In this document: one piece after another, positions 1-64,000 of the stretch
Numbering within the stretch: the first letter of the stretch is position 1
Layout of the letters: each line of letters begins with the position of its first letter
NCBI GenBank assembly: GCA_947369085.1
Contig: CANBJR010000010.1
Coordinates: 1 to 64,000 of the forward strand
Source: an uncultured Clostridia bacterium
Lineage (GTDB): Bacteria > Bacillota > Clostridia > Oscillospirales > Acutalibacteraceae
Reading direction: 5' to 3'
DNA length: 64,000 nucleotides
Made by a program: the position numbers and the translations under genes
Notes under the pieces: generated by a model
What the model saw: the letters and a program-made list of their open reading frames with translations, nothing else
What the model was told of the DNA's origin: nothing
Databases searched by the model: none

Positions 1-1505
1 TTCTCGTCTTTTCTTCCAATCATTGAGCCTTGTAAACAGACTGCAGGTTCTCCTCTGTGTGTGCAAGTGAGTGTCGGTGAGTAGTTTTCTGTAATGCTGC
101 AAGATGATTTTCCGCCACCCTGATCTACACAAACAACAGCAATACCACCTTGATTACAAGAGGGGTTTCCTCCGTTTAAGTCAAGTGTCCTTGAAGTTTC
201 AGCCTTGTAAAAACCACTGTTCGGATTGTCGGACTTCATTGAATTGCTGTCCTTTGAGCAGATGCAATAGGCTTGCGGTACAAATACAGTCTGATCATTG
301 TTGCAGGACAGCGTTGCTGATTTATTATCCTGAACTAAAGCACCCTTGCCGCCACCGTCACAGCCTGAGCGAATTTTCAAAGTTTTAGGTGTTTCAATGA
401 CAAACGGCTGATTGTTTCCGCCTGTGCCGTAGGTTGAAAGAACTGTGGGAGCTTTGTCAATAGGTCCTGTGTATCTCGTATCCTGACTATGGTTTTCAAA
501 CATCACGGCAGCCGGAACTGTACCGGCACGAATGGTGGGTGAGGTTTCTTCCTCATAGCCTATGCCACGGCTCTTTGCGGAATGTTCCGTGCAAAAGCCT
601 GCCGACTCCAACACACAGGGCGGATGGTGTGCCTCGGCACGGAGTGTGCAGGTCACATCATTTGTAATATCCATTCTGTTTCCGCCTTGGTCATTGAGAA
701 CTATACCATTTCTGCCTGTGGACATTCCGCAGTTCACACCGATTGTCGAAGATACATCTCCTGTCACCTGACCATTGTATCCGTCAAAGCCTGTTGCTCC
801 AATGCAATCTTCAACATCGGTGGGAGTTGTTTTCCTCTGGCTGACGCTCTGCGGAGAATTCCCTGACAGGCTTTTTTGCTCAAATAGTATTTCTCCGGCA
901 CATTCTCCTGCAAAATCTGCGACAAGGTAGATGCGTTTTCTTCGTTGGGGTACTCCCCAATATTGAGCGTCAAAAACTCGCCACGCAATGGAGAACGCAT
1001 CTCCCACGATTTCTCCTGCGTTTGTCCATTTTCCGCTTTCAGGTTGAGATACAGATAAGGTATCGTCTTTGATCTTGCAGATTTCTTCGAGGACTGCCTT
1101 GAAGTCTTCGCCCTTGTTTGACGAGAACGCTCCGGGGACATTTTCCCACACCACAAATCTTGGACATTCGCCATTCGTTTTACACCTCATTTCCTTTACA
1201 ATTCTTACCGCCTCATAAAAGAGGTTACTTCTTGCTCCCGACAGACCGGCTCTTTTTCCTGCAACGCTCATATCCTGGCACGGACTTCCGAAGGTGATTA
1301 TATCAACGGGCGGAAGTTCCGCTCCGTTTAATTTTGATACATCACCACAGTGTTTCATCTGCGGTAGTCTTTTTGTAGTTACACGAATAGGGAACGGTTC
1401 GATTTCCGATGCCCACACAGGTGTAATTCCTGAAAGAAGTCCACCTAAAGGAAAACCTCCCGAGCCGTCAAACAAGCTGCCGAGGGTTAATGCTTTACTG
1501 TTCAT
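1..1505 (-). CDS. Phage-type DNA (cytosine-5) methyltransferase, 3' end beyond window
   Basis: Transfers methyl from SAM to C5 of cytosine. The frame is open from an ATG at 1505 to the left edge (about 501 codons, no stop), so the ORF track shows only shadows here. Motifs in order: FDGSGGFPLGG (SAM motif I, ~12-22), GSPCQD (catalytic Cys, ~73-78), ENV (~121-123) and PQRRKR (~186-191). A long Gly/Asn-rich stretch follows, as in phage m5C enzymes with a large target-recognition insert; motifs IX-X must lie outside the window. The start overlaps the upstream ParB-MTase gene by 11 nt. Probably an orphan anti-restriction methylase, since no nuclease is adjacent. Certain of family, unsure of target. 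Confidence 0.93.
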   Translation of the reverse strand, partial: MNSKALTLGSLFDGSGGFPLGGLLSGITPVWASEIEPFPIRVTTKRLPQMKHCGDVSKLNGAELPPVDIITFGSPCQDMSVAGKRAGLSGARSNLFYEAVRIVKEMRCKTNGECPRFVVWENVPGAFSSNKGEDFKAVLEEICKIKDDTLSVSQPESGKWTNAGEIVGDAFSIAWRVFDAQYWGVPQRRKRIYLVADFAGECAGEILFEQKSLSGNSPQSVSQRKTTPTDVEDCIGATGFDGYNGQVTGDVSSTIGVNCGMSTGRNGIVLNDQGGNRMDITNDVTCTLRAEAHHPPCVLESAGFCTEHSAKSRGIGYEEETSPTIRAGTVPAAVMFENHSQDTRYTGPIDKAPTVLSTYGTGGNNQPFVIETPKTLKIRSGCDGGGKGALVQDNKSATLSCNNDQTVFVPQAYCICSKDSNSMKSDNPNSGFYKAETSRTLDLNGGNPSCNQGGIAVVCVDQGGGKSSCSITENYSPTLTCTHRGEPAVCLQGSMIGRKDE

Positions 1506-2742
1506 CAGCACTAACCTCCAAATCATCAAACCTTTTTTTCTGACCGTCTCGCACCACATACACATTTTCAGTTGTACCGACCTGTTCGATATATCTTTTC
1601 ACAATGACATCGCAGTATTTTTCGTCAAGCTCCGATGTGCAGCATATTCTGTTCGTCTGCTCACAGGCAATAAGTGTTGAGCCACTTCCGCCGAATGGGT
1701 CAAGCACTATGCAGTTTGCAACGCTTGAATTCTTTATCGGATATGCAATCAGAGGAACAGGCTTCATTGTGGGGTGGTCGCCGTTTTTCTTCGGCTTGTC
1801 AAACTCCCAGATTGTGGTCTGCTTTCTGTCGGAGTACCATTTGTGCTTTCCGTTCTTCTTCCAGCCGAACAGAACAGGCTCGTGCTGCCACTGATATGGA
1901 CTTCTACCAAGGACGAGGCTCTGCTTTTTCCATATGCAAGTGCCTGATAGATAAAAGCCTGCGTCTGCAAATGCTTTTCTGAAATTTAGTCCCTCTGTAT
2001 CTGCGTGGAAAACATAGATGCTTGCATCATCAGCCATTGCTTTCTCGGTATTTTGGAAAGCATCTAAAAGGAAATGGTAAAACTTATCATTTTCAAGATT
2101 ATCGTTCTTTATTTTTCCGGCACTGCCTTCGTAGTTGACATTGTACGGCGGGTCTGTCACAACAAGGTTTGCTTTCTTGCCGTCCATAAGGCGAGTGTAT
2201 GTATCTTCCTTTGTACTGTCGCCGCAGATAAGTCTGTGATTGCCGAGCAGCCAAAGGTCACCGCTTTTTGTTACTGGCGGTTTCTCAAGCTCACCCTCAA
2301 CATCAAAATCATCATCTTTTACATCATCGTTATCATCGGCAAAAAGCTCTGCGATTTCAGTTTCGTCAAAGCCTGTGAGAGATACATCAAAATCCGAACC
2401 TTGCAAAGACTCAATTTCAACTCTCAAAAGCTCCTCGTCCCATCCGGCATCCATAGCCATACGGTTATCGGCTAAGATGTAGGCTTTCTTTTGTGCATCA
2501 TTCAGGTAATCAACAAACACACAGGGGACTTCTGATATATTTTCTGCCTTTGCAGCTAAAATTCTGCCGTGTCCGGCTATGACATTGAAATCTCTGTCGA
2601 TAATTACGGGATTGATAAAGCCGAACTCACGCAGTGATGAGCGAAGTTTCTTTATCTGCTCATCACTATGGGTTCTTGCATTGTTGATATATGGTATCAG
2701 CTTTTCAACGGGAACAAGCTGCATTTCTGTTGTTGTGTTCAT
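1495..2742 (-). CDS. ParB-like nuclease domain fused to DNA N4/N6 methyltransferase
   Basis: Predicted DNA adenine or N4-cytosine methyltransferase. An N-terminal ParB/sulfiredoxin-like domain (~8-100, with GHGRILAA) is followed by an acidic linker, then the catalytic motif DPPY (~199) and SAM-binding FGGSGST near the C-terminus. This order (IV before I) is that of beta-class enzymes. The track starts at a GTG, but GGAGG lies 7 nt before the ATG at 2742, which I prefer (415 aa). It overlaps both neighbours, so it is translated as part of the phage packaging operon. Phages carry this fusion commonly; its usual role is self-methylation against host restriction (inference). Confidence 0.93.
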   Translation of the reverse strand: MNTTTEMQLVPVEKLIPYINNARTHSDEQIKKLRSSLREFGFINPVIIDRDFNVIAGHGRILAAKAENISEVPCVFVDYLNDAQKKAYILADNRMAMDAGWDEELLRVEIESLQGSDFDVSLTGFDETEIAELFADDNDDVKDDDFDVEGELEKPPVTKSGDLWLLGNHRLICGDSTKEDTYTRLMDGKKANLVVTDPPYNVNYEGSAGKIKNDNLENDKFYHFLLDAFQNTEKAMADDASIYVFHADTEGLNFRKAFADAGFYLSGTCIWKKQSLVLGRSPYQWQHEPVLFGWKKNGKHKWYSDRKQTTIWEFDKPKKNGDHPTMKPVPLIAYPIKNSSVANCIVLDPFGGSGSTLIACEQTNRICCTSELDEKYCDVIVKRYIEQVGTTENVYVVRDGQKKRFDDLEVSADEQ

Positions 2743-2899
2743 ACACACACCTCCTGCTTAATAGCGAGTTCAGACCTTTCTCCGCACCGTCAATATCTCC
2801 CGAAAGAGCCTGACCTTTGATTGTGCGGTACTGTTGCTTTGTAAGGTAAGGTCTGTTGTTTTTAAGTTTTTTCATAAATCTGTTTAATCTGAAATTCAT
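2705..2899 (-). CDS. Small conserved phage protein of unknown function
   Basis: 64 aa, basic, beginning MNFRLNRFMKK. The track extends it upstream, but GAGAGGAAA stands 5-6 nt before the ATG at 2899. I remember similar short proteins beside terminase small subunit and ParB-MTase genes in Firmicutes prophages, with no assigned function. Its 3' end overlaps the start of the ParB-MTase gene by 38 nt, and it begins 1 nt past the terminase small subunit stop, so it is translationally linked to both. Confidence 0.75.
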   Translation of the reverse strand: MNFRLNRFMKKLKNNRPYLTKQQYRTIKGQALSGDIDGAEKGLNSLLSRRCVYEHNNRNAACSR

Positions 2900-2900
2900 A

Positions 2901-3479
2901 TCAGTTTCCTCTCTTTCTTCTGAGCAACAACTCCATTGTGTCGTTGGGATTGTCCTCAAAAGGAACTGTGCAGTTTTCCTTCACGATGTCATAAATCTCA
3001 TACCAGATGAGATTGGCACTCTTTTGATACTGCTGCGACATCTGCACAAACGGAGAAGTAATAACACCGCCTGTGGTAGGGTGCTTGCCGAGCAATCCGT
3101 AGGTGCTTGTGGCTTCCTCGCACTGAATGTATCTTGCGAATGCCTGAGCATATGCTTCTATCAATCTCGGATTTACCAAACGCTCGCAGCCACGCTCTTT
3201 AAGCCATAGCCATGTTTCTTTGTATATTTCATCAGCGCCGAGCGGAACTCCGTTTTTCTGCCTTGCTGACAGGTAGTCGCTTGGCTTTGGCATATCTGCT
3301 CCCTCAATAACTGCTCCCTCGGGCAAATCCACAGCGTCAAACTCTGTGGGAGTGAGTACGGGCAGATTGTTTTCCATAACCCGCACAGTCTGACCTTTTT
3401 GTATTTTCTCCGCAGCAGACATAGGCTTGTCGCCAGCACGAACTCGTCTGCCGCCACGGTTTGTACCGTCTTTCGCCAT
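2901..3479 (-). CDS. terS: Phage terminase small subunit (P27 family)
   Basis: Recognises the phage packaging site and hands DNA to the large terminase subunit. 192 aa with a Gly/Arg-rich N-terminus (NRGGRRVRAGDKP) and a helical C-terminal half, as in P27-type small subunits. The ATG at 3479 follows a GGAGGTGATT Shine-Dalgarno. It sits just downstream of the HNH nuclease gene, the usual order HNH-cos-terS-terL. The large subunit must lie beyond the left edge, because between here and the edge there are only the small protein and the two methylases. Confidence 0.85.
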   Translation of the reverse strand: MAKDGTNRGGRRVRAGDKPMSAAEKIQKGQTVRVMENNLPVLTPTEFDAVDLPEGAVIEGADMPKPSDYLSARQKNGVPLGADEIYKETWLWLKERGCERLVNPRLIEAYAQAFARYIQCEEATSTYGLLGKHPTTGGVITSPFVQMSQQYQKSANLIWYEIYDIVKENCTVPFEDNPNDTMELLLRRKRGN

Positions 3480-3600
3480 ATTAAAATCACCTCCGTTTTC
3501 TGTTAGGGTTTAATACCTTGTTTGAACCGCAATTTTTTTGTGTGAACCCCCGGGCCGCTGTCCGGGTAGAAATGTCGTAGAGATTTGACCCGCCCCACGG
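3480..3600 (-). other. GC-rich gap between HNH and terS: candidate cos/packaging region
   Basis: About 120 bp without an ORF between the HNH and terS genes, clearly richer in G+C than the rest of the window. On the minus strand it reads GGTCAAATCTCTACGACA and then a small CCCGG/CCGGG inverted repeat. In HK97-like phages the cohesive-end site lies exactly between these two genes, and the HNH protein helps cut it. The cos assignment rests on position and composition only. Confidence 0.4.
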
Positions 3601-3960
3601 TCACCGTCTTATTTGTCTGTCACCGATTTCAAGGTGAATTTTATTGTGACAGCTTTTGCAAAGTGACATCAGATTACTTTCATCATTCGTTCCGCCTTGT
3701 GACACAGGAATAATATGATGTACTTCATCAACAGGTGTGATTTTACCTTCAACAAGACACCTCTCACACAATGGGTGTGCCGACACGTAACGCTGACGAA
3801 CCCTTCGCCACGCCCTGCCGTACCTGATGTTTACATCAGCTCTGCGCTCATACTTGTTGTAGAGTTTGTTCTGTACTTTCTCGTGCTGTTCACAATACTG
3901 TTTGTCAGTAAGGTTAGGACAGCCGGGGAAGGCACAGGGTCTTTTCGGTTTTCTTGGCAA
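3601..3960 (-). CDS. HNH endonuclease of the phage packaging module
   Basis: Metal-dependent nuclease, ~119 aa. N-terminal CxxPGC...C zinc-ligand-like cysteines, then CERC, VHHIIP, NESNLMSLC and CHNKIH, the HNH core with its two CxxC zinc ligands. The ORF track extends upstream, but GAGGAGG lies 8 nt before a TTG at 3960, making MPRKPKRPC the likely start. Such small HNH proteins beside terminase genes assist terminase cutting at cos in HK97-like phages (known for the family); here this is inferred from position. Confidence 0.88.
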   Translation of the reverse strand: MPRKPKRPCAFPGCPNLTDKQYCEQHEKVQNKLYNKYERRADVNIRYGRAWRRVRQRYVSAHPLCERCLVEGKITPVDEVHHIIPVSQGGTNDESNLMSLCKSCHNKIHLEIGDRQIRR

Positions 3961-4051
3961 GTTCCACACCTCCTCAGGGCATAAGAAAAGCCCTGCGGAT
4001 TTCTCCACAAGGCTCGTTCATTTTCTTTTTGTCTATTATAATAATATCATA

Positions 4052-4495
4052 TCAGCCGACTCTCATTCTATCACATTTACTCTCATCTTGATTTGGAACG
4101 GTTATTTCTTTCAGAGCCAAACTGTGCATACGGTGAATATGCTGCATTGAATAATTCATATCAACCGCAATCTGTTCCCAACTGATAAAGCAAAGATAAC
4201 GCTTTTCAAGAATTGTCTGATACTCAACATTGGGGACTGCTTTAATCACTCCCATAATCTCACGCTTTAAATCCACCAGCCTGTCAATATCCTTGTTGAT
4301 TTCTTCTTGCAAGTCGATAATTTTGCATACTGCGTCAGCCATTGTAGAACCACCGCTGTTCGGACTGTGTGGCATATCCGAAATTGTGGCTGTGCATTTT
4401 GTTGCAAGCTCGTTAAGTGAAGAAACCTGTTGTATTTTAGAGTTTATTCTGTTATCAAGAAATCGTGCCTGACTTAAATATTCCTTTGCTGTCAT
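4052..4495 (-). CDS. DUF1492-like / sigma-70 region-4-like phage protein
   Basis: 147 aa. A helical N-terminal half with a long coiled region is followed by a C-terminal helix-turn-helix-like segment (WEQIAVDMNYSMQHIHRM). This is typical of the DUF1492 proteins that stand just before packaging genes in Firmicutes phages and are thought to switch on late transcription. GGGAGG stands 8-9 nt before the ATG at 4495, so the 11 extra track residues are not used. Function inferred from position and fold type. Confidence 0.72.
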   Translation of the reverse strand: MTAKEYLSQARFLDNRINSKIQQVSSLNELATKCTATISDMPHSPNSGGSTMADAVCKIIDLQEEINKDIDRLVDLKREIMGVIKAVPNVEYQTILEKRYLCFISWEQIAVDMNYSMQHIHRMHSLALKEITVPNQDESKCDRMRVG

Positions 4496-4585
4496 TTTAG
4501 AAAACCTCCCATATAATAAAACTACCACTTCATTGGAGCATAGCGCTTAATCTATGTGATTGCGTTGCCACATTGTTTTCAAAAT

Positions 4586-4876
4586 TCAGTGTTCATCGCA
4601 GGGAGCCTCGATAACGGCTCGCACCTCATCCACCGAGCGCACCACCACGGCAGTACCGCCCGCTGCGAGGATTTTTCGGATTGTCGCTTCCTGGAGTTTC
4701 GTAGGCTTGCCACTCTCGGTCTTTACTTCGAAGCCGAAAAAGCGTCCGTTTATGCAGGCAATAATATCGGGAATGCCCGCCGTCCCGTACATACCGCCGT
4801 GTTCCTTCCAACAGAAGCACCCCGGTACTGTCTTAAGGTACTTAATGATTGCTTTTACAATGTCTGATTCTTTCAT
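4586..4876 (-). CDS. VRR-NUC domain nuclease
   Basis: 96 aa single-domain nuclease of the VRR-NUC family (PD-(D/E)xK fold). Visible motifs: GIPDIIAC, then FFGFEVKTESGKPT (the E-x-K catalytic pair), then a VVVRS strand. The start at 4876 (MKESDIV) is preceded by GGAGG. In phages these proteins accompany the primase and polymerase and are thought to process replication or recombination intermediates. It lies directly downstream of the primase gene, as here, in many related prophages. Confidence 0.88.
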   Translation of the reverse strand: MKESDIVKAIIKYLKTVPGCFCWKEHGGMYGTAGIPDIIACINGRFFGFEVKTESGKPTKLQEATIRKILAAGGTAVVVRSVDEVRAVIEAPCDEH

Positions 4877-5066
4877 CTGTTCCAAAAACCTCCGTATTTT
4901 CAACGCTTGGAACACGTGGAACACGAGAAATCCCATTTTCATATGTTTTTTGTAACAAAAATCAAGGTATATAAAAAATTTGTATTATATATAGAGAGAT
5001 AGGATTTTGGTGTTCCAACGTGTTCTTGTGTTCCGAATTTGCTCGTGGAAAGGCTGTCGTGCTTCG

Positions 5067-7556
5067 TCATCCCAGCACCTCTCCGAGCCTTATCCCTGTT
5101 AAAATGCGCCTTTTCGCCATGCGGTCGATGTCCCGTGTCACATTGGGGAATGCCGCCGTGATTTGCTGTACAAAATTCTTTTGGGAGTACGGTTTCAGAC
5201 CGCATTCCTCGCAGTACCCCTTATATGCGTTAAAAAGTTCCGTGGATCCGGCATTATACTCAGCGTCCAGTTCACAATAGTCCTTCACGAACGATAGCAC
5301 GGAATCCGACTCCTCTCGGTACTGTTGCAACTCATCCGCATTGACCTGCGTTTCGGAGAACATATAGTGATTGTTCATCAGCCTACGCAATCCCTCCAAA
5401 GCGAACAGGAAAATGCCGTCTGCCTCCATGCGGAATTTCTCCAGCAGTTCCGGATCGCGCTTATCCTGAGGAACAGTATGATTGAACCGTATAATAATGA
5501 GTCTGCGATAAAATCCCTCGGAGCGGTCACCATAATTCTTCGGTATGCTGTTGCAAGAAAACAGAAGCCTTGCGCTCGACTGAAACGAGAACGGATTCTT
5601 GTTCTTTTTCTCTACGGTCAGATAGTCCTCACCCACAAGAGCTTTGAAGATACCGTTATCGTCAATGTTCTTCGTAGGCAGGTCAGCAAAAATATTCGCC
5701 AGCTTACCGAAGAGTTCAGCGGTCTTAAAGCGTTCGTTCAAAGCCTGCCAGGATACATTGGACACGTTCTGCTTGCCGAGAAGCACATCGTTCAGCACTC
5801 GCAGCAGTACCGATTTTCCCGCTCCGGCAGCACCCACGATAACAAAGCACTTCTGTGCGGAGTTTACGGGGATAAGAAAATAGCCCAGCATCTCCTGTAT
5901 CAGATTTACCTGTTCCATATCGCCACCCATCGACTCCGCAAGGAATTTTTTAAACAGAGGACAATCCGCCTTTTTATCATAGGTCACATTCAGTTGCACC
6001 GTAGAATAATAATCCGGTGTGTGTTCCGTCAGCGTATCCTCCAAGACGTTGTATAAGCCGTTGCGGACATTGATGATGTAGGGATTTGCATTCAATTCTC
6101 TGATATCCCTCTGTACTAAAAGTCGCCACTGCTTCTCTGCGTCAATGATCTGTGACATCTTCGTTTCACGGATCAGCATCTTTTCCTGCACGAGCCGCTG
6201 TGCCTCCATTTCAGACATCTCGACATACACACCGCCACGGTAGCTGAAGTGCTGCTCCGCTGCATAGAACACCTGCTTTTCAACCGACATATCCTTTGCA
6301 AGCACACCGGGAAGAAAACGCAGTCCCTTGTCGGTCGGCTCATACCAATCGGGAATCGCCGTACCTGCTTTGGCTCTCTTTGCGTTCTTGCTTGCCTGGT
6401 ACGCTTTGCTGGCATCCTTGAACACTATGTTCAGCGATTTAAGGAACGAAGCCTTCAGTTTGAAATGGTCACGAATTTCGGAATTTATGATAACATCCGC
6501 TGTCACTACATCCTGGTTATATAGATAATCCGTCACAAACTGTTTTGCAGCCTGCAAATCCTTGATAGCCTCGCCGGTAACAGAGATACCGTGCAGGATA
6601 TCAAGCAGGGCATCCGCACTCATCGGCTGATAGCACCACGCTGCAGGGGACTTTACCGGGCATTCGCCGGTAGCAAACTTCGGACACTTGAATCCCTTTT
6701 CACAGATTGTCTTGCAGGTGATGGGATTTGTGCCACTCTCCAAGAAATGATTGATTTTCTTCTGCGTGTTGCCCTCGCTATATCCGGGATAGGGAGTCGA
6801 CAGGTCGTGTATCATCTTCGTGCCACCCTCAAATGGAGCGAGATTCGTTATCATAGCGTACCAGTCGTGTTCCGATAGAGATGCGGCGTCATCACGACAA
6901 TGCTGCATAAAAACGCACTCTCGCATCACCTGGTCGATACCTTTTTCTGTACCGCTCTTACGCTCCACGGGTAAGAGATCTACCTCCGGCAACACATCCG
7001 ACAACTGTTCCTGCGTGTACTTGCGTTCAGGGTGGAAGCTTACGCAGGTCACTTCAACAGGGCTGTCCTTTTTGCAGTGCATAAATCCCGGAAGCCGCAT
7101 AACCCTCGACTCGTTCACGCACATCGGATCACCGTCAAAGTGCTTTACAAGTTGCGTCTGTATCATACGGAAACGCTCCACCTTCGCAGTCGAATCCATA
7201 AACCAGTACACATGGTAGGATTTCTGTGTTTTCATAATCATAGATGGAGGGAGCGGGAACGCATCAATCTTTTTCTGCTGATCTTCAAAGCTGTCGTTAT
7301 CCATTTCCACGAACTGAGCATTAATTCTTGTAATGGAATCATCATCCTGCCCACCATAATTGACTACAAAAAAGATACCGCGGTTCATGGCGTTGTGATT
7401 TTTAAGCGTATCTTCGATACTCTTGTACTTCCCACATTCACAGGACAGTTTCGACCCTTGGAACACGCCGCCTTTCTTATCGTCAAAGACACGGAAACAG
7501 ACGGTATCGGTCGGATTAAATAGCGAACCGAGTACATCGGTCACCGTAACATTCAT
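5067..7556 (-). CDS. Phage DNA primase-helicase (P4/D5, VapE-like)
   Basis: 829 aa replication protein. The N-terminal ~250 residues resemble an archaeo-eukaryotic-type primase (VEMDND, SYHVYWF, RVMRLPGF); a Cys-containing linker (CEKGFKCPKF) follows. The C-terminal half is an SF3/D5-type ATPase with Walker A GAAGAGKSV (~573-581) and ARLLFSCNSIP. It opens the phage origin and primes synthesis. Its ATG overlaps the stop of the DUF4406-like gene by 4 nt (ATGA), indicating translational coupling. Full length and intact. Confidence 0.92.
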   Translation of the reverse strand: MNVTVTDVLGSLFNPTDTVCFRVFDDKKGGVFQGSKLSCECGKYKSIEDTLKNHNAMNRGIFFVVNYGGQDDDSITRINAQFVEMDNDSFEDQQKKIDAFPLPPSMIMKTQKSYHVYWFMDSTAKVERFRMIQTQLVKHFDGDPMCVNESRVMRLPGFMHCKKDSPVEVTCVSFHPERKYTQEQLSDVLPEVDLLPVERKSGTEKGIDQVMRECVFMQHCRDDAASLSEHDWYAMITNLAPFEGGTKMIHDLSTPYPGYSEGNTQKKINHFLESGTNPITCKTICEKGFKCPKFATGECPVKSPAAWCYQPMSADALLDILHGISVTGEAIKDLQAAKQFVTDYLYNQDVVTADVIINSEIRDHFKLKASFLKSLNIVFKDASKAYQASKNAKRAKAGTAIPDWYEPTDKGLRFLPGVLAKDMSVEKQVFYAAEQHFSYRGGVYVEMSEMEAQRLVQEKMLIRETKMSQIIDAEKQWRLLVQRDIRELNANPYIINVRNGLYNVLEDTLTEHTPDYYSTVQLNVTYDKKADCPLFKKFLAESMGGDMEQVNLIQEMLGYFLIPVNSAQKCFVIVGAAGAGKSVLLRVLNDVLLGKQNVSNVSWQALNERFKTAELFGKLANIFADLPTKNIDDNGIFKALVGEDYLTVEKKNKNPFSFQSSARLLFSCNSIPKNYGDRSEGFYRRLIIIRFNHTVPQDKRDPELLEKFRMEADGIFLFALEGLRRLMNNHYMFSETQVNADELQQYREESDSVLSFVKDYCELDAEYNAGSTELFNAYKGYCEECGLKPYSQKNFVQQITAAFPNVTRDIDRMAKRRILTGIRLGEVLG

Positions 7557-7972
7557 GAGTTCACCTCCTCAAAGTATCTAATCTGCATCTTAAGACGCTT
7601 CGCTTCTTCAATCTCTCGTGCGACACCCGACGTTACGCTGCCGAATACCCACATCTCATCGCAAGTCCGAAGGAGGGCAAGTCCGAACATCAGTCCAAGT
7701 TCTCGCTCTTTGGGAATGTTGTCATTAAGTATCTGCGGATACAGAAGGTGGCTTGCTATCGGCATATATCCTTCATCAATTACTCGCCGGCAGTATGTAA
7801 TCGCCGATGCGACATTAGTATCCACATCACCCGCATATTTTGAAGCCACATATATCTTCTTACGGTTCTTGTCTGCATATCGCTTTTTCTGCTTCTGTCG
7901 GTATTCCTTCATTATTCGGCTCATAGCCGACCCTGCGGTTGGATCGGCGTAGCCTTCATTATTTTTGTACAT
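7553..7972 (-). CDS. DUF4406-like nucleoside deoxyribosyltransferase-fold protein
   Basis: 139 aa. After a basic N-terminus comes KIYVASKYAGD, then a Rossmann-like domain ending ...MQIRYFEEV. The pattern YVAS.Y..D......A..YCR fits DUF4406/DUF7768-type proteins related to nucleoside 2-deoxyribosyltransferases, which in phages may act on nucleotide pools. I prefer the ATG at 7972 because GGAGG is 7 nt upstream; the track's TTG at 7978 has no room for a ribosome site. Substrate unknown. Confidence 0.7.
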   Translation of the reverse strand: MYKNNEGYADPTAGSAMSRIMKEYRQKQKKRYADKNRKKIYVASKYAGDVDTNVASAITYCRRVIDEGYMPIASHLLYPQILNDNIPKERELGLMFGLALLRTCDEMWVFGSVTSGVAREIEEAKRLKMQIRYFEEVNS

Positions 7973-7974
7973 AG

Positions 7975-9900
7975 TCAATCCTCCAATTCTTCCATCAATC
8001 CAAAGGTAGGCCCCGCAGATGCCTCCGCAATCAACGGAAGGTCAAACTCCGGGAAAGGCTGTTCTTCCATACAGGCACGGATAAAAATTACCGCTTCTGA
8101 AAGTCTGTTCTCAGGGATAATGAAAGTCAGTTCATCGTGTATCTGAAGAATAGGCTTTAGCCATTTACGTTCTGGCAGTCCGGCAAGTATCCTCGTGATG
8201 GCGAGTTTCAGAATATCCGCCGCTGTCCCTTGAATGGGCGTGTTCAACGAACACCGCTGTGCAAACGACTTCTGTCCCCAATTATCAGAGGTAATGCCGG
8301 GCAGATACCTGCGCCTGCCCAGCCAGGTTTCGGAGTACATACGCCTTGCAGCTTCTGCTTTCGTTTCTTCCTGCCAGGCGGTCAGGCCTTTGTATCCGTG
8401 CTTGAGGTTGAAAAGTATTTCCTCACACTCACTCACGGTTTTTTCAACCCCTGCCTTGAACTTCAATGTTTTCTGCAGTCCTCTTGGGAATAATCCGTAA
8501 AAAGTGCCAAAGTTTACGTTCTTCGCAATCGTCCTGTGTTCCTTGTAATTTTTCGAGTGCTTGTCCTGAGCTTCCTCATAACTCACACCAAAAATAACGC
8601 TGGTTGTGGCGGCGTGTATATCACCGTTTTTGCGGTAGGTGTCAAGCATCTTTTCATCACGACAGTAGAACGCACCAACTCGCAGCTCAATCTGCGAAAA
8701 ATCAAGCGACAGGATAAGACAGCCATCGGGTGCTTTGATAAAGCTACGGACACCGATAGGATCGTTTGTTTTACGAGGCATATTCTGGGCGTTAGGATTA
8801 CGGCAGTTCATCCTTCCGGTATCTGTTGACAGAGCGAACATTTCCGGATGGATACACCCCGTCACGGGATTGATGTATTTAAAATACCCGTCGATATAGG
8901 TGGACTTAATCTTGCCCCACTTGCGGTACTCCTGCACCAACGTGAACAGTTTTGACAGTTCCGGACGATTCGCATCGCACCACTCCTTAAGGAGCGTCAT
9001 GGTCATATCGTCCGCCGCCTCGCGGTTGGTTTCCGTGGTTTTCAAAATCGGCAGTCCCAGGTCTTTATACAGATAATTTTTGAATGCCTGTGTTGAGCAG
9101 TTCGCTCCTATATTCACATCGTCGATAATGAATTCTATCTTCTTGCGGATACGTTTCATTTCGGATTCAGCCTCGCTTTTTCGTTCCTGCATTAGTGGGA
9201 GGTTGACCGGAACGCCGTTGCATTTCATTATGCCGAGGTACACAGCGGTTGGACTTTCGATTTCTTCTACGATGTATCTGTGTTTCGGAAGGTAGCGGTC
9301 AAACCAGTCATTGAATTTGTGGTAGAGCCGAAGAGCAAAGTCAGAGTCAGCGGAGCCGTAGCGGACGGTTTCCACATTCTGTGCATCCAGTTCGTCAAAG
9401 TGCTTTCCGTCCGTAACGCTCGAAAATGACGGAAGTGGTTCACCGAACAGTTCCTCCGCCAGACGTTTCAGACCACTCTCGTTCAGCTTTCGAAATTCGT
9501 AGGTGCTTTTCAGACTCATCTGCGAAGCACAAATCGTGTCATATACAGGAGCCTGTATAACAATGCCCCTTGCATACGCCATCGAAGATTCAAAGGCGAT
9601 GTTGTGGGCAATCTTTATAATCGATTTATCTATGAGGAATGCCGTCAAAAATTCAAAGAAGGCATCCTTATCTATATTCGTGCCGATACGGTGGGCAACG
9701 GGGACATATACGCCCGTACCTTCCTTAACGGAGAAGGAGCATCCGACAATATGTGCCTTTGCTGGATCAAGTGACGCCTTGTCCTCCTTGCGGTACGGAT
9801 CATCCGGAGCAGTTTCAAAGTCAAATGCGACAATACGGTTGCCACCGATGTAATCCCGTATCCCGTCAACAGTGGTCACGCATTTATATTCTGTATTCAT
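7975..9900 (-). CDS. Phage family A DNA polymerase with 3'-5' exonuclease
   Basis: 641 aa replicative polymerase. N-terminal DnaQ-like proofreading exonuclease with VAFDFETAP (Exo I, ~24-32). Polymerase motif A is LSLDFSQIELRV (~two thirds along), motif B KNVNFGTFYGL and motif C QIHDELTF near the C-terminus. All expected catalytic acids (DFET, DFS, HDE) are present. It is shorter than host Pol I because the 5'-3' exonuclease is absent, which is normal for phages. The last codons overlap the next gene's ribosome-binding site. Confidence 0.95.
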   Translation of the reverse strand: MNTEYKCVTTVDGIRDYIGGNRIVAFDFETAPDDPYRKEDKASLDPAKAHIVGCSFSVKEGTGVYVPVAHRIGTNIDKDAFFEFLTAFLIDKSIIKIAHNIAFESSMAYARGIVIQAPVYDTICASQMSLKSTYEFRKLNESGLKRLAEELFGEPLPSFSSVTDGKHFDELDAQNVETVRYGSADSDFALRLYHKFNDWFDRYLPKHRYIVEEIESPTAVYLGIMKCNGVPVNLPLMQERKSEAESEMKRIRKKIEFIIDDVNIGANCSTQAFKNYLYKDLGLPILKTTETNREAADDMTMTLLKEWCDANRPELSKLFTLVQEYRKWGKIKSTYIDGYFKYINPVTGCIHPEMFALSTDTGRMNCRNPNAQNMPRKTNDPIGVRSFIKAPDGCLILSLDFSQIELRVGAFYCRDEKMLDTYRKNGDIHAATTSVIFGVSYEEAQDKHSKNYKEHRTIAKNVNFGTFYGLFPRGLQKTLKFKAGVEKTVSECEEILFNLKHGYKGLTAWQEETKAEAARRMYSETWLGRRRYLPGITSDNWGQKSFAQRCSLNTPIQGTAADILKLAITRILAGLPERKWLKPILQIHDELTFIIPENRLSEAVIFIRACMEEQPFPEFDLPLIAEASAGPTFGLMEELED

Positions 9901-9979
9901 GCATATTCTCTCCTATGGGAATAACCGGAGGAGCATTGAACCCCTCCGGACATTCCGGTGTTCTCTTTATTTTTGTTCC

Positions 9980-10729
9980 TTAATTCAACGGTTCAATAAT
10001 TTCTCCCGTTTCAGGGTCAACCATCGGCTCGTCATCCACGAAGGATGTCGGGGTAAGATTGGCTGCATATGCTTTTACCGTTTCCGTTACGCCTGCCACT
10101 GCAGTACGTTCCTCAACCGTCAGCATACGCACGAAAGTAAAGACCGCTTGGGTGAATACGATGCCGGAAGCGTTGGTAGCCTTTTTCAGTGCGATTTTTG
10201 TGACTGCCTGGTTTAACTTTCGTCCACGTGAAAGTTGGCTCTTCACATAATTTGTGAATGACTTAAGCGACCCGGTCGGTAGAGAAAGCGTAATGGGGAA
10301 CAGTTCTCCCTCACGCAGTATATAAAGCATTCGCTTATTCTTACACAGCTTGCTCTGACCATCACCGCTGCCGAACTTGTTATACGGGCAGTCAGCGCAA
10401 TTTCCACCGGGATTGCCGATACCAGTCACACCATCAAAAGAGCCGCAGTCGGGAGGATTATTCCCACCCGTGTACTTGTCGTGGTAGTAGGCATAAGCCG
10501 GATGGTTGTAGACAATGACGCCGGTGATGTCCTTCACCATCTCCGTCTCATCGCTCTCAGCGGATGGAAGCTCGAAGGCTGTGCCGCCACCTGCGGGTAG
10601 CTTCACACGGTCAAAGGAAAACTCAAGCCCCTGGCAATCTTCCGCCAATGCCTCGTTCAATACATTCTGATTTGCCAATACAGCGAATCCTTCGTTCACT
10701 GCGAGTTCGTTGTTATTCTTTTCTGACAT
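9980..10729 (-). CDS. Probable phage ssDNA-binding / recombination accessory protein
   Basis: 249 aa with a central cysteine cluster (CGSF...NCADCPYNKFGS...CKN) that could bind zinc, then a beta-rich region (LFPITLSLPTGSLKSF) and an acidic tail (DPETGEIIEPLN). Acidic tails are common in ssDNA-binding proteins. It lies between the polymerase and the coiled-coil gene, where phages usually encode an ssDNA-binding protein. I recognise the type as conserved in Firmicutes phages but not a named family; the ssDNA role is inference. Confidence 0.55.
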   Translation of the reverse strand: MSEKNNNELAVNEGFAVLANQNVLNEALAEDCQGLEFSFDRVKLPAGGGTAFELPSAESDETEMVKDITGVIVYNHPAYAYYHDKYTGGNNPPDCGSFDGVTGIGNPGGNCADCPYNKFGSGDGQSKLCKNKRMLYILREGELFPITLSLPTGSLKSFTNYVKSQLSRGRKLNQAVTKIALKKATNASGIVFTQAVFTFVRMLTVEERTAVAGVTETVKAYAANLTPTSFVDDEPMVDPETGEIIEPLN

Positions 10730-10794
10730 GATCTATGTCCTCCTATGAAATGAAATAGTTTTGTTTTTGTATTGTTGCAGTGCTATCCATGCAC

Positions 10795-11205
10795 CTACGA
10801 TTTTCTAATACCAACCGACACTTTTTCATAAGTGCTGACGGTATCGCCAAGCCATACCGGTACTTCTTCGCCGGTGATTTCACGCTGCTCCTTAATAAAG
10901 GAAGCGAGAGTGTTGGCATTGACCGTTTCAGTAACCAGACTACCGTATCCGTTTTCTTTCAAAGCCTGCATCATTTCATCTTTTCGACCGGATACTGGGG
11001 ATGCGAACAGTCTGCTCTTCAAATAGAATGTGCTTCCGTTGCGAGAGAAACGGTCAAGTTCTGCCTCTGTCATGGCATCAGAGAGCTGCAGGTCAAGTTC
11101 TGCAATCTCCGCACCCAGAGCCTTGGTCTGTGCTTCGAGGTTTTTCTTTTGTTCCTGCAGAGTTTTGAGTCTGTCAGCCATCTCAAAAATTTTTGTATTT
11201 TCCAT
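10795..11205 (-). CDS. Coiled-coil phage replication-module protein
   Basis: 136 aa. The N-terminal ~50 residues form a heptad-rich coiled coil (LKTLQEQKKNLEAQTKALGAE). A small globular half follows (GRKDEMMQALKENGYG...). GGAGGG lies upstream of the ATG at 11205, so the longer track start is not used. The layout is reminiscent of Gp157- or Gam-like phage proteins, but I cannot show a match. The neighbours (helicase, ssDNA-binding candidate, polymerase) place it in DNA replication or recombination. Confidence 0.6.
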   Translation of the reverse strand: MENTKIFEMADRLKTLQEQKKNLEAQTKALGAEIAELDLQLSDAMTEAELDRFSRNGSTFYLKSRLFASPVSGRKDEMMQALKENGYGSLVTETVNANTLASFIKEQREITGEEVPVWLGDTVSTYEKVSVGIRKS

Positions 11206-11221
11206 CGGTTTATCCCTCCTT

Positions 11222-11247
11222 TCACTTACTACCGAGGAATTCAACCC
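11222..11247 (-). repeat. Leader repeat copy A (26 bp)
   Basis: On the minus strand it reads GGGTTGAATT then CCTCGGTAGTAAGTGA. It lies just before the ribosome-binding site of the coiled-coil gene. A second copy with 24 of 26 identical bases is at 12955-12980. Flanking CCTTTCAC/GTGAAAGG could form a stem around it. Confidence 0.7.
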
Positions 11248-11260
11248 CCTGTGTGAAAGG

Positions 11261-12700
11261 TCAGTTCTTAAAGGGATTATTGCCCTTGCGGTAATCATCG
11301 ACCAGTATTTTTGCGAGGTTCATCTTTTTGCGAAGAGCGTACAGAACCTTGCGGTCGATGGTGTTCCTGCAAACAAGGTAGATGTAATGGCAGTTTTCTT
11401 TCTGCCCGGCTCTGTGAATACGAGCCTTTGCCTGTTCAAAATTGCTCATGTTGTAGTCGAGAGAGTAAAAGACCATCGTACTTGCAGCCGTCAGTGTAAT
11501 TCCAAGACCTGCTGCTGCAATCTGCCCCACAAACACACGGCACTTATCGTCATACTGAAAACGGTGAATCTCACTCTCACGGTCTTTCACACCACCACGC
11601 ACAACGGCATAGCAGATTTTCTTCTTTTCGAGCAGTTCCTGAATATCATCCATTTCCGGTACAAAACGAGCCATAACCACGATTTTCTTATTCTCAGCCA
11701 TAGCAGTGTCGATAATGTCGGACAGAGCATCCAACTTGGCGCTGCTCACGGTATTGACAACGCCGTCATCATCGGTAAGGTGACCACCTGTAATCTGCGA
11801 TAAACGCAGAAGCCTTGTAAGGATATTTGCTGTGGTAACTTCTGCTTTTCCTAACTCTGCATAGCTCTCGTCTTCAATGTTGTCATAGAGCTTCGCTGCC
11901 TTTGGCTCTAAATCCACCTGGCGTACTTCTTCTGTGACAGACGGTAAATCCAAGCACTCGGCCTTCGTCACACGAAAAGCAATCGAGTGGAGCTTTTGCA
12001 AAAAATCATCGCACATCCACTTGCGGAAAATAGGCGTGTGGTTGCAGTAGCCACCCATGTCAAAATACTGGTTGCGGAAGGCATAGAATGATGTGCCGAA
12101 TATCTGCGGATTAAGGAAACGGTACTGCGAGAACACGTCCAGTTCACGATTAGTAATGACCGTACCCGTAAGGAGCAGCTTATATCTTGCCTTATCGCCG
12201 ATGTGGTGCATTCCTTGACTCTGTTTGGAACGATTTTCTTTTAACTTATGTGCCTCGTCTGCAATCACGAGGTCAGCATTATATGCTTTGAGATCCTCCT
12301 CCAGACGCCAAGCCGATTCGTAGTTAACCACCACGACCTGTAGGCCGTTACCTTTAAGGTTTTTAAGCTGTTCTTTTTTCTTTGCGACTGTTCCGCTAAG
12401 GATTGTCAGCGAATACGGGAAGTCGGCAAACTTTTCAAATTCCTCTTGCCATACACCGAGGATTGAAAGTGGAGCGACCACCAGTACACGATTGACTTTG
12501 CCGTACTGGTACATACAGCCCGCCACAGCGATGCTCACAATCGTCTTGCCGGTGCCCATTTCCATTAAAAGCGCCGTACCTCGGCTCTTGATACACCCGT
12601 CAAATACACCAAACTTATCGCAGGCGAAGGTAAAGGCCTTTTTCTGATGCTCATACGGCGTTGCCTTGATTGGCATCATTAGTTCGATATTTTCAATCAT
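11261..12700 (-). CDS. Phage SNF2/SF2-type helicase
   Basis: 479 aa ATP-dependent DNA translocase. Motif I EMGTGKTI (~47-54), motif II IADEAHKL (DEAH, ~150), LLTGTVI (motif III), and C-terminal helicase motifs AAGLGITLTAAS and ARIHRAGQ (motif VI, the RxHRxGQ typical of SNF2 proteins). GGGGTGAG precedes the ATG at 12700; the upstream small gene's stop overlaps this start. It is common next to the polymerase in phages of this type and probably works in replication or recombination. Confidence 0.92.
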   Translation of the reverse strand: MIENIELMMPIKATPYEHQKKAFTFACDKFGVFDGCIKSRGTALLMEMGTGKTIVSIAVAGCMYQYGKVNRVLVVAPLSILGVWQEEFEKFADFPYSLTILSGTVAKKKEQLKNLKGNGLQVVVVNYESAWRLEEDLKAYNADLVIADEAHKLKENRSKQSQGMHHIGDKARYKLLLTGTVITNRELDVFSQYRFLNPQIFGTSFYAFRNQYFDMGGYCNHTPIFRKWMCDDFLQKLHSIAFRVTKAECLDLPSVTEEVRQVDLEPKAAKLYDNIEDESYAELGKAEVTTANILTRLLRLSQITGGHLTDDDGVVNTVSSAKLDALSDIIDTAMAENKKIVVMARFVPEMDDIQELLEKKKICYAVVRGGVKDRESEIHRFQYDDKCRVFVGQIAAAGLGITLTAASTMVFYSLDYNMSNFEQAKARIHRAGQKENCHYIYLVCRNTIDRKVLYALRKKMNLAKILVDDYRKGNNPFKN

Positions 12701-12896
12701 TGCTCTCACCCCGCATTTCTTTTATCTCGATGCCTTGCACTGTTTCACCCGGCGTCAGCACAAGGATTTCGCAGAATTCCCCAAAGAGAAAGGTGAGCAG
12801 CCTTTTTGGCAGACTCCTGTGTTCGCTCTGCAAGACTTCCTGCTTCTGTCCGTTGCGGTCTGCAATGTTAATTTTTATCCTGTGTTTTAACTTCAT
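12693..12896 (-). CDS. Small phage protein of unknown function
   Basis: 67 aa, basic N-terminal half (MKLKHRIKINI). AAGGAGG lies 7 nt upstream of the ATG at 12896, so the 46 extra track residues are non-coding leader. Its last codons overlap the start of the helicase gene, so the two are coupled. No motif recognised. Confidence 0.65.
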   Translation of the reverse strand: MKLKHRIKINIADRNGQKQEVLQSEHRSLPKRLLTFLFGEFCEILVLTPGETVQGIEIKEMRGESND

Positions 12897-12954
12897 GGAT
12901 TTTTCCTCCTTTTTCTGAATTGCATTGTTGCGGAGGAGGGGTTTAATTCCTTCC

Positions 12955-12980
12955 TCACTTACTACCGAAAAATTCAACCC
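12955..12980 (-). repeat. Leader repeat copy B (26 bp)
   Basis: Second copy of the element at 11222-11247, upstream of the small gene starting at 12896. It forms one side of an inverted repeat: CGGAGGAGGGGTTTAATT to the left and AATTCAACCCTCCG to the right on the plus strand. It is therefore probably structured in RNA. Confidence 0.7.
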
Positions 12981-13037
12981 TCCGTAGAGGTGCGGTAGGG
13001 GAGGACTCCTACCGCTATAAAAACCGTCACTCATGGC

Positions 13038-13655
13038 TCAGTCCTTTTTCGGGTACTTGTGGCGTTTCACGCGCTCGACCCCTAAGGACTTGGCCACCTT
13101 GTCGATGATTTTATTCTTTCGGTTGGTCATTGCCTGGGATGACGGCAGCTTGCCGGTTTCTGCAACTTCAGTCTGACGCATCTTCTCAAGCTGAGTAACC
13201 TTGCCGAAATGCTCGAAAAAGAAATCCTGCTGTGCCTCGGTACATTCCTCATCAATGACTCGGCGCACCTGTGCCACCTGGGGATTCTCCGGTTCCGGTT
13301 CGGCAAACAGCATATCGTACGGGCTGCCGCTCTTGTCAGCAAGCGTGTCCCAGGGATCGACCGCATCCTCGTTGTCGGGATCGGCATTGTAGCTGTTCAC
13401 CTTGGCATCAAACAGGGGATCGTGCAGTTCACCCTCGTAGCGATCCTGCAAATCTATGTCGTGGTCGGACTCATCGAGCATGATGGTAAGTTCGAGCGAC
13501 AGGTCTTTGCCGACTTCAAGCCTCTGTGTGACCACGCACTTGGCGTCATCATCCCAGCGTTCATAGTAGTAAAATTTTCCGTCCGCTGTCAGATAACAGG
13601 TACGGTTGGGATTGAACCCGCTCTTGCGCTTCTTTGAATTGTTGTTCTTCGACAT
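13038..13655 (-). CDS. Phage sigma-like protein with degenerate C-terminal HTH
   Basis: 205 aa from the ATG at 13655 (AGAAAGGAAAC upstream). N-terminal beta region (CYLTADGKFYYYERWDDD), a very acidic middle, and a C-terminal helical segment (EAQQDFFFEHFGKVTQLEKM) that aligns by eye with sigma-70 region-4-like HTHs of clostridial phage proteins. First gene of the visible phage module, so it may act early. Family assignment is moderate. Confidence 0.6.
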   Translation of the reverse strand: MSKNNNSKKRKSGFNPNRTCYLTADGKFYYYERWDDDAKCVVTQRLEVGKDLSLELTIMLDESDHDIDLQDRYEGELHDPLFDAKVNSYNADPDNEDAVDPWDTLADKSGSPYDMLFAEPEPENPQVAQVRRVIDEECTEAQQDFFFEHFGKVTQLEKMRQTEVAETGKLPSSQAMTNRKNKIIDKVAKSLGVERVKRHKYPKKD

Positions 13656-13954
13656 CTTCGTTTCCTTTCTACTTTGCGCAGAGCGGTGGAAACGAAGAAG
13701 GCCGATGCTCCGAAGAACACCGGCCACAGCCTTATGAAGGCATGACAACAAAACGGTGGACTTCGGAATTTTGAAAAAGGGTATGGTTGTCCCTTATTCA
13801 AAACGGTTCCTATTCGTCCACCGCTCTGCTTAACTCGAGTACTTCACAAAGCGGTAAAAATTCAGAGAATTATCATTCTCTATATATAAAATACGGCAAA
13901 ATTTGGCCTGCTCCCCCGACTCATGGAGTAGGATCAAAAGCCGCTTAAAATGGG

Positions 13955-13995
13955 CAAAAAAATAACCGCATCAAGGTTTTGAACCTCAATGCGGT
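13955..13995 (-). terminator. Rho-independent terminator of the restriction/ImmA operon
   Basis: On the minus strand ACCGCAT...AGGTT-loop-AACCT...ATGCGGT forms a strong stem and is followed by TTATTTTTTT. It lies 44 nt past the ImmA-HTH stop codon. Confidence 0.85.
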
Positions 13996-14002
13996 CTTGA
14001 AA

Positions 14003-14021
14003 TCCGACTCATCGAGTCGGA
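14003..14021. repeat. Perfect 8-bp inverted repeat
   Basis: TCCGACTC-atc-GAGTCGGA, between the stop of the ImmA-HTH gene and its terminator. A degenerate relative lies about 90 bp further left. Possible protein-binding site or secondary hairpin; role unknown. Confidence 0.7.
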
Positions 14022-14038
14022 TGAGCCGAAAAAACTTG

Positions 14039-15925
14039 TTAAATTATTGTGACCTTGTGGTCATTCAGAAACTTTTTTATTGATTGCATAGACTGACCCG
14101 CCATCGTCTGCATGGCGGTATCAATCCAGATATGCGATTCATTAGAATACAAAAGATTGCATGGTGAATACTGGAAGATATGACTACTCAGTTTATACGG
14201 CAGTTTCAGGCCGAGGCATATAAGTGCCAGAGACTCGACTGCAGGCGGATGCTTTCCGTTTATTATCCGGCTTACCGCATCCGAATTCATGGAGATGTTT
14301 TCTGCCAGTTCTTTATAAGATGTCCCACTGTCCTTGAATGCTTTCTGAAGGCAGTCTACATAATCGGTCGTGAACGTCTTATAAAGATTTACATAGTGGA
14401 TGATATAATCATCAAGAACTTCCTTCTGCCGCTCCGGAGGAGAATACTTAAGGCCGTCTGTATATGCAACATTAAGGATAACTTTGGCGTCCTTATCCTT
14501 ATTAAGATAGCAAACGGTGTAATATTCATTATCATCGCAGCCGACCACAGTCATGTCGAATGCAAGGCAGCATTTGTCCATGTGGTTACGTGCATAATCT
14601 GTAAGGACGGTCAAGCCCTCCTCATCGGTCTGCAAGTATTTACCGGAAGCGATAACCAGATGCGAGTCAACATACTGGTAAGAGCCGTCTGAAATAATCT
14701 CCTTCAGTTTTCTGTTGCTCATTACCTGACGGGCAAGATCCTCTGCACCGATGGTAAAAGTCTGATTGTTTTTAAGAGAGCCTTTTTTGAAGCGATGTGT
14801 TGCTACATAATGGTCATCGATCCAGTTAAATGTTCCGACTGCCTCTTCATATCCTGCCTCAACCATACGAATCTTAGCGGCAAGGCGCGAAACACCAAAA
14901 TCCACAGCAAGAGCATCGATAACAGGTTCTATGACATCAATTAGATCGAATTTCCCGAGACGTTCACGATACTCCTTAACCCGCTTCGACGCCATGATTT
15001 TAAATGCTCTCATCGGCATCTGGATTCTTGGAGTCAATGCATTTGCCTGACGCTCCATCTGGCTTACCGCACTGCTGTCGCGCCCTTTTACACCACCGAC
15101 AACACGGCAGCCGATCATACTGACATCATTATTACATAGCCGATCCAGTTCAAATGCCTTTTTGTGGAAGTCCCAGTGAACGCATTCATGGATGATCGTG
15201 TTGTTAACTTTGCCAAGGTTGTAAAGGAAATATGTCTGCGGATCAACGAGTATCGTTCTTGCCGGAATATGTACGATTTCGGTCTTCTTCGTCTTGTCAT
15301 CATACAATTCTGCATCACAGTCCTTGAAATAGACCTGTCCGAAGATGCTGCAATCCTCTGTTATAGAACGGATGACAACATTCAGATTCATACTCTTTGC
15401 CACTTCCATCGGATCGACATAACCGACATCAACCAGTGCCTTCTTATAATTCCGGCGCAGAAAGCCTTCTGCCGCCTCTTCGTAATCAGGCTTATTAATA
15501 ATCGGCACGAGACTGTCATAAAGTTTCTGCTGGTAGTGGTCTTTGGAATTATATATCTCCACACCATTGACCGTAAAGTCATTCAGATCCTTTTCCAGAT
15601 CACCGGTGCAGCGAAGAACAAACCACTGTTGCGGCCACTCGACCTCGTCATAATGATAATCGCCTTCATGAACTTCGATCTGTGCCTCAACACGGATATC
15701 GAATCCAATCTGGCTGCCAGGAAGGTCGTATGCGTCAACATGAAGCACTTTTGTTTCTGCAACTTCAAATTCCCCGACCTGGTGAATTCTGTATAATCTC
15801 AGGTTGAGGCTGTCAAAATCTTCACGGCCGACTTCTTCGACATAGGAATCAACAGAGTTAAAAATCTCGTTATCAAACCGCTGCGACACATATTCTTTGA
15901 ATGAACGACTTCCTGCCAAATACAT
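14039..15925 (-). CDS. ImmA/IrrE-type metallopeptidase with C-terminal HTH domain
   Basis: 628 aa. A ~200-residue N-terminal region of unknown fold is followed by a zinc-peptidase core IIHECVHWDFH (HExxH, ~244-250). The third-ligand region is MERQANALTPRIQMP, the classic ImmA/IrrE pattern. Near the C-terminus (~530-560) is an XRE-type helix-turn-helix (SYKELAENISMNSDAVSRI). It begins 6 nt after the McrC-like gene and shares its terminator, so it belongs to the restriction operon. ImmA proteases usually cleave a repressor. Here the repressor-like HTH is in the same chain, so self-cleavage or target sensing is possible (inference). Intact, far larger than ordinary ImmA. Confidence 0.85.
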   Translation of the reverse strand: MYLAGSRSFKEYVSQRFDNEIFNSVDSYVEEVGREDFDSLNLRLYRIHQVGEFEVAETKVLHVDAYDLPGSQIGFDIRVEAQIEVHEGDYHYDEVEWPQQWFVLRCTGDLEKDLNDFTVNGVEIYNSKDHYQQKLYDSLVPIINKPDYEEAAEGFLRRNYKKALVDVGYVDPMEVAKSMNLNVVIRSITEDCSIFGQVYFKDCDAELYDDKTKKTEIVHIPARTILVDPQTYFLYNLGKVNNTIIHECVHWDFHKKAFELDRLCNNDVSMIGCRVVGGVKGRDSSAVSQMERQANALTPRIQMPMRAFKIMASKRVKEYRERLGKFDLIDVIEPVIDALAVDFGVSRLAAKIRMVEAGYEEAVGTFNWIDDHYVATHRFKKGSLKNNQTFTIGAEDLARQVMSNRKLKEIISDGSYQYVDSHLVIASGKYLQTDEEGLTVLTDYARNHMDKCCLAFDMTVVGCDDNEYYTVCYLNKDKDAKVILNVAYTDGLKYSPPERQKEVLDDYIIHYVNLYKTFTTDYVDCLQKAFKDSGTSYKELAENISMNSDAVSRIINGKHPPAVESLALICLGLKLPYKLSSHIFQYSPCNLLYSNESHIWIDTAMQTMAGQSMQSIKKFLNDHKVTII

Positions 15926-15931
15926 CTCCTC

Positions 15932-17365
15932 CTATAATTCAAGCATGCTGATATCCATTTTCCTGCCTGACAGATAGTGGTCGTAGACCATATCAGCAGG
16001 AAGAAACCGCACCTTGATATTCTGTAATCCCAAAGCGGAGAGCATTTCCATCGATGCCTCTCCGTGATCTTCAATTTCTTTGTTCTCTGTTGGCATCAGA
16101 AAACAGTTCTTTACTACAGAGAATTCATGATCCATTATGAACTTCTGATATGCCAGCTGGTATAAATACTGCTTTGTCACAGACTCAATTCCGGGCTGCC
16201 CCTTTGGAGCATTTCCCGGTACAAGCTGCGCATTATAATACTTTGCATCAAATATAACGAACTGATCACCCGCAATCGAAACAAGGTCAGGGATAAGCGT
16301 ATCTGATGCCGTTTTCCCGGTCACCGACCACAGAGGCTTTTCTATCAAATCAATCAGTTTTTGCTTTCGGTCATATTCCGACTTAAGCGGTATCGGCAAC
16401 TGCAAAGCACCCAATCTGACATCAAGCTGATTGTCCATGATATCAGCGCATATGCCCTCCCATACAAGATTGAAGCTGTTTGTACCGAAGAGCGACAGGC
16501 AATCAGTATCATAAAGGCTGCCGCTATGTGCAATATAGGCATAGATGGTTTTCAGCAGAAGCTGCTTCCTGGTATTGAACTGAGTATTCAGTTCTTTCTC
16601 TATACGATAGAGGATGTACTCCTCTTCACCGAAATCATCGAGGACTTCATCGGTCAGATCCACTCCCGTGATTTCAAAGAGATCGAGCAGTTCTGCCTCC
16701 TTCAGTTCCTCCGACGCCTTTGTCAGGATACACTCATGCAGCCTCTTAAAGTAATCATAATCGTCTGTTACACGCTTCTTTGTCTGGAGATCGATATAGT
16801 ACGGTCTGTTATTCGAAATGAGAGTGAAGGTCTCGTTAATTGTCTTATCCCAAAGAATCTCGCCAGAACCATTGCTCTCGATGATGTCTTCCGTGTTGCT
16901 ATACACACCGTTTTCATAATAATCCTGCATGAGGAACAGAAGCACAGCAAGCAGATTAAATGCGCTGCTCTCACTGCTGTCATTGAACATCCGAACAATC
17001 TGTTCCTTAGTATTGTATTTCTCCAGAACTTTTAGCACCTGCCGCAACTCATTCTTTGGCTGATCAGCATTAAGCAGGTACTTCGGATAGCATTTAAGAA
17101 CGCGCCCGGCAACGACAATAACACCCACGAAGGTAAAGACATACAGATATTCGTCTTCGCCGATCTCAACATCTGCGACCTCGATATCCTCATCCATAAG
17201 GTCAGACATATCCCGTTGGAGATCAGATGCTTTGACCGCTTTCAGAACACCGAACTCTTTTAATTTCCGTATCAGCGGGATTGCTTTTTCTTCAGAGCAT
17301 CTGAGTATTTTACATAATTCTTTCTGTGTATATCTCTTTTGCTCTCTTACGAACTCAGAGATCAT
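15932..17365 (-). CDS. McrC/LlaJI-like restriction nuclease subunit
   Basis: 477 aa. N-terminal winged-helix-like segment (YTQKELCKILRCSEEKAIPLI), a central helical region, and a C-terminal PD-(D/E)xK nuclease core with LIPDLVSI followed by FVIFDAKYY (D...DxK). Matches the LlaJI family of McrC-like subunits (R2 of the lactococcal LlaJI system). It acts with the McrB-like GTPase encoded 14 nt upstream, which drives translocation or cleavage. Full length, catalytic residues present. Confidence 0.85.
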   Translation of the reverse strand: MISEFVREQKRYTQKELCKILRCSEEKAIPLIRKLKEFGVLKAVKASDLQRDMSDLMDEDIEVADVEIGEDEYLYVFTFVGVIVVAGRVLKCYPKYLLNADQPKNELRQVLKVLEKYNTKEQIVRMFNDSSESSAFNLLAVLLFLMQDYYENGVYSNTEDIIESNGSGEILWDKTINETFTLISNNRPYYIDLQTKKRVTDDYDYFKRLHECILTKASEELKEAELLDLFEITGVDLTDEVLDDFGEEEYILYRIEKELNTQFNTRKQLLLKTIYAYIAHSGSLYDTDCLSLFGTNSFNLVWEGICADIMDNQLDVRLGALQLPIPLKSEYDRKQKLIDLIEKPLWSVTGKTASDTLIPDLVSIAGDQFVIFDAKYYNAQLVPGNAPKGQPGIESVTKQYLYQLAYQKFIMDHEFSVVKNCFLMPTENKEIEDHGEASMEMLSALGLQNIKVRFLPADMVYDHYLSGRKMDISMLEL

Positions 17366-17379
17366 AAGCTACGACCTCC

Positions 17380-19317
17380 TTAGTTTTCGTCTTCAGTCAG
17401 TGCCCACTGTGGCTCCTCCGGCTCGGTTTCAAGTTGGATTTCGTGATTAAAGATACCGATACCCTTGGCATCAAATTCCCTGCAGATTTCTGAGTAACGA
17501 GTGCTGTCCTGGAAACAACCCTCAAACAGTTTAGCCCGTTTCTGCTTTGCTGCATCCTCGAACAGATACATGATCACCTTGTTCTTAAAGACACGGATAA
17601 AGTGCTCGCGGTCCATCTCATCACCATCGGTAGGTACTACAATATTTTTGGAAATGAAATAGGGACCAAGCTGCTTATCCTCGTTGATTTTCTCCTTTGC
17701 CAGGAAATGATTGATGGCTTTCCGCAGCTTGTTCCATTCGACCTTCTGCGATTTATCATCAGCAAGGTACACATACTTGCCGCGGATTTTTTCATCACTG
17801 TCATCAATACCGAGGTAGGTGAAGTCCCAGCGGCGCTTAAAGGCCGTATCCATCGGGAACACACCTTGGTCAGCACTGTTCATGGTAGCCCAGATGAACA
17901 TATTGTCCGGAATACGAATCTTGGCATAATCCTCCGGGTTACCGCCCAGTTCTTTAGCGAGATATGCTTTGATGTCTTCGGACGCCTGAATCGGATACTC
18001 ACTTACCTCGTTATCGCCACGATCAAGAAGCTGGAATACATCTCCAAAAACCGCTGCGACATTTGCACGATTGATTTCTTCAATTATAAGAAGAAACGGT
18101 TTCGGATTTGCTGTTCTTGCACTTTTAAGAGCGTTAACATAAACGCGCATGAAAGGTCCAGGAACGTACTCATAAGCGATATCGCTTGACTTTTCTTTTC
18201 CCGTAATAAGATTTACATACTTTCTAATTGCCCGTCCATGATTCTTCTCAACACTATTATCTCCGGCAGCATCACTTCCATCCTGTTTTCTTGTTTTAAA
18301 AGACTCATCGGTATATAGACCGAGGAGAACCGGAAGGCGTGTAAGTCCCTCATCCTTAAAGCGATCATACAAAAGATCGTACTTCTCCTGTGCTGTTCTG
18401 CTCTTGTCTGTAAGAATGGAAAGAACATACTTTGTATCCGGATCAGCAAGGGCATCTGCTTGTCCCTCCACCATCACGGGCTTATATGTACCCACAAAAT
18501 TGGCATATGAATAATCCGGATGGAATGTAACACGTTCATAATCTGTTTCGTTTTCTTCGCCGATTAGTTTCTTTCGTTCTTGATTGATTGTATAACTTTT
18601 TCCAGTACCCGGAGCCCCGAAAAGAATCCGATTGCGTGGGAACAGGGATTGTAATCCAGTACAAAAGATCAACTGTTCTACTTGTTCGCTCTCCTCTACA
18701 CCAGTGCTTTCTACCTCTGGAGGCGTGTGTTCTGCCAGTTCGGTAACTGTTCCTGTATGCAGCCAATCGCTATTTTTAAGATAGAAATATAAGAACTCTG
18801 GTTTAAACGCACATGCGTATTCTCCGCGCCCCTTATCCTGCTGCACAAAACCCTCTTGAATAGCTTTAGCAATGCTGTCAATTTTAATTTGCTTTGAAAT
18901 AGGTGTCTCAACAGAGGCAGCACTTGACTGCATTAACTTCCATGTGCAAAGTATTTCTTGCCCATCCTTTGAATAAACTCCGAGAAATACTCCCTTTTTC
19001 CCTTGAACGTACTTTTCATAGACGTAATTTAGAAACTTTGCTTTCGGCTGAATTCTCTGTTCATCCTTTAATCCCTGTCGACCACCGGGCGTGGTTCCCT
19101 TACCACAAATATAAATAGGTTCAAACTCACCGTTTGGGTATTCGACGCAAAACACATCTTCATAACCATCAACCTGCGACAACTGAGTTTCATACGGAAA
19201 AAGAGAAAAAGCGTGCCTTAAACTCTGCAGGACTTGTTCAGCAGAAAAGTAGGCTGATCTGTCATAATCCTCAGTGATTATTTCACCTTTACTGTTGGCA
19301 AATTGATATTCCGGCAT
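17380..19317 (-). CDS. McrB-like AAA+ GTPase restriction subunit (LlaJI R1 type)
   Basis: 645 aa. The N-terminal ~200 residues form a target-reading domain (TTPGGRQG, FLGVYSKDGQEI). A McrB-family AAA+ motor follows: Walker A FGAPGTGKSY (~233-242), Walker B LLIIEEINRAN (~408), and the signature WATMNSADQG with RRWDF. GTP-driven partner of the McrC-like nuclease. In LlaJI both R subunits are required and each has this architecture (known). The N-terminal domain is clearly similar to the divergent HNH nuclease at 21923. Confidence 0.9.
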   Translation of the reverse strand: MPEYQFANSKGEIITEDYDRSAYFSAEQVLQSLRHAFSLFPYETQLSQVDGYEDVFCVEYPNGEFEPIYICGKGTTPGGRQGLKDEQRIQPKAKFLNYVYEKYVQGKKGVFLGVYSKDGQEILCTWKLMQSSAASVETPISKQIKIDSIAKAIQEGFVQQDKGRGEYACAFKPEFLYFYLKNSDWLHTGTVTELAEHTPPEVESTGVEESEQVEQLIFCTGLQSLFPRNRILFGAPGTGKSYTINQERKKLIGEENETDYERVTFHPDYSYANFVGTYKPVMVEGQADALADPDTKYVLSILTDKSRTAQEKYDLLYDRFKDEGLTRLPVLLGLYTDESFKTRKQDGSDAAGDNSVEKNHGRAIRKYVNLITGKEKSSDIAYEYVPGPFMRVYVNALKSARTANPKPFLLIIEEINRANVAAVFGDVFQLLDRGDNEVSEYPIQASEDIKAYLAKELGGNPEDYAKIRIPDNMFIWATMNSADQGVFPMDTAFKRRWDFTYLGIDDSDEKIRGKYVYLADDKSQKVEWNKLRKAINHFLAKEKINEDKQLGPYFISKNIVVPTDGDEMDREHFIRVFKNKVIMYLFEDAAKQKRAKLFEGCFQDSTRYSEICREFDAKGIGIFNHEIQLETEPEEPQWALTEDEN

Positions 19318-19330
19318 TTAGCCCACCTCC

Positions 19331-20404
19331 TTACTCCTTTGTTGCATTACCACTGAAATACTGGTCATTGATGGCTTGTGCTACAATCTGAGCCATTCTC
19401 ACAGGAACAGCGTTTCCTACTTGTCTCCACTGGTCTCGAAAATCTCCGCATAATTCATAGTCATCATCAAATGTCTGAATCCTCTTTATTTCATTGATTC
19501 GAAGAAATCGGTTTTTCCAGTGAAACGGCCCCATGTTATTAGAGAAACTTGCTTGTATAGTCCACGAAGGACGATCCGGAGATAGTTTTAGCAAGAAAGA
19601 CCAATAACGTGACCGCCATTTAAATATCGGATTTGGATAACCCCTCTCCGCAGTAAAATACAAATAATTATCACCTGGAGGTACAAGTTTCAGAAGATCC
19701 TTATGTTTTGATCCTGCTTGCATCTCTGCATCTTCGGGCAGATCATAATCAAGATCACCGATTGCCTCTCCACAAGTGACCCATGGCCTTTTATCTCCTC
19801 TTTTATCTTCCGACACTTTTTCAGGATCGTAATGTGTCTCTTCCGGAAAAACAAAAGGCAAACCTTCTCCACGCTTTATTCCAACACAAATAAAACGTTC
19901 CCGCATTTGAGGTACACCATAATTTGCTGTGTTGACCACTTTGAACGTAATATCATATCCGTATTCGTCCGCACGTTCTTTGAGCAATTCAAACGCAGCT
20001 TGATGCGGTTTATACACAAAACCAAACACATTCTCAAAGAAGAATACCCTGGGTCTAATTTCATCTAATGCCCTGAAATATTCATAAAGAGTAAACGAGT
20101 TCTCGTCTTCCAATGCTCGCTTCTTCTCGGTACGGTAAAATCGTGATTTGGAGTAAGCCGGGCAGGGCGGTCCTCCAACCAAGACATCAATGTCAGCTTT
20201 TGTCATTCCTATTTTTGCAAGGCAGTCATCGTAGTTTATATTTCGAATATCATCGCAAACCACCATCTTGCCCACTTTATTTTTTTCAAGCGTATCACAT
20301 GCAGGCTTCCAGAAATCTGTCGAAAAGCAGATATCGAAACCCGCTTTTTTAAAGCCGCAATCTATGCCACCTCCGCCTGAGAAGATACTCAATACATTTG
20401 GCAT
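19331..20404 (-). CDS. DNA (cytosine-5) methyltransferase M2 of LlaJI-like system
   Basis: 357 aa. Motif I LSIFSGGGGIDCGF, motif IV GGPPCPAYSK (catalytic Cys ~78), motif VI FFENVFGF, motif VIII PQMRERF, motif X QVGNAVPVRM. A complete m5C set. The start ATG overlaps the stop of the preceding methylase (TAATG), with AAAGGAGAG upstream, so the two are translationally coupled. Two distinct m5C enzymes suit an asymmetric target in which each strand needs its own methylase. Confidence 0.93.
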   Translation of the reverse strand: MPNVLSIFSGGGGIDCGFKKAGFDICFSTDFWKPACDTLEKNKVGKMVVCDDIRNINYDDCLAKIGMTKADIDVLVGGPPCPAYSKSRFYRTEKKRALEDENSFTLYEYFRALDEIRPRVFFFENVFGFVYKPHQAAFELLKERADEYGYDITFKVVNTANYGVPQMRERFICVGIKRGEGLPFVFPEETHYDPEKVSEDKRGDKRPWVTCGEAIGDLDYDLPEDAEMQAGSKHKDLLKLVPPGDNYLYFTAERGYPNPIFKWRSRYWSFLLKLSPDRPSWTIQASFSNNMGPFHWKNRFLRINEIKRIQTFDDDYELCGDFRDQWRQVGNAVPVRMAQIVAQAINDQYFSGNATKE

Positions 20405-21465
20405 TAGTCTAAACTCTCCTTTAAATACTCTATCATTGCTTTCCCCATCAGGCACGGCACTGCATTGCCTATCTGCTTTTGAACAGAACGTCTTGTTCCG
20501 CAGAATTTATATCCACGGGGGAAAGTTTGGATTGCAGCGGCCTCGGGTGCCCTTAATCGCCGATTATCCCAGTGGAAAGGACCAACCCATGGACCGGGCT
20601 GCGCAGTAATCGTCCACGAAGGCATATCCGGTGACAGTTTCAGAAGGAAACTCCAAAACCGCTTATCTGCAACAAACTTCGGATTCGGATATCCTGCCCA
20701 TGCCGTCAACGCTTTGTAATTCTGCCCAGGGGGAACCTCGCACAAGTCTTCATAGTATGTGCCACCCTTCGTGACTTCGTATTCCTCAAAATATTCATCA
20801 CCATCGAATCCTTCAAGGAATGGACCAACCGCAGCGTAAGGCTGAAGACCTGTTATTGCACAAGTCTCAGGATCGCCGTGTGTTTTAACAGGTTCGCTAT
20901 GTTTAAATTCTCCTTTTGTTCCGATAATGAACAGCCTTTTTCGTTTCTGGGGAACTCCGTAATCCAAAGCATTCGCCCTGACAATTTTATACTTGTACCC
21001 ACTCTCTTCAATTATCTCTATAAACTTATCTATAATAGATTTGTTTGTGGGATGCATCAGGCTCTCAACATTTTCAAAAACAAATCCATCTGGTTGAATA
21101 TCTGTTACCACTCTCAAATATTCGTCTACAAGAGTGGCTCTCGGATCATTAATGCCTTTTCTTGTATTATTTCCGACCCAGTAACCCGCTTTTGAAAACG
21201 GCTGACATGGCGCACCGCCAATTACAATAAATTTCCTATGCTCATGTTTGCTGACAATATCTGAAAAAACAGAACTTTCAATCTGGTGCAAATCTCCTTC
21301 TAGTATTTCAGTGTTCCCAAATAAGTCTTCATTTGCTTTAAGAGTTTGAATACAGTCAGCATCAAAATCTGTGCTGGATACTACAGGAACACCAGCCATA
21401 ATACTTGCTATATCCAATCCGCCCGCACCAGAAAACAGACTGACTGCAATTATATCGTTGTTCAT
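20404..21465 (-). CDS. DNA (cytosine-5) methyltransferase M1 of LlaJI-like system
   Basis: 353 aa. Motif I VSLFSGAGGLDIAS, motif IV GGAPCQPFSK (catalytic Cys ~85), motif VI FENVESL, motif VIII PQKRKRLF, motif X QIGNAVPCLMG. Start chosen at 21465 (MNNDIIAVS), 6 nt after AGGAG; the longer track start lacks support. In the lactococcal LlaJI system M1 also controls operon transcription (known for that system); whether that holds here is open. Its target-recognition region differs from M2's, so the two probably methylate different strands or sites. Confidence 0.93.
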   Translation of the reverse strand: MNNDIIAVSLFSGAGGLDIASIMAGVPVVSSTDFDADCIQTLKANEDLFGNTEILEGDLHQIESSVFSDIVSKHEHRKFIVIGGAPCQPFSKAGYWVGNNTRKGINDPRATLVDEYLRVVTDIQPDGFVFENVESLMHPTNKSIIDKFIEIIEESGYKYKIVRANALDYGVPQKRKRLFIIGTKGEFKHSEPVKTHGDPETCAITGLQPYAAVGPFLEGFDGDEYFEEYEVTKGGTYYEDLCEVPPGQNYKALTAWAGYPNPKFVADKRFWSFLLKLSPDMPSWTITAQPGPWVGPFHWDNRRLRAPEAAAIQTFPRGYKFCGTRRSVQKQIGNAVPCLMGKAMIEYLKESLD

Positions 21466-21488
21466 ACGCATCTCCTGTTGCTTAAAGT

Positions 21489-21677
21489 TTACATGGCACT
21501 TTTGCCACTTTTTATCCATTCATCGACTTCGGATAGTTTGAACTTCCATTTTCGCCCGATTTTATGCGCAGGTATGTCTGTCTTCTTTATCCAATTCCTA
21601 ACGGTATCTTTGTTTACCCCTAAGTATTCAGCGACCTCTTCCAGGCTTACCCAAGGTTCAGTATTTTGAAGCTGCAT
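21489..21677 (-). CDS. Excisionase-type HTH protein leading the restriction operon
   Basis: 62 aa MerR/excisionase-like DNA-binding domain: SLEEVAEYLGVNKDTVRNWI followed by the wing IPAHKIGRKWKF and a LSEVDEWI helix. AAAGGAGGT is immediately upstream and a consensus promoter lies 36 bp before the start codon. First gene of the operon, 24 nt before M1. Small HTH proteins in this position are often present beside m5C restriction systems and may regulate them; it is not a canonical C protein. Confidence 0.85.
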   Translation of the reverse strand: MQLQNTEPWVSLEEVAEYLGVNKDTVRNWIKKTDIPAHKIGRKWKFKLSEVDEWIKSGKSAM

Positions 21678-21712
21678 GCTTTACCTCCTTTTCACATTCG
21701 AAGCCACATCTT

Positions 21713-21741
21713 ATTATAGCCGAGCAAGAGTGAACAGTCAA
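21713..21741 (-). promoter_or_regulatory. Sigma-70 promoter of the restriction operon
   Basis: On the minus strand TTGACT, a 17-bp spacer and TATAAT, the best -35/-10 match I noticed in this region. Transcription would start just before the AAAGGAGGT site of the HTH gene. Confidence 0.8.
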
Positions 21742-21847
21742 GGTTTTGCGTGAAAATTTACTATTTATCTATGATTAGATATGAATAAGCGGTCTTTTAC
21801 ATATTTTAAAGAGAAATGAACGATTTGTAAAAGTTTAAGGCTAAATA

Positions 21848-21892
21848 TGTACATTCTAGTATGAACATGATATAATATGAACATGATATAAT
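21848..21892 (+). promoter_or_regulatory. Promoter of HNH/Mrr-N pair with tandem 16-bp repeat
   Basis: TGTACA at 21848, a 17-bp spacer and TATAAT at 21871-21876. The 16-mer ATGAACATGATATAAT occurs twice back to back (21861-21876 and 21877-21892), duplicating the -10 element. The repeat could be an operator or an alternative start of transcription. Confidence 0.65.
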
Positions 21893-21922
21893 AAATTATT
21901 ATTGGATAAGGAGACGAGAATC

Positions 21923-22990
21923 ATGCCTTATAATCAGATTACTGCAACCGGGGCAATCGCTCCCGGAGTTGCACCTACGGGCCCCGATGCAAAACAAATT
22001 AGAGACTTAATCGATAGGGAACTGAATTCCAATGGATTTATATTTAAATGGGTTTCTAAAAACAAACAGCCTTATAGGGGAATTCTTGATACTGGTGGTA
22101 CACCAATTGACCTCTATATTTACGCATGGCGAATTGGCGATGGCGGTCGCATACGGCAAGGACGAATCTCTGAAAAGCGCATACAGTTAAATCCAGGCAC
22201 TGATCGCAGTGCTTTTGCGCTCCCCATAACTCCCACACAAAAGACTCTTCTGTTAGGAGTTTACGATAGTCCGCACGGTGAACCTATTTTCTCAGCATGG
22301 GATGCTACAAATATCGATCTCCTGAAAGCCACGCAGAAATCGGAATGGGTACAGGTCGAGGATTTGCAGAAAGCAATTTCTAACGGTATCTATCAGTTTA
22401 AAGACAGTGATGGTAACATTGGCTATTCGTTCTTGCCAAGCTACTTAGGTGATTATATTGACCTTGTCACGCCCGGTAATACTCTCACTGTTCCTTCTTC
22501 TACGACTGCCACTCTCAGTACCAAGGTGAAGACGGCCACAAAAACGCACAAGAAAGCCAGGACCATTAGATCCACAGATGCTATCTTGAAAAGTATCTCA
22601 AACGTTGACGAAACAGAGCGCCGTGCACTCACAAAACAGCGTGTCGGGCAAGGTTACTTCAGGGAATTATTAATGAACAAGTATGGGTGCAAGTGTGCAC
22701 TTTGCGGAATTACTACTAAACAGATGCTTGTAGGTAGTCATATAAAAGCATGGAGTGATTGTAATAACACAGAAAAGCTGGACGAAAACAATGGCTTGCT
22801 TCTCTGCGCACATCACGATGCTTTGTTCGATAAACACTTAATATCTTTTGAGGATACCGGAGATCTTATAGTCTCAACTACGCTAAATGCCAGTGAGCAA
22901 GCAGAACTTCATATTTCCACAATACCTCCGATTACGGTCACTCCGGGTATGAAGCCATATTTAGCTGACCACCGTTCAAAATTAAAGTAA
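21923..22990 (+). CDS. HNH endonuclease with McrB-type N-terminal target domain
   Basis: 355 aa. Residues ~50-190 carry GGRIRQGRISEKRIQ, LLLGVYDSPHGEPI and NGIYQFKDSDG, matching in order the N-terminal domain of the McrB-like protein at 17380-19317. The C-terminal HNH_2-type nuclease has CALCG, VGSHIKAW and NGLLLCAHHDALFD. The track begins at a TTG; the ATG at 21923 has AAGGAG 8 nt upstream and is the better start. Divergent from the restriction operon, sharing its promoter region, so it is probably a second effector of the same or a similar specificity. Confidence 0.88.
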   Translation: MPYNQITATGAIAPGVAPTGPDAKQIRDLIDRELNSNGFIFKWVSKNKQPYRGILDTGGTPIDLYIYAWRIGDGGRIRQGRISEKRIQLNPGTDRSAFALPITPTQKTLLLGVYDSPHGEPIFSAWDATNIDLLKATQKSEWVQVEDLQKAISNGIYQFKDSDGNIGYSFLPSYLGDYIDLVTPGNTLTVPSSTTATLSTKVKTATKTHKKARTIRSTDAILKSISNVDETERRALTKQRVGQGYFRELLMNKYGCKCALCGITTKQMLVGSHIKAWSDCNNTEKLDENNGLLLCAHHDALFDKHLISFEDTGDLIVSTTLNASEQAELHISTIPPITVTPGMKPYLADHRSKLK

Positions 22991-23004
22991 CGGAGGTATC
23001 CATT

Positions 23005-23271
23005 ATGAAGCAGTTACCTCAAAAGCGGGAACTCATGGATGCCATTTTAATAGTGATGAAAAATGCCAATGGTGCCATGAATACCGCTACTATTAATGAC
23101 CTCGTAGAAAAGCGTTTAAGTATTCCAAAGGACTTACTTGAAATCGAGGGCGCCAATTGTTCGGGCACAGAATACAGTTACCGAATGCGCTGGGCAAGAA
23201 CTGAATTAAAGCAGAAAGGCTTTATCCGAAATGTAAAGCGAGGCGAATGGGAAATCTGCCCTGAACAATAA
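23005..23271 (+). CDS. Stand-alone Mrr-N-like winged-helix protein
   Basis: 88 aa. Helical start (RELMDAILIVMKNANG), DLVEKRLSIPKDLLEIE and SYRMRWARTELKQKGFI...GEWEI fit the N-terminal winged-helix domain of Mrr restriction proteins. No nuclease domain follows. It begins 14 nt after the HNH gene with GGAGG, so the two are co-transcribed. It may bind DNA to guide or control the HNH enzyme (inference). Confidence 0.7.
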   Translation: MKQLPQKRELMDAILIVMKNANGAMNTATINDLVEKRLSIPKDLLEIEGANCSGTEYSYRMRWARTELKQKGFIRNVKRGEWEICPEQ

Positions 23272-23281
23272 AAACGGATGT

Positions 23282-23355
23282 AAATGCACACTCTCATAAC
23301 ATTGATAATTCCTGTTCGTTACGGGATATAACAATCGTTATGGACGTGTGCATTT
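23282..23355 (+). terminator. Imperfect inverted repeat, likely terminator of the HNH operon
   Basis: AAATGCACAC...TCATAACaTTG on the left pairs with CAATcGTTATGGA...GTGTGCATTT on the right, giving a long stem followed by TCTATT. It begins 10 nt past the Mrr-N stop. The arms are longer than a usual terminator, so a protein-binding or mobile-element scar role is not excluded. The rest of the gap to 23513 shows nothing. Confidence 0.5.
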
Positions 23356-23513
23356 TCTATTAGCTAACGACCATTATATGGACTCTTGATACTCATAATC
23401 TCAAAATGCAGACAAAAAATAAGCCCTCTGCACACCCCTCGGTGTGAGAAAGGCAGTAATTCCTTTGTATTGTAAAACACCCTAACGAAAACAGGCAGAA
23501 ACCCTTGTATCAA

Positions 23514-25156
23514 TCACGCAACTGTTTCATCGCATATTTTTATGGTGTTTATTATAGAGTTAATTTCTTTTGCTGTCAAAAGGGAGGTAATATTAAATTT
23601 TACTTCGTCTAAATCATTACACTTCCACTTGTAATGACTATTTATTTTATCAATTACCGTCTTCTCAATAGTCTGTTTGCACATATATTCTGTAATTATG
23701 CTCGGGGTATATACAGAACCATCTTTATAACCGTTCAGTTTTTCAAAAATAAGTCCAAGTACAGAAGCATCTATAATTTCACGATTTTTCGTTCTTTTTT
23801 CATCATCTGTTCCTTGAGCAGAGAAATCATAACTATTCAGAAAATTTATTATATATTCTAATAAGGGAATTTCTTTTGGCGCATGTTTCCCAAGAGACGA
23901 TTTGCTCGCACGATTTACTTTTTCATTCCTGATTTCTTTAATATTTATATCTTCACGTTCAATATCTTGTTGCTCAAACAAAGAACTGTTCAGGTACGGA
24001 ATTTCAGTAAATTGATTATAAAATCGGTCGTCATTGCGCTCTTTCTTACCGAGGACATTAAAGAAAAGCTTCTGTAAATCACTAAAGCTTTTAATTTTTG
24101 TATTATCAAAATTTTGTATGCATAATCGTTACTGTTAAAGGATATAAGCTGTCCCTCAAACAGCTTAATAAGTAAAAGACGATTTATCCAAATAATGATA
24201 AGTTCAAAAGTTTTCTCTGTTGCTTCTTTTTTTGAATGGTATATATCATTATAGCCTTTGTCATCCACATAAATGTTGTAAACCTGATTAGTCAATGAAT
24301 TCTTAATAGATGAATCAATTTGAATGACCGTCTTGTTTTTATTGTTTTCATCCTTTGCCTCTTTCAGTCCCATAATATAAAGCAGTTCATGGTAGAAATT
24401 ATTGTTGAGCACATTTGTCTTTGCCTCAACATTGTATCCCTCTTTCAGCAAAAACTCCTTGGACAGAATTTTATATAAATACCTATCTTCTTTTGATTTA
24501 AATTTTCTAATATCAAAAAATGTATATACAAGCTTATTTGAGACATTTATTTTATCAAAATAATCTTTGATATCTTCATAGAATTTCGAAGTATTTTTAG
24601 CATAAGTAAGCTTATTATTTTCATATTTCCAAAAGAGTTTTTCAAGATAGCCGTCACATATCTTATCCAATTCCGTTGCATCTATGATCATCCATGTTAA
24701 TGCATCTGTAATTATTAAATTTTTCAACTCGGAGTTAGTATTTCTCGTAATCTTCTTGCTATCAGTATTTCTGGTTTCTTTTAAGAAGTAATAAGTTAAT
24801 TCCCATAAAGCTTTTTTATTAATGTTATCTTTGCATACCATTTCCTGAATATTGGTAGTTTTCTTAACCTCTATAAGCACATTATTAACTCCGTAAACCC
24901 GAATAGATGAGTCAACACTTTTATTAGTATTAATATCATATATACTTCTATCAGGATAAAAATTATCCTGCAGAAAATCATTAATTTCTCTTTTGAAGTA
25001 TTCCTCGTTTTCGTTATTAGTAATACCTAAATCTATTTTCTTTTTATATACTTTTAATGATGTTGAAAAATCATCAAAAGTTGTTTTTGGAATTTTGACT
25101 CTATAATATCTCTCGTCAAATTTCTCCAATGTTTTGTCTATTAACTGCAGTGCCAT
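23514..25156 (-). pseudogene. Type IIG restriction-modification enzyme, frameshifted and truncated
   Basis: The start MALQLIDKTLEKFDERYY has GGAGG upstream. A nuclease-like core ends in NVLIEVKK (E-x-K). The 400-aa ORF then loses frame near 24115, where an AAAAA to AAAA loss would restore YKNFDNTKIKSFSDLQKLFF and join it to the second ORF (23514-23981). That part continues through DASVLGLIFEKLNGYKDGS and then stops at KICDETVA, exactly where relatives have the SAM motif I (D-P-A-V-G-S-G-H). The methylase catalytic motif NPPY and target-recognition domain are missing. Length with one base restored is an exact codon multiple (548). Family remembered as DUF7149/Eco57I-like; certainly non-functional as a methylase. 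Confidence 0.82.
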
Positions 25157-25268
25157 ATAATGTCCTCCGTGTAGCCTTATAAAGAAAATCAATATATACT
25201 GATTTCGAATAAACTATACTATAGAATATTTCAAATTATTTTCTTCGTTTAATAAAAGATTGGCGAGT

Positions 25269-27086
25269 TTACAACTTGTTTGCTAATTCACCCATAAATC
25301 CCAATTGTAAATTATCAGGCATACCTACAACTGATACTCTATCCAATAAAACATTTCGGAATTCGCATGAAGTTTCCGGCAGTAAGGTGCACGCATGACA
25401 TGCGGCATAATTCAAAGAAGCAAAGCCTTGATGCATTGAAGTTGAGCACAAAGGATCGCCACTGCACCAACGCGCCTCTTTAAGCATATTTTTTAACACC
25501 TTGTCCAACAATTCGGTATCTTCAGCAACACTGATTAAACCTCCAAGACTTCCATCGCTGTCGGAAGATGACAAATATATCAGCACGCCGTTCATCACTG
25601 TATCATTTGTACCATCAGTAAAAGTTGAATATATTTTTTCTCGCATAGAAGCTGCGCTATAACCACATTCATTTGCAAGCTGTCTTATAAATAAATGGGC
25701 AAATGTATGCAGCAAAATATATTGAGGTGAAAATTTAGGAGATTTAAAAAAGCTATTTTGATGTGATATTTTTAATTCATCATATCTACTACCTATTCTG
25801 CGTATCCATCTGTCAATTACGGATTTTTTAAACTTAATAAATATTCCCTCGCCGTTAAGTTCAGTGGCCGGAAGCCACTCTTTCTTTTCTAAAGATAAAG
25901 GAGCTATGCGTTCAGAATTTTTACCGTCATAAGGATATAGCCTTGTAAAACCACTTAAGGTCATCGTAACAACCAGTCTGTCAACTACAGACTCTATATC
26001 AAAGTATTCTTTGAAATCATTCGGAATATTGACAAAATGTGATGAATATCTATCCTCTGAAATCTTATCCTTACATAAGATTTTATATTCATCTGCATAC
26101 ACATCAGCCTCAATACGAATCATATTTGATTTTCTGCGATTTTTGAGAGTTTCATATGCATCTAACAAATTATCAAGTCCGAGATACGGACATTTAGGTA
26201 AAATACAGTTTTTGATATATTCTACTTGTTTTTCATTTGTCATATATGAGAGACGTTCATACTCTTTTTCAATTTGGTGTATGGCTCTTTGACTCCAAGG
26301 TGGTATTAACAAAGCACTTTGCGTAACAGGAAAATATATACCGGATGACGCTCTAAGTCTTGTTGTCGGCACAGCCGTACATTCTTGCGTAAAATCTCCT
26401 AAATGCGGATGCTTCCCACAACAAGGTCGTCCGTTCTCACCTGCGAAAGCATTTTTATTAAACACTCCAACCATACTGCGTTTCTCTCCACATTCTGCGC
26501 ATTCCAAAATAAGACTTTCAGTGTCGCTTCGTCCGCCTATATTATACATCTTTACTCGTGGTACAGATTTTCCGCTTTTACAAGGCTTTCCACTATGCAC
26601 CCACCATGAGTATGGAAAATCCTCCATATGTCCATTTTCGCATATAAGTACAAAGCGAGAAGCTACAAGCTGTCCATTGCAGGGTTTTCCGTTTTTTCCA
26701 TATTGATTACATTTTTGCTTATTAGACTGATTAGTAAGTTCACGATAATCAATAATGCTTTTGCATACCGGACAATATAACTTTTGTGGAAAAACATAAG
26801 ATAAAATATCTTGATTAGAAAGCAAATATGACGCTCCTCCGGAGACCTTAGGAGAAAGAAAATATTTAGCGCCGGTAAATGATTGTAAATTTTCATTAGT
26901 AAGCTGACGGTTTTCCCAACCATCATCTTTATCCCAATCATCAACGCCGCCGATAACTGCAGTTTCTCTTACAAAATCAACTATACTGCCTATACCATAT
27001 GTGGATATTATCTGACTTTTTCTTATCTCGCCGATATGATGTTTTATTTTATTTGCTTTTTTCATTCTTTTAAAAGGATTTGACAC
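25269..27086 (-). CDS. drmB: DUF1998 protein, DrmB-like
   Basis: 605 aa, GTG start with GGGAG 7 nt upstream. N-terminus IGEIRKSQIISTYGIGSIVDF is typical of DrmB of DISARM systems. It has several Cys pairs (LYCPVC, CAECGEKR, CHAC) likely to bind zinc, and a C-terminal DUF1998 region (YILLHTFAHLFIRQLANECGY, SSDSDGSLGGL). DrmB pairs with the helicase DrmA encoded just upstream (12-nt gap). In DISARM the DrmA-DrmB complex binds and threads invading DNA. Intact. Confidence 0.87.
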   Translation of the reverse strand: MSNPFKRMKKANKIKHHIGEIRKSQIISTYGIGSIVDFVRETAVIGGVDDWDKDDGWENRQLTNENLQSFTGAKYFLSPKVSGGASYLLSNQDILSYVFPQKLYCPVCKSIIDYRELTNQSNKQKCNQYGKNGKPCNGQLVASRFVLICENGHMEDFPYSWWVHSGKPCKSGKSVPRVKMYNIGGRSDTESLILECAECGEKRSMVGVFNKNAFAGENGRPCCGKHPHLGDFTQECTAVPTTRLRASSGIYFPVTQSALLIPPWSQRAIHQIEKEYERLSYMTNEKQVEYIKNCILPKCPYLGLDNLLDAYETLKNRRKSNMIRIEADVYADEYKILCKDKISEDRYSSHFVNIPNDFKEYFDIESVVDRLVVTMTLSGFTRLYPYDGKNSERIAPLSLEKKEWLPATELNGEGIFIKFKKSVIDRWIRRIGSRYDELKISHQNSFFKSPKFSPQYILLHTFAHLFIRQLANECGYSAASMREKIYSTFTDGTNDTVMNGVLIYLSSSDSDGSLGGLISVAEDTELLDKVLKNMLKEARWCSGDPLCSTSMHQGFASLNYAACHACTLLPETSCEFRNVLLDRVSVVGMPDNLQLGFMGELANKL

Positions 27087-27098
27087 AATAACACTCCC

Positions 27099-30000
27099 TT
27101 ATTGCTCAATATATACATTAGAACTTTCTTCTACATTCCGCAAAGAATTAAGGACAGGAGGAAAATCAAAATCTGAAGTTTCTTCCGCTGAATTTAATAA
27201 GGAAATATTTCCGCTTTGCTTGCTATCATAGCATAAATTAGGGTAAATCTTTGTAATAGAATCCCATTCTGAAATTATTTCATTCAATATACATTCGGCT
27301 GTATCTTTTGCTTTTGGATGTAAGTTATATACTCTTTCAAGTATAAAATTCTTTATTTGTAACACTTGGGCATCATTTCTTTGAAAATATGCAGGAGAAT
27401 CATTGCCTGAAAGATATGGAACAGTTAGACGCACTAATGCAATAAACACATAGTGCAGTGCTTTTTCCATTGCTCTTGCAGAAAAAGGCGTTACACTTGT
27501 GGCTTCAACATACTGATAAAATGATTTATGATAAAATCCAAACTGCTCATAATGTGACTTATCCCTTGAGCGCATAGGATTATACATAGCTATAACAACA
27601 CCGGGCTTGCTTCGTCCTACACGGCTTGTTGCCTGAATATACTCAGCATTCGTTTTTGGTTGGTTATAGACCGTCATAACACCTAATCTATTTATATCTA
27701 TTCCTACTGACAGCATATTTGATGCTAATACATACGAATAACAACCGTTTTTATTATAAGCAAAATCCAAATGCTCAAGTGTATCCTTTATCTCTTTGGC
27801 GCTCTTTCTTCCGGTAAGCTCTTCGCTATAAAGATACGGAATATCCCTTTCGGACAAACCTAATAAAGTGCATATTTCTTGGAATTTTCTTTCGATTAAT
27901 GTTTTAATATGCGTATATATACGATCCTGCAAAATATTTGCGGAAGCACCTAAATCACGAATAGCATTAAAATATCCAATAACCGTATAATACTGATCAA
28001 TTACCTCATCTGTTTTTCCTTGTTTTATAAACAAGGCTTTAACAAAAGTAAGTATTGCGTAAATACGCACGAGCAAATCTGCAACGCTTCCTCCGCTTTC
28101 ACAAACTCCAATATATGTTCTCGCCGGTCGTTCATCTTTGCTTGCTATACGAGAAAAGAATGAATCATCAAAAGAGATACCGCTTGGCGGAAATTGCTGC
28201 ATCTTTTTATTATATAGGTTTCTTATTTGCTCATCAGCGTTTTTAACAGTTGCAGTAGAAGCTATAATTTTAGGTGAAATTCCGTCTTTTCTGCAAAGAT
28301 AATCGACTGCAATTTCATATAATCCTTCAGGTGAACCAAGAGATCCTGATATAAGATGAAGTTCATCTTGAATTATCAAAGATGGAGGAACTTTTTCAAC
28401 ACCAAATAAACGCTTAGTATCCTCTACCCACGCCAGACGTGCAAATTTATCAATAGTACTCAACAATAATGTCGGACATTGCTTGTAAATGTCATCATCT
28501 ACAATATAAATAGGAAGCTTTTCATGAAATTCGCAATTAGGGTTATCTTTACAACAAATTGTCATACCGTCAGGACCTATGCTATAGCTGGTAATATCAA
28601 TTTTTTCACCGCACCAAGGACAAGTTGTTATTTGAACGGGGTTTCCCTCGTATATTTTTTCATCCCTATTATTTTTTAGTTTTTGCAAAACTTCATTTGC
28701 TTTTTCTAAGTTATTTGGTGTAGTTGCTGATCCTATCCATAAACCAATGCTTATTTCGCCACCCGGAATATCGTAAATTCTTCGTAAGTATTCACACGCA
28801 CAAATCATTGCAGCCGTACGCTCAAATTGCTGTATAGTCAAAAGTCTGAGTGTATACCGCATTATTACGGTTACACCATCATCAACATATCTTTTCGAAA
28901 TTCTGCGATATAAAATAGTAAATGCCGCAACACCAAGATATGCTTCTGTTTTTCCGCCACCAGTAGGAAACCATAGTAAGTCAACATCATCGTGAAATTC
29001 ACTTTTTGGATCAACTATATCCGGTACTATTTGCAATATGTAGGCAAGCTGAAACGGATACCAATTAACTTGTTCGGGCTTTTGTTTTTTGGTATTGACA
29101 CGCTGCAACAACATAGCTTCGTTCATAAACAAAAATGCTTTCCAAGCATTGTCATTGTTTTTTAAAACATCAACTCCTGTTCTGAGCCGTTTTATACATA
29201 TCTCAATACGATTTATCAATTCAACTGCTGCTTTGTAAAACTGACTAATTGATTTAATCTCTTTTCTCTTACATTCTTTCCATTCTTCATACTCATCAAT
29301 AAAAGCATTTAAATCATTGCAGGCCGTCTTACGGTCTGCATTTTTCCAAGTATCCAATGACAGTATTCTTGCATTTTTTATTTTACCGGGCATCATTTGC
29401 AAAACCTGTTCCGTCGGAATAAAATCACTTGATATTTTAAATACTCCTCTTTTTGTTTCATCATATGAAACTGAACATCCGTGTCCGTATGCATAGTTTT
29501 TTACATTCTGATACAGTAAAGATTTTATCTGAGATTCTATATCAGATTTAGGATACAGATTTTGATATACAGGCAAAAACGAGCTATCAGATTCAACAGA
29601 TAGTTGACATTGAAACAGTGCATATTCATTTCTTATGTGCAGTTTATTCTTTTCAGTTGCAGTATTTACTACTGAAACAGTCAGCAGCTTACTGCCATCT
29701 GACATAATTTTCCTGACCGTTAAGTTTATTTCAGCATTGAAATCGTCATAATAAGCTATACTTTCACCTCCAAGTTCTGAAGGAATATTGAAAGTCAAAT
29801 TGATACTTTTCGGTATGCGTGTGTATTTATGGTCAGTTATCTCCTTAATGTTTTTTTCAGACAATTCACCCAAAGTTAGTTGTCCTTTTTCTTCAATAGT
29901 TCCGGAGCTTGGTATTTTCCGTTTGCTTTCTGAATGCTTATAAATACCAAAATCAAATGTTACTAACAACTTTTTTAAGGATGGAGGAACCATAACCGAG

Positions 30001-30308
30001 ATTCCCATAGACGAAGGTCTGTAATTATTTGCTTCGGTAATTGTATCATCAAGACTGTCAAGTGTATTCTCAAGCAATATATTATCTTCGGCATTAAGCT
30101 CATTTTCCTCAGAATCAAATAATGCTATTTGGTGGTTAACGCTATTATTTTGCGATGCCTTTCTCGGATACAATATTCCTGTAACATATGCAGAAAGCGG
30201 CTCAACATTTTCCAAAATCTCATCTTCTGAAGAAACCCCAAATAAATCCTTTGTTAAACATTCTTTTATTTCATCAATTGCTTTGTAGTATTCGTCAAAA
30301 CCACTCAT
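27099..30308 (-). CDS. drmA: DISARM-type SF2 helicase, DrmA-like
   Basis: 1069 aa. N-terminal ~400 residues of the type found in DrmA, then Walker A FPTGGGKTEAY (~447-457), Cys pairs CPWCGEK...CC, motif II IIQDELHLISG (~648), STATVKNA, and C-terminal motifs SVGIDINRLG and IQATSRVGR. The motif II form xDELH and the YNQPKTNAEYIQATSRVGR block are characteristic of DrmA/DUF1998-associated helicases. It starts 1 nt after the UvrD-like gene's stop. Intact and full length, unlike the genes around it. Confidence 0.88.
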   Translation of the reverse strand: MSGFDEYYKAIDEIKECLTKDLFGVSSEDEILENVEPLSAYVTGILYPRKASQNNSVNHQIALFDSEENELNAEDNILLENTLDSLDDTITEANNYRPSSMGISVMVPPSLKKLLVTFDFGIYKHSESKRKIPSSGTIEEKGQLTLGELSEKNIKEITDHKYTRIPKSINLTFNIPSELGGESIAYYDDFNAEINLTVRKIMSDGSKLLTVSVVNTATEKNKLHIRNEYALFQCQLSVESDSSFLPVYQNLYPKSDIESQIKSLLYQNVKNYAYGHGCSVSYDETKRGVFKISSDFIPTEQVLQMMPGKIKNARILSLDTWKNADRKTACNDLNAFIDEYEEWKECKRKEIKSISQFYKAAVELINRIEICIKRLRTGVDVLKNNDNAWKAFLFMNEAMLLQRVNTKKQKPEQVNWYPFQLAYILQIVPDIVDPKSEFHDDVDLLWFPTGGGKTEAYLGVAAFTILYRRISKRYVDDGVTVIMRYTLRLLTIQQFERTAAMICACEYLRRIYDIPGGEISIGLWIGSATTPNNLEKANEVLQKLKNNRDEKIYEGNPVQITTCPWCGEKIDITSYSIGPDGMTICCKDNPNCEFHEKLPIYIVDDDIYKQCPTLLLSTIDKFARLAWVEDTKRLFGVEKVPPSLIIQDELHLISGSLGSPEGLYEIAVDYLCRKDGISPKIIASTATVKNADEQIRNLYNKKMQQFPPSGISFDDSFFSRIASKDERPARTYIGVCESGGSVADLLVRIYAILTFVKALFIKQGKTDEVIDQYYTVIGYFNAIRDLGASANILQDRIYTHIKTLIERKFQEICTLLGLSERDIPYLYSEELTGRKSAKEIKDTLEHLDFAYNKNGCYSYVLASNMLSVGIDINRLGVMTVYNQPKTNAEYIQATSRVGRSKPGVVIAMYNPMRSRDKSHYEQFGFYHKSFYQYVEATSVTPFSARAMEKALHYVFIALVRLTVPYLSGNDSPAYFQRNDAQVLQIKNFILERVYNLHPKAKDTAECILNEIISEWDSITKIYPNLCYDSKQSGNISLLNSAEETSDFDFPPVLNSLRNVEESSNVYIEQ

Positions 30309-30309
30309 A

Positions 30310-32657
30310 TTATATCTCCGTCCATTCTGTTCTGCCGAAACCGCTTATTTCAACGCCTAACCAAAAACGGTTATTTCGAAAAATTTGCGGAATGTTTTCA
30401 TAATTTTTATTCGAAACATATGTTATTACATTTGTAATATATAAATTACTGATTTTATCCGGAAGTCTGGTAGATATAAATCGTCTGCCGCCGAATTTTT
30501 CCCTAAGATTATCGGAATATTCTCTTGTCATTTCACCAATTACAATATCATTGTGTATGATATAATATCTGTCTTCGCTGTTAAGCTTTAAATAAATCTC
30601 ATCTTCAGCTTTAACATTATTTGCAATGTATTCTTGTCTTGTTACAGCTTCAATCAGATTTCCGCTAACAAAAGAACTGTAATCTATATCATTGGGAAGA
30701 CCTGTCGCAAAGCCGGCACAAAAGGGGTTTTTATAAGGTACTTTTATCGTTCTAATCCATCGGTTGCAATTACTTTTTAAAAAATACCAATCATATTTTT
30801 TGCCTTTTTTCAGAATTTCAAGCTCTTTTTTCGGACGTGTTTCAGCCACATAAAGAATTCTTTCTTCCTCAGTATCTGATTCATCCTTTTTATAATCCGG
30901 ATTATAGTCATATCCAAGCAGATATACCTTGTCAAATTCACGACCTTTAGCCTTATGTATAGTGGACACAATAAGATGGTTATTATTTTCATTTCGAATA
31001 GTTTCCGGGAAATCAATTTTTTGGCATAAAATTTCAGCCAGCTTTTCACGGTCAATATAATCATAGGCATAATCGGATGTAATTTCCGTTAAAAATTCTG
31101 TCAAGCTATTATAAAAGCCGTCAGCTTGCTTTTCGGTAAAATCACATCTGACACAAAGTCTTTTTGTGAATTCATCCTTCGACATAATTTTATCAGCATA
31201 GTCCCAGAGCACATCAGCTATACATCTATTTAGAGACATATCTTGCCCGATGTTTCGCACAAGGGTATGAGGTATTTTTTTACTATGTAAAAGTGTACTC
31301 ATATACTCTGCTTCATCATTATTTCTACATAGAATAGCAGTAGTATCTTCTTCCGGAGTATTAGTTTTGCTGAAATTTTCAGCCGATACTGTTGTCGGAA
31401 GAGTCAAAAGCATTTTTCTAAAAACAGCAGTAATATTACTAGGATCAAAATTAAGCAAAGAAGAACGCAATTCAGTTGTTTGTTCATTTAAAAATTGTGA
31501 CTGCCGCTTATTTCCTGTTAATTCATACTTTTTTGTATTGTCAGGCAGTATTTCACCTAAGCATTTATAAAATTCAGTTGAATTAATGTTTTGCTCACCT
31601 GTGCAATCGTAATCGTAAATCGCCTGACATTTATCTCCGAGAAGCAAATACCCGCAACATAAAGCATTAAGAATATTCAACATCATTAAGGCACGATCGT
31701 TAACCAAATCCTGAAGTTCATCTACTATGCAGTAAACAAAGTCTTCAAAATCTTCAGAATTTATCTTCTCATTAAAAAGGCATATTCTTTGATTATAATC
31801 AAGCTTAGAAAGCTCGTCCAAGCTAACACCAATAGTAATTAAGTAGTTCGTCGCTATAGAATCAAATGTGCAGATATTAACCTGATTTGCTTCATAAGGT
31901 ATTATGCCAGCCTTTACACCCTCTTGAATACGCTTTTTAATTTCTGCAACAGTGCTCGTGTGTAACAAAGGACAAGGATTGCATCACAATTTTCCGGTGA
32001 AGTATTTTTCAAAATATAAAGCAATCGTTGAATAGCTGTGTATGTTTTTCCTGTTCCCAGTCCGGCATTGACAAGAATATGACTGTTTAAATCTGTTTCA
32101 ATAATTGCATCTATTGCCTGAATTTCGTCAATTTCAACATACTCTGCACGATCAGTAACTATATCCTCAATTCTGATTACTGCTTCATCAGGTACAAATT
32201 CTTCATTACTGTTGGATTCAAAATCCGGCTCAGCAAACACATCCGTGTTTCCTTTAATTCCAAGCCACTCAAGTTCAACGACACCGTCATCATCTTCTTC
32301 AGTTACCGTTATCTCACTGCGATTAATTTTTTTGGGGGTACAAATAAAACAGTCTTTTGCTTCACATCTGCACTCATAAAAATATTCACCGTTTTTAAAT
32401 ACTTTTCCAAATGATTTTTCGCCTTTTGGGGCATGTATACATGATGAAGACTCTTGTAATTCCTTTTCTTGAACAGGGCTCAATCGAACGCTTGATAAAG
32501 TTCCGCTATATTTATGTTTTATTACTTCCAAAGCATTTTGACCGGAAACATGAGCTACAAATTCAGGATCACGTTGTAAATCGTCAAATCCATCAACAAA
32601 AGACCGGGGATTTCGAATATATATGTTACTAACAATATTTATATTTGATTTGTACAT
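30310..32657 (-). pseudogene. UvrD/Rep-like helicase split by a frameshift
   Basis: The first ORF (31914-32657) holds an N-terminal region with CRCEAKDCFIC and Walker A LVNAGLGTGKTY, ending ILVLCYTRA. The second ORF (30310-31968) continues TVAEIKKRI and carries motif II VDELQDL, QAIYDYD, VSTIHKAKGREFDKVYL and RILYVAETRPKKE. Restoring one base near 31952 (CGAGCACTG to CGAAGCACTG) would give CYTRSTVAEIKKRI, the normal UvrD sequence, and an exact codon multiple (783). SF1 3'-5' helicase. GAGGTGATA precedes its ATG at 32657; it lies 12 nt after the Hsp70 gene. Probably inactive unless the deletion is a sequence error. Confidence 0.85.
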
Positions 32658-32668
32658 ACTATCACCTC

Positions 32669-34126
32669 TTATTTGCCTATTGCTGATAAATCATAATAAA
32701 AGGTAAGGTTATGAATCTTAATTTTACTGTCTTTAAGCTCATCAGCTACAGTATTGTTATGTATTTTTATATTTGCTATTTGGTCCTTATCAATTTCCGC
32801 TGTAACCTCAAGCCGCTCCTGCAAAAAACCTTTTGTAGGAATATTCATCTTATCATAGACAATTCTTCCATCACCGTTAGTTATTATGAAGTGGGCATCA
32901 GGTGAATCCTTTGTAAGAGAAAATGCAAATCTATTGCTTTTAGAGCCGACTCCATCTTTATTTTTATGTAAAATCGGAAAAATTGTATTATCAGACATTA
33001 CAATTCCAACATCATCACTTAGCTTGAATTCCCCACCTATAAACGGCATAAGTGCAGCTCCCTTTGCTGAAACAAACTGCACTTTGTCCGGAATAATGAT
33101 TTTATCTCTACCAAAAAGATTGGTAATAGCATCGGCAAAAGGACGAAGATTACTGCTTCCGCCTGCAATAATAACGGCATCAATGCTTGATTTTGTAAGT
33201 TCAGCTCGTTCCATAGCACTGTTTATAGTTTTAAGCACACGATTACGGATAATAGGTTTAACAATATCTTCAAACATATCGCTTGATATTGGTATGGTCT
33301 TTGTTCCGTAGTCGCCATAATTTCTTAATGTAAGCGGATATTCATCACCGTCTTCAGAAATCTGAATTTTCGCTTCTTCACAGCGTGACACTATTTTATC
33401 TCACTGTGATGCAGGCATTTCGCTAAACGATAAACGCTTATCCGAATCAGCCGTTTTTAGGTTAATGACAGAATGAATCCTTTGAGCTAATTCTGTATCA
33501 ATATCATCACCGCCGATTTTCTCGCCAAATACAGAAACCTCACGCAGTTTAGAACCCTCAGATTCAAGAATGCTGATGTCAAGTGTTCCGCCGCCCCAAT
33601 CAATAACCATAATTCGAGAAAGTCCCTTTACATCTTTACAGGTAGCCAAATACGCTGCAGTTGATTCAGAAACAAGATATTTTACTTTTAATCCTGCTCT
33701 TTCTGCCGCAAGTCTTAAATCAAAGCGAGCTTTCGCAGTAAAGTCGACCGGAAATGAAAGTGATACCTCTTCGATTTGAATGCCATGCTTTTGCTTAATA
33801 TACTGCTTCAAGCACTTAAAATATTGGGTAACAATTTGACTTGGTGTAAATTCAATTCCGTTTAAAACTACTTTTTTATTCGTACCAAGAAGTGATTTTA
33901 AGGATGAGACAAGCTGATGCTTTTCAGAATATTCATCACGCTTGCTTTTAACCTTATTCCCAAACTCTACTCGATTATCCGGTAAAACAGCCAATAATGA
34001 GACAAAGGGGAATTCGCCGTCTTCACCGAGAATAGTCATCTTTTCACCGTATGAATTCTTATCTATACGAACCACAGATGTATTAGTTGTTCCAAAATCT
34101 ATGCCTATCGAACTTCCTACACTCAT
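32669..34126 (-). pseudogene. Hsp70/DnaK-family protein interrupted by an in-frame TGA
   Basis: 485 codons from the ATG at 34126 (GGAGG upstream). ATP-binding motifs GIDFGTTNTSVVRI (phosphate 1), VIDWGGGTLDIS (phosphate 2) and VIIAGGSSNLRPF (adenosine) all lie in one frame. A TGA at 33403-33401 divides it as MPASQ-stop-DKIVSRCEEAKIQ. A TGG to TGA change (Trp) is the simplest explanation. The substrate-binding part is short compared with DnaK, as in specialised Hsp70s. The second part could restart at a GTG (33391), but that would not bind ATP properly. Not the housekeeping dnaK, since no grpE/dnaJ lie nearby. Confidence 0.87.
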
Positions 34127-34143
34127 AATCGAACCTCCATAAA

Positions 34144-35285
34144 TCATTCAAAATTAAACCCAAATCTTTTTAATATTTTAAATATCCGCTGCAAACTTGC
34201 ATAATTAGCTTGAAAATTATCTTCATTAAAGGTTGTATCGCTTGAGCAATATTCATCATATTCAGCCTTAAGTGTATCTGAAACATTTTTAACAAGAGTT
34301 TCAAGTTCTTGGCTTTTACTGAGAGTATCCATTTGAAAAGCTGTTTTAAGGCGTTCATTTAGATTAGCAATTTCTGACGATTGTTTACAGATTTTTTCTT
34401 CAAGTGCTGCTTTTTCAACCGCTAAATCCGAACAGCGTTGTTTACAGTCCTCCAATTCCTGATTCAAGCGTAAAATTTCCGCTTCTTTTGCGTCAATATC
34501 ATTTTTGCCGTTTTTAGTGTTGAAATAATACTGTTCGTATTTGTCAGATTATTGACCTGCTCTACAAGCGTCTGACTTATATTGCGTAACTGCTCAACCA
34601 CCAACTGATGCTGTATGGCGGTCTTTTTCGGCAAACTGTTATCCGGCAATGATTTCTCCTCTAAGTCCCGTTTCTCGGTTATATTTCCATTTTCAGTTTT
34701 ATCAACCGACGAATCTTGACCATTTGAGTTTGATTCATTACTTGTATCTTTATTTTCACTCTTTTCAACATCTGCCAAAAAACTTAGTATCATATCCTTA
34801 TCAGCTTTATTTTTTAATGTGTCCAACAAGGAAATAAAATTATCTAATTGGTCTTTATCTCTAATATATTTTTGAAAATACTCTACCATTTTCGTAGAAA
34901 ATCCATTATCAAGCTTACCATTAAAAATCACGCTGGCAGATAACTCGGCTGTTATACTTTTATTGATATTATATCTCAGAAAAGCCTCACACAAAACTAA
35001 ACCACGGTTAAACACTGTCACGTTATTCTTCTTATTAAAGCACTTATTTTTCTTAAACGCATTAAGGAAACATTCTGCTTCATCATCAGTTATTCTATAT
35101 TGTTTGAAGAATTCTTCACATACAGAATGTGGAAATTTAACAAACCAATTAACAATAGTATTGTAATCTTTATTTTCAGAAAACAATTCTATAAGTATAA
35201 GTGCAGCTTCATTTTTTGCTCTTTTATTTTTTGAATTTTTAGCTTTCGGTAAAAGTTCATTAAGTTTTTCAGAATAAGTTTCCAT
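34144..35285 (-). pseudogene. Coiled-coil partner of the Hsp70, frameshifted
   Basis: The first ORF (34464-35285) is helical with a Ser/Asn/Glu-rich linker, then VEQLRNISQTLVEQVNNL. Near 34548 the frame is lost; the other frame gives DKYEQYYFNTKNGKND and runs into the 107-aa ORF (34144-34467) with a long coiled coil (LEDCKQRCSDLAVEKAALEE). One added base makes an exact 381-codon gene. No enzymatic motif. The coiled coil directly upstream of the Hsp70 is reminiscent of GrpE-like exchange factors or adaptors, but I see no GrpE signature, so this is inference. Confidence 0.75.
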
Positions 35286-35286
35286 C

Positions 35287-36014
35287 TTAAAGCTCCTCTA
35301 TTAATAAATTATCTTCAGAAAACCCACAGTGCTTTATAATTACATACACATCAGAAATAATATCTTCTTTAGTTCCGCCGGTTTCAAGCCAGATCCCGTT
35401 ACTTAACATAAAAGGTTTTTCCATATGTATATTGGCATCTTTTTCATTTCTGGTAAATCTATATACATCGTCAAACGAGTCAATAATCGCCATAGAATAC
35501 GGCTTGAATAAAATCATATGCTCACACACCGTGACAATAAAATCAGACCAACTCTTTACACTATATTCCGAGTCATTGATAATAAAATTTATTGTAACAG
35601 CAGTTCGCTTTTTGCTTTCATTGTCTTTTGATTAATAAATTGATTGTGAAAACCTTCACCTATTTGATCTAAAGAATCGTTGATGAATTTTTGTTCTTTA
35701 TCTTCTTCTGATTTTTCATCGGTCGTGCACTGCAAATTTTTCTCCGCTTCAGAACTTTTATCATCTGCCCCTGAAGCATCGCATTGAAACAAGTCTGACT
35801 GTTGCATTTCTTCTTTAAGAAAATTAAGAGACGCTTTCCACTTATTAATTAAAGAAATCTTCTTGTTTGCATTAATTAATATTTTTTGTCCCTCATCCCA
35901 ATCCGTCATATCAATTGCATTATGGGCAATGGTCTTTTCATTTGTAATCTCAGAATCAAGTATTGAAATTATTTCAGACAATTTGTAAATTATATTATCA
36001 TTATTAGTTTTCAT
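35287..36014 (-). pseudogene. First gene of the Hsp70/DISARM-like cassette, frameshifted, unknown function
   Basis: The N-terminal ORF (35589-36014) is helical with an acidic linker (EEDKEQKF) and ends MKAKSELLLQ. In another frame the DNA continues RTAVTINFIINDSEYSVKSW into the 80-aa ORF (35287-35529), ending WLETGGTKEDIISDV. One base added near 35606 (AAAAAGCG) gives an exact 243-codon gene. The C-terminal part (R.AVTI...SWSDFIVTVCE...LSNGIWLET) resembles, from memory, domains at the ends of restriction-associated proteins. It overlaps the next gene's Shine-Dalgarno. Confidence 0.7.
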
Positions 36015-36235
36015 TATTCACACTCTTAACATTAAATTAAAATCTCTTTGTATAAACACTAAATATTGTTTATTGCACCATATTTTTACCAATTTTTCAA
36101 TCTTTGTTACCACATTTTTGAACATATATTTACATATCCGTCTATATATTCAAGTATAATCGTTAAGAAAGCACTATTAAATCGTTTGTGCATATTGCAA
36201 AGACAGATGATTTTATCAGTGGTTACTTAATTAAT

Positions 36236-39112
36236 TCAACAATCAAACAAAGTATTTTTTACATCTAAAATATCCGTAAGCCTACCTGCCACGCTTTCGC
36301 TTATAAATCTCATTGCGTTTTCTTCTGAATAGTTATAGCTTAAAAAATTGATATTACCATACCAGACAATTCGCCTGTCAATAACTGCAAAGTTTTGGAA
36401 TACATTATCATATATAATGAATTCGCAGTTGCTGATTTCCTCTGAACTCAATATATCACTGACTATATCGTTGTTCTCAGTTTTTGTAACAATCTTAATA
36501 TCTGTATTTTTATCAGCTGTGTTCATTATTTTCTTCGCTACAGATTTGTTCAATCTTGGTGCTGAAATTAAAATTTCCTTGACTGCTCCGCATAAATCTT
36601 CCGAAAACTTTCCTGAGTATGTCTGGGTATCAAAAATAATATTCTCTGTTTCATTATCTGAAGATTTCACTATATACCCCAATTCTGCATATCCTTTTAC
36701 TCTTTTATGATACATTCTTTCGAGCATAGGCATAAAAATATCTGCATAATCGTAAACGCAAACCTCCTGTTTACCGTCATAATTTCGGTGCAATCTGCCT
36801 GCATACTGCGCAAGAGTACCTTTCCACGCAATCGGCATCGCAAGGAAAAGCGTATCAAGTCTTGGTTCATCAAAGCCTTCTCCTACATATTTACCTGTTG
36901 CAACAATAACAAGATTCTCGGACTTTGGGACAGCTTTAATTTGCTCTAATTTCAGCTTCTTATCTTTAGCTTTATCCTTGCCGCTTAACACAAATACATT
37001 ATCACATTTATCTTTAATAAATCCTGCAAGCAAATCAGCGTGTTCTTTGCGCTCAGTTAAAATTATCGGATTTCTTTTATTTAATACTGCCTTTAGAACA
37101 TCATTTACAATCATATTATTTCGCATTTCATCCGTACAGACTTTTGCGCAGACAGTCTGATAATCAATGTCGTTTTCAGCAACTCTGAATTCGGTAAATC
37201 TCGGAATCATATAATGCGAAAAAGCTCTTTTTTCAGCCTGTATTCTTGCATCTACCTTGTATCTTACCGGACCGCATTGCATAAAAATAATCGGATGATG
37301 TCCGTCCTGTCTGACTGGTGTTGCGGTAAGTCCGTAAACATATTTTGCATTGACTGTTCTCAGGATTTTTTCAAAACTGAATGCTGAAACATGGTGGCAC
37401 TCGTCTACTATCACCATACCGTAATCCTTGACAAGTTCCTTAACTTCATTGTCTTTTATCAGAGATTGCATAATTGCAATGTCGACTTTTCCGTTAAGAG
37501 TATTCTTTCCCGAACCGAGCAACCCTATATGAGAAATTTTCTTTTTCCTTCCTCTTGTTGTTGGCTGTTCCGGAAGTTTATCTTCAAAAGTCAAAAATTG
37601 AGATAATGACTTTTCCCACTGTTCAAGCAAAGCGGCAGAATGAACAAGAATTAATGTGTTCACCGTTCTCCGAGCTATGATATATGAGGATACAACTGTT
37701 TTACCGAATGCAGTTGTAGCAGACAAAACGCCGTTTTCATATTTCAGCATTTCATCAACTGCTGTCTGCTGTTCTGCATATAATTCACCTTTGAACTTTA
37801 CTTTTACCGGCGAGCCAATATTTCTTTCATCTTCAATTATATATTCTGCCCCTGCGTTATCAAGCAAAGTCAAAAGACTCTCTTCGCAGCCTCTCGGAAT
37901 ACAAAGGAATTTATCTGTTTCTTCGGTTGTATCAATTATTCTGGGCTTGTTGTATATCGGCAGTCGCATCGCCTGTGATTTATAAAAGTCAGGATTTTTA
38001 AACGCACCAAGTCTTTTTATTTTGTTGAGCGCATATTGCGAGATGCCTTTCTTTTTAATAAAAAGCATATTAGCCTTTACAATTTCAACTGTTCTCGAAA
38101 AATCCATAGGTGTAACATTTTGTTCCGGCTTTTTCTCCCACGGCTTTTCATCTTCAGATACTAATTCACCCAAATCGCCGTTATCGCATAACTGCTTTGT
38201 ATATTTCTCAATTTCATTTGCAGTGATTTTATTAATATTATACAGATACTCCCATTGGTCGGGATAGAATATAAAATTGTCATCAACAAATTCACTGTTT
38301 TTATTTTTTCTTGCCCTACCCTGTAACGGAAGAGCAATCAGATTTCCAAATCCGCCTTTTGGCATAGTGTCCTGATTTGGAAACATTCTGTCATAAGAAT
38401 CAAGTTTAATTTCGTGTCGGCTTTCCATAGCTTTTGTGAGCAATCCGCTTCCGAAATTTCTTGCAGTAGATGCCGGTACTGCTTCTTCAAAAAAGAACCA
38501 CATATGCGCACCGTTTCCCGAGCGTGAACGCTCAACGCTTACAGGGATATTATATTCTCTGCAAATTTTACGAACAGCAGTTACATCATTCTGCCAGCTT
38601 TCCTCGTCAAAATCGATTGCAAGAAATTTTGTTGTTTCGTCAGAAAGCATAGGATATATTCCCACTACATCACGACAGAATTCATCATCGCCTTTCAGGT
38701 GATTGTAAATAACCCTGTCATTTATTTCAATAAAACTGCGGTTTGGACATTTTGAGCAGGTATATTTCTTCTTATCACATACAAAATTCACCCACTCATT
38801 ACTGCAAGCAGGCACATATCCGCTTTTACCGGTTTTTGTATTATAATATCGCTTTGCGTATACATCCGCTCTACCACAGAATAGAGATTTAAACAGTTCG
38901 ATTTTCTGTTGCGGAGTGCTGTATTTATTAACTTGTGGTTTATCTGCGGTATTGATTTCAACAGCTCTATTCTTAAACCATTCTTCAGTGCTGCAAAAAC
39001 AAAAATTGCCGCACTCATCCTTGCAGAGTACGGCAGTTTCGTTAGTTATGATGTTTTTAATTTTGTTTACATATGTGTATTTTTCTCCCTTGAGTATTGC
39101 AAAAGAATTCAT
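36236..39112 (-). CDS. TOTE-type primase-SF2 helicase-PLD-like fusion protein
   Basis: 958 aa. Residues ~60-330 are an archaeo-eukaryotic primase of TOTE conflict systems: LFCGRADVYAKRYY, CSKCPNRSF, FLAIDFDEESW, VERSRSGNGAHMWFFFEE, MFPNQDTMPKGGFGNLIALP. An SF2 helicase follows: Walker A TTAFGKT (~469), DECHH (~572), GLTATP, YAGRLHR. The C-terminus NFAVIDRRIVWYG (~907) resembles a phospholipase-D strand lacking its usual His. GAGG precedes the ATG. Stands alone, 221 bp from the Hsp70 cassette. Presumed anti-invader system; intact. Confidence 0.85.
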   Translation of the reverse strand: MNSFAILKGEKYTYVNKIKNIITNETAVLCKDECGNFCFCSTEEWFKNRAVEINTADKPQVNKYSTPQQKIELFKSLFCGRADVYAKRYYNTKTGKSGYVPACSNEWVNFVCDKKKYTCSKCPNRSFIEINDRVIYNHLKGDDEFCRDVVGIYPMLSDETTKFLAIDFDEESWQNDVTAVRKICREYNIPVSVERSRSGNGAHMWFFFEEAVPASTARNFGSGLLTKAMESRHEIKLDSYDRMFPNQDTMPKGGFGNLIALPLQGRARKNKNSEFVDDNFIFYPDQWEYLYNINKITANEIEKYTKQLCDNGDLGELVSEDEKPWEKKPEQNVTPMDFSRTVEIVKANMLFIKKKGISQYALNKIKRLGAFKNPDFYKSQAMRLPIYNKPRIIDTTEETDKFLCIPRGCEESLLTLLDNAGAEYIIEDERNIGSPVKVKFKGELYAEQQTAVDEMLKYENGVLSATTAFGKTVVSSYIIARRTVNTLILVHSAALLEQWEKSLSQFLTFEDKLPEQPTTRGRKKKISHIGLLGSGKNTLNGKVDIAIMQSLIKDNEVKELVKDYGMVIVDECHHVSAFSFEKILRTVNAKYVYGLTATPVRQDGHHPIIFMQCGPVRYKVDARIQAEKRAFSHYMIPRFTEFRVAENDIDYQTVCAKVCTDEMRNNMIVNDVLKAVLNKRNPIILTERKEHADLLAGFIKDKCDNVFVLSGKDKAKDKKLKLEQIKAVPKSENLVIVATGKYVGEGFDEPRLDTLFLAMPIAWKGTLAQYAGRLHRNYDGKQEVCVYDYADIFMPMLERMYHKRVKGYAELGYIVKSSDNETENIIFDTQTYSGKFSEDLCGAVKEILISAPRLNKSVAKKIMNTADKNTDIKIVTKTENNDIVSDILSSEEISNCEFIIYDNVFQNFAVIDRRIVWYGNINFLSYNYSEENAMRFISESVAGRLTDILDVKNTLFDC

Positions 39113-39596
39113 ATATCTAACCTCGTTTTAAATTGTTTTCATAAATAAAATATTTTAACTATAGCTATTCTTCTATTAATCCTTCTTTTTTAAGTCTGCT
39201 TTTGATAGCTCCTTCTGTTCTGCCGTGGTTTTGGCGATTTTTTCTATCAGGATTCCTACTTCGTATTCAAATCTTAATTTTTCCACTTCCTTTTCCGATC
39301 AAGGTTTATAGGCAGAATTAACTTCGCTTTCTTGTGTTTTTTCGATGTTGTTTTTACAATCTTGATAATTTTATCATACTTGTGAAAAGCAATCAACATT
39401 CTTTTACAAATTTCTATGCTATTTATATACAAAAACTATTCTCGGTATCGACATATTTAATGATGTCGGGTATTTCTTAATAATGTTCCAAAACATATAT
39501 AATTTGCTCCGATTAAAGAAATCTAAAAGTTGTCTATGTAAACTCATTGACATATGATAGCGTATATGCTATCATAAATTTGCAAGAGGTGATTAA
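39113..39596. other. 484-bp gap with an HTH-like remnant and the TA promoter
   Basis: On the minus strand 39165-39266 is open for ~33 codons and reads HGRTEGAIKSRLKKEGLI, like the end of a helix-turn-helix domain; the frame is closed upstream by a TGA. It looks like a decayed gene end upstream of the TOTE protein. The right part holds the promoter/operator at 39547-39575. Nothing else seen. Confidence 0.45.
39547..39575 (+). promoter_or_regulatory. Promoter with overlapping palindromic operator of the HTH/HipA-like pair
   Basis: TTGACA, 17-bp spacer, TATCAT. The inverted repeat ATGATAGC-gtatat-GCTATCAT (39554-39575) fills the spacer and covers the -10. This is the expected arrangement for repression by the HTH protein encoded 21 nt downstream. 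Confidence 0.8.
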
Positions 39597-40163
39597 ATGA
39601 ACGAATATACAATAGTTGATGAACTGGCTGATAAACGCAGAGGATTAAAAATATCTCAGCGTGAGCTGGCTAAGCGATGCAATATGCCTCAATCTACAAT
39701 CGCAAGAATAGAAACGCATCAGATTTCACCTCAGCTTGAAACTATATCCGTCATTGCCGAAAAGCTCAACTGTAATATTCAGCTTGAAGATAAGCTGAAA
39801 AACAAATGGGACGGCTGTAAGATTTCGGTTTACTGGAAAGATGAACTGACTGCTGTTGTGAATATCAAAAACAACGAAGTATTCATCAATAAGTTCACCG
39901 ACAATCCGATGAAGCAATTTTTCCTTGCTTTTGACAAAATTGATATTGCAAAGCTCGGCGAGCTGTTGGAAACACGCTGTTGGGAGCGTGGTCGTGCCGA
40001 TATAAAGGATTTACTTAATAAAATAGGGCTCGATGAGTATGATCCTATTGAAATTGTTAAAAGAACCTTTGGCGTAAGCTACAATGACTCTATCTGGTTT
40101 AAATTCGGCGACAACAATATCACTTGGAAAAAGCTTTGCCCAAAAGGAGAAAAATATGTTTGA
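39597..40163 (+). CDS. XRE-family HTH antitoxin-like regulator with C-terminal extension
   Basis: 188 aa. HTH at ~14-60 (ISQRELAKRCNMPQSTIARIE, SPQLETISVIAEKL). The following ~120 residues contain YDPIEIVKRTFGVSYNDSIWFKF, a segment seen in proteins paired with short HipA-like kinases. GAGGTGATT lies before the ATG. It overlaps the kinase gene by 8 nt. Likely represses its own promoter through the palindrome and neutralises the kinase, as HipB does; the C-terminal extension could match the HipS-like subdomain split off in HipBST systems (inference). Confidence 0.82.
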   Translation: MNEYTIVDELADKRRGLKISQRELAKRCNMPQSTIARIETHQISPQLETISVIAEKLNCNIQLEDKLKNKWDGCKISVYWKDELTAVVNIKNNEVFINKFTDNPMKQFFLAFDKIDIAKLGELLETRCWERGRADIKDLLNKIGLDEYDPIEIVKRTFGVSYNDSIWFKFGDNNITWKKLCPKGEKYV

Positions 40164-40911
40164 CATAACATTAAGCGACGACCTGACAGTAAACATTGAC
40201 GGAACAAGTGAAGGCACGCAAACGAAATTCTATGACAAGGGATACTGGTATAAAACAGATACTTTTGAAGAAGGCGTTGTGGAATACCTTGTTTCAAAAC
40301 TTCTCACATTCAGTACTCTGCCGAAGAAAAGCTATGTTGTTTATGAATACGGAAAGATAAACGGCAAAAGCGGGTGCAGAAGCAAGGATTTCCTTAAACC
40401 GGGTTATGAGTTAATCACATTTGAGCGTATTCATCAAAGAATTACCGGTACAAAATTATCTGCTAAAAAGTTCGAGTTTGAAACAATGGAAAGTTATATT
40501 GAATATACAGTTGACTTTTTCAGAAAATACCTTGATTTGGATATAAAGAAATATCTGAAAAATATCTTTACGCTTGATTTTATAACTCTAAACGAGGACA
40601 GACATTTTAACAATCTTGCCGTGATTTACGACACGAAGAACAATAAATATCTTACGGCACCGATTTTTGACAACGGCAAGTCGCTTCTTAACGGAAACAG
40701 AAGCTACAGACCTGCATTCTCAATTGACGAAAATATCAAAAAAGTTATTGCTCTACCATTCTCGGGCAGTCACAAAAAGATGTTTGATTACTTTGGAAAA
40801 GGCTTTTCAATTGATATTGATTCTGCGCTTGAATGGCTGAATATCGAACCGCAATCACTGTATCGGGATGTGCTTATCTATCAATTATCGGTAAATAAAA
40901 ATTTGGAGTAA
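40156..40911 (+). CDS. Short HipA-like Ser/Thr kinase (toxin candidate)
   Basis: 251 aa from the ATG at 40156 with AAGGAG upstream. Kinase catalytic motif LNEDRHFNNLAVI (~150), metal-binding APIFDNGKSLL (DNG) and a possible ATP-lysine region DKGYWYKTD near the N-terminus. It is much shorter than HipA and lacks the separate N-terminal subdomain, like HipT or CtkA-type kinases. Family members phosphorylate aminoacyl-tRNA synthetases or host proteins and halt growth (known); the target here is unknown. Confidence 0.82.
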   Translation: MFDITLSDDLTVNIDGTSEGTQTKFYDKGYWYKTDTFEEGVVEYLVSKLLTFSTLPKKSYVVYEYGKINGKSGCRSKDFLKPGYELITFERIHQRITGTKLSAKKFEFETMESYIEYTVDFFRKYLDLDIKKYLKNIFTLDFITLNEDRHFNNLAVIYDTKNNKYLTAPIFDNGKSLLNGNRSYRPAFSIDENIKKVIALPFSGSHKKMFDYFGKGFSIDIDSALEWLNIEPQSLYRDVLIYQLSVNKNLE

Positions 40912-40914
40912 AAT

Positions 40915-42042
40915 GTGAAGAGGAAAATTTTTGAGTTTATAAAACAGGAAGCGATATTAATTGTTGCCTGTGTGCTTGCGGTGATTTCAATGTTCTTTGT
41001 AACACCGGACAAGGGGTATCTTGAGTATATAGATTTTAGGACGCTGGGGATATTGTTCTCGTTGATGGCATTGATGGCAGGCTTTCAGAGTATGGGTGTT
41101 TTTGAAGAAATCTCACGAAAACTGTTAAATAAGGTACAAAATATTCGCCAGCTTGTGGTAATGCTGACTTTACTTTGTTTCTTTTTCAGTATGGTAATTA
41201 CCAATGATGTGGCGCTCATAACCTTTGTCCCCTTTACCTTTGTGCTGTTTGATATGCTTGGAGAAAAGTCAGAGGAAAAGTGGCTTATTCCAGTAGTGAT
41301 TTTGCAGACCATTGCGGCCAATCTGGGAAGTATGCTGACACCAATCGGTAATCCACAGAATTTGTATCTGTACGGAAAATCGGGTATGGCTTTTGAAAAA
41401 TTTATTTTATTGATGTTGCCTTATACAGTCTTGTCACTTGCAATGTTGCTTGTTAGTAGTTTTGCCATAGGAAGCTTTGGGAACAAAAGAATTACCGTAA
41501 GTCTGACCACAAAAAGCAAAGAAAAGAACACCTGCAAAGTGATTATGTATGTAGTACTGTTTTGCATTTGTATTCTTGCAGTATTGCGTATTCTCAGCGT
41601 TAGTATTGCGTTTGCCGTTACACTTTGTGCAATTATGATCTTTGACAGAAAAGTATTGAAAAAAGTTGACTATTCACTCCTGCTCACATTTGTCGGGTTC
41701 TTTATATTCATTGGGAATATGGGCAGACTCCCAATGTTTTCATCTCTGTTACAGAAATATATCTCAGGCAATGAGGTGATTACTGCGGTGCTTACCTCTC
41801 AGGTTGTAAGCAATGTTCCGGCGGCACTGCTTTTGTCAAATTTCACCGACAACTTACCGGCATTGATTGTCGGCACTAATATAGGCGGCTTAGGTACATT
41901 AATCGCATCTATGGCAAGTTTGATTTCATACAAATTCATAGCACAAAAGAAAAATATATCCAAAGGGAAGTATCTGATATTCTTTACTGTTGGTAATATC
42001 ATTTTTCTTGCGGCATTAATGTTGTTGTATGTTATAATATAA
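40915..42042 (+). CDS. Ion-transporter superfamily (SLC13/ArsB-like) membrane permease
   Basis: 375 aa, GTG start with TTTGGAG upstream, 3 nt after the kinase stop. About ten hydrophobic segments, with the conserved SMVITNDVALITFVPF and NLGSMLTPIGNPQNLYLY loops and VVSNVPAALLLSNF near the C-terminus. These N-D and GNPQN signatures mark the ArsB/NhaD/CitMHS ion-transporter superfamily. Substrate (anion, citrate or arsenite) cannot be told. Tight coupling to a HipA-like kinase is unusual. Confidence 0.85.
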   Translation: MKRKIFEFIKQEAILIVACVLAVISMFFVTPDKGYLEYIDFRTLGILFSLMALMAGFQSMGVFEEISRKLLNKVQNIRQLVVMLTLLCFFFSMVITNDVALITFVPFTFVLFDMLGEKSEEKWLIPVVILQTIAANLGSMLTPIGNPQNLYLYGKSGMAFEKFILLMLPYTVLSLAMLLVSSFAIGSFGNKRITVSLTTKSKEKNTCKVIMYVVLFCICILAVLRILSVSIAFAVTLCAIMIFDRKVLKKVDYSLLLTFVGFFIFIGNMGRLPMFSSLLQKYISGNEVITAVLTSQVVSNVPAALLLSNFTDNLPALIVGTNIGGLGTLIASMASLISYKFIAQKKNISKGKYLIFFTVGNIIFLAALMLLYVII

Positions 42043-42276
42043 AGCAGAGTAAATCGGATTTCACCGCGACTTTCAATATAATATATCGGACAAAACAAAG
42101 CAGAGATTGTCGGGACACAAAGTACGGCAAGCTGTATAATGTAAGTACAGTAACAGCAAAGGAGCTTGACTTTGATGGAATGGATATCAATTATCGGAAA
42201 CTCAATTCAATACAATGAAGTAGGATAAAAGTCAAGGGAACACCGATATCGGTAAATTAAAATCTAATAGAATAAA

Positions 42277-42314
42277 CAACCCTCAATCAACTTTGTGGTG
42301 GTGATTGAGGGTTG
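42277..42314. terminator. Bidirectional terminator between permease and HAD gene
   Basis: CAACCCTCAATCA / TGATTGAGGGTTG, a perfect 13-bp stem, followed by CTTTAT on plus and TTTATTC on minus. The DNA from 42060 to 42240 just before it is open in one frame for ~45 codons (KYGKLYNVSTVTAKELDFDG), apparently a gene remnant of unknown origin. Confidence 0.85.
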
Positions 42315-42334
42315 CTTTATATTGGAAAAGTCCC

Positions 42335-42973
42335 CTAAATAATAATCTGATTTTTGATTTCCGCAAAACTATCAAATATCGGCACACCACATTGCTGCAA
42401 TAATTTCGGCGACTGCTGTCCGCCTGAGAACAGCACACAATCCACGCCTAACGCAAGAGCGGTATCGCAATCGTGTACAGTATCGCCGATATACAACGTT
42501 TGTTCAGAAGCAAATTTGTGTTCCTTCATATATCGTCTGCCACGCATAGTTTTACTTTCCATTACGATATTCTGTGTACCGAGAATATCCTCAAAATATT
42601 TCTCTACCGAAAACTTCCGTGCGTATTTTGTGATTTCCTCTGTTCTGAAAGCAGACAATATTACCTGACGGCAGTTTTCATCTGCAAAGAAACGCAGTAA
42701 TTCCTTAACGCCTTCGTGTAATCCGATTTTATCGGAAAGCTGATTATACAAAACGCCCCACTCATCATCGAGCATTTGCATATCGTGTTTATTCAGGTCA
42801 AAGATTTTACTGTAAAAATTCACAATAGGCGTGTCAATGTTATCCCGATAATACTCTAACGTAATTGTCGGATAGCCGTATCTTTCCAACAGAATATTTG
42901 TCGCTTCAAAAGCAACGGGCGTATCATTGAGAATTGTACCGTTCCAATCCCAAAGAATATTTTTGTATTTCAA
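42335..42973 (-). CDS. HAD-superfamily phosphatase (phosphoglycolate phosphatase-like)
   Basis: 212 aa. Motif I WDWNGTILND (nucleophile Asp), helical cap, motif II LSAFRTEE (Ser), and motif III/IV YIGDTVHDCDTA with two Asp. Hydrolyses a small phosphate ester; substrate not predictable. Its start overlaps the 3' end of the upstream Nudix gene by 4 nt, so the two are translated together. Confidence 0.88.
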   Translation of the reverse strand: MKYKNILWDWNGTILNDTPVAFEATNILLERYGYPTITLEYYRDNIDTPIVNFYSKIFDLNKHDMQMLDDEWGVLYNQLSDKIGLHEGVKELLRFFADENCRQVILSAFRTEEITKYARKFSVEKYFEDILGTQNIVMESKTMRGRRYMKEHKFASEQTLYIGDTVHDCDTALALGVDCVLFSGGQQSPKLLQQCGVPIFDSFAEIKNQIII

Positions 42974-43419
42974 TTTTTATCCCCAATTATAATTTCAGGC
43001 AATATTCTTCGCTCAACTTCTTTTAATAAAAGCGGTTGAATCTGCGGATATGTCCACTTTGTCGGTAACTCGTCAAATAATTCAATCTTTTCAATTTCGC
43101 TGTGCAACTCCGTTTCAAAAGAAGTAATATCCGCAAAATAAATCTTGCCAAATGTTTCTACACCATTGAAATTATCGGAGTCGGTTACCGAGTAAACACA
43201 GATTGGCTTGATAGAATAATCAATAGCACCGGTTTCCTCATACAATTCACGCCTTGCGGTATCGTCGATATTTTCGCCTGCTTCTCTGTGACCGCCCGGA
43301 CATTCGTATGTATCACGCTCTTTATGTTTGCAGAACACCCACTTGCCGTTTGACTTTGCGACAATCACTGCAAATTTTAGTAACTTATCTTCTACTGTAT
43401 CATAAAACTTTACTTCCAT
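42970..43419 (-). CDS. Nudix hydrolase
   Basis: 149 aa. Nudix box GGHREAGENIDDTARRELYEETG matches GX5EX7REUXEEXGU. MutT-like enzymes cleave nucleoside diphosphates linked to another moiety, often damaged nucleotides. AAAGGAATAT upstream of the ATG. Followed within 4 nt by a HAD phosphatase, a combination suited to two-step removal of phosphates from a nucleotide derivative (inference). Confidence 0.9.
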   Translation of the reverse strand: MEVKFYDTVEDKLLKFAVIVAKSNGKWVFCKHKERDTYECPGGHREAGENIDDTARRELYEETGAIDYSIKPICVYSVTDSDNFNGVETFGKIYFADITSFETELHSEIEKIELFDELPTKWTYPQIQPLLLKEVERRILPEIIIGDKN

Positions 43420-43432
43420 TTTTATATTCCTT

Positions 43433-43474
43433 TCAATCTTCCATAAGCGTTGCTTTTCTGTACTCTATGTTCAT
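43433..43474 (-). pseudogene. Truncated GNAT-like N-terminus (13 codons)
   Basis: GGGAGG then ATGAACATAGAG: reads MNIEYRKATLMED and stops, with a good ribosome site. It resembles the first residues of GNAT acetyltransferases (start of beta-1). Lies 13 nt before the Nudix start. Either a deletion scar or a leader peptide. Confidence 0.35.
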
Positions 43475-43558
43475 AGTGAATTCCTCCCTAAATACAAATC
43501 AATCGTATCGTAAATATTAATAACTCCGCCAATATCACTTGTCAGCCTGCGGATTCGT

Positions 43559-44176
43559 TTATATACTTTTGATTTGCTTTATATCAGATACAGAACTAAT
43601 TCCAATCAGATTATAGATATCAGTACCTGTTTTATTGTCAAAATAATCTTTCAAATTGAAAAAGGCTTTCCATTTCGGAATTGTTAAATCATTAAAGCCT
43701 CGGCGCAAAGCAACATCGACAAGCCTTTTTTCGATATACACAGGACCATCAGGGAAAGAAATTGCATCACATAGCTGAATTAGCTTGTCATAGTCATCAT
43801 ACTCCGTATTTTCAAGAAAAAATTGTATGAACTTGGTTTCTTCTTCATTGCAATCACTCTGCCCGTTATAGGCGTTAATATTTTTATATGGAAAAGAATG
43901 TGTTAAGCATATCCGTGCATTTTCATCATATCCATTTGACAGCATAAAGTTGTAGCCGTCAATGATATGTTTCATATCCGTAACGCCTTCACGCCTGCCT
44001 ATATCATGCAGCAAGCCGAGAACATAAGCAGTATTTTCATCTAAATTATCACATTTTTCTGCTATTTCTCTTGCACAATGTCCTGCTGTTTTACAATGAT
44101 TTATCCACAATCCCGGATTGAGCTTTTCGGCTTCACTTAATATTTTTTCTGCTTGAATAATAGTTGGTATTTTCAT
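43559..44176 (-). CDS. HD-domain phosphohydrolase
   Basis: 205 aa. HCKTAGHC, LGLLHDIGRREG (HD metal pair) and LTHSFPY, a layout like small HD hydrolases acting on nucleotides or phosphorylated metabolites. It starts 2 nt after the stop of the upstream HAD gene, so they form an operon. Substrate unknown. Confidence 0.85.
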   Translation of the reverse strand: MKIPTIIQAEKILSEAEKLNPGLWINHCKTAGHCAREIAEKCDNLDENTAYVLGLLHDIGRREGVTDMKHIIDGYNFMLSNGYDENARICLTHSFPYKNINAYNGQSDCNEEETKFIQFFLENTEYDDYDKLIQLCDAISFPDGPVYIEKRLVDVALRRGFNDLTIPKWKAFFNLKDYFDNKTGTDIYNLIGISSVSDIKQIKSI

Positions 44177-44178
44177 AA

Positions 44179-44799
44179 TTATATCCCCAATATATCTTCT
44201 AGTCCTCTTAAATTGCTTATCGTATAATCAGGTCTTTCGTCATCTGATTTAGGCATAGCAAATCCGCCTAAGCCTTGCTTAATCCATACGGTTTTCATTC
44301 CGATTTTATTGGCAGGAACAATATCATTGTCGAGCCTGTCGCCGACCATTACTGCTTCTTCTGCCTTGCAATCAGCTTTACTTAGAGCAATTTCAAAGAT
44401 ACGCAAATCGGGCTTTGCTACGCCCTCCTCGGCAGAAGCTACAACAAGGTTTATGTAATTAAGCAAGCCGATTTTTTCTAACCGTTCTTCACTTCCAAAA
44501 GTCTGATTGGCAATAATTCCGATTTTATATTTCTTGCTTAATTTTCTTAAACATTCTTCCGATTCAGGATATACAAATTCGTCATCACTGTTCCAAGGAG
44601 CCATAGTCAAGCCGTAATATTCACGTGCCTTATGGTAGCCATTTTGATTGTATTTTGAAATTTCAACCATTTTGTTGTAAAAATCATCATAGCTGACATT
44701 TGTATTTGCTACGGTCTTTTCAACTCTTTTTCGGAAAGCTACACTTTCATCAACAAGTGTTGAGCCTATATCAAAGAAAATCCATTTTATGCTTTTCAT
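44179..44799 (-). CDS. HAD-IA family hydrolase
   Basis: 206 aa. Motif I FFDIGSTLVDES, cap domain, GIIANQTFG (motif II region), motif III Lys in AEEGVAKPD, and VGDRLDNDIVPA (motif IV). Phosphatase of haloacid-dehalogenase type, different from the other HAD protein in the cassette. First gene of the two-gene operon with the HD protein. Confidence 0.88.
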   Translation of the reverse strand: MKSIKWIFFDIGSTLVDESVAFRKRVEKTVANTNVSYDDFYNKMVEISKYNQNGYHKAREYYGLTMAPWNSDDEFVYPESEECLRKLSKKYKIGIIANQTFGSEERLEKIGLLNYINLVVASAEEGVAKPDLRIFEIALSKADCKAEEAVMVGDRLDNDIVPANKIGMKTVWIKQGLGGFAMPKSDDERPDYTISNLRGLEDILGI

Positions 44800-45042
44800 T
44801 GTTCTCCATTTTCCTCATAATCTCATAAATTAGTTCATCTACCTAAATTCTATCACAAAAGCAGGAAAGTAGCAATTAATTTTTGCGTTTTGCTTTATAT
44901 CAGATACAGACTTGTTGTAAAGCATTTTCTTCTGTGCCTGTCCGATTCTGTTATAGGCTCGGTTGTGCGTTTATCAAACTTTCCGTATGATATGAATTTA
45001 TAGCTTTTAAACGGCAAAACTTCCAACCGAGGGGACTCGTCA

Positions 45043-45486
45043 GGTACAGAGGAGCTGGGACATCTTGAGATGATTGGCGCTATTGTATATCAGCTTACAC
45101 GAGGGCTTAACGAAAAGGAAATCAAGGACTCAGGATTCGAGGACTACTTTGTCGACCACACAACGGGAATTTATCCACAAGGTGCGTCGGGAACACCGTT
45201 TTCGGCCGCTTCTTTACAGGTAAAGGGCGACGCTATAACTGACCTGCACGAAGATATGGCAGCAGAACAGAAAGCGCGTTCAACTTATGACAACATTCTA
45301 AGATTCTGCGATGATTATGACGTAAAAGACGCCATACGTTTTTTACGTGAACGTGAGGTTGTGCACTATCAGCGCTTTGGTGAAAATCTCAGACTGCTCA
45401 CTGATAAGCTCGACGAAAAGAACTTCTATGCTTTCAACCCCGAATTTGATAAGCAATGTTTTAGTAACTGTATGAAGAAAAAATAA
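45043..45486 (+). pseudogene. cotJC: N-terminally truncated manganese catalase / CotJC
   Basis: Homology to spore-coat Mn-catalase CotJC starts at GTEELGHLEMIGAIVYQL (metal ligands E and H) and continues with GTPFSAASLQVKGDAITDLHEDMAAE and REREVVHYQRFGE. The frame is open further upstream only as unrelated sequence back to a TAG at 45001. The first ~40 residues with the first Glu ligand are missing, so this is a deletion remnant. The ORF track start (45070) is an internal Met. The ~240 bp before it show no gene. Confidence 0.78.
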
Positions 45487-45532
45487 AACTTTACCTTATT
45501 CTATAGCTATATAAATTACTTTTGATTTTTCA

Positions 45533-45571
45533 AAAAGCAGAGCAGGTAGACTAACACACTGCTCTGCTTTT
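45533..45571. terminator. Bidirectional terminator
   Basis: AAAAGCAGAGCAG / CTGCTCTGCTTTT, a perfect 13-bp stem between the catalase remnant and the convergent unknown gene. Confidence 0.8.
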
Positions 45572-45674
45572 GTAAAACCACCGTAACATCCATAATAATA
45601 TATACAATCAAATACCAACGTTTATAGTAACTTTGAAGCTGTTCAAAACTATTTATTACGTTAATATATGATTT

Positions 45675-46061
45675 TCATTCAGACTTTTCATAAAAAAGAC
45701 AGTTACCGTCAAGATTTATATTGCTCCTGTGTCCCTCTAAATTTTCATCTTTAGATCCTCCATGATAGTTTGAACAAAAAGTACACTTTTCTTCAACTAT
45801 TTTTTCTAAACGACATTCATATTCGGCTCTCGTTAATACGGTAATCTCAATTTCACGAATATATTTAATCTGAGAAATATTCAGGTAAACAATTTCTGTT
45901 TCTTCGCTTATAAAATAAGGTTCTCTGCAATTATCATCAATAAAGCGAACAAGCTCTATGAATTGTAAATTGCTGTTATTAAGGTACTCTGCAAACTGCA
46001 TTAAATTTGTTATTCCGTCAGGATATTGATAATATTCATATTCAATTTCAATAGCTTTCAC
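45675..46061 (-). CDS. Unknown protein with C-terminal Cys cluster
   Basis: 128 aa, GTG start with GGAGGAAAC upstream, so likely real. Acidic, with CTFCSNYHGGS...NCLFYEK at the C-terminus, which could hold a metal or Fe-S centre. No family recognised. Confidence 0.65.
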   Translation of the reverse strand: MKAIEIEYEYYQYPDGITNLMQFAEYLNNSNLQFIELVRFIDDNCREPYFISEETEIVYLNISQIKYIREIEITVLTRAEYECRLEKIVEEKCTFCSNYHGGSKDENLEGHRSNINLDGNCLFYEKSE

Positions 46062-46121
46062 TTTATGTTTCCTCCGTGTTTTTAATAAAAATTAGCTTTC
46101 ATCGACTTATACAACTAATTA

Positions 46122-46158
46122 AACAGGCGTTCAATCTGCAATTGACTGAACGCCTGTT
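46122..46158 (-). terminator. Terminator after pnp
   Basis: AACAGGCGTTCA / TGAACGCCTGTT, 12-bp stem about 10 nt past the pnp stop. Confidence 0.75.
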
Positions 46159-46168
46159 ATTGTAAAAA

Positions 46169-48391
46169 TTATTTTCTGTTGTTGCGGTTAAAATTACCTC
46201 TGCGATCGTTATTATGAGGTCTGCGTGGGCGTGACTGCCTGTCGCTGTCGGGATCGTTTTCCGGAGTGAGCCCGTCAACGTCGATAAGAACCTGACGACG
46301 TGAAAGGTTAAGTCTGCCCTTGTCGTCAATCTCCATAACCTTTACACGGATAATATCGCCTACGTTTACAACGTCGGTTACGTTCTCAGTTCTCTTAACG
46401 TCAAGCTGTGAAACGTGTACAAGACCTTCTTTACCCGGTGCAATTTCAACAAATGCGCCGAAATCCATAATGCGTGTAACCTTACCGAGGTATATTGCGC
46501 CCGGCTCGGGATCAACTGCTATTGTGTTAATAATTTCAATTGCATGCTTACACTTGTCACTGTCAAGACCTGATACAAATACCTGACCGAATTCGCCGTC
46601 CTCTTCGATATCAACCTTAACGTCACATTCAGCCTGAATTTCTTTGATAACCTTACCGCTCTTGCCGATAACTTCGCTGATTTTGTCAGCAGGAATTGTT
46701 GTTGTGAACATCTTTGGAGCGTATTCCGAAAGCTCGGCTCTCGGCTCAGAGATAGCCTTGAGCATAACCTCATCAAGGATATAAATACGTGCCTTATGAG
46801 TCTTTTCAAGTGCCTCTTTAACCATTTCAGGTGTAAGACCGCTGATTTTTAAATCCATTTGAATTGCTGTGATACCTGTGTGAGTACCTGCAACCTTAAA
46901 GTCCATATCACCGAAGAAGTCCTCAAGACCCTGAATGTCTACCATTGTCATCCAACGCTCACCCTCAGTGATAAGACCGCAGGAAATACCTGCTACGGGT
47001 TCCTTAATCGGAACGCCTGCGTCCATAAGAGCAAGTGTTGAACCGCAGATTGAACCCTGTGAGGTTGAACCGTTTGATGAGAGAACCTCGGAAACAAGTC
47101 TTAATGCATAAGGGAACTCCTCAACAGGAGGAATTACAGGAACGAGCGCACGCTCCGCAAGTGCTCCGTGTCCGATTTCACGTCTGCCCGGACCGCGGCT
47201 CGGCTTTGTTTCGCCAACCGAGTAGCTCGGGAAGTTATAATGGTGAATATATCTCTTTTCGGTTTCTCCGTCAATACCGTCAAGCAACTGCTTGTCCGAT
47301 ACGGGACCGAGTGTTGCAATTGTGAGAACCTGCGTTTGACCTCTTGTGAACATACCCGAACCGTGAACTCTGGGGATTACGTTAACTTCGGAAGCAAGAG
47401 GACGAATATCGTCCATTCCTCTGCCGTCAACACGCTTCTGCTCATCAAGCAGCCAACGGCGCACAATAAACTTCTGCGTCTTATAAAGGCACTCGTCGAT
47501 AAGCGCTTCGCTTTCGGGATAAATTTCGTCAAACTTCTCGTGAACTTTCTCATAAATAGGCTTCAATCTTTCGTCACGAACAGTCTTATCATCTGTATCA
47601 AGAGCGACCTTAACGTCCTCTTCTGCAAATTCCTTGATAGCCTCAAACATATCGTGATCAGGCTCAAGACTGGCAAACTCAAACTTAGGCTTGCCAATTT
47701 CAGCCTTTATCTTCTCGATAAACTCAATAATAGGCTGGTTAGCCTCATGGCCTGCCATAATAGCGTTATACATTTCCTCGTCGGAAACGCAGTCAGCGCC
47801 TGCTTCAATCATAGCAATTCTTGAGCTTGTTGACGCAACTGTTGTAGCCATTTTTGAAACTTTTCTCTGTTCCTCTGTGGGGTTGATAACGAACTCACCG
47901 TCAATCATACCAACAGAACAGCCCGAGATAGGACCGTTCCACGGAACGTCTGAAATTGAAATAGCGATTGAAGCGCCAATCATAGCAACGATTTCAGGCT
48001 GGCAGTCGGGGTCAACGCTCATTACTGTACATACAATTGAAACGTCATTGCGCATGCTCTTGTCAAAAAGAGGACGAATAGGACGGTCGATTACACGGCT
48101 TGTAAGGATAGCCTTTTCGGAAGGTCTGCCCTCTCTCTTAAGATAAGAGCCTGGAATCTTGCCTACGGAGTACATTTTCTCCTCATAATCAACTGAAAGC
48201 GGAAAAAAGTCAACTCCCTCTCTGGGTTTTGCCGAAGCGGTAACTGCAACGTGAACTGTTGTATCGCCGTAATGCACAAGGCACGCACCGTTTGCAAGCT
48301 GGGTCATTTTGCCTGTTTCAACCTTTAAGGTTCTGCCTGCAAACTCTGTTTCAAATACTCTGTACTTGTCAAAAGTCATCATTTTATTCAT
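46169..48391 (-). CDS. pnp: Polyribonucleotide nucleotidyltransferase (PNPase)
   Basis: 740 aa 3'-5' phosphorolytic exoribonuclease of mRNA turnover. Two RNase PH domains (N-terminal with [16 protein letters not shown], second with [17 protein letters not shown] and [19 protein letters not shown]), a KH domain ([12 protein letters not shown]) and a C-terminal S1 domain ([17 protein letters not shown]) with a basic tail. Downstream of rpsO, the classic gene order. Complete. Confidence 0.97.
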
Positions 48392-48605
48392 TGTAAAATC
48401 CTTTCCGAAGTTTTAAACTTCTGTATATTTCAGCGGGATTTTACGCCGATTTAGCAATAAAACCATTTAATAAACCATAAAGCAATTGTTGTATCGTCCC
48501 AAATTTAATAATATCCATCAAAATACAAACTAAATCATACTTAGTTTATTCAATCGTTTTACCGCTAAAAAACAGCAAATAAAAATCCCGCAATAAACCG
48601 AATTT

Positions 48606-48627
48606 AGGGCAAGCTTACGCTTGCCCT
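48606..48627 (-). terminator. Hairpin after rpsO
   Basis: AGGGCAAGC-ttac-GCTTGCCCT, a perfect 9-bp stem 14 nt past the rpsO stop, with no strong U run. It probably stabilises the rpsO end or attenuates read-through into pnp. The gap up to pnp (48392-48605) otherwise holds nothing visible. Confidence 0.6.
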
Positions 48628-48640
48628 GAGATTACGAAAA

Positions 48641-48904
48641 TTACTTACGGATACCGAGTCTTGCGATGATAGAACGGTATCTTTCAATATCTACCTTTGT
48701 GAGGTAAGCAAGAAGGCTTCTTCTCTGACCAACCATCTTGAGAAGACCGCGTCTGCTGTGGTGGTCCTTCTTGTGAACCTTAAGGTGCTCTGTAAGGTCG
48801 TTGATTCTCTTTGTAAGAAGAGCAATCTGAACCTCTGGAGAACCTGTGTCGCCCTCATGAGTAGCGTATTCAGCCATAATAGCCTGTTTTTCTTCTTTTA
48901 ACAT
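48641..48904 (-). CDS. rpsO: 30S ribosomal protein S15
   Basis: 87 aa, the normal length of S15. Typical start [30 protein letters not shown], then [28 protein letters not shown] (16S rRNA binding) and [17 protein letters not shown] precedes the ATG. Binds the central domain of 16S rRNA. Its 5' leader (48905-49020) contains pairing segments, as in autoregulated S15 leaders, but I could not define a specific fold. Confidence 0.97.
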
Positions 48905-49024
48905 TTTTATTCCACCTTTTTAAAAATTTAAAGCCCTAAGCCGTTAAAGCTATATCTCAGGACAGGGCTGTGAAACTCCGCTATGCGGCTTAATCCCTGC
49001 TCCGAGGTATGGGTCAACTGTTAC

Positions 49025-49053
49025 ATTGTAGCACATCAAACTTAAAATGTAAA
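49025..49053 (-). promoter_or_regulatory. Promoter of rpsO-pnp
   Basis: TTTACA, 17-bp spacer, TACAAT on the minus strand, ~120 nt before rpsO, leaving a structured-looking leader. Confidence 0.65.
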
Positions 49054-49063
49054 GTATTTTAAG

Positions 49064-49450
49064 TTAAAAAGTATTGTTTTTTATATTTTTAATTTCCCTT
49101 GCCTTGTCAATAAGCTCTTGCTTTTCTTCTTTTGAAAGCATACGATAAATTCCGATAAGCTCACGCTCTTCGTTTGTCAGATTGTACATAGGCATTACAA
49201 AATCATGAAGATTCTTCTCGAAATTTTCCTGCCCTAAAATTGCGTTAACATCCACGCCGTAGATAGCGACAATCTTTTTGAGAATTTCAAAGCTCGGCTC
49301 AGAAACACCCGTTTCATATTTTGTATATGTGGTACGGTTAAGATTTAAAATATCAGCAATTTCCTGCTGGGTAAAACCGCAAAGTTTTCTATATTTAACA
49401 AGGTTCTTACCAAAGGATTGATTTACATTACTGCATTTTCTTTTCGGCAT
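49064..49450 (-). CDS. XRE-family transcriptional regulator
   Basis: 128 aa. HTH_3 domain FGKNLVKYRKLCGFTQQEIADILNLNRTTYTKYETG (~13-65), then LTNEERELIGIYRMLSKEEKQEL, a helical tail. Repressor of unknown target; no partner gene adjacent. Confidence 0.85.
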   Translation of the reverse strand: MPKRKCSNVNQSFGKNLVKYRKLCGFTQQEIADILNLNRTTYTKYETGVSEPSFEILKKIVAIYGVDVNAILGQENFEKNLHDFVMPMYNLTNEERELIGIYRMLSKEEKQELIDKAREIKNIKNNTF

Positions 49451-49643
49451 ACTTTCACATCCTATTATAAATTAAGGCTACACCTGTTTTACATTATAGT
49501 ACTTTTTTTTAGCATTTTCTACACTTGTTATTATTATTCACAAAGTATTTTTTCTATTACTCTCACATTTTATTTTCCCCATAAAAGTATTTTTTATGTT
49601 AAAGTAATTTTTATTCCAATTAAAAAATATTGAATAAAAGGTC

Positions 49644-49672
49644 TTGAAAAATTATGTATAATAATATATAAT
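49644..49672 (+). promoter_or_regulatory. Promoter of tRNA-Thr
   Basis: TTGAAA, 17-bp spacer, TATAAT, 28 bp before the tRNA. Confidence 0.7.
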
Positions 49673-49700
49673 AATGCTTGTATAATTTTAAATTATGCTT

Positions 49701-49776
49701 GCTGGAGTAGCGCAGCTGGTAGCGCAACTGATTCGTAATCAGTAGGTCGAGGGTTCAAGTCCCTTCTTCAGCTCCA
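49701..49776 (+). tRNA. tRNA-Thr (anticodon CGU)
   Basis: Cloverleaf with acceptor GCTGGAG/CTTCAGC (one G-U), D-stem GCGC/GCGC, anticodon stem ACTGA/TCAGT with loop TTCGTAA (anticodon CGU, reads ACG), T-stem GAGGG/CCCTT with TTCAAGT, and an encoded CCA end. 76 nt. Confidence 0.95.
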
Positions 49777-49779
49777 GAC

Positions 49780-49815
49780 GAGTGCCTCGACACGCAAATC
49801 GCGTTCGGGGCACTC
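49780..49815 (+). terminator. Terminator of the tRNA gene
   Basis: GAGTGCC...GGCACTC stem with inner pairing, followed by TTCTTTATTTT. Confidence 0.8.
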
Positions 49816-49870
49816 TTCTTTATTTTATGTTAGATGCCCACGTCAGCACTGACATTTTTCTCATAGTTAT

Positions 49871-49918
49871 AAAAACCGTATTGGAAAGCCGTTTTAAGGC
49901 ATTTTCAATGCGGTTTTT
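49871..49918. terminator. Second hairpin downstream of the tRNA
   Basis: AAAAACCGTATTG / CAATGCGGTTTTT stem with a further inner GCC/GGC pair; U-rich on both strands. Confidence 0.65.
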
Positions 49919-49927
49919 ATTCTATTA

Positions 49928-49960
49928 AAAAAGCCTGTCCTTTATCGGGCAGGCTTTAAA
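49928..49960 (-). terminator. Terminator of the PHP phosphatase gene
   Basis: AAAGCCTG(T)CC / GG(G)CAGGCTTT stem just past the stop at 49982. Confidence 0.75.
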
Positions 49961-49981
49961 AATATTCTTTTGTTTTGCTTA

Positions 49982-50722
49982 TTATTCTTCGCTTAAATAC
50001 TCACCGAGTGCTGAGTTAAAAATCTCTTCTGATTTCTTCATCATTTTTCTTACAGTTATCACACCGCATTTGTCTGAAATCATATCAACCGCCTGAGAAT
50101 AAACCTCGGGAGTATTATGAGTCATTGAATGAGCGTCACTGCCGAGAATGTCAATCATCCCTTCACCTATCAACTTTAGCAACTTTCTGCGTTTAAAGAT
50201 TGAGCTTTTCTTTGTATAGTTGCTGATGTTTGTCTGAATTACTACGCCCATATCCCGCAGTTCCTGCAAAGCTCCCTTATCACTCACAAGCACCTCGTAT
50301 CGTTCAACGTGCGGAATAACGGGAATAAGTCTATGATTTTCAATCAGCATACTAAGCTGCTGCAATGTTTTGTTGGAAAACGATGAACTGTAGCTGAACT
50401 CTGTTAAAATATAGCGTGATTTTCCATAGGTAATTCCCGACAAATCATCATTATTAAATAGAAACTTTGTTACGTAAACCTCTGCACCGAGGACTATATT
50501 CATACCGTCAGGTTTATTAGGCAAAAACTCCTCGTAAGCAATTTGACGTTTTTTGATAAAATCTTCAACGCTTATTTCGTTTGTATAGAAATGCGGAGTA
50601 AAGCATACGTTAGAAACATCCTGTTTTTTCAAGCAATTGAGCAGCGCAAGGCTGTCTTTAACAGTCCTTGCACCGTCGTCAAAGTCAGGCAAAATGTGAG
50701 AATGCATATCAAAATACTGCAT
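49982..50722 (-). CDS. CpsB/YwqE-type tyrosine-protein phosphatase (PHP domain)
   Basis: 246 aa. PHP metal motifs FDMHSHILPDFDDGA (N-terminus), TPHFYTNE, VIPHVERY and LGSDAHSM. Matches the CpsB/CapC family of Mn-dependent phosphatases that control capsule or exopolysaccharide chain-length kinases. No kinase or polysaccharide cluster is visible next to it. Lies 15 nt past the leuB stop. Confidence 0.88.
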   Translation of the reverse strand: MQYFDMHSHILPDFDDGARTVKDSLALLNCLKKQDVSNVCFTPHFYTNEISVEDFIKKRQIAYEEFLPNKPDGMNIVLGAEVYVTKFLFNNDDLSGITYGKSRYILTEFSYSSSFSNKTLQQLSMLIENHRLIPVIPHVERYEVLVSDKGALQELRDMGVVIQTNISNYTKKSSIFKRRKLLKLIGEGMIDILGSDAHSMTHNTPEVYSQAVDMISDKCGVITVRKMMKKSEEIFNSALGEYLSEE

Positions 50723-50737
50723 TATTTTATCACCCGA

Positions 50738-51808
50738 TTAAAGCATTTTGCAAACGAGGTCGCCCATTTCTTCACAACCGACTTTAGTCATTCCGTCTTC
50801 GTAAATATCAGGGGTACGGTGGGCTTCAAGAACCTTTGCAACAGCATTTTCAATTGCATCAGCCGCCTCTGGTTTGTCAAGTGAATAGCGAAGCATCATA
50901 GCAACGGAGAGTATAGTTGCAAGCGGATTTGCAATTCCCTGACCTGCGATATCGGGCGCAGAACCGTGAATAGGCTCATACAGTCCAAACTTTCCGCCTG
51001 AAAGACTTGCAGAAGCAAGCATACCGATTGAGCCGGCAATCATCGAGGCCTCATCGGAGAGAATATCACCGAAGATATTTGAAGTAACTATAACATCAAA
51101 CTGACGCGGATTTCTGACAAGCTGCATAGCGCAGTTGTCAACATACATATGATTAAGCTCAACCTCGGGATAATCCTTTGAAACTCTGATTACAGTTTCT
51201 CTCCAAAGACGCGAGGACTCAAGAACGTTAGCCTTGTCAACGCTTGTGAGCTTTTTGTTTCTTTTCATCGCAAGGTCAAAGGCAACTCTTGCAATTCTTT
51301 CAACCTCTGCAACGCTGTACATTTCTGTATCCCACGCAGCAGGCTGACCATCAACTTCTTTTCTGCCTCTTTCTCCAAAGTAGATACCGCCTGTAAGCTC
51401 ACGAACAATCATAATATCAAGTTTTCCGCCGATAATGTCATCCTTAATCGGTGAAGCACTTTTGAGAGGTCCGAAAATAACTGACGGACGAAGATTTGCA
51501 AAAAGTCCGAGTGCTCCTCTGATTCCGAGAAGTCCTGCCTCAGGGCGGTTATTTCCGGGGAGTGAATCCCACTTGGGACCGCCAACCGCACCGAGAATTA
51601 CGCTGTCGGAAGCCTTGCACTTTGCAACTGTTTCATCGGGAAGCGGAACGCCTGTAGCGTCAATTGCGCATCCTCCGAGAAGTGCCTCGTCATATTCAAC
51701 AGTAAAACCAAATTTTTCTCCTGCTGTGTCAAGCACCTTTACAGCCTGATTAACAATTTCAGGACCTATGCCGTCACCCTTGAGCAATGTAATTTTATAG
51801 TCTGCCAT
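50738..51808 (-). CDS. leuB: 3-isopropylmalate dehydrogenase
   Basis: 356 aa. NAD-dependent leucine-biosynthesis enzyme. GDGIGPEIV at the N-terminus, [37 protein letters not shown] and [19 protein letters not shown]...[17 protein letters not shown], the substrate and NAD motifs. Start chosen at MADYKITLL, with AAAGGAG upstream. leuA and leuCD are not in this window. The 233 bp between it and the next gene hold nothing I recognise. Confidence 0.96.
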
Positions 51809-52041
51809 TTTATATTTCTCCTTTAGAATTATTTTTGTTTTATCGCGCAGTAAATGTAACAATAATAATGATATTGGCTATTGAGTTTGATGTAATCTGC
51901 GGACATAGCTGATGTGTCCCTACAAATGTAAAATAAGCGTATGCAAAAAATAAAAAATATTTCTTTATGTATTATTGCACAACTGATTAATAAAGATTGT
52001 AAATCATGCTACAATTTGACAGAATTTGAACTTATTTACTG

Positions 52042-52668
52042 TCAATCAAGCTCCCTTTTCATCGGAATTGTCTGAAACACCTCGCACACCTTGTCACGCT
52101 GCCACAACATTGGTGTTACCCGCAAAGAATAGCCAAAGCCGTTGTCCATAGTCCACTCAAAAGGTTTTGCCTGCGGAAGTCCGTAAACTGCAAGCAATGT
52201 CATAATCACACCTCCGTGAGTGACTATTACACTTTCAGTCGTACCTGTTTTCATAAGTCCCTCGACAATGCTCTCGAACATAAGACAGATTCTTCGGGTA
52301 AAATCTGCGTTGCTCTCCCCTCTCGGAGGTTTTACCGAATTGTCGCCTGCGAGCCACTTTTTAAAGTCGGGATTACTTTTTAAACTCTCGGCGGTTTTAC
52401 CTTCCCACTCTCCGAAATTACACTCTGAAAGTCCTGTAATTGAAAGAGGGTTAAGCTCCGGATAGAGAATCTTGCAGGTTTCAACGCAACGCTTCAGCGG
52501 ACTTGTAAACACCACCTGCGTTCCGGGGTATCTGTATTCATAATCGAGTTTTTTCAAGTCAGCTTTGCCCTTGTCAGAAAGAGGCACATCGGTTGTTCCG
52601 ATATACTTGCCTGAAAGCGTTTCATCAATTGCTCCGTGGCGAATGAAATGAATAATATAAGATTTCAT
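52042..52668 (-). CDS. Histidine phosphatase family protein
   Basis: 208 aa. Catalytic HFIRHGAIDE (RHG), CNFGEWEGKTAESL, IVTHGGVIMTLL; the phosphoglycerate-mutase fold of CobC/alpha-ribazole phosphatase-like enzymes. Start taken at MKSYIIHF with GGAG upstream (the track's TTG is further up). Substrate uncertain; no cobalamin genes nearby. Confidence 0.85.
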   Translation of the reverse strand: MKSYIIHFIRHGAIDETLSGKYIGTTDVPLSDKGKADLKKLDYEYRYPGTQVVFTSPLKRCVETCKILYPELNPLSITGLSECNFGEWEGKTAESLKSNPDFKKWLAGDNSVKPPRGESNADFTRRICLMFESIVEGLMKTGTTESVIVTHGGVIMTLLAVYGLPQAKPFEWTMDNGFGYSLRVTPMLWQRDKVCEVFQTIPMKRELD

Positions 52669-52706
52669 AAAATTCTCCAAAACTATTTACAATTTGTTAT
52701 TGCTTA

Positions 52707-52726
52707 GTTATACTATTAGTAATAAC
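52707..52726 (+). promoter_or_regulatory. Candidate operator upstream of XRE gene
   Basis: Near-palindrome GTTATACTATTAGTAATAAC, with a related GTTATTATACTATTAATG 17 bp downstream. May be the autoregulatory site of the XRE protein. AT-rich region, so weak. Confidence 0.35.
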
Positions 52727-52757
52727 ATAAATTTCATACAAAGTTATTATACTATTA

Positions 52758-53453
52758 ATGAATTTGAGGTGTCAAGGTTTGAACAGTGATTTTCCGAGAA
52801 TTATTACTTTTTTGCGCAAAGAAAGAGGTTTGAGCCAAAAGCAGGTTGCATCTGACTTGGGAATTTCACAAGCTCTGCTTTCGCACTACGAAAAAGGAAT
52901 CAGAGAATGCGGTCTTGACTTTCTTGTAAAGGCGGCTGAATATTTTGAGGTATCGTGCGACTATCTGCTCGGCAGGACTGTTCAGCGCAGACTTGCCTCG
53001 GTAACTGCCGACGATTTGCCCGAAAGCGATGAGATAAGGCACTTAAAAGGTAATATGATTAATCAGATTAATAAAAAACTCCTGATGAACACAACAACAG
53101 TTATTTTTGACTTGCTTGCCCAAATCGGCAGCAAGCGCCTGACGAATGCTGCAAGCAACTACCTGATGAGCGCCGAATATCAGATTTTCAGAACCATTTA
53201 TTCGGCTCAGGCGCAAAACTCACAGACAATGTTTTCAATTGACCGAAACAGATACAAGAACCTTAATTCTGCGTCAATGTTGATTGATCTTGAAATTATT
53301 GATATGCTGATTGAGAAAAACGAGCTTTCTCTTACGCTGTCACCCGACTTAATTTCAACGTATTTTGACAAAGGCGCATCGTCGCTGTTCAACCTCATTC
53401 AGTACGCTGAAAGAAATATTAAGAATCTCACACAGAGCAGTAACGGAAGGTGA
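52758..53453 (+). CDS. XRE-family regulator with long C-terminal domain
   Basis: 231 aa (224 aa if it begins at the TTG at 52779, where GAGGTG is 7 nt upstream). HTH IITFLRKERGLSQKQVASDLGISQALLSHYEKG near the N-terminus. The rest is helical (DFLVKAAEYFEVSCDYLLGR, then an Ala/Leu-rich region). Regulator of unknown target. Confidence 0.82.
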   Translation: MNLRCQGLNSDFPRIITFLRKERGLSQKQVASDLGISQALLSHYEKGIRECGLDFLVKAAEYFEVSCDYLLGRTVQRRLASVTADDLPESDEIRHLKGNMINQINKKLLMNTTTVIFDLLAQIGSKRLTNAASNYLMSAEYQIFRTIYSAQAQNSQTMFSIDRNRYKNLNSASMLIDLEIIDMLIEKNELSLTLSPDLISTYFDKGASSLFNLIQYAERNIKNLTQSSNGR

Positions 53454-53521
53454 ATTTAATTTATTGTGTTTTAACTACGCATATTCACCCAATATTCATT
53501 ACTAACACTTAAAAACAAAAA

Positions 53522-53548
53522 GAGGAAACAGTGTTTTACTGTTTCCTC
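53522..53548. terminator. Bidirectional terminator
   Basis: GAGGAAACAGT-gtttt-ACTGTTTCCTC, followed by AAATTTTTTATTT on plus; serves the XRE gene and the convergent rubredoxin. Confidence 0.85.
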
Positions 53549-53569
53549 AAATTTTTTATTTGCAAAATT

Positions 53570-53725
53570 TTATTCAGCGGAAAACTGGTCTTTGCCCACT
53601 GAACAAAGCGGACATACCCAATCCTCAGGAACTTCTTCCCATGGAGTGCCGGGAGCAACGCCGTTATCTGGGTCACCTACTGCTGGGTCATATACGTAAC
53701 CGCATACATCACATACATATGTCAT
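53570..53725 (-). CDS. Rubredoxin
   Basis: 51 aa, too short for the ORF track. [14 protein letters not shown] and [14 protein letters not shown] hold the two CxxC/CxxCx pairs that bind one Fe. The other usual landmarks ([15 protein letters not shown]) are present. GAGGTAG precedes the ATG. Electron carrier, probably donor to the rubrerythrin encoded 13 nt upstream. Confidence 0.95.
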
Positions 53726-53738
53726 ATTTGCTACCTCA

Positions 53739-54278
53739 TTAACCGAAATATCTCTTTAAAAGACCTGCAAAGCCTGCGCCGTGTCTTGCCTCGTCCTTAG
53801 CCATTTCGTGTACTGTGTCGTGGATAGCGTCAAGGTTCTGTGCCTTTGCACGCTTTGCAAGGTCAAATTTGCCTTCGCAAGCGCCTGTTTCAGCGTCTAC
53901 ACGCATCTGGAGGTTCTTCTTTGTGCTGTCTGTGATTACCTCGCCAAGAAGCTCAGCAAACTTTGCAGCGTGCTCTGCCTCTTCAAAAGCATACTTTGTG
54001 AATGCGGCTGAAACCTCGGGATAACCCTCTCTGTCAGCAACTCTTGCCATTGCAAGGTACATACCTACTTCACTGCACTCGCCTTCAAAGTTAGCTCTTA
54101 AATCCTTGAGAATGTCCTCGCTCACGCCCTGAGCAACACCTACTTCGTGAACTGTAGCAAATGAAGCCTCTTCGTCCATAGGCTTGAACTTATCAGCAGG
54201 AGCCTTACATACGGGACAAGCCTCGGGAGCTGTGGGACCTTCGTGAACATAACCGCATACTGTACAATACCATTTCAT
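53739..54278 (-). CDS. Reverse rubrerythrin
   Basis: 179 aa. N-terminal rubredoxin-like domain ([20 protein letters not shown]) followed by a ferritin-like di-iron domain ([34 protein letters not shown]). This inverted order is the reverse-rubrerythrin type of clostridia, an NADH-linked peroxidase system reducing H2O2 and O2. Start at MKWY with AAAGGAG; the 43 extra track residues are untranslated leader. Confidence 0.94.
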
Positions 54279-54303
54279 AATTATTTCTCCTTTGTAATAA
54301 ATA

Positions 54304-54699
54304 TTAGTGTAAATTATTATTTCTACATTCAGGACAGATTCCGTAGTAAATAACATATCTGCTTTCAACAGCAAATCCTTTTTCGGAAAGCCTTGATGTA
54401 AAATCAAAATTCATATTCTCATCCTCTACGTCAAGCACCTTTCCACAACAATTGCAGACAAAATGCGAGTGAGGTTTTACGTCGGCATCGTAGCGTTCCT
54501 CACCGTTGACGTTGCAGATTACGCGTACTGTTCCCTCATTCTTGAACAGTGCAATGTTTCTATACACTGTGCCAAGGCTAAGGTCGGGTATGTCGGGTTT
54601 TAGTTGATCATAAACCCAACGCGCACTCGGATGAGCGTCTGTTTCGCAAAGCACCTGATAAATGGCGTTGCGCTTTAAACTGAAATTATGTTTTGCCAT
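54304..54699 (-). CDS. perR: Fur-family regulator, probably PerR
   Basis: 131 aa. Winged helix KRNAIYQVL...[10 protein letters not shown], regulatory His-rich motif [12 protein letters not shown] (CxxC zinc) and C-terminal CPEC (second zinc CxxC). Lies in front of rubrerythrin and rubredoxin, so peroxide sensing (PerR) is more likely than iron (Fur) control. Could still be Fur or Zur. Confidence 0.85.
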
Positions 54700-54779
54700 A
54701 ATTTTATCCTCGTTTAGTTTTGCTCAAAAATCAGTAATGATTATTGAGTTTATATATAGATTATCATAAAGCAAAATAT

Positions 54780-54804
54780 TTATAATTACTTTTTAGAATT
54801 ATAA
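54780..54804. promoter_or_regulatory. Half-sites of a Per-box-like sequence upstream of perR
   Basis: TTATAAT and ATTATAA are exact Per-box half-sites but separated by 11 bp instead of the usual 1. Lies between divergent perR and the deacetylase gene. AT-rich, so it may be chance. Confidence 0.3.
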
Positions 54805-54846
54805 ATAAAATTTTATGTGAATATTTCATTTTTATGAGGTGATATT

Positions 54847-55707
54847 TTGTTAAAAAAATATATACTGAAACATATGTGCTTTATTCTGCTTACTTTTTCG
54901 CTTATTTTTACCTCTATTGCATTTTTTTCAGGAGCCGGCAGTACAAAAAATAAAGCTGACAACGACGAGGTATTTCTGCCTATTATAATGTACCACTCAA
55001 TTTTAAAAGATCAAAAGCTGCAAAATGACTACACTATTTCTCCTACACTTATGGAAAACGATTTAAAATACTTAACAAGCAGCGGATACACAACCGTTAC
55101 TGTTGACGATTTAATAAATTATGTATATCACGGAAAAAAGCTGCCTGAAAAATGCATTATGCTGACCTTTGACGACGGTTACTACAACAACTACTATTAC
55201 GCATATCCGTTACTGAAAAAATACAAATGCAAGGCTGTTATCTCTCCGATTGCTTCAATGACAGAAAAGTTTACGCAGACTCAGGATATTTCCGTTTCAT
55301 ACGGTCACATAAGCAACGATGATATAAAGGAAATGGTTAGCAGCGGTTATGTTGAAATTCAGAATCATTCCTACGATATGCACACGCTCAAGCCCAGAAA
55401 GGGTGTGTCAAGAAAGCAGGGAGAAAGCTTTGACAACTACAAAAAAGCAATAACCGATGACATTACAAAAGCACAAAATTATCTTGAAAATGTGACAGGC
55501 GAAAAGCCAAGCTGTTTTGTATATCCCTTTGGAGCAAAATGCAACAGCACCGAAGAAATTGTGCGTGAGCTTGGTTTTGTATGTACGTTGACCTGCACTG
55601 AAAAGCCAAACGTCATTACAAGAGATAAGGAAAGTTTGTTTGAGCTTGGAAGATACAGACGTGACTATAAAGAAAGTATAGAAAGTCTGTTAAAAAGAAT
55701 TTATTAA
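54847..55707 (+). CDS. Polysaccharide deacetylase (NodB domain), secreted/anchored
   Basis: 286 aa, TTG start with GAGGTG upstream. Basic then hydrophobic N-terminus (~8-30, a membrane or signal segment), then the NodB domain with MYHSI, MLTFDDGYYNNYY (metal Asp-Asp) and EIQNHSYDMHTL, ending FVYPFGAKCNST. Removes N- or O-acetyl groups from peptidoglycan or chitin-like polymers at the cell surface. Confidence 0.88.
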   Translation: MLKKYILKHMCFILLTFSLIFTSIAFFSGAGSTKNKADNDEVFLPIIMYHSILKDQKLQNDYTISPTLMENDLKYLTSSGYTTVTVDDLINYVYHGKKLPEKCIMLTFDDGYYNNYYYAYPLLKKYKCKAVISPIASMTEKFTQTQDISVSYGHISNDDIKEMVSSGYVEIQNHSYDMHTLKPRKGVSRKQGESFDNYKKAITDDITKAQNYLENVTGEKPSCFVYPFGAKCNSTEEIVRELGFVCTLTCTEKPNVITRDKESLFELGRYRRDYKESIESLLKRIY

Positions 55708-55809
55708 AATACAGTTTTTAGATACATAAAAGGATGAAAAGCATATTTTCAATTTATTTTTAATATAATTTAAAAGGAAATCTATAGCAAAATTTACGGA
55801 GGTATTGCA

Positions 55810-56082
55810 ATGACTGAAATGCCAAAGGCAAAAAAACATACCGTTATGCTTGACAACAGAGCAAAGCTTGTTATGACAGGTGTGGAGGATGTAAACGGAT
55901 TTAATGAGGAAACCGTTTCGGTAAAAACAACCTGCGGAACTCTTATAATTAAAGGTGAAAAATTACACATTGACAAGCTTAACCTTGAAACAGGCGATGT
56001 TTCAATTGACGGAAAAATCAATGCCATGCAGTACATCGGAAGTGATATGTCACGCTCAAAGCTTTCAAAACTATTCAGATAA
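55810..56082 (+). CDS. yabP: YabP sporulation protein
   Basis: 90 aa. HTVMLDNRAKLVMTGVEDVNGFNEETV, TTCGTLIIKGEKLHIDKLNLETGDVSIDG fits the YabP/spore-coat family. Needed for sporulation; made in the mother cell in Bacillus. Followed within 14 nt by yabQ. Confidence 0.9.
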   Translation: MTEMPKAKKHTVMLDNRAKLVMTGVEDVNGFNEETVSVKTTCGTLIIKGEKLHIDKLNLETGDVSIDGKINAMQYIGSDMSRSKLSKLFR

Positions 56083-56095
56083 TGCAGGTGTTTTA

Positions 56096-56647
56096 GTGGA
56101 ACTTACTTTTGCTCAACAGTCAACAGCTTTTCTGCTTTCGTTTTTGCCGGGGCTTTGCTTAGGAGCGTTATACGAGGCATTAAGATTTATAAAACTTTGC
56201 TTTAATTTTGGAAAAGCAGGCACGATTGTAACCGATATTTTATTTATGCTTTGCTCGTCAATAATACTGTTTTTATTCTCTCTTGCGTTTTTGCTCGGAT
56301 TTGTGCGTATTTACGTTATTGTCGGGTTCTTTGCAGGATTTTTATTCTTTAAACTGACAGTAGGACGTCTTGTATCAAAAATCTACTGCCCCGTTATTTC
56401 ATTTTTCAAGAAAAAAACACGAAAGATTCGCAATAAAATAAAAATTTTTACAAAAAAGCTATTGAAAAATGGATACAATATATTGTATAATATTTATAAG
56501 AAAATAAGAATATTTGGAAAAGTGCCGCAAACTGCACTTGATAATACAAGGGTTATGGATAGCAATGAAAAAGAAAAATTCTCGTTCAAAAAATTTTCAG
56601 GCAGTTCAAAATCCCGAAAGCACAACAATAAAGGAAATAAAGCCTGA
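56096..56647 (+). CDS. yabQ: YabQ sporulation membrane protein
   Basis: 183 aa, GTG start at 56096 with AGGTG upstream. Hydrophobic segments FLLSFLPGLCLGALYEALRF, ILFMLCSSIILFLFSLAF and YVIVGFFAGFLFFKL, then a basic tail. YabQ family of sporulation membrane proteins; order yabP-yabQ-divIC is that of Bacillus. The track start (55955) lies in the wrong place, inside yabP. Confidence 0.87.
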   Translation: MELTFAQQSTAFLLSFLPGLCLGALYEALRFIKLCFNFGKAGTIVTDILFMLCSSIILFLFSLAFLLGFVRIYVIVGFFAGFLFFKLTVGRLVSKIYCPVISFFKKKTRKIRNKIKIFTKKLLKNGYNILYNIYKKIRIFGKVPQTALDNTRVMDSNEKEKFSFKKFSGSSKSRKHNNKGNKA

Positions 56648-56936
56648 AAAAAAGAGAAAAAGACGTTACATTCTGCTTTATCTTGCAATCATCGGATTTG
56701 CGTTTTATGCAGTTATTACAATCATTAATCAAAATGTTCAGATTGCAGACAAAAGGTCAGAGCTTAAGGATTTGCAGCAACAGATTAACGTTATTGAAAT
56801 ACAAACACAATATTTACAGAAGGTTCAGGGCTATAAGGGTGATGAACTTTCTGAATATATGGAAAAAATTGCAAAGGAAGAGCTTGGCTATATAAGTGAA
56901 GGCGAAAGAATTTTTATTAATGTAGCCGGCGACTAA
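56565..56936 (+). CDS. divIC: DivIC/FtsB-like septum formation initiator
   Basis: 123 aa. Basic cytoplasmic N-terminus, one transmembrane helix (ILLYLAIIGFAFYAVITII), then a coiled coil (IADKRSELKDLQQQINVIE) and a C-terminal EELGYISEGERIFI. DivIC/FtsB division protein. The ORF overlaps yabQ by 83 bp; start MKKKNSRSK at 56565. Confidence 0.82.
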   Translation: MKKKNSRSKNFQAVQNPESTTIKEIKPEKKRKRRYILLYLAIIGFAFYAVITIINQNVQIADKRSELKDLQQQINVIEIQTQYLQKVQGYKGDELSEYMEKIAKEELGYISEGERIFINVAGD

Positions 56937-56994
56937 TTTTTATAATTAAAACAATTAAAAAGGGTAGAATATTTTTAAGGGGCAATAAATTTAT

Positions 56995-57465
56995 ATGGGT
57001 ATCGAAGTCGGAATGATTTTAGAAGGTAAAGTGTCGGGAATAACAAAATTCGGAGCATTTGTTGATTTGCCCGATTCCAAAACAGGTATGGTACATATCT
57101 CGGAGGTTGCACCGACATTTATTAATGAAATCAGCGATTATGTCAAAATGGGACAAACCGTTAAGGTGAAGGTTCTTGCTTTAAATAACGGCAAAATCAG
57201 TTTGTCAATGAAGCAGGCAATGCCCAAAGAACAGCAAAATAAGCCGCAAAGACAAAACAGGAGCAGACAACCGTACAAACCTGCTCCGCCTGTAACGTCA
57301 CCCGGAAATTACGAGTGGCAGAGTTCTCAGAAAAGTTCTCCGTCATCGTTTGAAGATATGATGTCAAAATTCAAGCAGACAAGTGAAGATAAGATATCTG
57401 ATCTCAAGCGCGGCGGTGAAAGCCGTGGCTACAGCCGCAGAGGCAACGGCAACGGCAGAAAATAA
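56995..57465 (+). CDS. yabR: S1-domain RNA-binding protein (YabR-like)
   Basis: 156 aa. One S1 domain (~1-75: GMILEGKVSGITKFGAFVDL, MVHISEVAPTF, GQTVKVKVLALNNGKISLSMKQA), then a Gln/Pro/Arg-rich low-complexity tail ending RGYSRRGNGNGRK. Position after divIC is that of Bacillus yabR. RNA-binding; role in translation or stress not settled. Confidence 0.85.
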   Translation: MGIEVGMILEGKVSGITKFGAFVDLPDSKTGMVHISEVAPTFINEISDYVKMGQTVKVKVLALNNGKISLSMKQAMPKEQQNKPQRQNRSRQPYKPAPPVTSPGNYEWQSSQKSSPSSFEDMMSKFKQTSEDKISDLKRGGESRGYSRRGNGNGRK

Positions 57466-57531
57466 ATTCAGCAAATGCTGAAAGCTATTCCCTATTCGGG
57501 AAAATAAAACTTAATACAGGGAGGCAAATTT

Positions 57532-58068
57532 ATGAAAATTACCTACACAGCAAGAAAAGTAAACCTCAGAGATAATTTCAAAGAAAGAGCAGAGAGAAAA
57601 CTGCTGAAATTTGAAAAGCTGTTTTCAGAGGATGCGGCTGTTAATGTAGTTGTCACCCTCGAAAAAAAACGTCAGACTGTTGAAATAACAATCAGAGATA
57701 ATGGTATGGTATATCGTGCCGAGAGCACTATGGAAGAAATGAACGATGCTCTCGACAAGGTTGTTGACATACTTATGCGCCAGATTCGCAAGAACAAGAC
57801 AAGGCTTGAAAAAAGAATCAAAACAGGAATTATCGAAGATTTCGTTATGCAAAATCCCGAAACTGACGAAGTGGAGGACGATGACTACAAGGTTGTTCGT
57901 AAAAAACAGGTAATTATAAAACCGATTAGCGTTGACGAGGCTATTCTTGAGATGAATATGGTTAATCATAATTTCTTTATGTTTATCAACGCAGAAACTG
58001 ATGATGTCAACGTTGTTTATAAACGTGCCGACGGAAATTACGGCTTACTTGAGCCTGCCGCTGACTAA
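57532..58068 (+). CDS. hpf: Ribosome hibernation promoting factor, long form
   Basis: 178 aa. N-terminal RaiA/YfiA domain (ARKVNLRDNFKERAERKLLKFEKLF...), flexible linker, and C-terminal long-HPF domain (VVRKKQVIIKPISVDEAILEMNMVNHNFFMFINAETD). Pairs 70S ribosomes into inactive 100S particles. AGGGAGG upstream; terminator at 58110-58138. Confidence 0.94.
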   Translation: MKITYTARKVNLRDNFKERAERKLLKFEKLFSEDAAVNVVVTLEKKRQTVEITIRDNGMVYRAESTMEEMNDALDKVVDILMRQIRKNKTRLEKRIKTGIIEDFVMQNPETDEVEDDDYKVVRKKQVIIKPISVDEAILEMNMVNHNFFMFINAETDDVNVVYKRADGNYGLLEPAAD

Positions 58069-58109
58069 ACGACTAAACACACGGTTAATATTATTAATCT
58101 GAATTTCAG

Positions 58110-58138
58110 AGGGTATCGGCAAAACCGGTACCCTTTTT
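58110..58138 (+). terminator. Terminator of hpf
   Basis: AGGGTAtCGG-caaaa-CCGgTACCCT stem followed by TTTTTATAT. Confidence 0.85.
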
Positions 58139-58157
58139 ATATTATTTTGGAGGGTAT

Positions 58158-59273
58158 ATGAAACTAAATTTTTCTGCACCGTGCATTTTCGGACTTGAGG
58201 GAATCTGTGCGAACGAGCTTAGATACCTCGGCATTGAAAACGTAAGAGCCGAAAACGGCAGAGTGCTGTTTAGCGGCGACTTTTGTACGCTTGCAAAGGC
58301 AAACATAAATTCCCGCTATGCTGAGCGCATACAGATTCTTCTTGCTGAATTTGAGGCGCATACGTTTGATGAATTGTTTGAAAACGTAAGCAAGATTGAA
58401 TGGGAAAACTTTATCGGAATTTCCGACGCATTTCCCGTCAAAGGCAGATGTCTGAATTCAAGGCTTATGAGTATTCCCGACTGCCAGAAAATCATAAAAA
58501 AAGCCGTTGTATCACGTCTTTCAAATAAATATATGCTCTCTTGGTTTGAAGAAACAGGCTCACTTCATCAGATTCAGTTTTTGATTTTGAATGACAAGGT
58601 AAGCGTTATGCTCGACACATCGGGTGCAGGACTTCACAAAAGGGGCTACAGAGCAGAATCAAACGACGCTCCGATTAAGGAAACTCTTGCCGCGGCTATG
58701 GCTGAGCTTGCGAGAGTCCGTCCGAATCATTTTGTAAGCGACCCTATGTGCGGAAGCGGCACTATTCTTATTGAGTCTGCAATGAAAGCAATGAATATTG
58801 CACCGGGTACTGACAGATATTTTGCCTGCGAAAGGTGGAGCTGTGTTCCCCAAAAGGTTTTTAAAGACGAACGTGAGCTTGCACGCTCAAATGTGAAAAC
58901 AGACATTGATTTTCACGCAGAAGGCTCGGATATTGACAAAACGGCGCTTGAAACGGCTATGCATAATGCAGAACTTGCAGGAGTTTCGGACAAGATTAAA
59001 TTTTTTGAGCGTGACATAAAAGACTTTGAGCTTAGCGAAGATTACCAAACGGTTATCACCAATCCCCCCTACGGCGAACGCCTGTTAGACGTAAAATCTG
59101 CCGAAGAATTGTACAAGGTTATGGGGCAAAAATTTATCCGTTTAAAGGGCAAAAGCTACACGATTATCACACCCGATGATGACTTTGAAAAAATCTTCGG
59201 AAGAAAAGCTGACAAACGCCGCAAAATGTACAATGGCACGCTGAAATGCCAGGTATATATGTACTTTAAATAA
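58158..59273 (+). CDS. THUMP-domain class I RNA methyltransferase (RlmL/YpsC-like)
   Basis: 371 aa. N-terminal ferredoxin-like/THUMP region (~1-160), then SAM motif SDPMCGSGTILIESA (~193), ...EGSDIDKTALETAMHNAE, and catalytic TNPPYGERLLD (NPPY, ~295). Methylates N2 of a guanine, probably in 23S rRNA, by family resemblance. GGAGGG precedes the ATG. Confidence 0.9.
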   Translation: MKLNFSAPCIFGLEGICANELRYLGIENVRAENGRVLFSGDFCTLAKANINSRYAERIQILLAEFEAHTFDELFENVSKIEWENFIGISDAFPVKGRCLNSRLMSIPDCQKIIKKAVVSRLSNKYMLSWFEETGSLHQIQFLILNDKVSVMLDTSGAGLHKRGYRAESNDAPIKETLAAAMAELARVRPNHFVSDPMCGSGTILIESAMKAMNIAPGTDRYFACERWSCVPQKVFKDERELARSNVKTDIDFHAEGSDIDKTALETAMHNAELAGVSDKIKFFERDIKDFELSEDYQTVITNPPYGERLLDVKSAEELYKVMGQKFIRLKGKSYTIITPDDDFEKIFGRKADKRRKMYNGTLKCQVYMYFK

Positions 59274-59346
59274 ATTAAATTAAGGCTTACCGCAAAGAAT
59301 CTGCTAAACGCACTTTGCTTTCAATCAACTGAATTGCATATAAGCT

Positions 59347-59378
59347 AAAAGCTCCGCCATTTACTGACGGAGCTTTTT
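59347..59378. terminator. Bidirectional terminator
   Basis: AAAAGCTCCG...CGGAGCTTTTT between the convergent THUMP methylase and nucleotidase genes. Confidence 0.85.
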
Positions 59379-59394
59379 ACTGTTAGTATTTATA

Positions 59395-61266
59395 TCAGCT
59401 TTGTTTTCTTTTGATGAAAGCATAAACCGACAATGCCGAAACAATCAGCATAATAACAACTGTTGCCGCTGTTGTTGCAACACCTGTTTTAACTGTTCCG
59501 TTATTGTTTTCTGAGGTACTTTGTGAAGCTGTTGAAGGCTGAACTTCCGTTGCTCCTGTTGCGCTTGTCGGATTTGATGATGACGTCGCAGGCTGATTAG
59601 TCGGAGTAGTTTCAGAGGTCGGCTCGGTTTCAGGCTGAGCAGGCTCTGTTGTCGGTTCTGTTGCAGTTGTCTTTATCATTCGCTTTGTTGTAACGCTATT
59701 TGAAATAACATCTTCGTTTTGTGAGAAGAACTTAATCAAAGCCTCGTCACAGGCTGAGTACTCCCCTGTTTCCTCTGCATTTGCAAGCTGAGGATATTCC
59801 TCCGACACTGCCGCAAAATTATTTGTTGCTACGGTGTACAGCTTGTTTTTATCAAGCGATTCATTGCCTACTTTGACAGAAATTACTCTTTTCCCAAAGT
59901 TGAGATTGAGGTTATATTCAACAGTAATTCCGCCGGCTTGCAGATAGCTTCCGCTATTTTCAGGCCATACATCGTATTCACCTAAATCGTTGGCGGCAAT
60001 ACAATTCTTTTGAATTTCAATTGAGCTTTCAAGAATTTCAACAAGCTGACTGCCTGTAATCTGCTTTGTAACAATATAGTTGCCGAAGGGGCTTACTCCG
60101 ATTATATCGCCGTATGTAACATCGCCCTTTTGAATTGATGCACGGATTCCGCCTGCGTTTTCAAACGCAATATCGGCACCTGTTTCAAGCAAATATGCGT
60201 CTGTTACGGCTCTGCCGAGGTTTGTTTCGTCAATTCTCAAATCCTCCCACACGCCGTCGAGGTCTTCGGGAGAAATTCCGACCACCTCATCTAAAATAAC
60301 ACTCTGCTCAGATTTTATGTTATCAAGCACAGCCTTAACCTCTGTGTTTTCTTCTATATTCTCAACATCAGTATAATCAGCCTTATCGGCATTTATGTCA
60401 AGGCTTACAACCTCGCCGTCTGAGTCAAGCGAACAATCAAGGTCAATAAGACCTGCTTCATACAGATAATAGCCGTTTTCGATTACACGTGAGCTTGAGC
60501 CGTCGGGTGTTGTTACTTCGGTGTCGATGTCTATATGCTCGTGACCTGCAAGCCAAAGGTCAACTCCGTCAACCTTTGAGGCAAGCGAAACAGGATTGTA
60601 TGTGTGGGTAAGAGCAATTACAACGTCACATCCCATATTTTCAAGCTCGGAAGAAGCCTTTATTGCGTATTCTGCGGAGTCGGTAAAAGTAAGTCCCTCA
60701 ACATTTGCACCTGCTGTTTTGCTGTAAATATCAGGGTCTATTACTCCGAAAATTCCTACCTTAAGCTCCTGTCCGTCTTTTGACGCTGTTTCAATATAAT
60801 ACTGATTATCAAAGAACTGCTCGCCGTTTTCATCAACAACATTGCCCGTGAGCATTTCTATATCTGCAAGTTTTACAAGCTCTTTTAATCTGTCTTTACC
60901 GTAGTTCCAATCATGGTTGCCGGCTGTCATAACATCATAACCGCAAGCCTTTGTAAGCTCTGCTATTGATTCTCCCTCAACAATAGTTGCGATAGACTGG
61001 CCGTGGAACAAGTCGCCCGAATCAATCACCAAATCCATATCTGAAATTTCTGTAAAACTGTCAATCATAGTTTTAAGTTTGGGCATTCCAATAATTTGGC
61101 TTCCCGAATTTTCCTCTACCCTTGCGTGAATATCATTAGTATGTACAATTTTAACGCTAAAGTCGGTTGTTTGTTTTTGCTCTGTTGCAAATACACATAC
61201 TACGCTTGAAGCAGCTAAAGATGCACCGAGCAAAATTGCAGTCAGTTTTTTTAATGTCGTTTTCAT
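59395..61266 (-). CDS. Cell-surface bifunctional metallophosphatase/5'-nucleotidase (UshA-like)
   Basis: 623 aa. Signal peptide (~1-27, KKLTAILLGASLAASSVVCVFA), metallophosphoesterase domain (VHTNDIHARVEE, DSGDLFHGQ, GNHDWNYG, LTHTYN, AGHEHID), 5'-nucleotidase C domain (SPFGNYIVTKQITGS), a Thr/Pro/Glu repeat stalk (TTEPTTEPAQPETEP), a C-terminal transmembrane segment and a positive tail. Removes phosphate from extracellular nucleotides. No clear LPXTG; TVKTGV before the TM may be a divergent sorting signal. Confidence 0.9.
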   Translation of the reverse strand: MKTTLKKLTAILLGASLAASSVVCVFATEQKQTTDFSVKIVHTNDIHARVEENSGSQIIGMPKLKTMIDSFTEISDMDLVIDSGDLFHGQSIATIVEGESIAELTKACGYDVMTAGNHDWNYGKDRLKELVKLADIEMLTGNVVDENGEQFFDNQYYIETASKDGQELKVGIFGVIDPDIYSKTAGANVEGLTFTDSAEYAIKASSELENMGCDVVIALTHTYNPVSLASKVDGVDLWLAGHEHIDIDTEVTTPDGSSSRVIENGYYLYEAGLIDLDCSLDSDGEVVSLDINADKADYTDVENIEENTEVKAVLDNIKSEQSVILDEVVGISPEDLDGVWEDLRIDETNLGRAVTDAYLLETGADIAFENAGGIRASIQKGDVTYGDIIGVSPFGNYIVTKQITGSQLVEILESSIEIQKNCIAANDLGEYDVWPENSGSYLQAGGITVEYNLNLNFGKRVISVKVGNESLDKNKLYTVATNNFAAVSEEYPQLANAEETGEYSACDEALIKFFSQNEDVISNSVTTKRMIKTTATEPTTEPAQPETEPTSETTPTNQPATSSSNPTSATGATEVQPSTASQSTSENNNGTVKTGVATTAATVVIMLIVSALSVYAFIKRKQS

Positions 61267-61402
61267 TGTTTACTCCTTTATGATTTAAATGTTTTAATGG
61301 GATAATTATAACCTTTATGATGATATTTTTCAATAAATAACAAGATATCCCTGTATATTTAAGTATAATTCTATTTTCACTTTAGTTATTTTAAATTACT
61401 TT

Positions 61403-62299
61403 TCAAGCTATATGCGTTATGTTTTCTGCCGCCTTAACAAATTCAAGCACATCCTTAGGTGCATTAATACTGTACAGAAGTCCATAAGGAATGCTGTAAT
61501 CCCAGTTGACAGGTATAGTAACGAGTCCGGGATGAACCTCCTGCCAACATTCAATTGTGAGCAGAACATTTCCTGTTTCAACACAATGGTTAAATACCGA
61601 TAAATCATAAAACTGAGGAGTATCTTCAATGCGAATCTGAGGATGATTTTTTTCTAAATCATTGCGTATAAAATCATTTACGCCTGAATCCCCTGCCCTC
61701 ACCATCATCAGTGTTTCACCGTATAAATCCCTTATATCAATACGGCTTTTTGAAGAAAGCGGGTGATCTCTTGAAACAGCCACCATCTTTTTGTACCTGC
61801 CAAGAGGCAGAAACTTACATAATGACAGCCACGCTTTTGAATCGCAGACACCGATTAAAAAATCAAATTTTTCTCCAAGCTTTTCTATTTCCGACAAAAT
61901 GCCCTCATGATTATCTTCAAAAGGAACAAGATGAAGCTTATAATTGGGAAAGCTTTGATTGACACGATACCACAAATCCATAAAAGGTTTTGCAGGATTA
62001 AGCAAAGATGTGCCAACACAGAAAGTAGTATCATAATTATGCGTAACGGCATTTGCGGCGGCAATAGACTTTTTGGAGTAATTAATCATAAACTTTGCAT
62101 CCCGATAAATAATCTCTCCGGCGGCTGTCAGATGTACGCCTGTCGGAGTTCTATCTATCAGCTTTATGCTAAGATGGTTTTCAAGAGCGTTCATCTGCTT
62201 CATAACAGCAGTCGGCGAAATATACAGATGTTCTGCCGCTTTGTTAAAGCTGCCATAATCGCAAACAGCTATGAATGTATCAAGCATAGGATTATACAT
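61403..62299 (-). CDS. LysR-family transcriptional regulator
   Basis: 298 aa. HTH at the N-terminus (LDTFIAVCDYGSFNKAAEHLYISPTAVMKQMNALE), then the periplasmic-binding-like effector domain. Start MYNPMLDTF at 62299 with GGAGGG upstream; the track's extra 23 residues are leader. Divergent from the flavodoxin operon across a 117-bp gap, so it probably regulates that operon. Confidence 0.92.
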   Translation of the reverse strand: MYNPMLDTFIAVCDYGSFNKAAEHLYISPTAVMKQMNALENHLSIKLIDRTPTGVHLTAAGEIIYRDAKFMINYSKKSIAAANAVTHNYDTTFCVGTSLLNPAKPFMDLWYRVNQSFPNYKLHLVPFEDNHEGILSEIEKLGEKFDFLIGVCDSKAWLSLCKFLPLGRYKKMVAVSRDHPLSSKSRIDIRDLYGETLMMVRAGDSGVNDFIRNDLEKNHPQIRIEDTPQFYDLSVFNHCVETGNVLLTIECWQEVHPGLVTIPVNWDYSIPYGLLYSINAPKDVLEFVKAAENITHIA

Positions 62300-62416
62300 A
62301 TTGTCCCTCCAAACTGTGTTTAAACTAACGGTTAATACTATAATAACAAATAGGAAATTCCGTGTCAAGGCACTGCGTGATATACTATAATCAGAAACTT
62401 AGAAGGAGGTAACAAA

Positions 62417-62920
62417 ATGTCAAAAAAACTTATTGCCTTTTACTCAAGAGCGGATGAAAACTATGTAAACGGAATGATAAAAACACTTGAAATCGGAAAC
62501 ACAGAAGTTGCCGCAGGTATTATCAAAGAGCTTACAGGCGCTGATTTGTTTAAGATTGAGCAGGCAAAGTCTTATTCAAGCGATTACAACGAGTGTATCG
62601 CACAGGCACAGGATGACCAAAGGCAGAACTCCCGTCCGGAACTGACGAATTATCCTGAAACACTTGATGAGTACGATGTAATTTACTTGGGTTATCCAAA
62701 CTACTGGAGCACCATGCCTATGGCTGTGTTTACATTTTTGGAGCATTTTAATTTCAGTGATAAAACAATCAAGCCGTTCTGCACTCACGAGGGCAGCGGT
62801 CTGGGCAGCAGCGTCAGCGATATTAAAAAGCTGTGTCCAAAAGCTAAGATAGAAAAAGGTCTTGCCATTCGAGGCGGAAGCGTAAACCGAGCAAAAAATG
62901 ATATTGAAAAATGGATTTAG
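62417..62920 (+). CDS. Flavodoxin family protein
   Basis: 167 aa. LIAFYSRADENYVNG (FMN phosphate loop), DVIYLGYPNYWSTMPMAVFTFL (W and Y near FMN), CTHEGSGLGSSVSDI. Short-chain flavodoxin or NAD(P)H:quinone-oxidoreductase-like; reductase of unknown substrate. GGAGG before the ATG. First gene of the right-end operon. Confidence 0.9.
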   Translation: MSKKLIAFYSRADENYVNGMIKTLEIGNTEVAAGIIKELTGADLFKIEQAKSYSSDYNECIAQAQDDQRQNSRPELTNYPETLDEYDVIYLGYPNYWSTMPMAVFTFLEHFNFSDKTIKPFCTHEGSGLGSSVSDIKKLCPKAKIEKGLAIRGGSVNRAKNDIEKWI

Positions 62921-62932
62921 GAGGTTTTTGAT

Positions 62933-63340
62933 ATGAACATTAAAGAAATGAGCGTATTTCCTATGGGAGGTACAAACGACGCCTTTGCAAAGTATTTCAT
63001 AGGTCAGAGCTATCTGAATTTGTTATCCACAGAACAGGTAGTTATAGGCAATGTAACCTTTGAGCCGAGCTGCCGCAATAACTGGCATATTCATCACGCT
63101 GACAAAGGCGGCGGTCAAACACTGCTTGTCACCGCAGGAGAGGGCTGGTATCAGGAATGGGGCAAACCGGCAAGGAAGCTTAAAGCCGGAGATGTTGTTA
63201 ATATCCCTGCCGAGGTAAAGCATTGGCATGGTGCCGCCAGCAACACATGGTTTCAGCATTTAGCAATTGAAGTTCCTGGTGAAAATTGCAGAACAGAATG
63301 GTGCGAGCCTGTAAGTGAAGAAGAATACAAAAATTTATAA
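62933..63340 (+). CDS. Cupin-domain protein
   Basis: 135 aa. SCRNNWHIHHADKGGGQTLLVTAGEGWYQEWGK...GDVVNIPAEVKHWHGAA, the two cupin motifs with HxH and a later His as metal ligands. Small single-domain cupin often paired with carboxymuconolactone decarboxylase-like proteins, as it is here. Starts 12 nt after the flavodoxin. Confidence 0.88.
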   Translation: MNIKEMSVFPMGGTNDAFAKYFIGQSYLNLLSTEQVVIGNVTFEPSCRNNWHIHHADKGGGQTLLVTAGEGWYQEWGKPARKLKAGDVVNIPAEVKHWHGAASNTWFQHLAIEVPGENCRTEWCEPVSEEEYKNL

Positions 63341-63359
63341 TAAAAAGGAGAACCTGACA

Positions 63360-63680
63360 ATGGCAAAAGTGACAGCAGGAAGAGATGAACTCGGAGAATT
63401 TGCTCCGAAATTTGCACAATTTAATGACGATGTACTCTTCGGTGAGGTTTGGTCAAGAGAAGATAAACTGTCGGCAAGGGACAGAAGCATTGTTACAGTG
63501 ACAGCATTAATGGCAAGCGGAATTTTGGACAGCTCCTTAAAATTCCACATATTAAATGCTAAAAACCACGGAGTATCAAAAGAGGAAATGGCAGAAATTA
63601 TAACACACGCAGCATTTTATGCAGGATGGCAAAAGGCGTGGGCAGCAATGCGTATGGCTAAAGAAATATGGGAGGAATAA
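63360..63680 (+). CDS. Carboxymuconolactone decarboxylase-like (AhpD-type) protein
   Basis: 106 aa from the ATG at 63360 (AAAAGGAG upstream; the track start 63315 lies within the cupin gene). LSARDRSIVTVTALMASG and LKFHILNAKNHGVSKEEMAEIITHAAFYAGWQKAWAAM fit the CMD/AhpD fold. The usual CxxC of AhpD is absent, so it is the CMD-like type, probably acting on small ring compounds or quinones. Confidence 0.87.
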   Translation: MAKVTAGRDELGEFAPKFAQFNDDVLFGEVWSREDKLSARDRSIVTVTALMASGILDSSLKFHILNAKNHGVSKEEMAEIITHAAFYAGWQKAWAAMRMAKEIWEE

Positions 63681-63684
63681 CAAA

Positions 63685-64000
63685 ATGAAAAATGTATTGA
63701 TTATTTCCGCAAGCCCGAGAAAAAACGGTAATTCCGATATTCTCTGCGACAGATTTGCACAGGGTGCTAATGAAAGAGGACATAATGCAGAAAAAGTATT
63801 TCTGGCTGAAAAGAATATCAGTTACTGCCGAGGCTGCGGAGTATGTAACTCTACTCACAAATGCATTCAAAAGGACGATATGGCAGAAATTCTTGATAAA
63901 ATGGTAACAGCAGATGTAATTGTTCTTGCAACACCTGTATATTTTTATTCGATGGACGGTCAGATGAAAACCTTTATTGACCGCACTGTCCCAAGATATA
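63685..64000 (+). CDS. NAD(P)H-dependent FMN reductase / iron-sulfur flavoprotein, 3' end beyond window
   Basis: The ATG at 63685 (GGAGGAATAA upstream) opens a frame to the right edge (105 codons), absent from the track. LIISASPRKNGNSDILCDRF (flavin phosphate loop), YCRGCGVCN...KCIQKDDM (Cys cluster) and ATPVYFYSMDGQMKTFIDR are typical of NADPH-dependent FMN reductases with an Fe-S-like cysteine motif. Fourth gene of the operon. Confidence 0.9.
   Translation, partial: MKNVLIISASPRKNGNSDILCDRFAQGANERGHNAEKVFLAEKNISYCRGCGVCNSTHKCIQKDDMAEILDKMVTADVIVLATPVYFYSMDGQMKTFIDRTVPRY

Follow-up and report, generated by a model that had tools for sequence, protein, structure and literature searches.

An MTaX1 domain common to an HNH nuclease and the McrB-like subunit of a LlaJI-type restriction-modification system in an uncultured Clostridia bacterium

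We analysed a 64,000-nucleotide stretch of DNA from an uncultured Clostridia bacterium (hereafter, the window) and found that an HNH nuclease and the McrB-like subunit of a neighbouring restriction-modification system carry the same N-terminal domain, the Pfam family MTaX1 (PF20296). On balance, we consider the HNH protein to be a second restriction effector of this system, steered by the same type of reader domain and held off by the same methylation as the main nuclease.

Results

The HNH gene adjoins a LlaJI-type restriction-modification system

The features on which the analysis rests are listed below. Related loci in other genomes and viral contigs are given L numbers.

21923–22990, plus strand: MTaX1-HNH endonuclease, 355 aa (Pfam PF20296, E 1.2e-18; PF13391 HNH_2, E 2.4e-12)
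21923–22468, plus strand: predicted N-terminal reader domain of the HNH protein, residues 1–182 (Pfam MTaX1 match at 22109–22459)
22694–22852, plus strand: HNH_2 nuclease core, with H273, N290, D299 and D303 invariant in nine HNH homologues
23005–23271, plus strand: Mrr_N winged-helix protein, 88 aa (PF14338, E 4.1e-11), downstream of the HNH gene
21770–21788, plus strand: TATGATTA-GA-TATGAATAA element between the HTH_17 and HNH genes, with TATGAATAA at 7 of 7 loci
21489–21677, minus strand: HTH_17 DNA-binding protein, 62 aa (PF12728, E 4.2e-19), at the head of the methylase operon and conserved at 7 of 7 loci
20404–21465, minus strand: M2, cytosine-5 DNA methyltransferase (PF00145, E 3e-52), 79–94% identical across loci
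19331–20404, minus strand: M1, cytosine-5 DNA methyltransferase (PF00145, E 1.3e-56), 72–93% identical across loci
17380–19317, minus strand: McrB-like AAA+ subunit with predicted MTaX1 reader (PF20296 and PF07728, AAA_5)
18748–19317, minus strand: predicted N-terminal reader domain of the McrB-like subunit, residues 1–190 (Pfam MTaX1 match at 18778–19116)
15932–17365, minus strand: LlaJI-type nuclease subunit, McrC-like (PF09563 RE_LlaJI, E 7.2e-49)
14039–15925, minus strand: 628-aa protein with weak matches to IrrE/M78 metallopeptidase and HTH families, both under the Pfam cut-off

The minus strand thus reads, in order, HTH_17, M2, M1, McrB-like subunit, LlaJI nuclease and 628-aa protein, and the MTaX1-HNH and Mrr_N genes run divergently on the plus strand. 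The combination of M1, M2, McrB and PF09563 identifies the setting, by its gene content, as a LlaJI-type restriction-modification system, and its usual reader is replaced by MTaX1. McrB structures matched the McrB-like subunit across the AAA part only. Homologues of the 628-aa protein were found downstream of the LlaJI nuclease at L006, L011, L013, L009/L014, L022, L023 and L025. This protein may belong to the system; it recurs at most of the related loci.

The HTH_17 gene lies under the usual ORF size limits and is easily overlooked by size cut-offs. It came to light in an attempt to read out the target from words shared between intergenic regions; that approach was abandoned as a target readout and turned up this gene and the TATGATTA-GA-TATGAATAA element instead. 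The element is a possible operator.

Beyond the Mrr_N gene, the minus strand holds two ORFs at 23514–25192 that encode just the front of a type IIG restriction enzyme-methyltransferase, which for that reason looks like a broken remnant. The longer ORF matches positions 8–316 of the 1247 of PDLC03612 and contains DUF7149, and DUF7814 is split between the two ORFs. Further along the same strand (25269–34147), DrmB-like and DrmA-like genes precede those for a UvrD helicase and an HSP70-like protein, each spread over two ORFs. These genes may represent a DISARM-related locus that contains frameshifts or sequencing errors.

The HNH protein is a predicted nuclease

The HNH ORF begins with an ATG at 21923, has a GGAG ribosome-binding site upstream, and runs for 355 codons to a stop at 22990. 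By codon comparison, the gene is under purifying selection (dN 0.26 and dS 1.7 against the homologue at L010). Its nuclease half evolves more slowly (62–83% identity) than its reader half (42–65%), and the active-site residues never vary among the nine homologues. The closest solved nuclease domains are those of VcaM4I and TagI; H273, N290, D299 and D303 of the window protein align with H224, N241, D250 and D254 of VcaM4I (PMC7897488). VcaM4I also matched the HNH model along its length, with a TM-score of only 0.24. The intact catalytic residues, the purifying selection and the occurrence of MTaX1-HNH proteins next to methylases elsewhere support its prediction as a nuclease effector.

The HNH and McrB-like proteins share an N-terminal domain

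The first-pass annotation had proposed that the two proteins share an N-terminal domain, and the profile searches bear this out. Against the Pfam gathering cut-off of 25 bits for PF20296, the HNH protein scored 68.2 bits (E 1.2e-18, residues 63–179) and the McrB-like protein 75.8 bits (E 5e-21, residues 68–180). Direct comparison by BLASTP gave an E value of 1e-5, with 27% identity over ~100 residues. A profile-profile alignment of nine HNH sequences with seven McrB sequences reached 99.1% probability (E 1.2e-18) over 167 columns, covering residues 8–180. The common part is longer than the ~110 residues originally claimed: it spans ~170–180 residues, including an N-terminal hairpin (Y-Q...G.I).

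Most of the sequence blocks described for the pair are likewise real. GG-R, RIQ, LGVY..G.(E/P)I, W, A..(N/E)G and F.P..L..Y occur in both proteins at matching positions, whereas the proposed KD..G block is not, the McrB-like protein having DKGRG at that place. These blocks had also been taken as a sign that the two proteins may be aimed at the same DNA, and in that form we rejected the argument. Positions R76/R80, E84/E86, R86/R88, Q88/Q90, G112/G113 and W126 are also retained in MTaX1 proteins from unrelated systems, in some cases with a conservative replacement, and nearly all residues that the HNH and McrB readers have in common recur, unchanged or conservatively replaced, in the MTaX1 proteins of other systems. 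Most of the shared blocks are therefore family-wide and mark a common fold or family rather than a common target. With the two readers ~23% identical and the motifs family-wide, the motif match cannot tell whether the HNH and McrB targets coincide.

We also compared AlphaFold2 models of the two proteins, each built with its own alignment. The HNH reader was modelled with block pLDDT values mostly of 80–94, the nuclease part of the protein poorly, and the McrB-like N-terminal domain with a mean pLDDT of 82. Predicted secondary structure agreed at 135 of 175 aligned residues (77%); in rotated controls, agreement averaged 33% and never exceeded 45%. The order of secondary-structure elements, compared along the sequence alignment and without superposition, thus agrees with a single fold in the two models. 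In Foldseek searches, neither the PDB, queried with both models, nor viral models, queried with the McrB reader, yielded a significant structural relative of the reader domain. Such weak hits as there were leaned towards PD-(D/E)XK proteins (Hjc, I-Ssp6803I, RecU and EcoRV), all with E values of 0.05 or worse, and no conserved catalytic D...(D/E)xK was found in the reader domain; for these two reasons, we make no claim about its fold. A PUA fold was absent among the matches listed for the McrB reader model.

MTaX1 follows the methylases in the McrB-like subunit

In Pfam, MTaX1 stands for "methylase-associated X1", a name that rests only on association with methylases. Wherever M1 and M2 were kept (72–94% identical), the N-terminus of the McrB-like protein was MTaX1. 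At L015, for example, identity to the window's proteins is 33% for the motor and 23% for the nuclease, compared with 52% for the reader and 82–86% for M1 and M2. The opposite was found in the gut phages L025 and L026, in which the motor is 65–67% identical to that of the window, the methylases differ and the N-terminus is unrelated (11–17%). In the gut phage LlaJI-type systems at L025 (5970–9050) and L027 (3846–6881), the motor is close to that of the window and the N-terminus is BpuJI_N-like, indicating that reader domains have been exchanged on related motors. Because the N-terminus tracks the methylases and not the motor, the assignment of MTaX1 as the reader of the McrB-like subunit is well supported by these sequence comparisons. 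To this extent, the earlier suggestion that the common domain reads the target holds up.

MTaX1 was also seen in other contexts. At L037 (4857–6422, Hymenobacter), it is fused to GmrSD_N (DUF262) beside a HEPN gene, and is thus carried by another effector. L003 (1459–2865) contains a 174-aa MTaX1 protein without a nuclease, directly downstream of an apparent DNA methylase gene.

The HNH gene recurs beside the same module

Full-length relatives of the HNH protein, 47–68% identical, were found in viral and genome contigs; searches of plasmids and phages with the reader alone or with the whole protein gave no full-length close relatives. MTaX1 is rare in the lineage: of 295 genomes of the order, two carry it, including the window's, and of 399 of the phylum, only the window's does. 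This limits linkage statistics. Seven independent loci with differing flanks have the MTaX1-HNH gene in divergent orientation next to M2-M1-McrB-LlaJI: the window, L004 (Clostridiales NK3B98), L006, L011, L013 (Anaerocolumna), L014 (Oceanobacillus) and L015 (Lachnospiraceae). As this set was seeded with the HNH protein, it is no measure of how often the system carries one. With the McrB reader as the seed, five loci were recovered from viral contigs; the systems of three of them have the HNH gene (one seen through L014 only). The other two were L022, which is cut upstream, and L023, a complete M2-M1-McrB-LlaJI system lacking HNH, so the HNH gene is not essential to the system. Both L022 (1–1344) and L023 (8636–9988) encode an Mrr_cat nuclease of ~450 aa immediately before McrB, which at L023 places it between M1 and McrB.

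Not every relative has this setting. The HNH locus at L010 is cut by the contig end. At L005 (8834–9913), an orphan MTaX1-HNH gene lies on the opposite strand in a phage tail region, and the 12-kb contig holds no methylase. An HNH gene with a different N-terminus occupies the opposite strand of a phage tail operon at L030 (4431–5408).

The first-pass annotation had treated the HNH and Mrr_N genes as a pair. We found Mrr_N at the window, L004, L006, L010, L015 and L023 but not at L011, L013 or L014; it is thus missing from three HNH loci and present at one lacking HNH, and we discarded the idea of an obligate pair in favour of a variable companion.

MTaX1-HNH proteins occur with other methylases

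On a Thiothrix plasmid, an N4/N6 methylase gene and an MTaX1-HNH gene overlap by 20 bases and form a two-gene unit, whose flanks contain no further annotated restriction gene. The Paracoccus MTaX1-HNH gene has an Eco57I-type methylase on one side and, on the other, a C5 methylase that is 49% identical to M2; this C5 methylase and M2 have AQPGPWVGPFHWDNRRLR in common, and their recognition segments are near-identical. In Roseivivax, it accompanies an N4/N6 methylase and an Mrr protein (L035, 2534–3898), to which the Mrr proteins of L022 and L023 are 40% identical. A haloarchaeon has it within a DUF499/DUF1156 locus.

In a tree of MTaX1 domains, window-type HNH, McrB and Paracoccus HNH fell on one side of a branch (support 97/93; 98/93 without the McrB of L013), and the MTaX1 proteins of N4/N6-methylase and other systems on the opposite side. 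The Paracoccus branch is very long, and the grouping is therefore only suggestive. The N-terminal hairpin is common to the HNH and McrB proteins of window-type loci and absent from the other MTaX1 proteins compared.

Discussion

We propose that the HNH protein would act as a second restriction endonuclease of the window's LlaJI-type system. Its MTaX1 domain would bind the unmethylated M1/M2 recognition site, and its HNH domains would dimerise and cut at the site directly, free of any motor. The MTaX1 domains of the McrB-like hexamer would bind the same or an overlapping site; the hexamer would then load the LlaJI nuclease, which would cut after NTP-driven movement. Methylation by M1 and M2 would shield the host from HNH and McrB-like/LlaJI alike. 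We infer that MTaX1 is a reader of DNA sequence, that the HNH and McrB-like proteins have coinciding targets and that methylation blocks the HNH enzyme, as well as that this enzyme cuts as a dimer and the McrB-like/LlaJI machine translocates. Speaking for the proposal are the shared domain, the way the McrB-like N-terminus tracks the methylases, the linkage at seven loci, the pairing of MTaX1-HNH with methylases in Thiothrix, Paracoccus and Roseivivax, the tree and the hairpin, and the invariant active site with purifying selection on the gene. Weighing against it are the low identity and largely family-wide motifs of the two readers, the HNH-free system at L023, the orphan at L005, the modification dependence of VcaM4I and TagI, and the length of the Paracoccus branch. 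The argument for a common target is an indirect one: an active nuclease that methylation blocks needs a cognate methylase, and only M1 and M2 travel with the HNH gene. This argument falls if the HNH enzyme is modification-dependent like its nearest solved relatives.

Such an enzyme would be type IV-like, with MTaX1 sensing a modified base or foreign methylation and catching phages that escape the main nuclease. The kinship of its nuclease domain with VcaM4I and TagI points that way (PMC7897488, PMC6212794), as does the coexistence of a methylation-dependent HNH enzyme with a McrBC-like restriction-modification system in one strain (PMC8989522); the orphan gene on the methylase-free contig of L005 would fit as well. 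We nevertheless consider it rather unlikely, because MTaX1 also reads for the methylase-linked McrB-like subunit, where 5mC self sites must be spared, and because at seven loci the HNH protein adjoins two 5mC methylases whose product it must tolerate. The Thiothrix two-gene unit with its N4/N6 methylase also argues against it.

It is more doubtful still that the HNH gene has nothing to do with the system, being some small mobile or defence gene that came to rest beside it and has an unrelated target of its own. Its divergent orientation and own transcript, a phylogeny that is not exactly that of M2 or McrB, the orphan in the phage tail region of L005 and the HNH gene with another N-terminus at a similar place in the phage L030 would all suit such a gene, but this reading accounts poorly for a constant arrangement at seven independent loci with differing flanks, or for the HNH and McrB readers having a hairpin in common and grouping together in the MTaX1 tree. 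We regard as very improbable a Vsr-like repair nicking enzyme, in which MTaX1 would find the methylation site and T:G mismatches arising from 5mC deamination would be nicked. A site reader beside two 5mC methylases, as at the seven complete loci, is what such an enzyme would be expected to have; yet the nuclease domain is of the HNH restriction type and not Vsr-like, the paired methylases of Thiothrix and Roseivivax are of the N4/N6 type, where T:G repair makes no sense, and an Mrr-type nuclease is found at L022 and L023, the latter lacking HNH.

The chances seem even that the system as a whole is layered, with one methylation mark and one reader type controlling two unlike nucleases, the second place being held by an HNH or an Mrr-type enzyme. 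Should the two nucleases answer to one type of reader, a single methylation pattern would guard against two attacks, and a phage that disabled the motor-driven enzyme would still face the HNH enzyme. MTaX1 would also gain a testable role, with two natural proteins and the Thiothrix two-gene unit available for finding its ligand.

Comparison with known systems

MTaX1 has already been said to occur in several restriction-modification systems (PMC10853773). What seems to be new here is that two unlike nucleases of one conserved module carry MTaX1 and that the second of them is exchangeable; in the literature, we found no description of one locus with MTaX1 on two unlike nucleases.

The window system resembles LlaJI of pNP40 from Lactococcus lactis in its two cytosine-5 methylases, McrB-like AAA+ protein, PF09563 nuclease and gene order (PMC1459862). 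In LlaJI, specificity resides in a single subunit, R1 (PMC1459862), and the reader has been reported as a B3 domain (PMC12707154). The McrB-like subunit aligned with R1.LlaJI by blastp (E 4.8e-36) over the AAA part only, with no N-terminal alignment, and R1.LlaJI has no MTaX1 match where the window protein carries MTaX1. LlaJI recognises unmethylated 5'-GACGC-3'; the window's M1 and M2 are 21–27% identical to the LlaJI methylases. Unlike the window, the annotated neighbourhood of LlaJI on pNP40 contains no HNH, Mrr_N or IrrE-like gene. Type IV McrBC differs in having no cognate methylase, whereas the window operon has two.

PcaI and PcaII likewise combine a McrBC-like type II system with an HNH enzyme in one cell (PMC8989522). 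PcaII differs from the window HNH protein in that no methylase gene lies near its own, it is antagonistic as well as methylation-dependent, and its N-terminus is described as a three-helix bundle (PMC8989522). VcaM4I (EVE-HNH) and TagI (SRA-HNH), both modification-dependent (PMC7897488, PMC6212794), share with the window protein an N-terminal reader followed by a C-terminal HNH domain of like subfamily and active-site residues. Unlike them, the window protein has an MTaX1 reader, with no Pfam match to SRA, EVE or YTH, and is linked to methylases.

Follow-up and report, generated by a model that had tools for sequence, protein, structure and literature searches.

A non-CRISPR CAPP-Helicase with an HK-less PLD-fold domain in an uncultured Clostridia bacterium

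Introduction

Primase-polymerase activity has been proven for CAPP Prim-Pol domains (Zabrady et al. 2021, PMC8211822). In the same study the CAPP-Helicase is the most prevalent architecture outside CRISPR loci, and non-CRISPR CAPPs are typically found on mobile and transposable elements; RHW43474 is given there as an example of the CAPP_A type 3 "CAPP-Helicase". TOTE, a name also borne by a Pfam domain, stands for TPR, OB, TBP and Effector, according to PMC12458937, which cites Aravind, Iyer and Burroughs 2022. Prim-Pol-helicase fusions are common. Our literature searches for a combination of AEP, PLD and helicase, or for "TOTE conflict", found nothing save one preprint explaining the acronym, and no experiments on close homologues were found.

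Here we describe one such fusion. The window is a stretch of 64,000 nucleotides from an uncultured Clostridia bacterium (contig CANBJR010000010.1, positions 1 to 64,000), and the gene under study is the following.

36236–39112, minus strand: intact Prim-Pol / SF2 helicase / PLD-like fusion gene, 958 aa, of the non-CRISPR CAPP-Helicase type

Its product is a non-CRISPR CAPP-Helicase, an architecture already published.

Results

An intact Prim-Pol and helicase core

The gene is read from 39112 to 36236 as a 958-aa ORF with no internal stop, and is present in a single copy in the host genome (2.18 Mb, 98 contigs, 84.6% complete). The initial annotation had described an intact fusion in the order AEP, helicase, PLD, which the ORF, Pfam and a structure model all bore out. 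The parts of its core are:

38204–38908, minus strand: AEP / Prim-Pol domain PF22548, residues 69–303 (Pfam, phmmer, Foldseek)
38747–38806, minus strand: Cys4 cluster C103, C112, C119, C122, a probable zinc site (alignment)
38606–38614, minus strand: AEP motif I DxD, D167 and D169 (alignment)
38504–38506, minus strand: AEP motif II His, H203 (alignment)
38390–38392, minus strand: D241, an invariant acid in the region of motif III, tentatively assigned as third acid (alignment)
36668–37822, minus strand: XPB-like SF2 helicase, residues 431–815, with Walker A K471, DECHH 570–574 and QYAGRLHR 769–776

Pfam matched AEP-TOTE (PF22548) at 1e-101 over residues 69–303 and ResIII at 5e-22 over residues 443–601, with further matches to Helicase_C and DEAD; together with the XPB matches, ResIII and Helicase_C place the helicase after the Prim-Pol domain, at residues 431–815. 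PADLOC and NCBIfam both name the first domain PrimPol, the NCBIfam PrimPol_Msp match scoring 95 bits against a cut-off of 200. Among solved structures, XPB-II and the Marinitoga CAPP Prim-Pol domain come closest in sequence, the latter matched at 4e-14 (7nqd/7nqf, phmmer). An AlphaFold2 model was built on an alignment of 56 rows and reached a mean pLDDT of 84.9. Foldseek gave TM values of 0.78–0.82, depending on the target, against structures of the CAPP Prim-Pol (the primer-initiation complex among them), and matched the helicase part to XPB, UvsW and RadD.

The relatives aligned come from many phyla and share 43–55% identity with the window protein, apart from one at 93% (L001). Among them D167, H203, D241 and the helicase motifs never vary, nor do three of the four cysteines; D169 and the fourth cysteine are nearly invariant, and the window protein has all of these residues. 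AEP residues and helicase motifs are conserved throughout the 56 rows. D167 and D169 form the DxD that polymerase activity requires, predicted to bind metal. The third AEP acid is tentative, because the HMMER alignment puts D241 one column away from the CAPP Asp. The claim that AEP and helicase motifs are complete thus stands; the AEP acids, whose loss would have overturned it, appear from the alignment to be conserved in the relatives as in the window, with the third one tentative.

Loss of the HKD pair and exchange of the N-terminus

Three further features lie at the two ends of the protein:

36263–36640, minus strand: PLD-fold domain, residues 825–950 (Pfam, model)
36377–36400, minus strand: degenerate HKD motif, with H replaced by F905, K by N907, and D912 retained (alignment)
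38963–39112, minus strand: small N-terminal beta-module, residues 1–50, confined to the HKD-less clade (model and profile comparison)

The Pfam match to PLDc_2 is weak (9e-4, under the gathering cut-off). Modelled alone, the C-terminal domain matched NucT, then TrmBL2, FAM83 and Nuc, and from the matches to NucT and Nuc we concluded that the PLD fold is real. The catalytic motif HxK(x)4D(x)6GSxN reads FxN(x)4D...GNIN in the window: the protein has FQNFAVID...GNIN at the place of HQKFAVID...GSIN in relatives, most of which carry HQKFAxxD...GSxN. The initial annotation had reported the missing catalytic His, correctly; the Lys is gone as well. Nor is the missing His peculiar to the window copy, as it marks a whole clade.

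Across the family, two alternative C-termini were found on the same AEP and helicase core, an HKD-type PLD or a DUF559/MTES_1575 domain. DUF559 is a family of the PD-(D/E)XK nuclease type. The DUF559/MTES_1575 branch is separate and monophyletic (support 100), with members from Verrucomicrobia, Planctomycetes, Acidobacteria and Kiritimatiellae. On the PLD side, HKD was lost in all PLD-bearing rows of the 16-row clade to which the window belongs (SH-aLRT 94, below 95, the clade counting as a single evolutionary event), and three more single losses were scored (L011, L030 and L064). In the genus of the window, relatives with the beta-module display an erosion series running HxS, HxT, NxT and then FxN, the last form being carried by the window, its 93% relative and one congener fragment; another lineage of the same genus has retained HxK.

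The N-termini follow the same division. Among HKD rows whose N-terminus is complete, almost every one carries a leucine-zipper-like segment at that end; L058 lacks it. In the HKD-less clade, each of the 16 rows carries a distinct module in its place, which in the window protein was modelled as four beta strands. A profile of this module matched the clade with E values of 2e-12 to 5e-39, and no other row below 0.1; as it was seeded from five clade members, the clade scores are partly so by construction, and the contrast with the other rows is not. Its identification as DUF1653 was dropped for want of a Pfam match. Members of the DUF559 branch have neither zipper nor beta-module. HKD loss is coupled to N-terminal exchange in the window clade. 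In single-HKD PLD nucleases the active site is built at a dimer interface (PMC5714352), so that zipper and HKD are plausibly one functional unit, lost together. This reading draws on one main event, L064 being a possible second.

Purifying selection, recent transfer and rapid loss

The protein is under purifying selection, with a dN/dS of 0.17. Comparison by region with the 93% relative gave 0.085 for the helicase, 0.135 for the AEP domain and 0.306 for the PLD domain. Synonymous divergence (pS) from the same relative was 0.19 for the Prim-Pol gene and 0.20 for the adjacent ion-transporter-like gene, whereas PNPase reached 0.68 and a rubrerythrin-like gene 0.77. We concluded from these low values that the block of gene and transporter moved recently between lineages. 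The transporter is an observation of its own:

40915–42042, plus strand: ArsB/NhaD-like transporter, co-transferred with the Prim-Pol gene (pS 0.20) and marking a site of turnover in the genus

The gene is sporadic in the class (24 of 391 genomes). Among 161 congeners, open full-length copies were found in four genomes (G000, G589, G538 and G544), near-complete copies with a stop in G497 and G537, and fragments only in 11 further genomes, some of them at contig edges. Fragments thus outnumber intact copies in the genus (11 genomes vs 4), and the gene is rapidly lost. Beside the orthologous transporter it has left scars, G496 retaining its first 12 codons and G490 a stretch of 150 bp from its interior:

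L142 8640–8675 and L143 2498–2659: Prim-Pol-helicase scars adjoining the transporter in two congeners

At a relative's locus (L023, 7346–8152), a partial second copy of the C-terminal half (query 715–943) lies just upstream of the full gene.

Carriers are mostly chromosomal (at least 578 confirmed relatives among the species-genome matches listed), and 32 plasmid records hold a copy at 80% coverage or more. No phage record has the full-length gene, and only 10 of 2.9 million viral contigs carry it; this near-absence ruled out a phage gene.

Neighbourhood of the gene

The two sides of the gene in the window are occupied as follows.

39597–40911, plus strand: divergent HTH and HipA_C-like pair on the upstream side, with weak matches to the PADLOC candidates PDC-M03B/A
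30310–34147, minus strand: UvrD-like helicase as two overlapping ORFs, and Hsp70-like protein cut by a single in-frame TGA (33401–33403)
25269–30308, minus strand: intact DrmA (942 bits vs an NCBIfam cut-off of 950) and DrmB-like protein with an MrfA Zn-binding domain
23514–25192, minus strand: split DUF7149/DUF7814 protein, probably the remnant of a larger restriction-type enzyme
15932–21519, minus strand: complete LlaJI-type R-M system, with two 5-methylcytosine methylases, a McrB-like GTPase with MTaX1 and RE_LlaJI (PF09563, 7e-49)
764–13034, minus strand: phage- or element-like genes, as judged from translations (ParB-methylase, HNH, VRR-NUC-like, primase-helicase, DNA polymerase I-like, SNF2-type helicase), of GC 0.47 vs 0.34–0.43 elsewhere

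The HTH-HipA-like pair is missing in the 93% relative and occurs without the Prim-Pol gene in the congener G001. DrmA and the DrmB-like protein make up a partial DISARM-like core, beside which neither DrmC nor DrmE was found. The combination of UvrD, Hsp70, coiled-coil and DrmAB was seen in none of the loci examined.

The initial annotation had placed the gene next to a decaying Hsp70 cassette. It is indeed intact and next to broken genes, the "decay" of Hsp70 amounting to one in-frame TGA. A tie to the cassette was not supported: the cassette is missing from the relatives' loci, and DrmA, found in 7 of 391 genomes, occurs together with the Prim-Pol gene only in the window's genome. In the 93% relative the gene adjoins the same transporter, but a type I R-M system and a recombinase lie beyond; homology between the two loci stops in the last codons of the gene, past which the window has its UvrD/Hsp70/DrmA/DrmB cassette. 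From the context in this relative and the lone co-occurrence with DrmA, we concluded that the gene is no part of the Hsp70/DISARM-like cassette. Membership in DISARM was rejected, linkage to drmA/drmB not being conserved.

No conserved multi-gene operon was found across 80 loci, so that a defence operon of that kind was set aside; many loci have only an exchangeable upstream partner. An upstream neighbour on the same strand and within 60 bp was scored in 32 of 61 loci, and a downstream one in 15 of 55. The upstream partners (AlbA_2/HATPase_c_4, AAA_14-DUF4143, Fic, HipA, AbiEii, RhuM) are interchangeable and belong to toxin-antitoxin, regulator or defence-linked families; no such partner is present at the window locus. 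Often the partner touches or overlaps the start of the Prim-Pol-helicase gene at position -1 (L004, L013, L014, L016, L020, L048 and others). Downstream neighbours across the family are mixed, mostly housekeeping, with no consistent defence island. Recombinases lie near some copies. Neither a methylase or other self-marking partner, nor a replication, mobilisation or integration partner, is conserved across the family loci.

The TOTE label and the CRISPR connection were examined at the same loci. TBP (PF00352) was detected in none of 34 genomes with the family (that of the window and those of 33 relatives), archaeal controls being positive, and no TPR or OB (cold-shock) protein was recognised among the neighbours scanned with Pfam. 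Since TBP is missing from all 34 genomes, we concluded that the locus is not a TOTE system, and the description as TOTE-type had to be given up: "TOTE" here is a Pfam domain name only. Cas1 is present in the genomes of 14 of the 33 relatives; none was found in the window's genome (84.6% complete), nor any CRISPR-like array within 22900–43600. A role in CRISPR adaptation was rejected for this genome, as Cas1 and array are both missing.

Discussion

The reading that we favour, at about an even chance, is that of a CAPP-Helicase-type protein which acts against invaders on its own and is traded horizontally. The defence role, the catalysis, the dimerisation and the order of steps are inferred, and could run as follows. 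The N-terminal module and the zinc cluster would help select the DNA, which the XPB-like motor would grip and remodel; the Prim-Pol domain would then prime or extend on the exposed strand, and the C-terminal nuclease slot (PLD, or DUF559 in the other branch) would cut. In HKD-bearing members, the leucine zipper may pair two chains, each contributing half of the PLD site. In the window clade, where the zipper has been swapped for the beta-module and H and K lost, the PLD domain would at most bind DNA, and because of this swap and loss the window protein should act via its motor and DNA synthesis. The suggestion of the initial annotation, that the primase copies or traps invader DNA, is a guess. 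A narrower proposal, possible and no more than tentative, is that this helicase-PrimPol lineage dropped its dimer-dependent PLD nuclease and gained, in place of its zipper, a beta-module with a possible role in reading DNA or protein, defence then proceeding by motor and synthesis on the invader, with no cutting.

Transfer and loss are also compatible with a costly repair or mobile-element gene. An accessory enzyme of DNA repair or replication restart, serving the cell, would have its helicase open the damage, its Prim-Pol reprime or fill gaps, and its active nuclease incise. The helicase is indeed closest to XPB-II (solved with the Bax1 nuclease), RadD and UvsW, Prim-Pols have repair roles in other bacteria, and housekeeping genes often neighbour family members. 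Such a role is nevertheless unlikely: unlike a repair core gene, this one is very patchily distributed, was transferred recently and is often reduced to fragments, and its partner families belong with toxin-antitoxin systems or regulators. Alternatively, the protein may help maintain or replicate mobile elements (plasmids, islands) without any part in defence. Near full-length copies in 32 plasmid records, recombinases close to some copies and the typical location of non-CRISPR CAPPs on mobile and transposable elements (PMC8211822) would fit. Yet the gene is mostly chromosomal (at least 578 confirmed relatives among the matches listed) and practically absent from phages, conserved partners for replication, mobilisation or integration are missing, and a protein with an HKD or DUF559 nuclease would damage whatever carries it; we consider this quite unlikely.

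Two further explanations concern the window copy. Its PLD erosion could be the first sign of a decaying gene on its way out, in keeping with the faster PLD region (dN/dS 0.31) and the many congeners with fragments only; this is improbable given the strong purifying selection on AEP and helicase, and given that the HKD-less state is old and common to a clade with intact cores. Finally, the gene might belong to the adjoining DISARM-like/UvrD/Hsp70 cassette and replace its missing PLD protein, DrmC. It is adjacent to that cassette, co-directional and 221 bp upstream of it, and DISARM normally has a PLD protein, of which there is none here. We hold this to be very improbable, since in L001 the gene adjoins this transporter and the cassette is missing, homology with L001 breaks off within the gene's last codons, DrmA and the gene are found together in this genome only among 391, and the PLD domain here is devoid of the catalytic pair.

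The family is a natural experiment, in which the same conserved motor and Prim-Pol come with a PLD that is active or dead, or with a DUF559 nuclease, and comparing these forms would show whether the DNA-synthesis part alone can act on invading DNA. It also calls for a correction of labels, as a domain named "TOTE" is no ground for calling these loci TOTE systems; the likeness to TOTE is that the AEP domain bears the Pfam name AEP-TOTE.

Among other known systems, XPB-II with Bax1 resembles the family in having an XPB-like motor joined to a nuclease; unlike this archaeal DNA repair pair, the family has everything in one chain, with an extra Prim-Pol and a PLD/DUF559 slot, encoded by a mobile bacterial gene. 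The single-HKD PLD nucleases NucT and Nuc match the C-terminal fold, but the window protein is without their catalytic H and K, and the HKD-bearing relatives are their true counterparts. DISARM also uses a PLD protein, and the window contains DrmA and DrmB, whereas elsewhere the gene is unlinked to them. Contrary to CRISPR CAPPs, the window protein is encoded in a genome without Cas1. There is a likeness to the CAPP-Helicase, the window Prim-Pol domain matching the solved Marinitoga CAPP domain in sequence and fold; compared to the CAPP-Helicase as described in the part of PMC8211822 available to us, the window protein differs by its HK-less PLD-fold C-terminus and its N-terminal beta-module.
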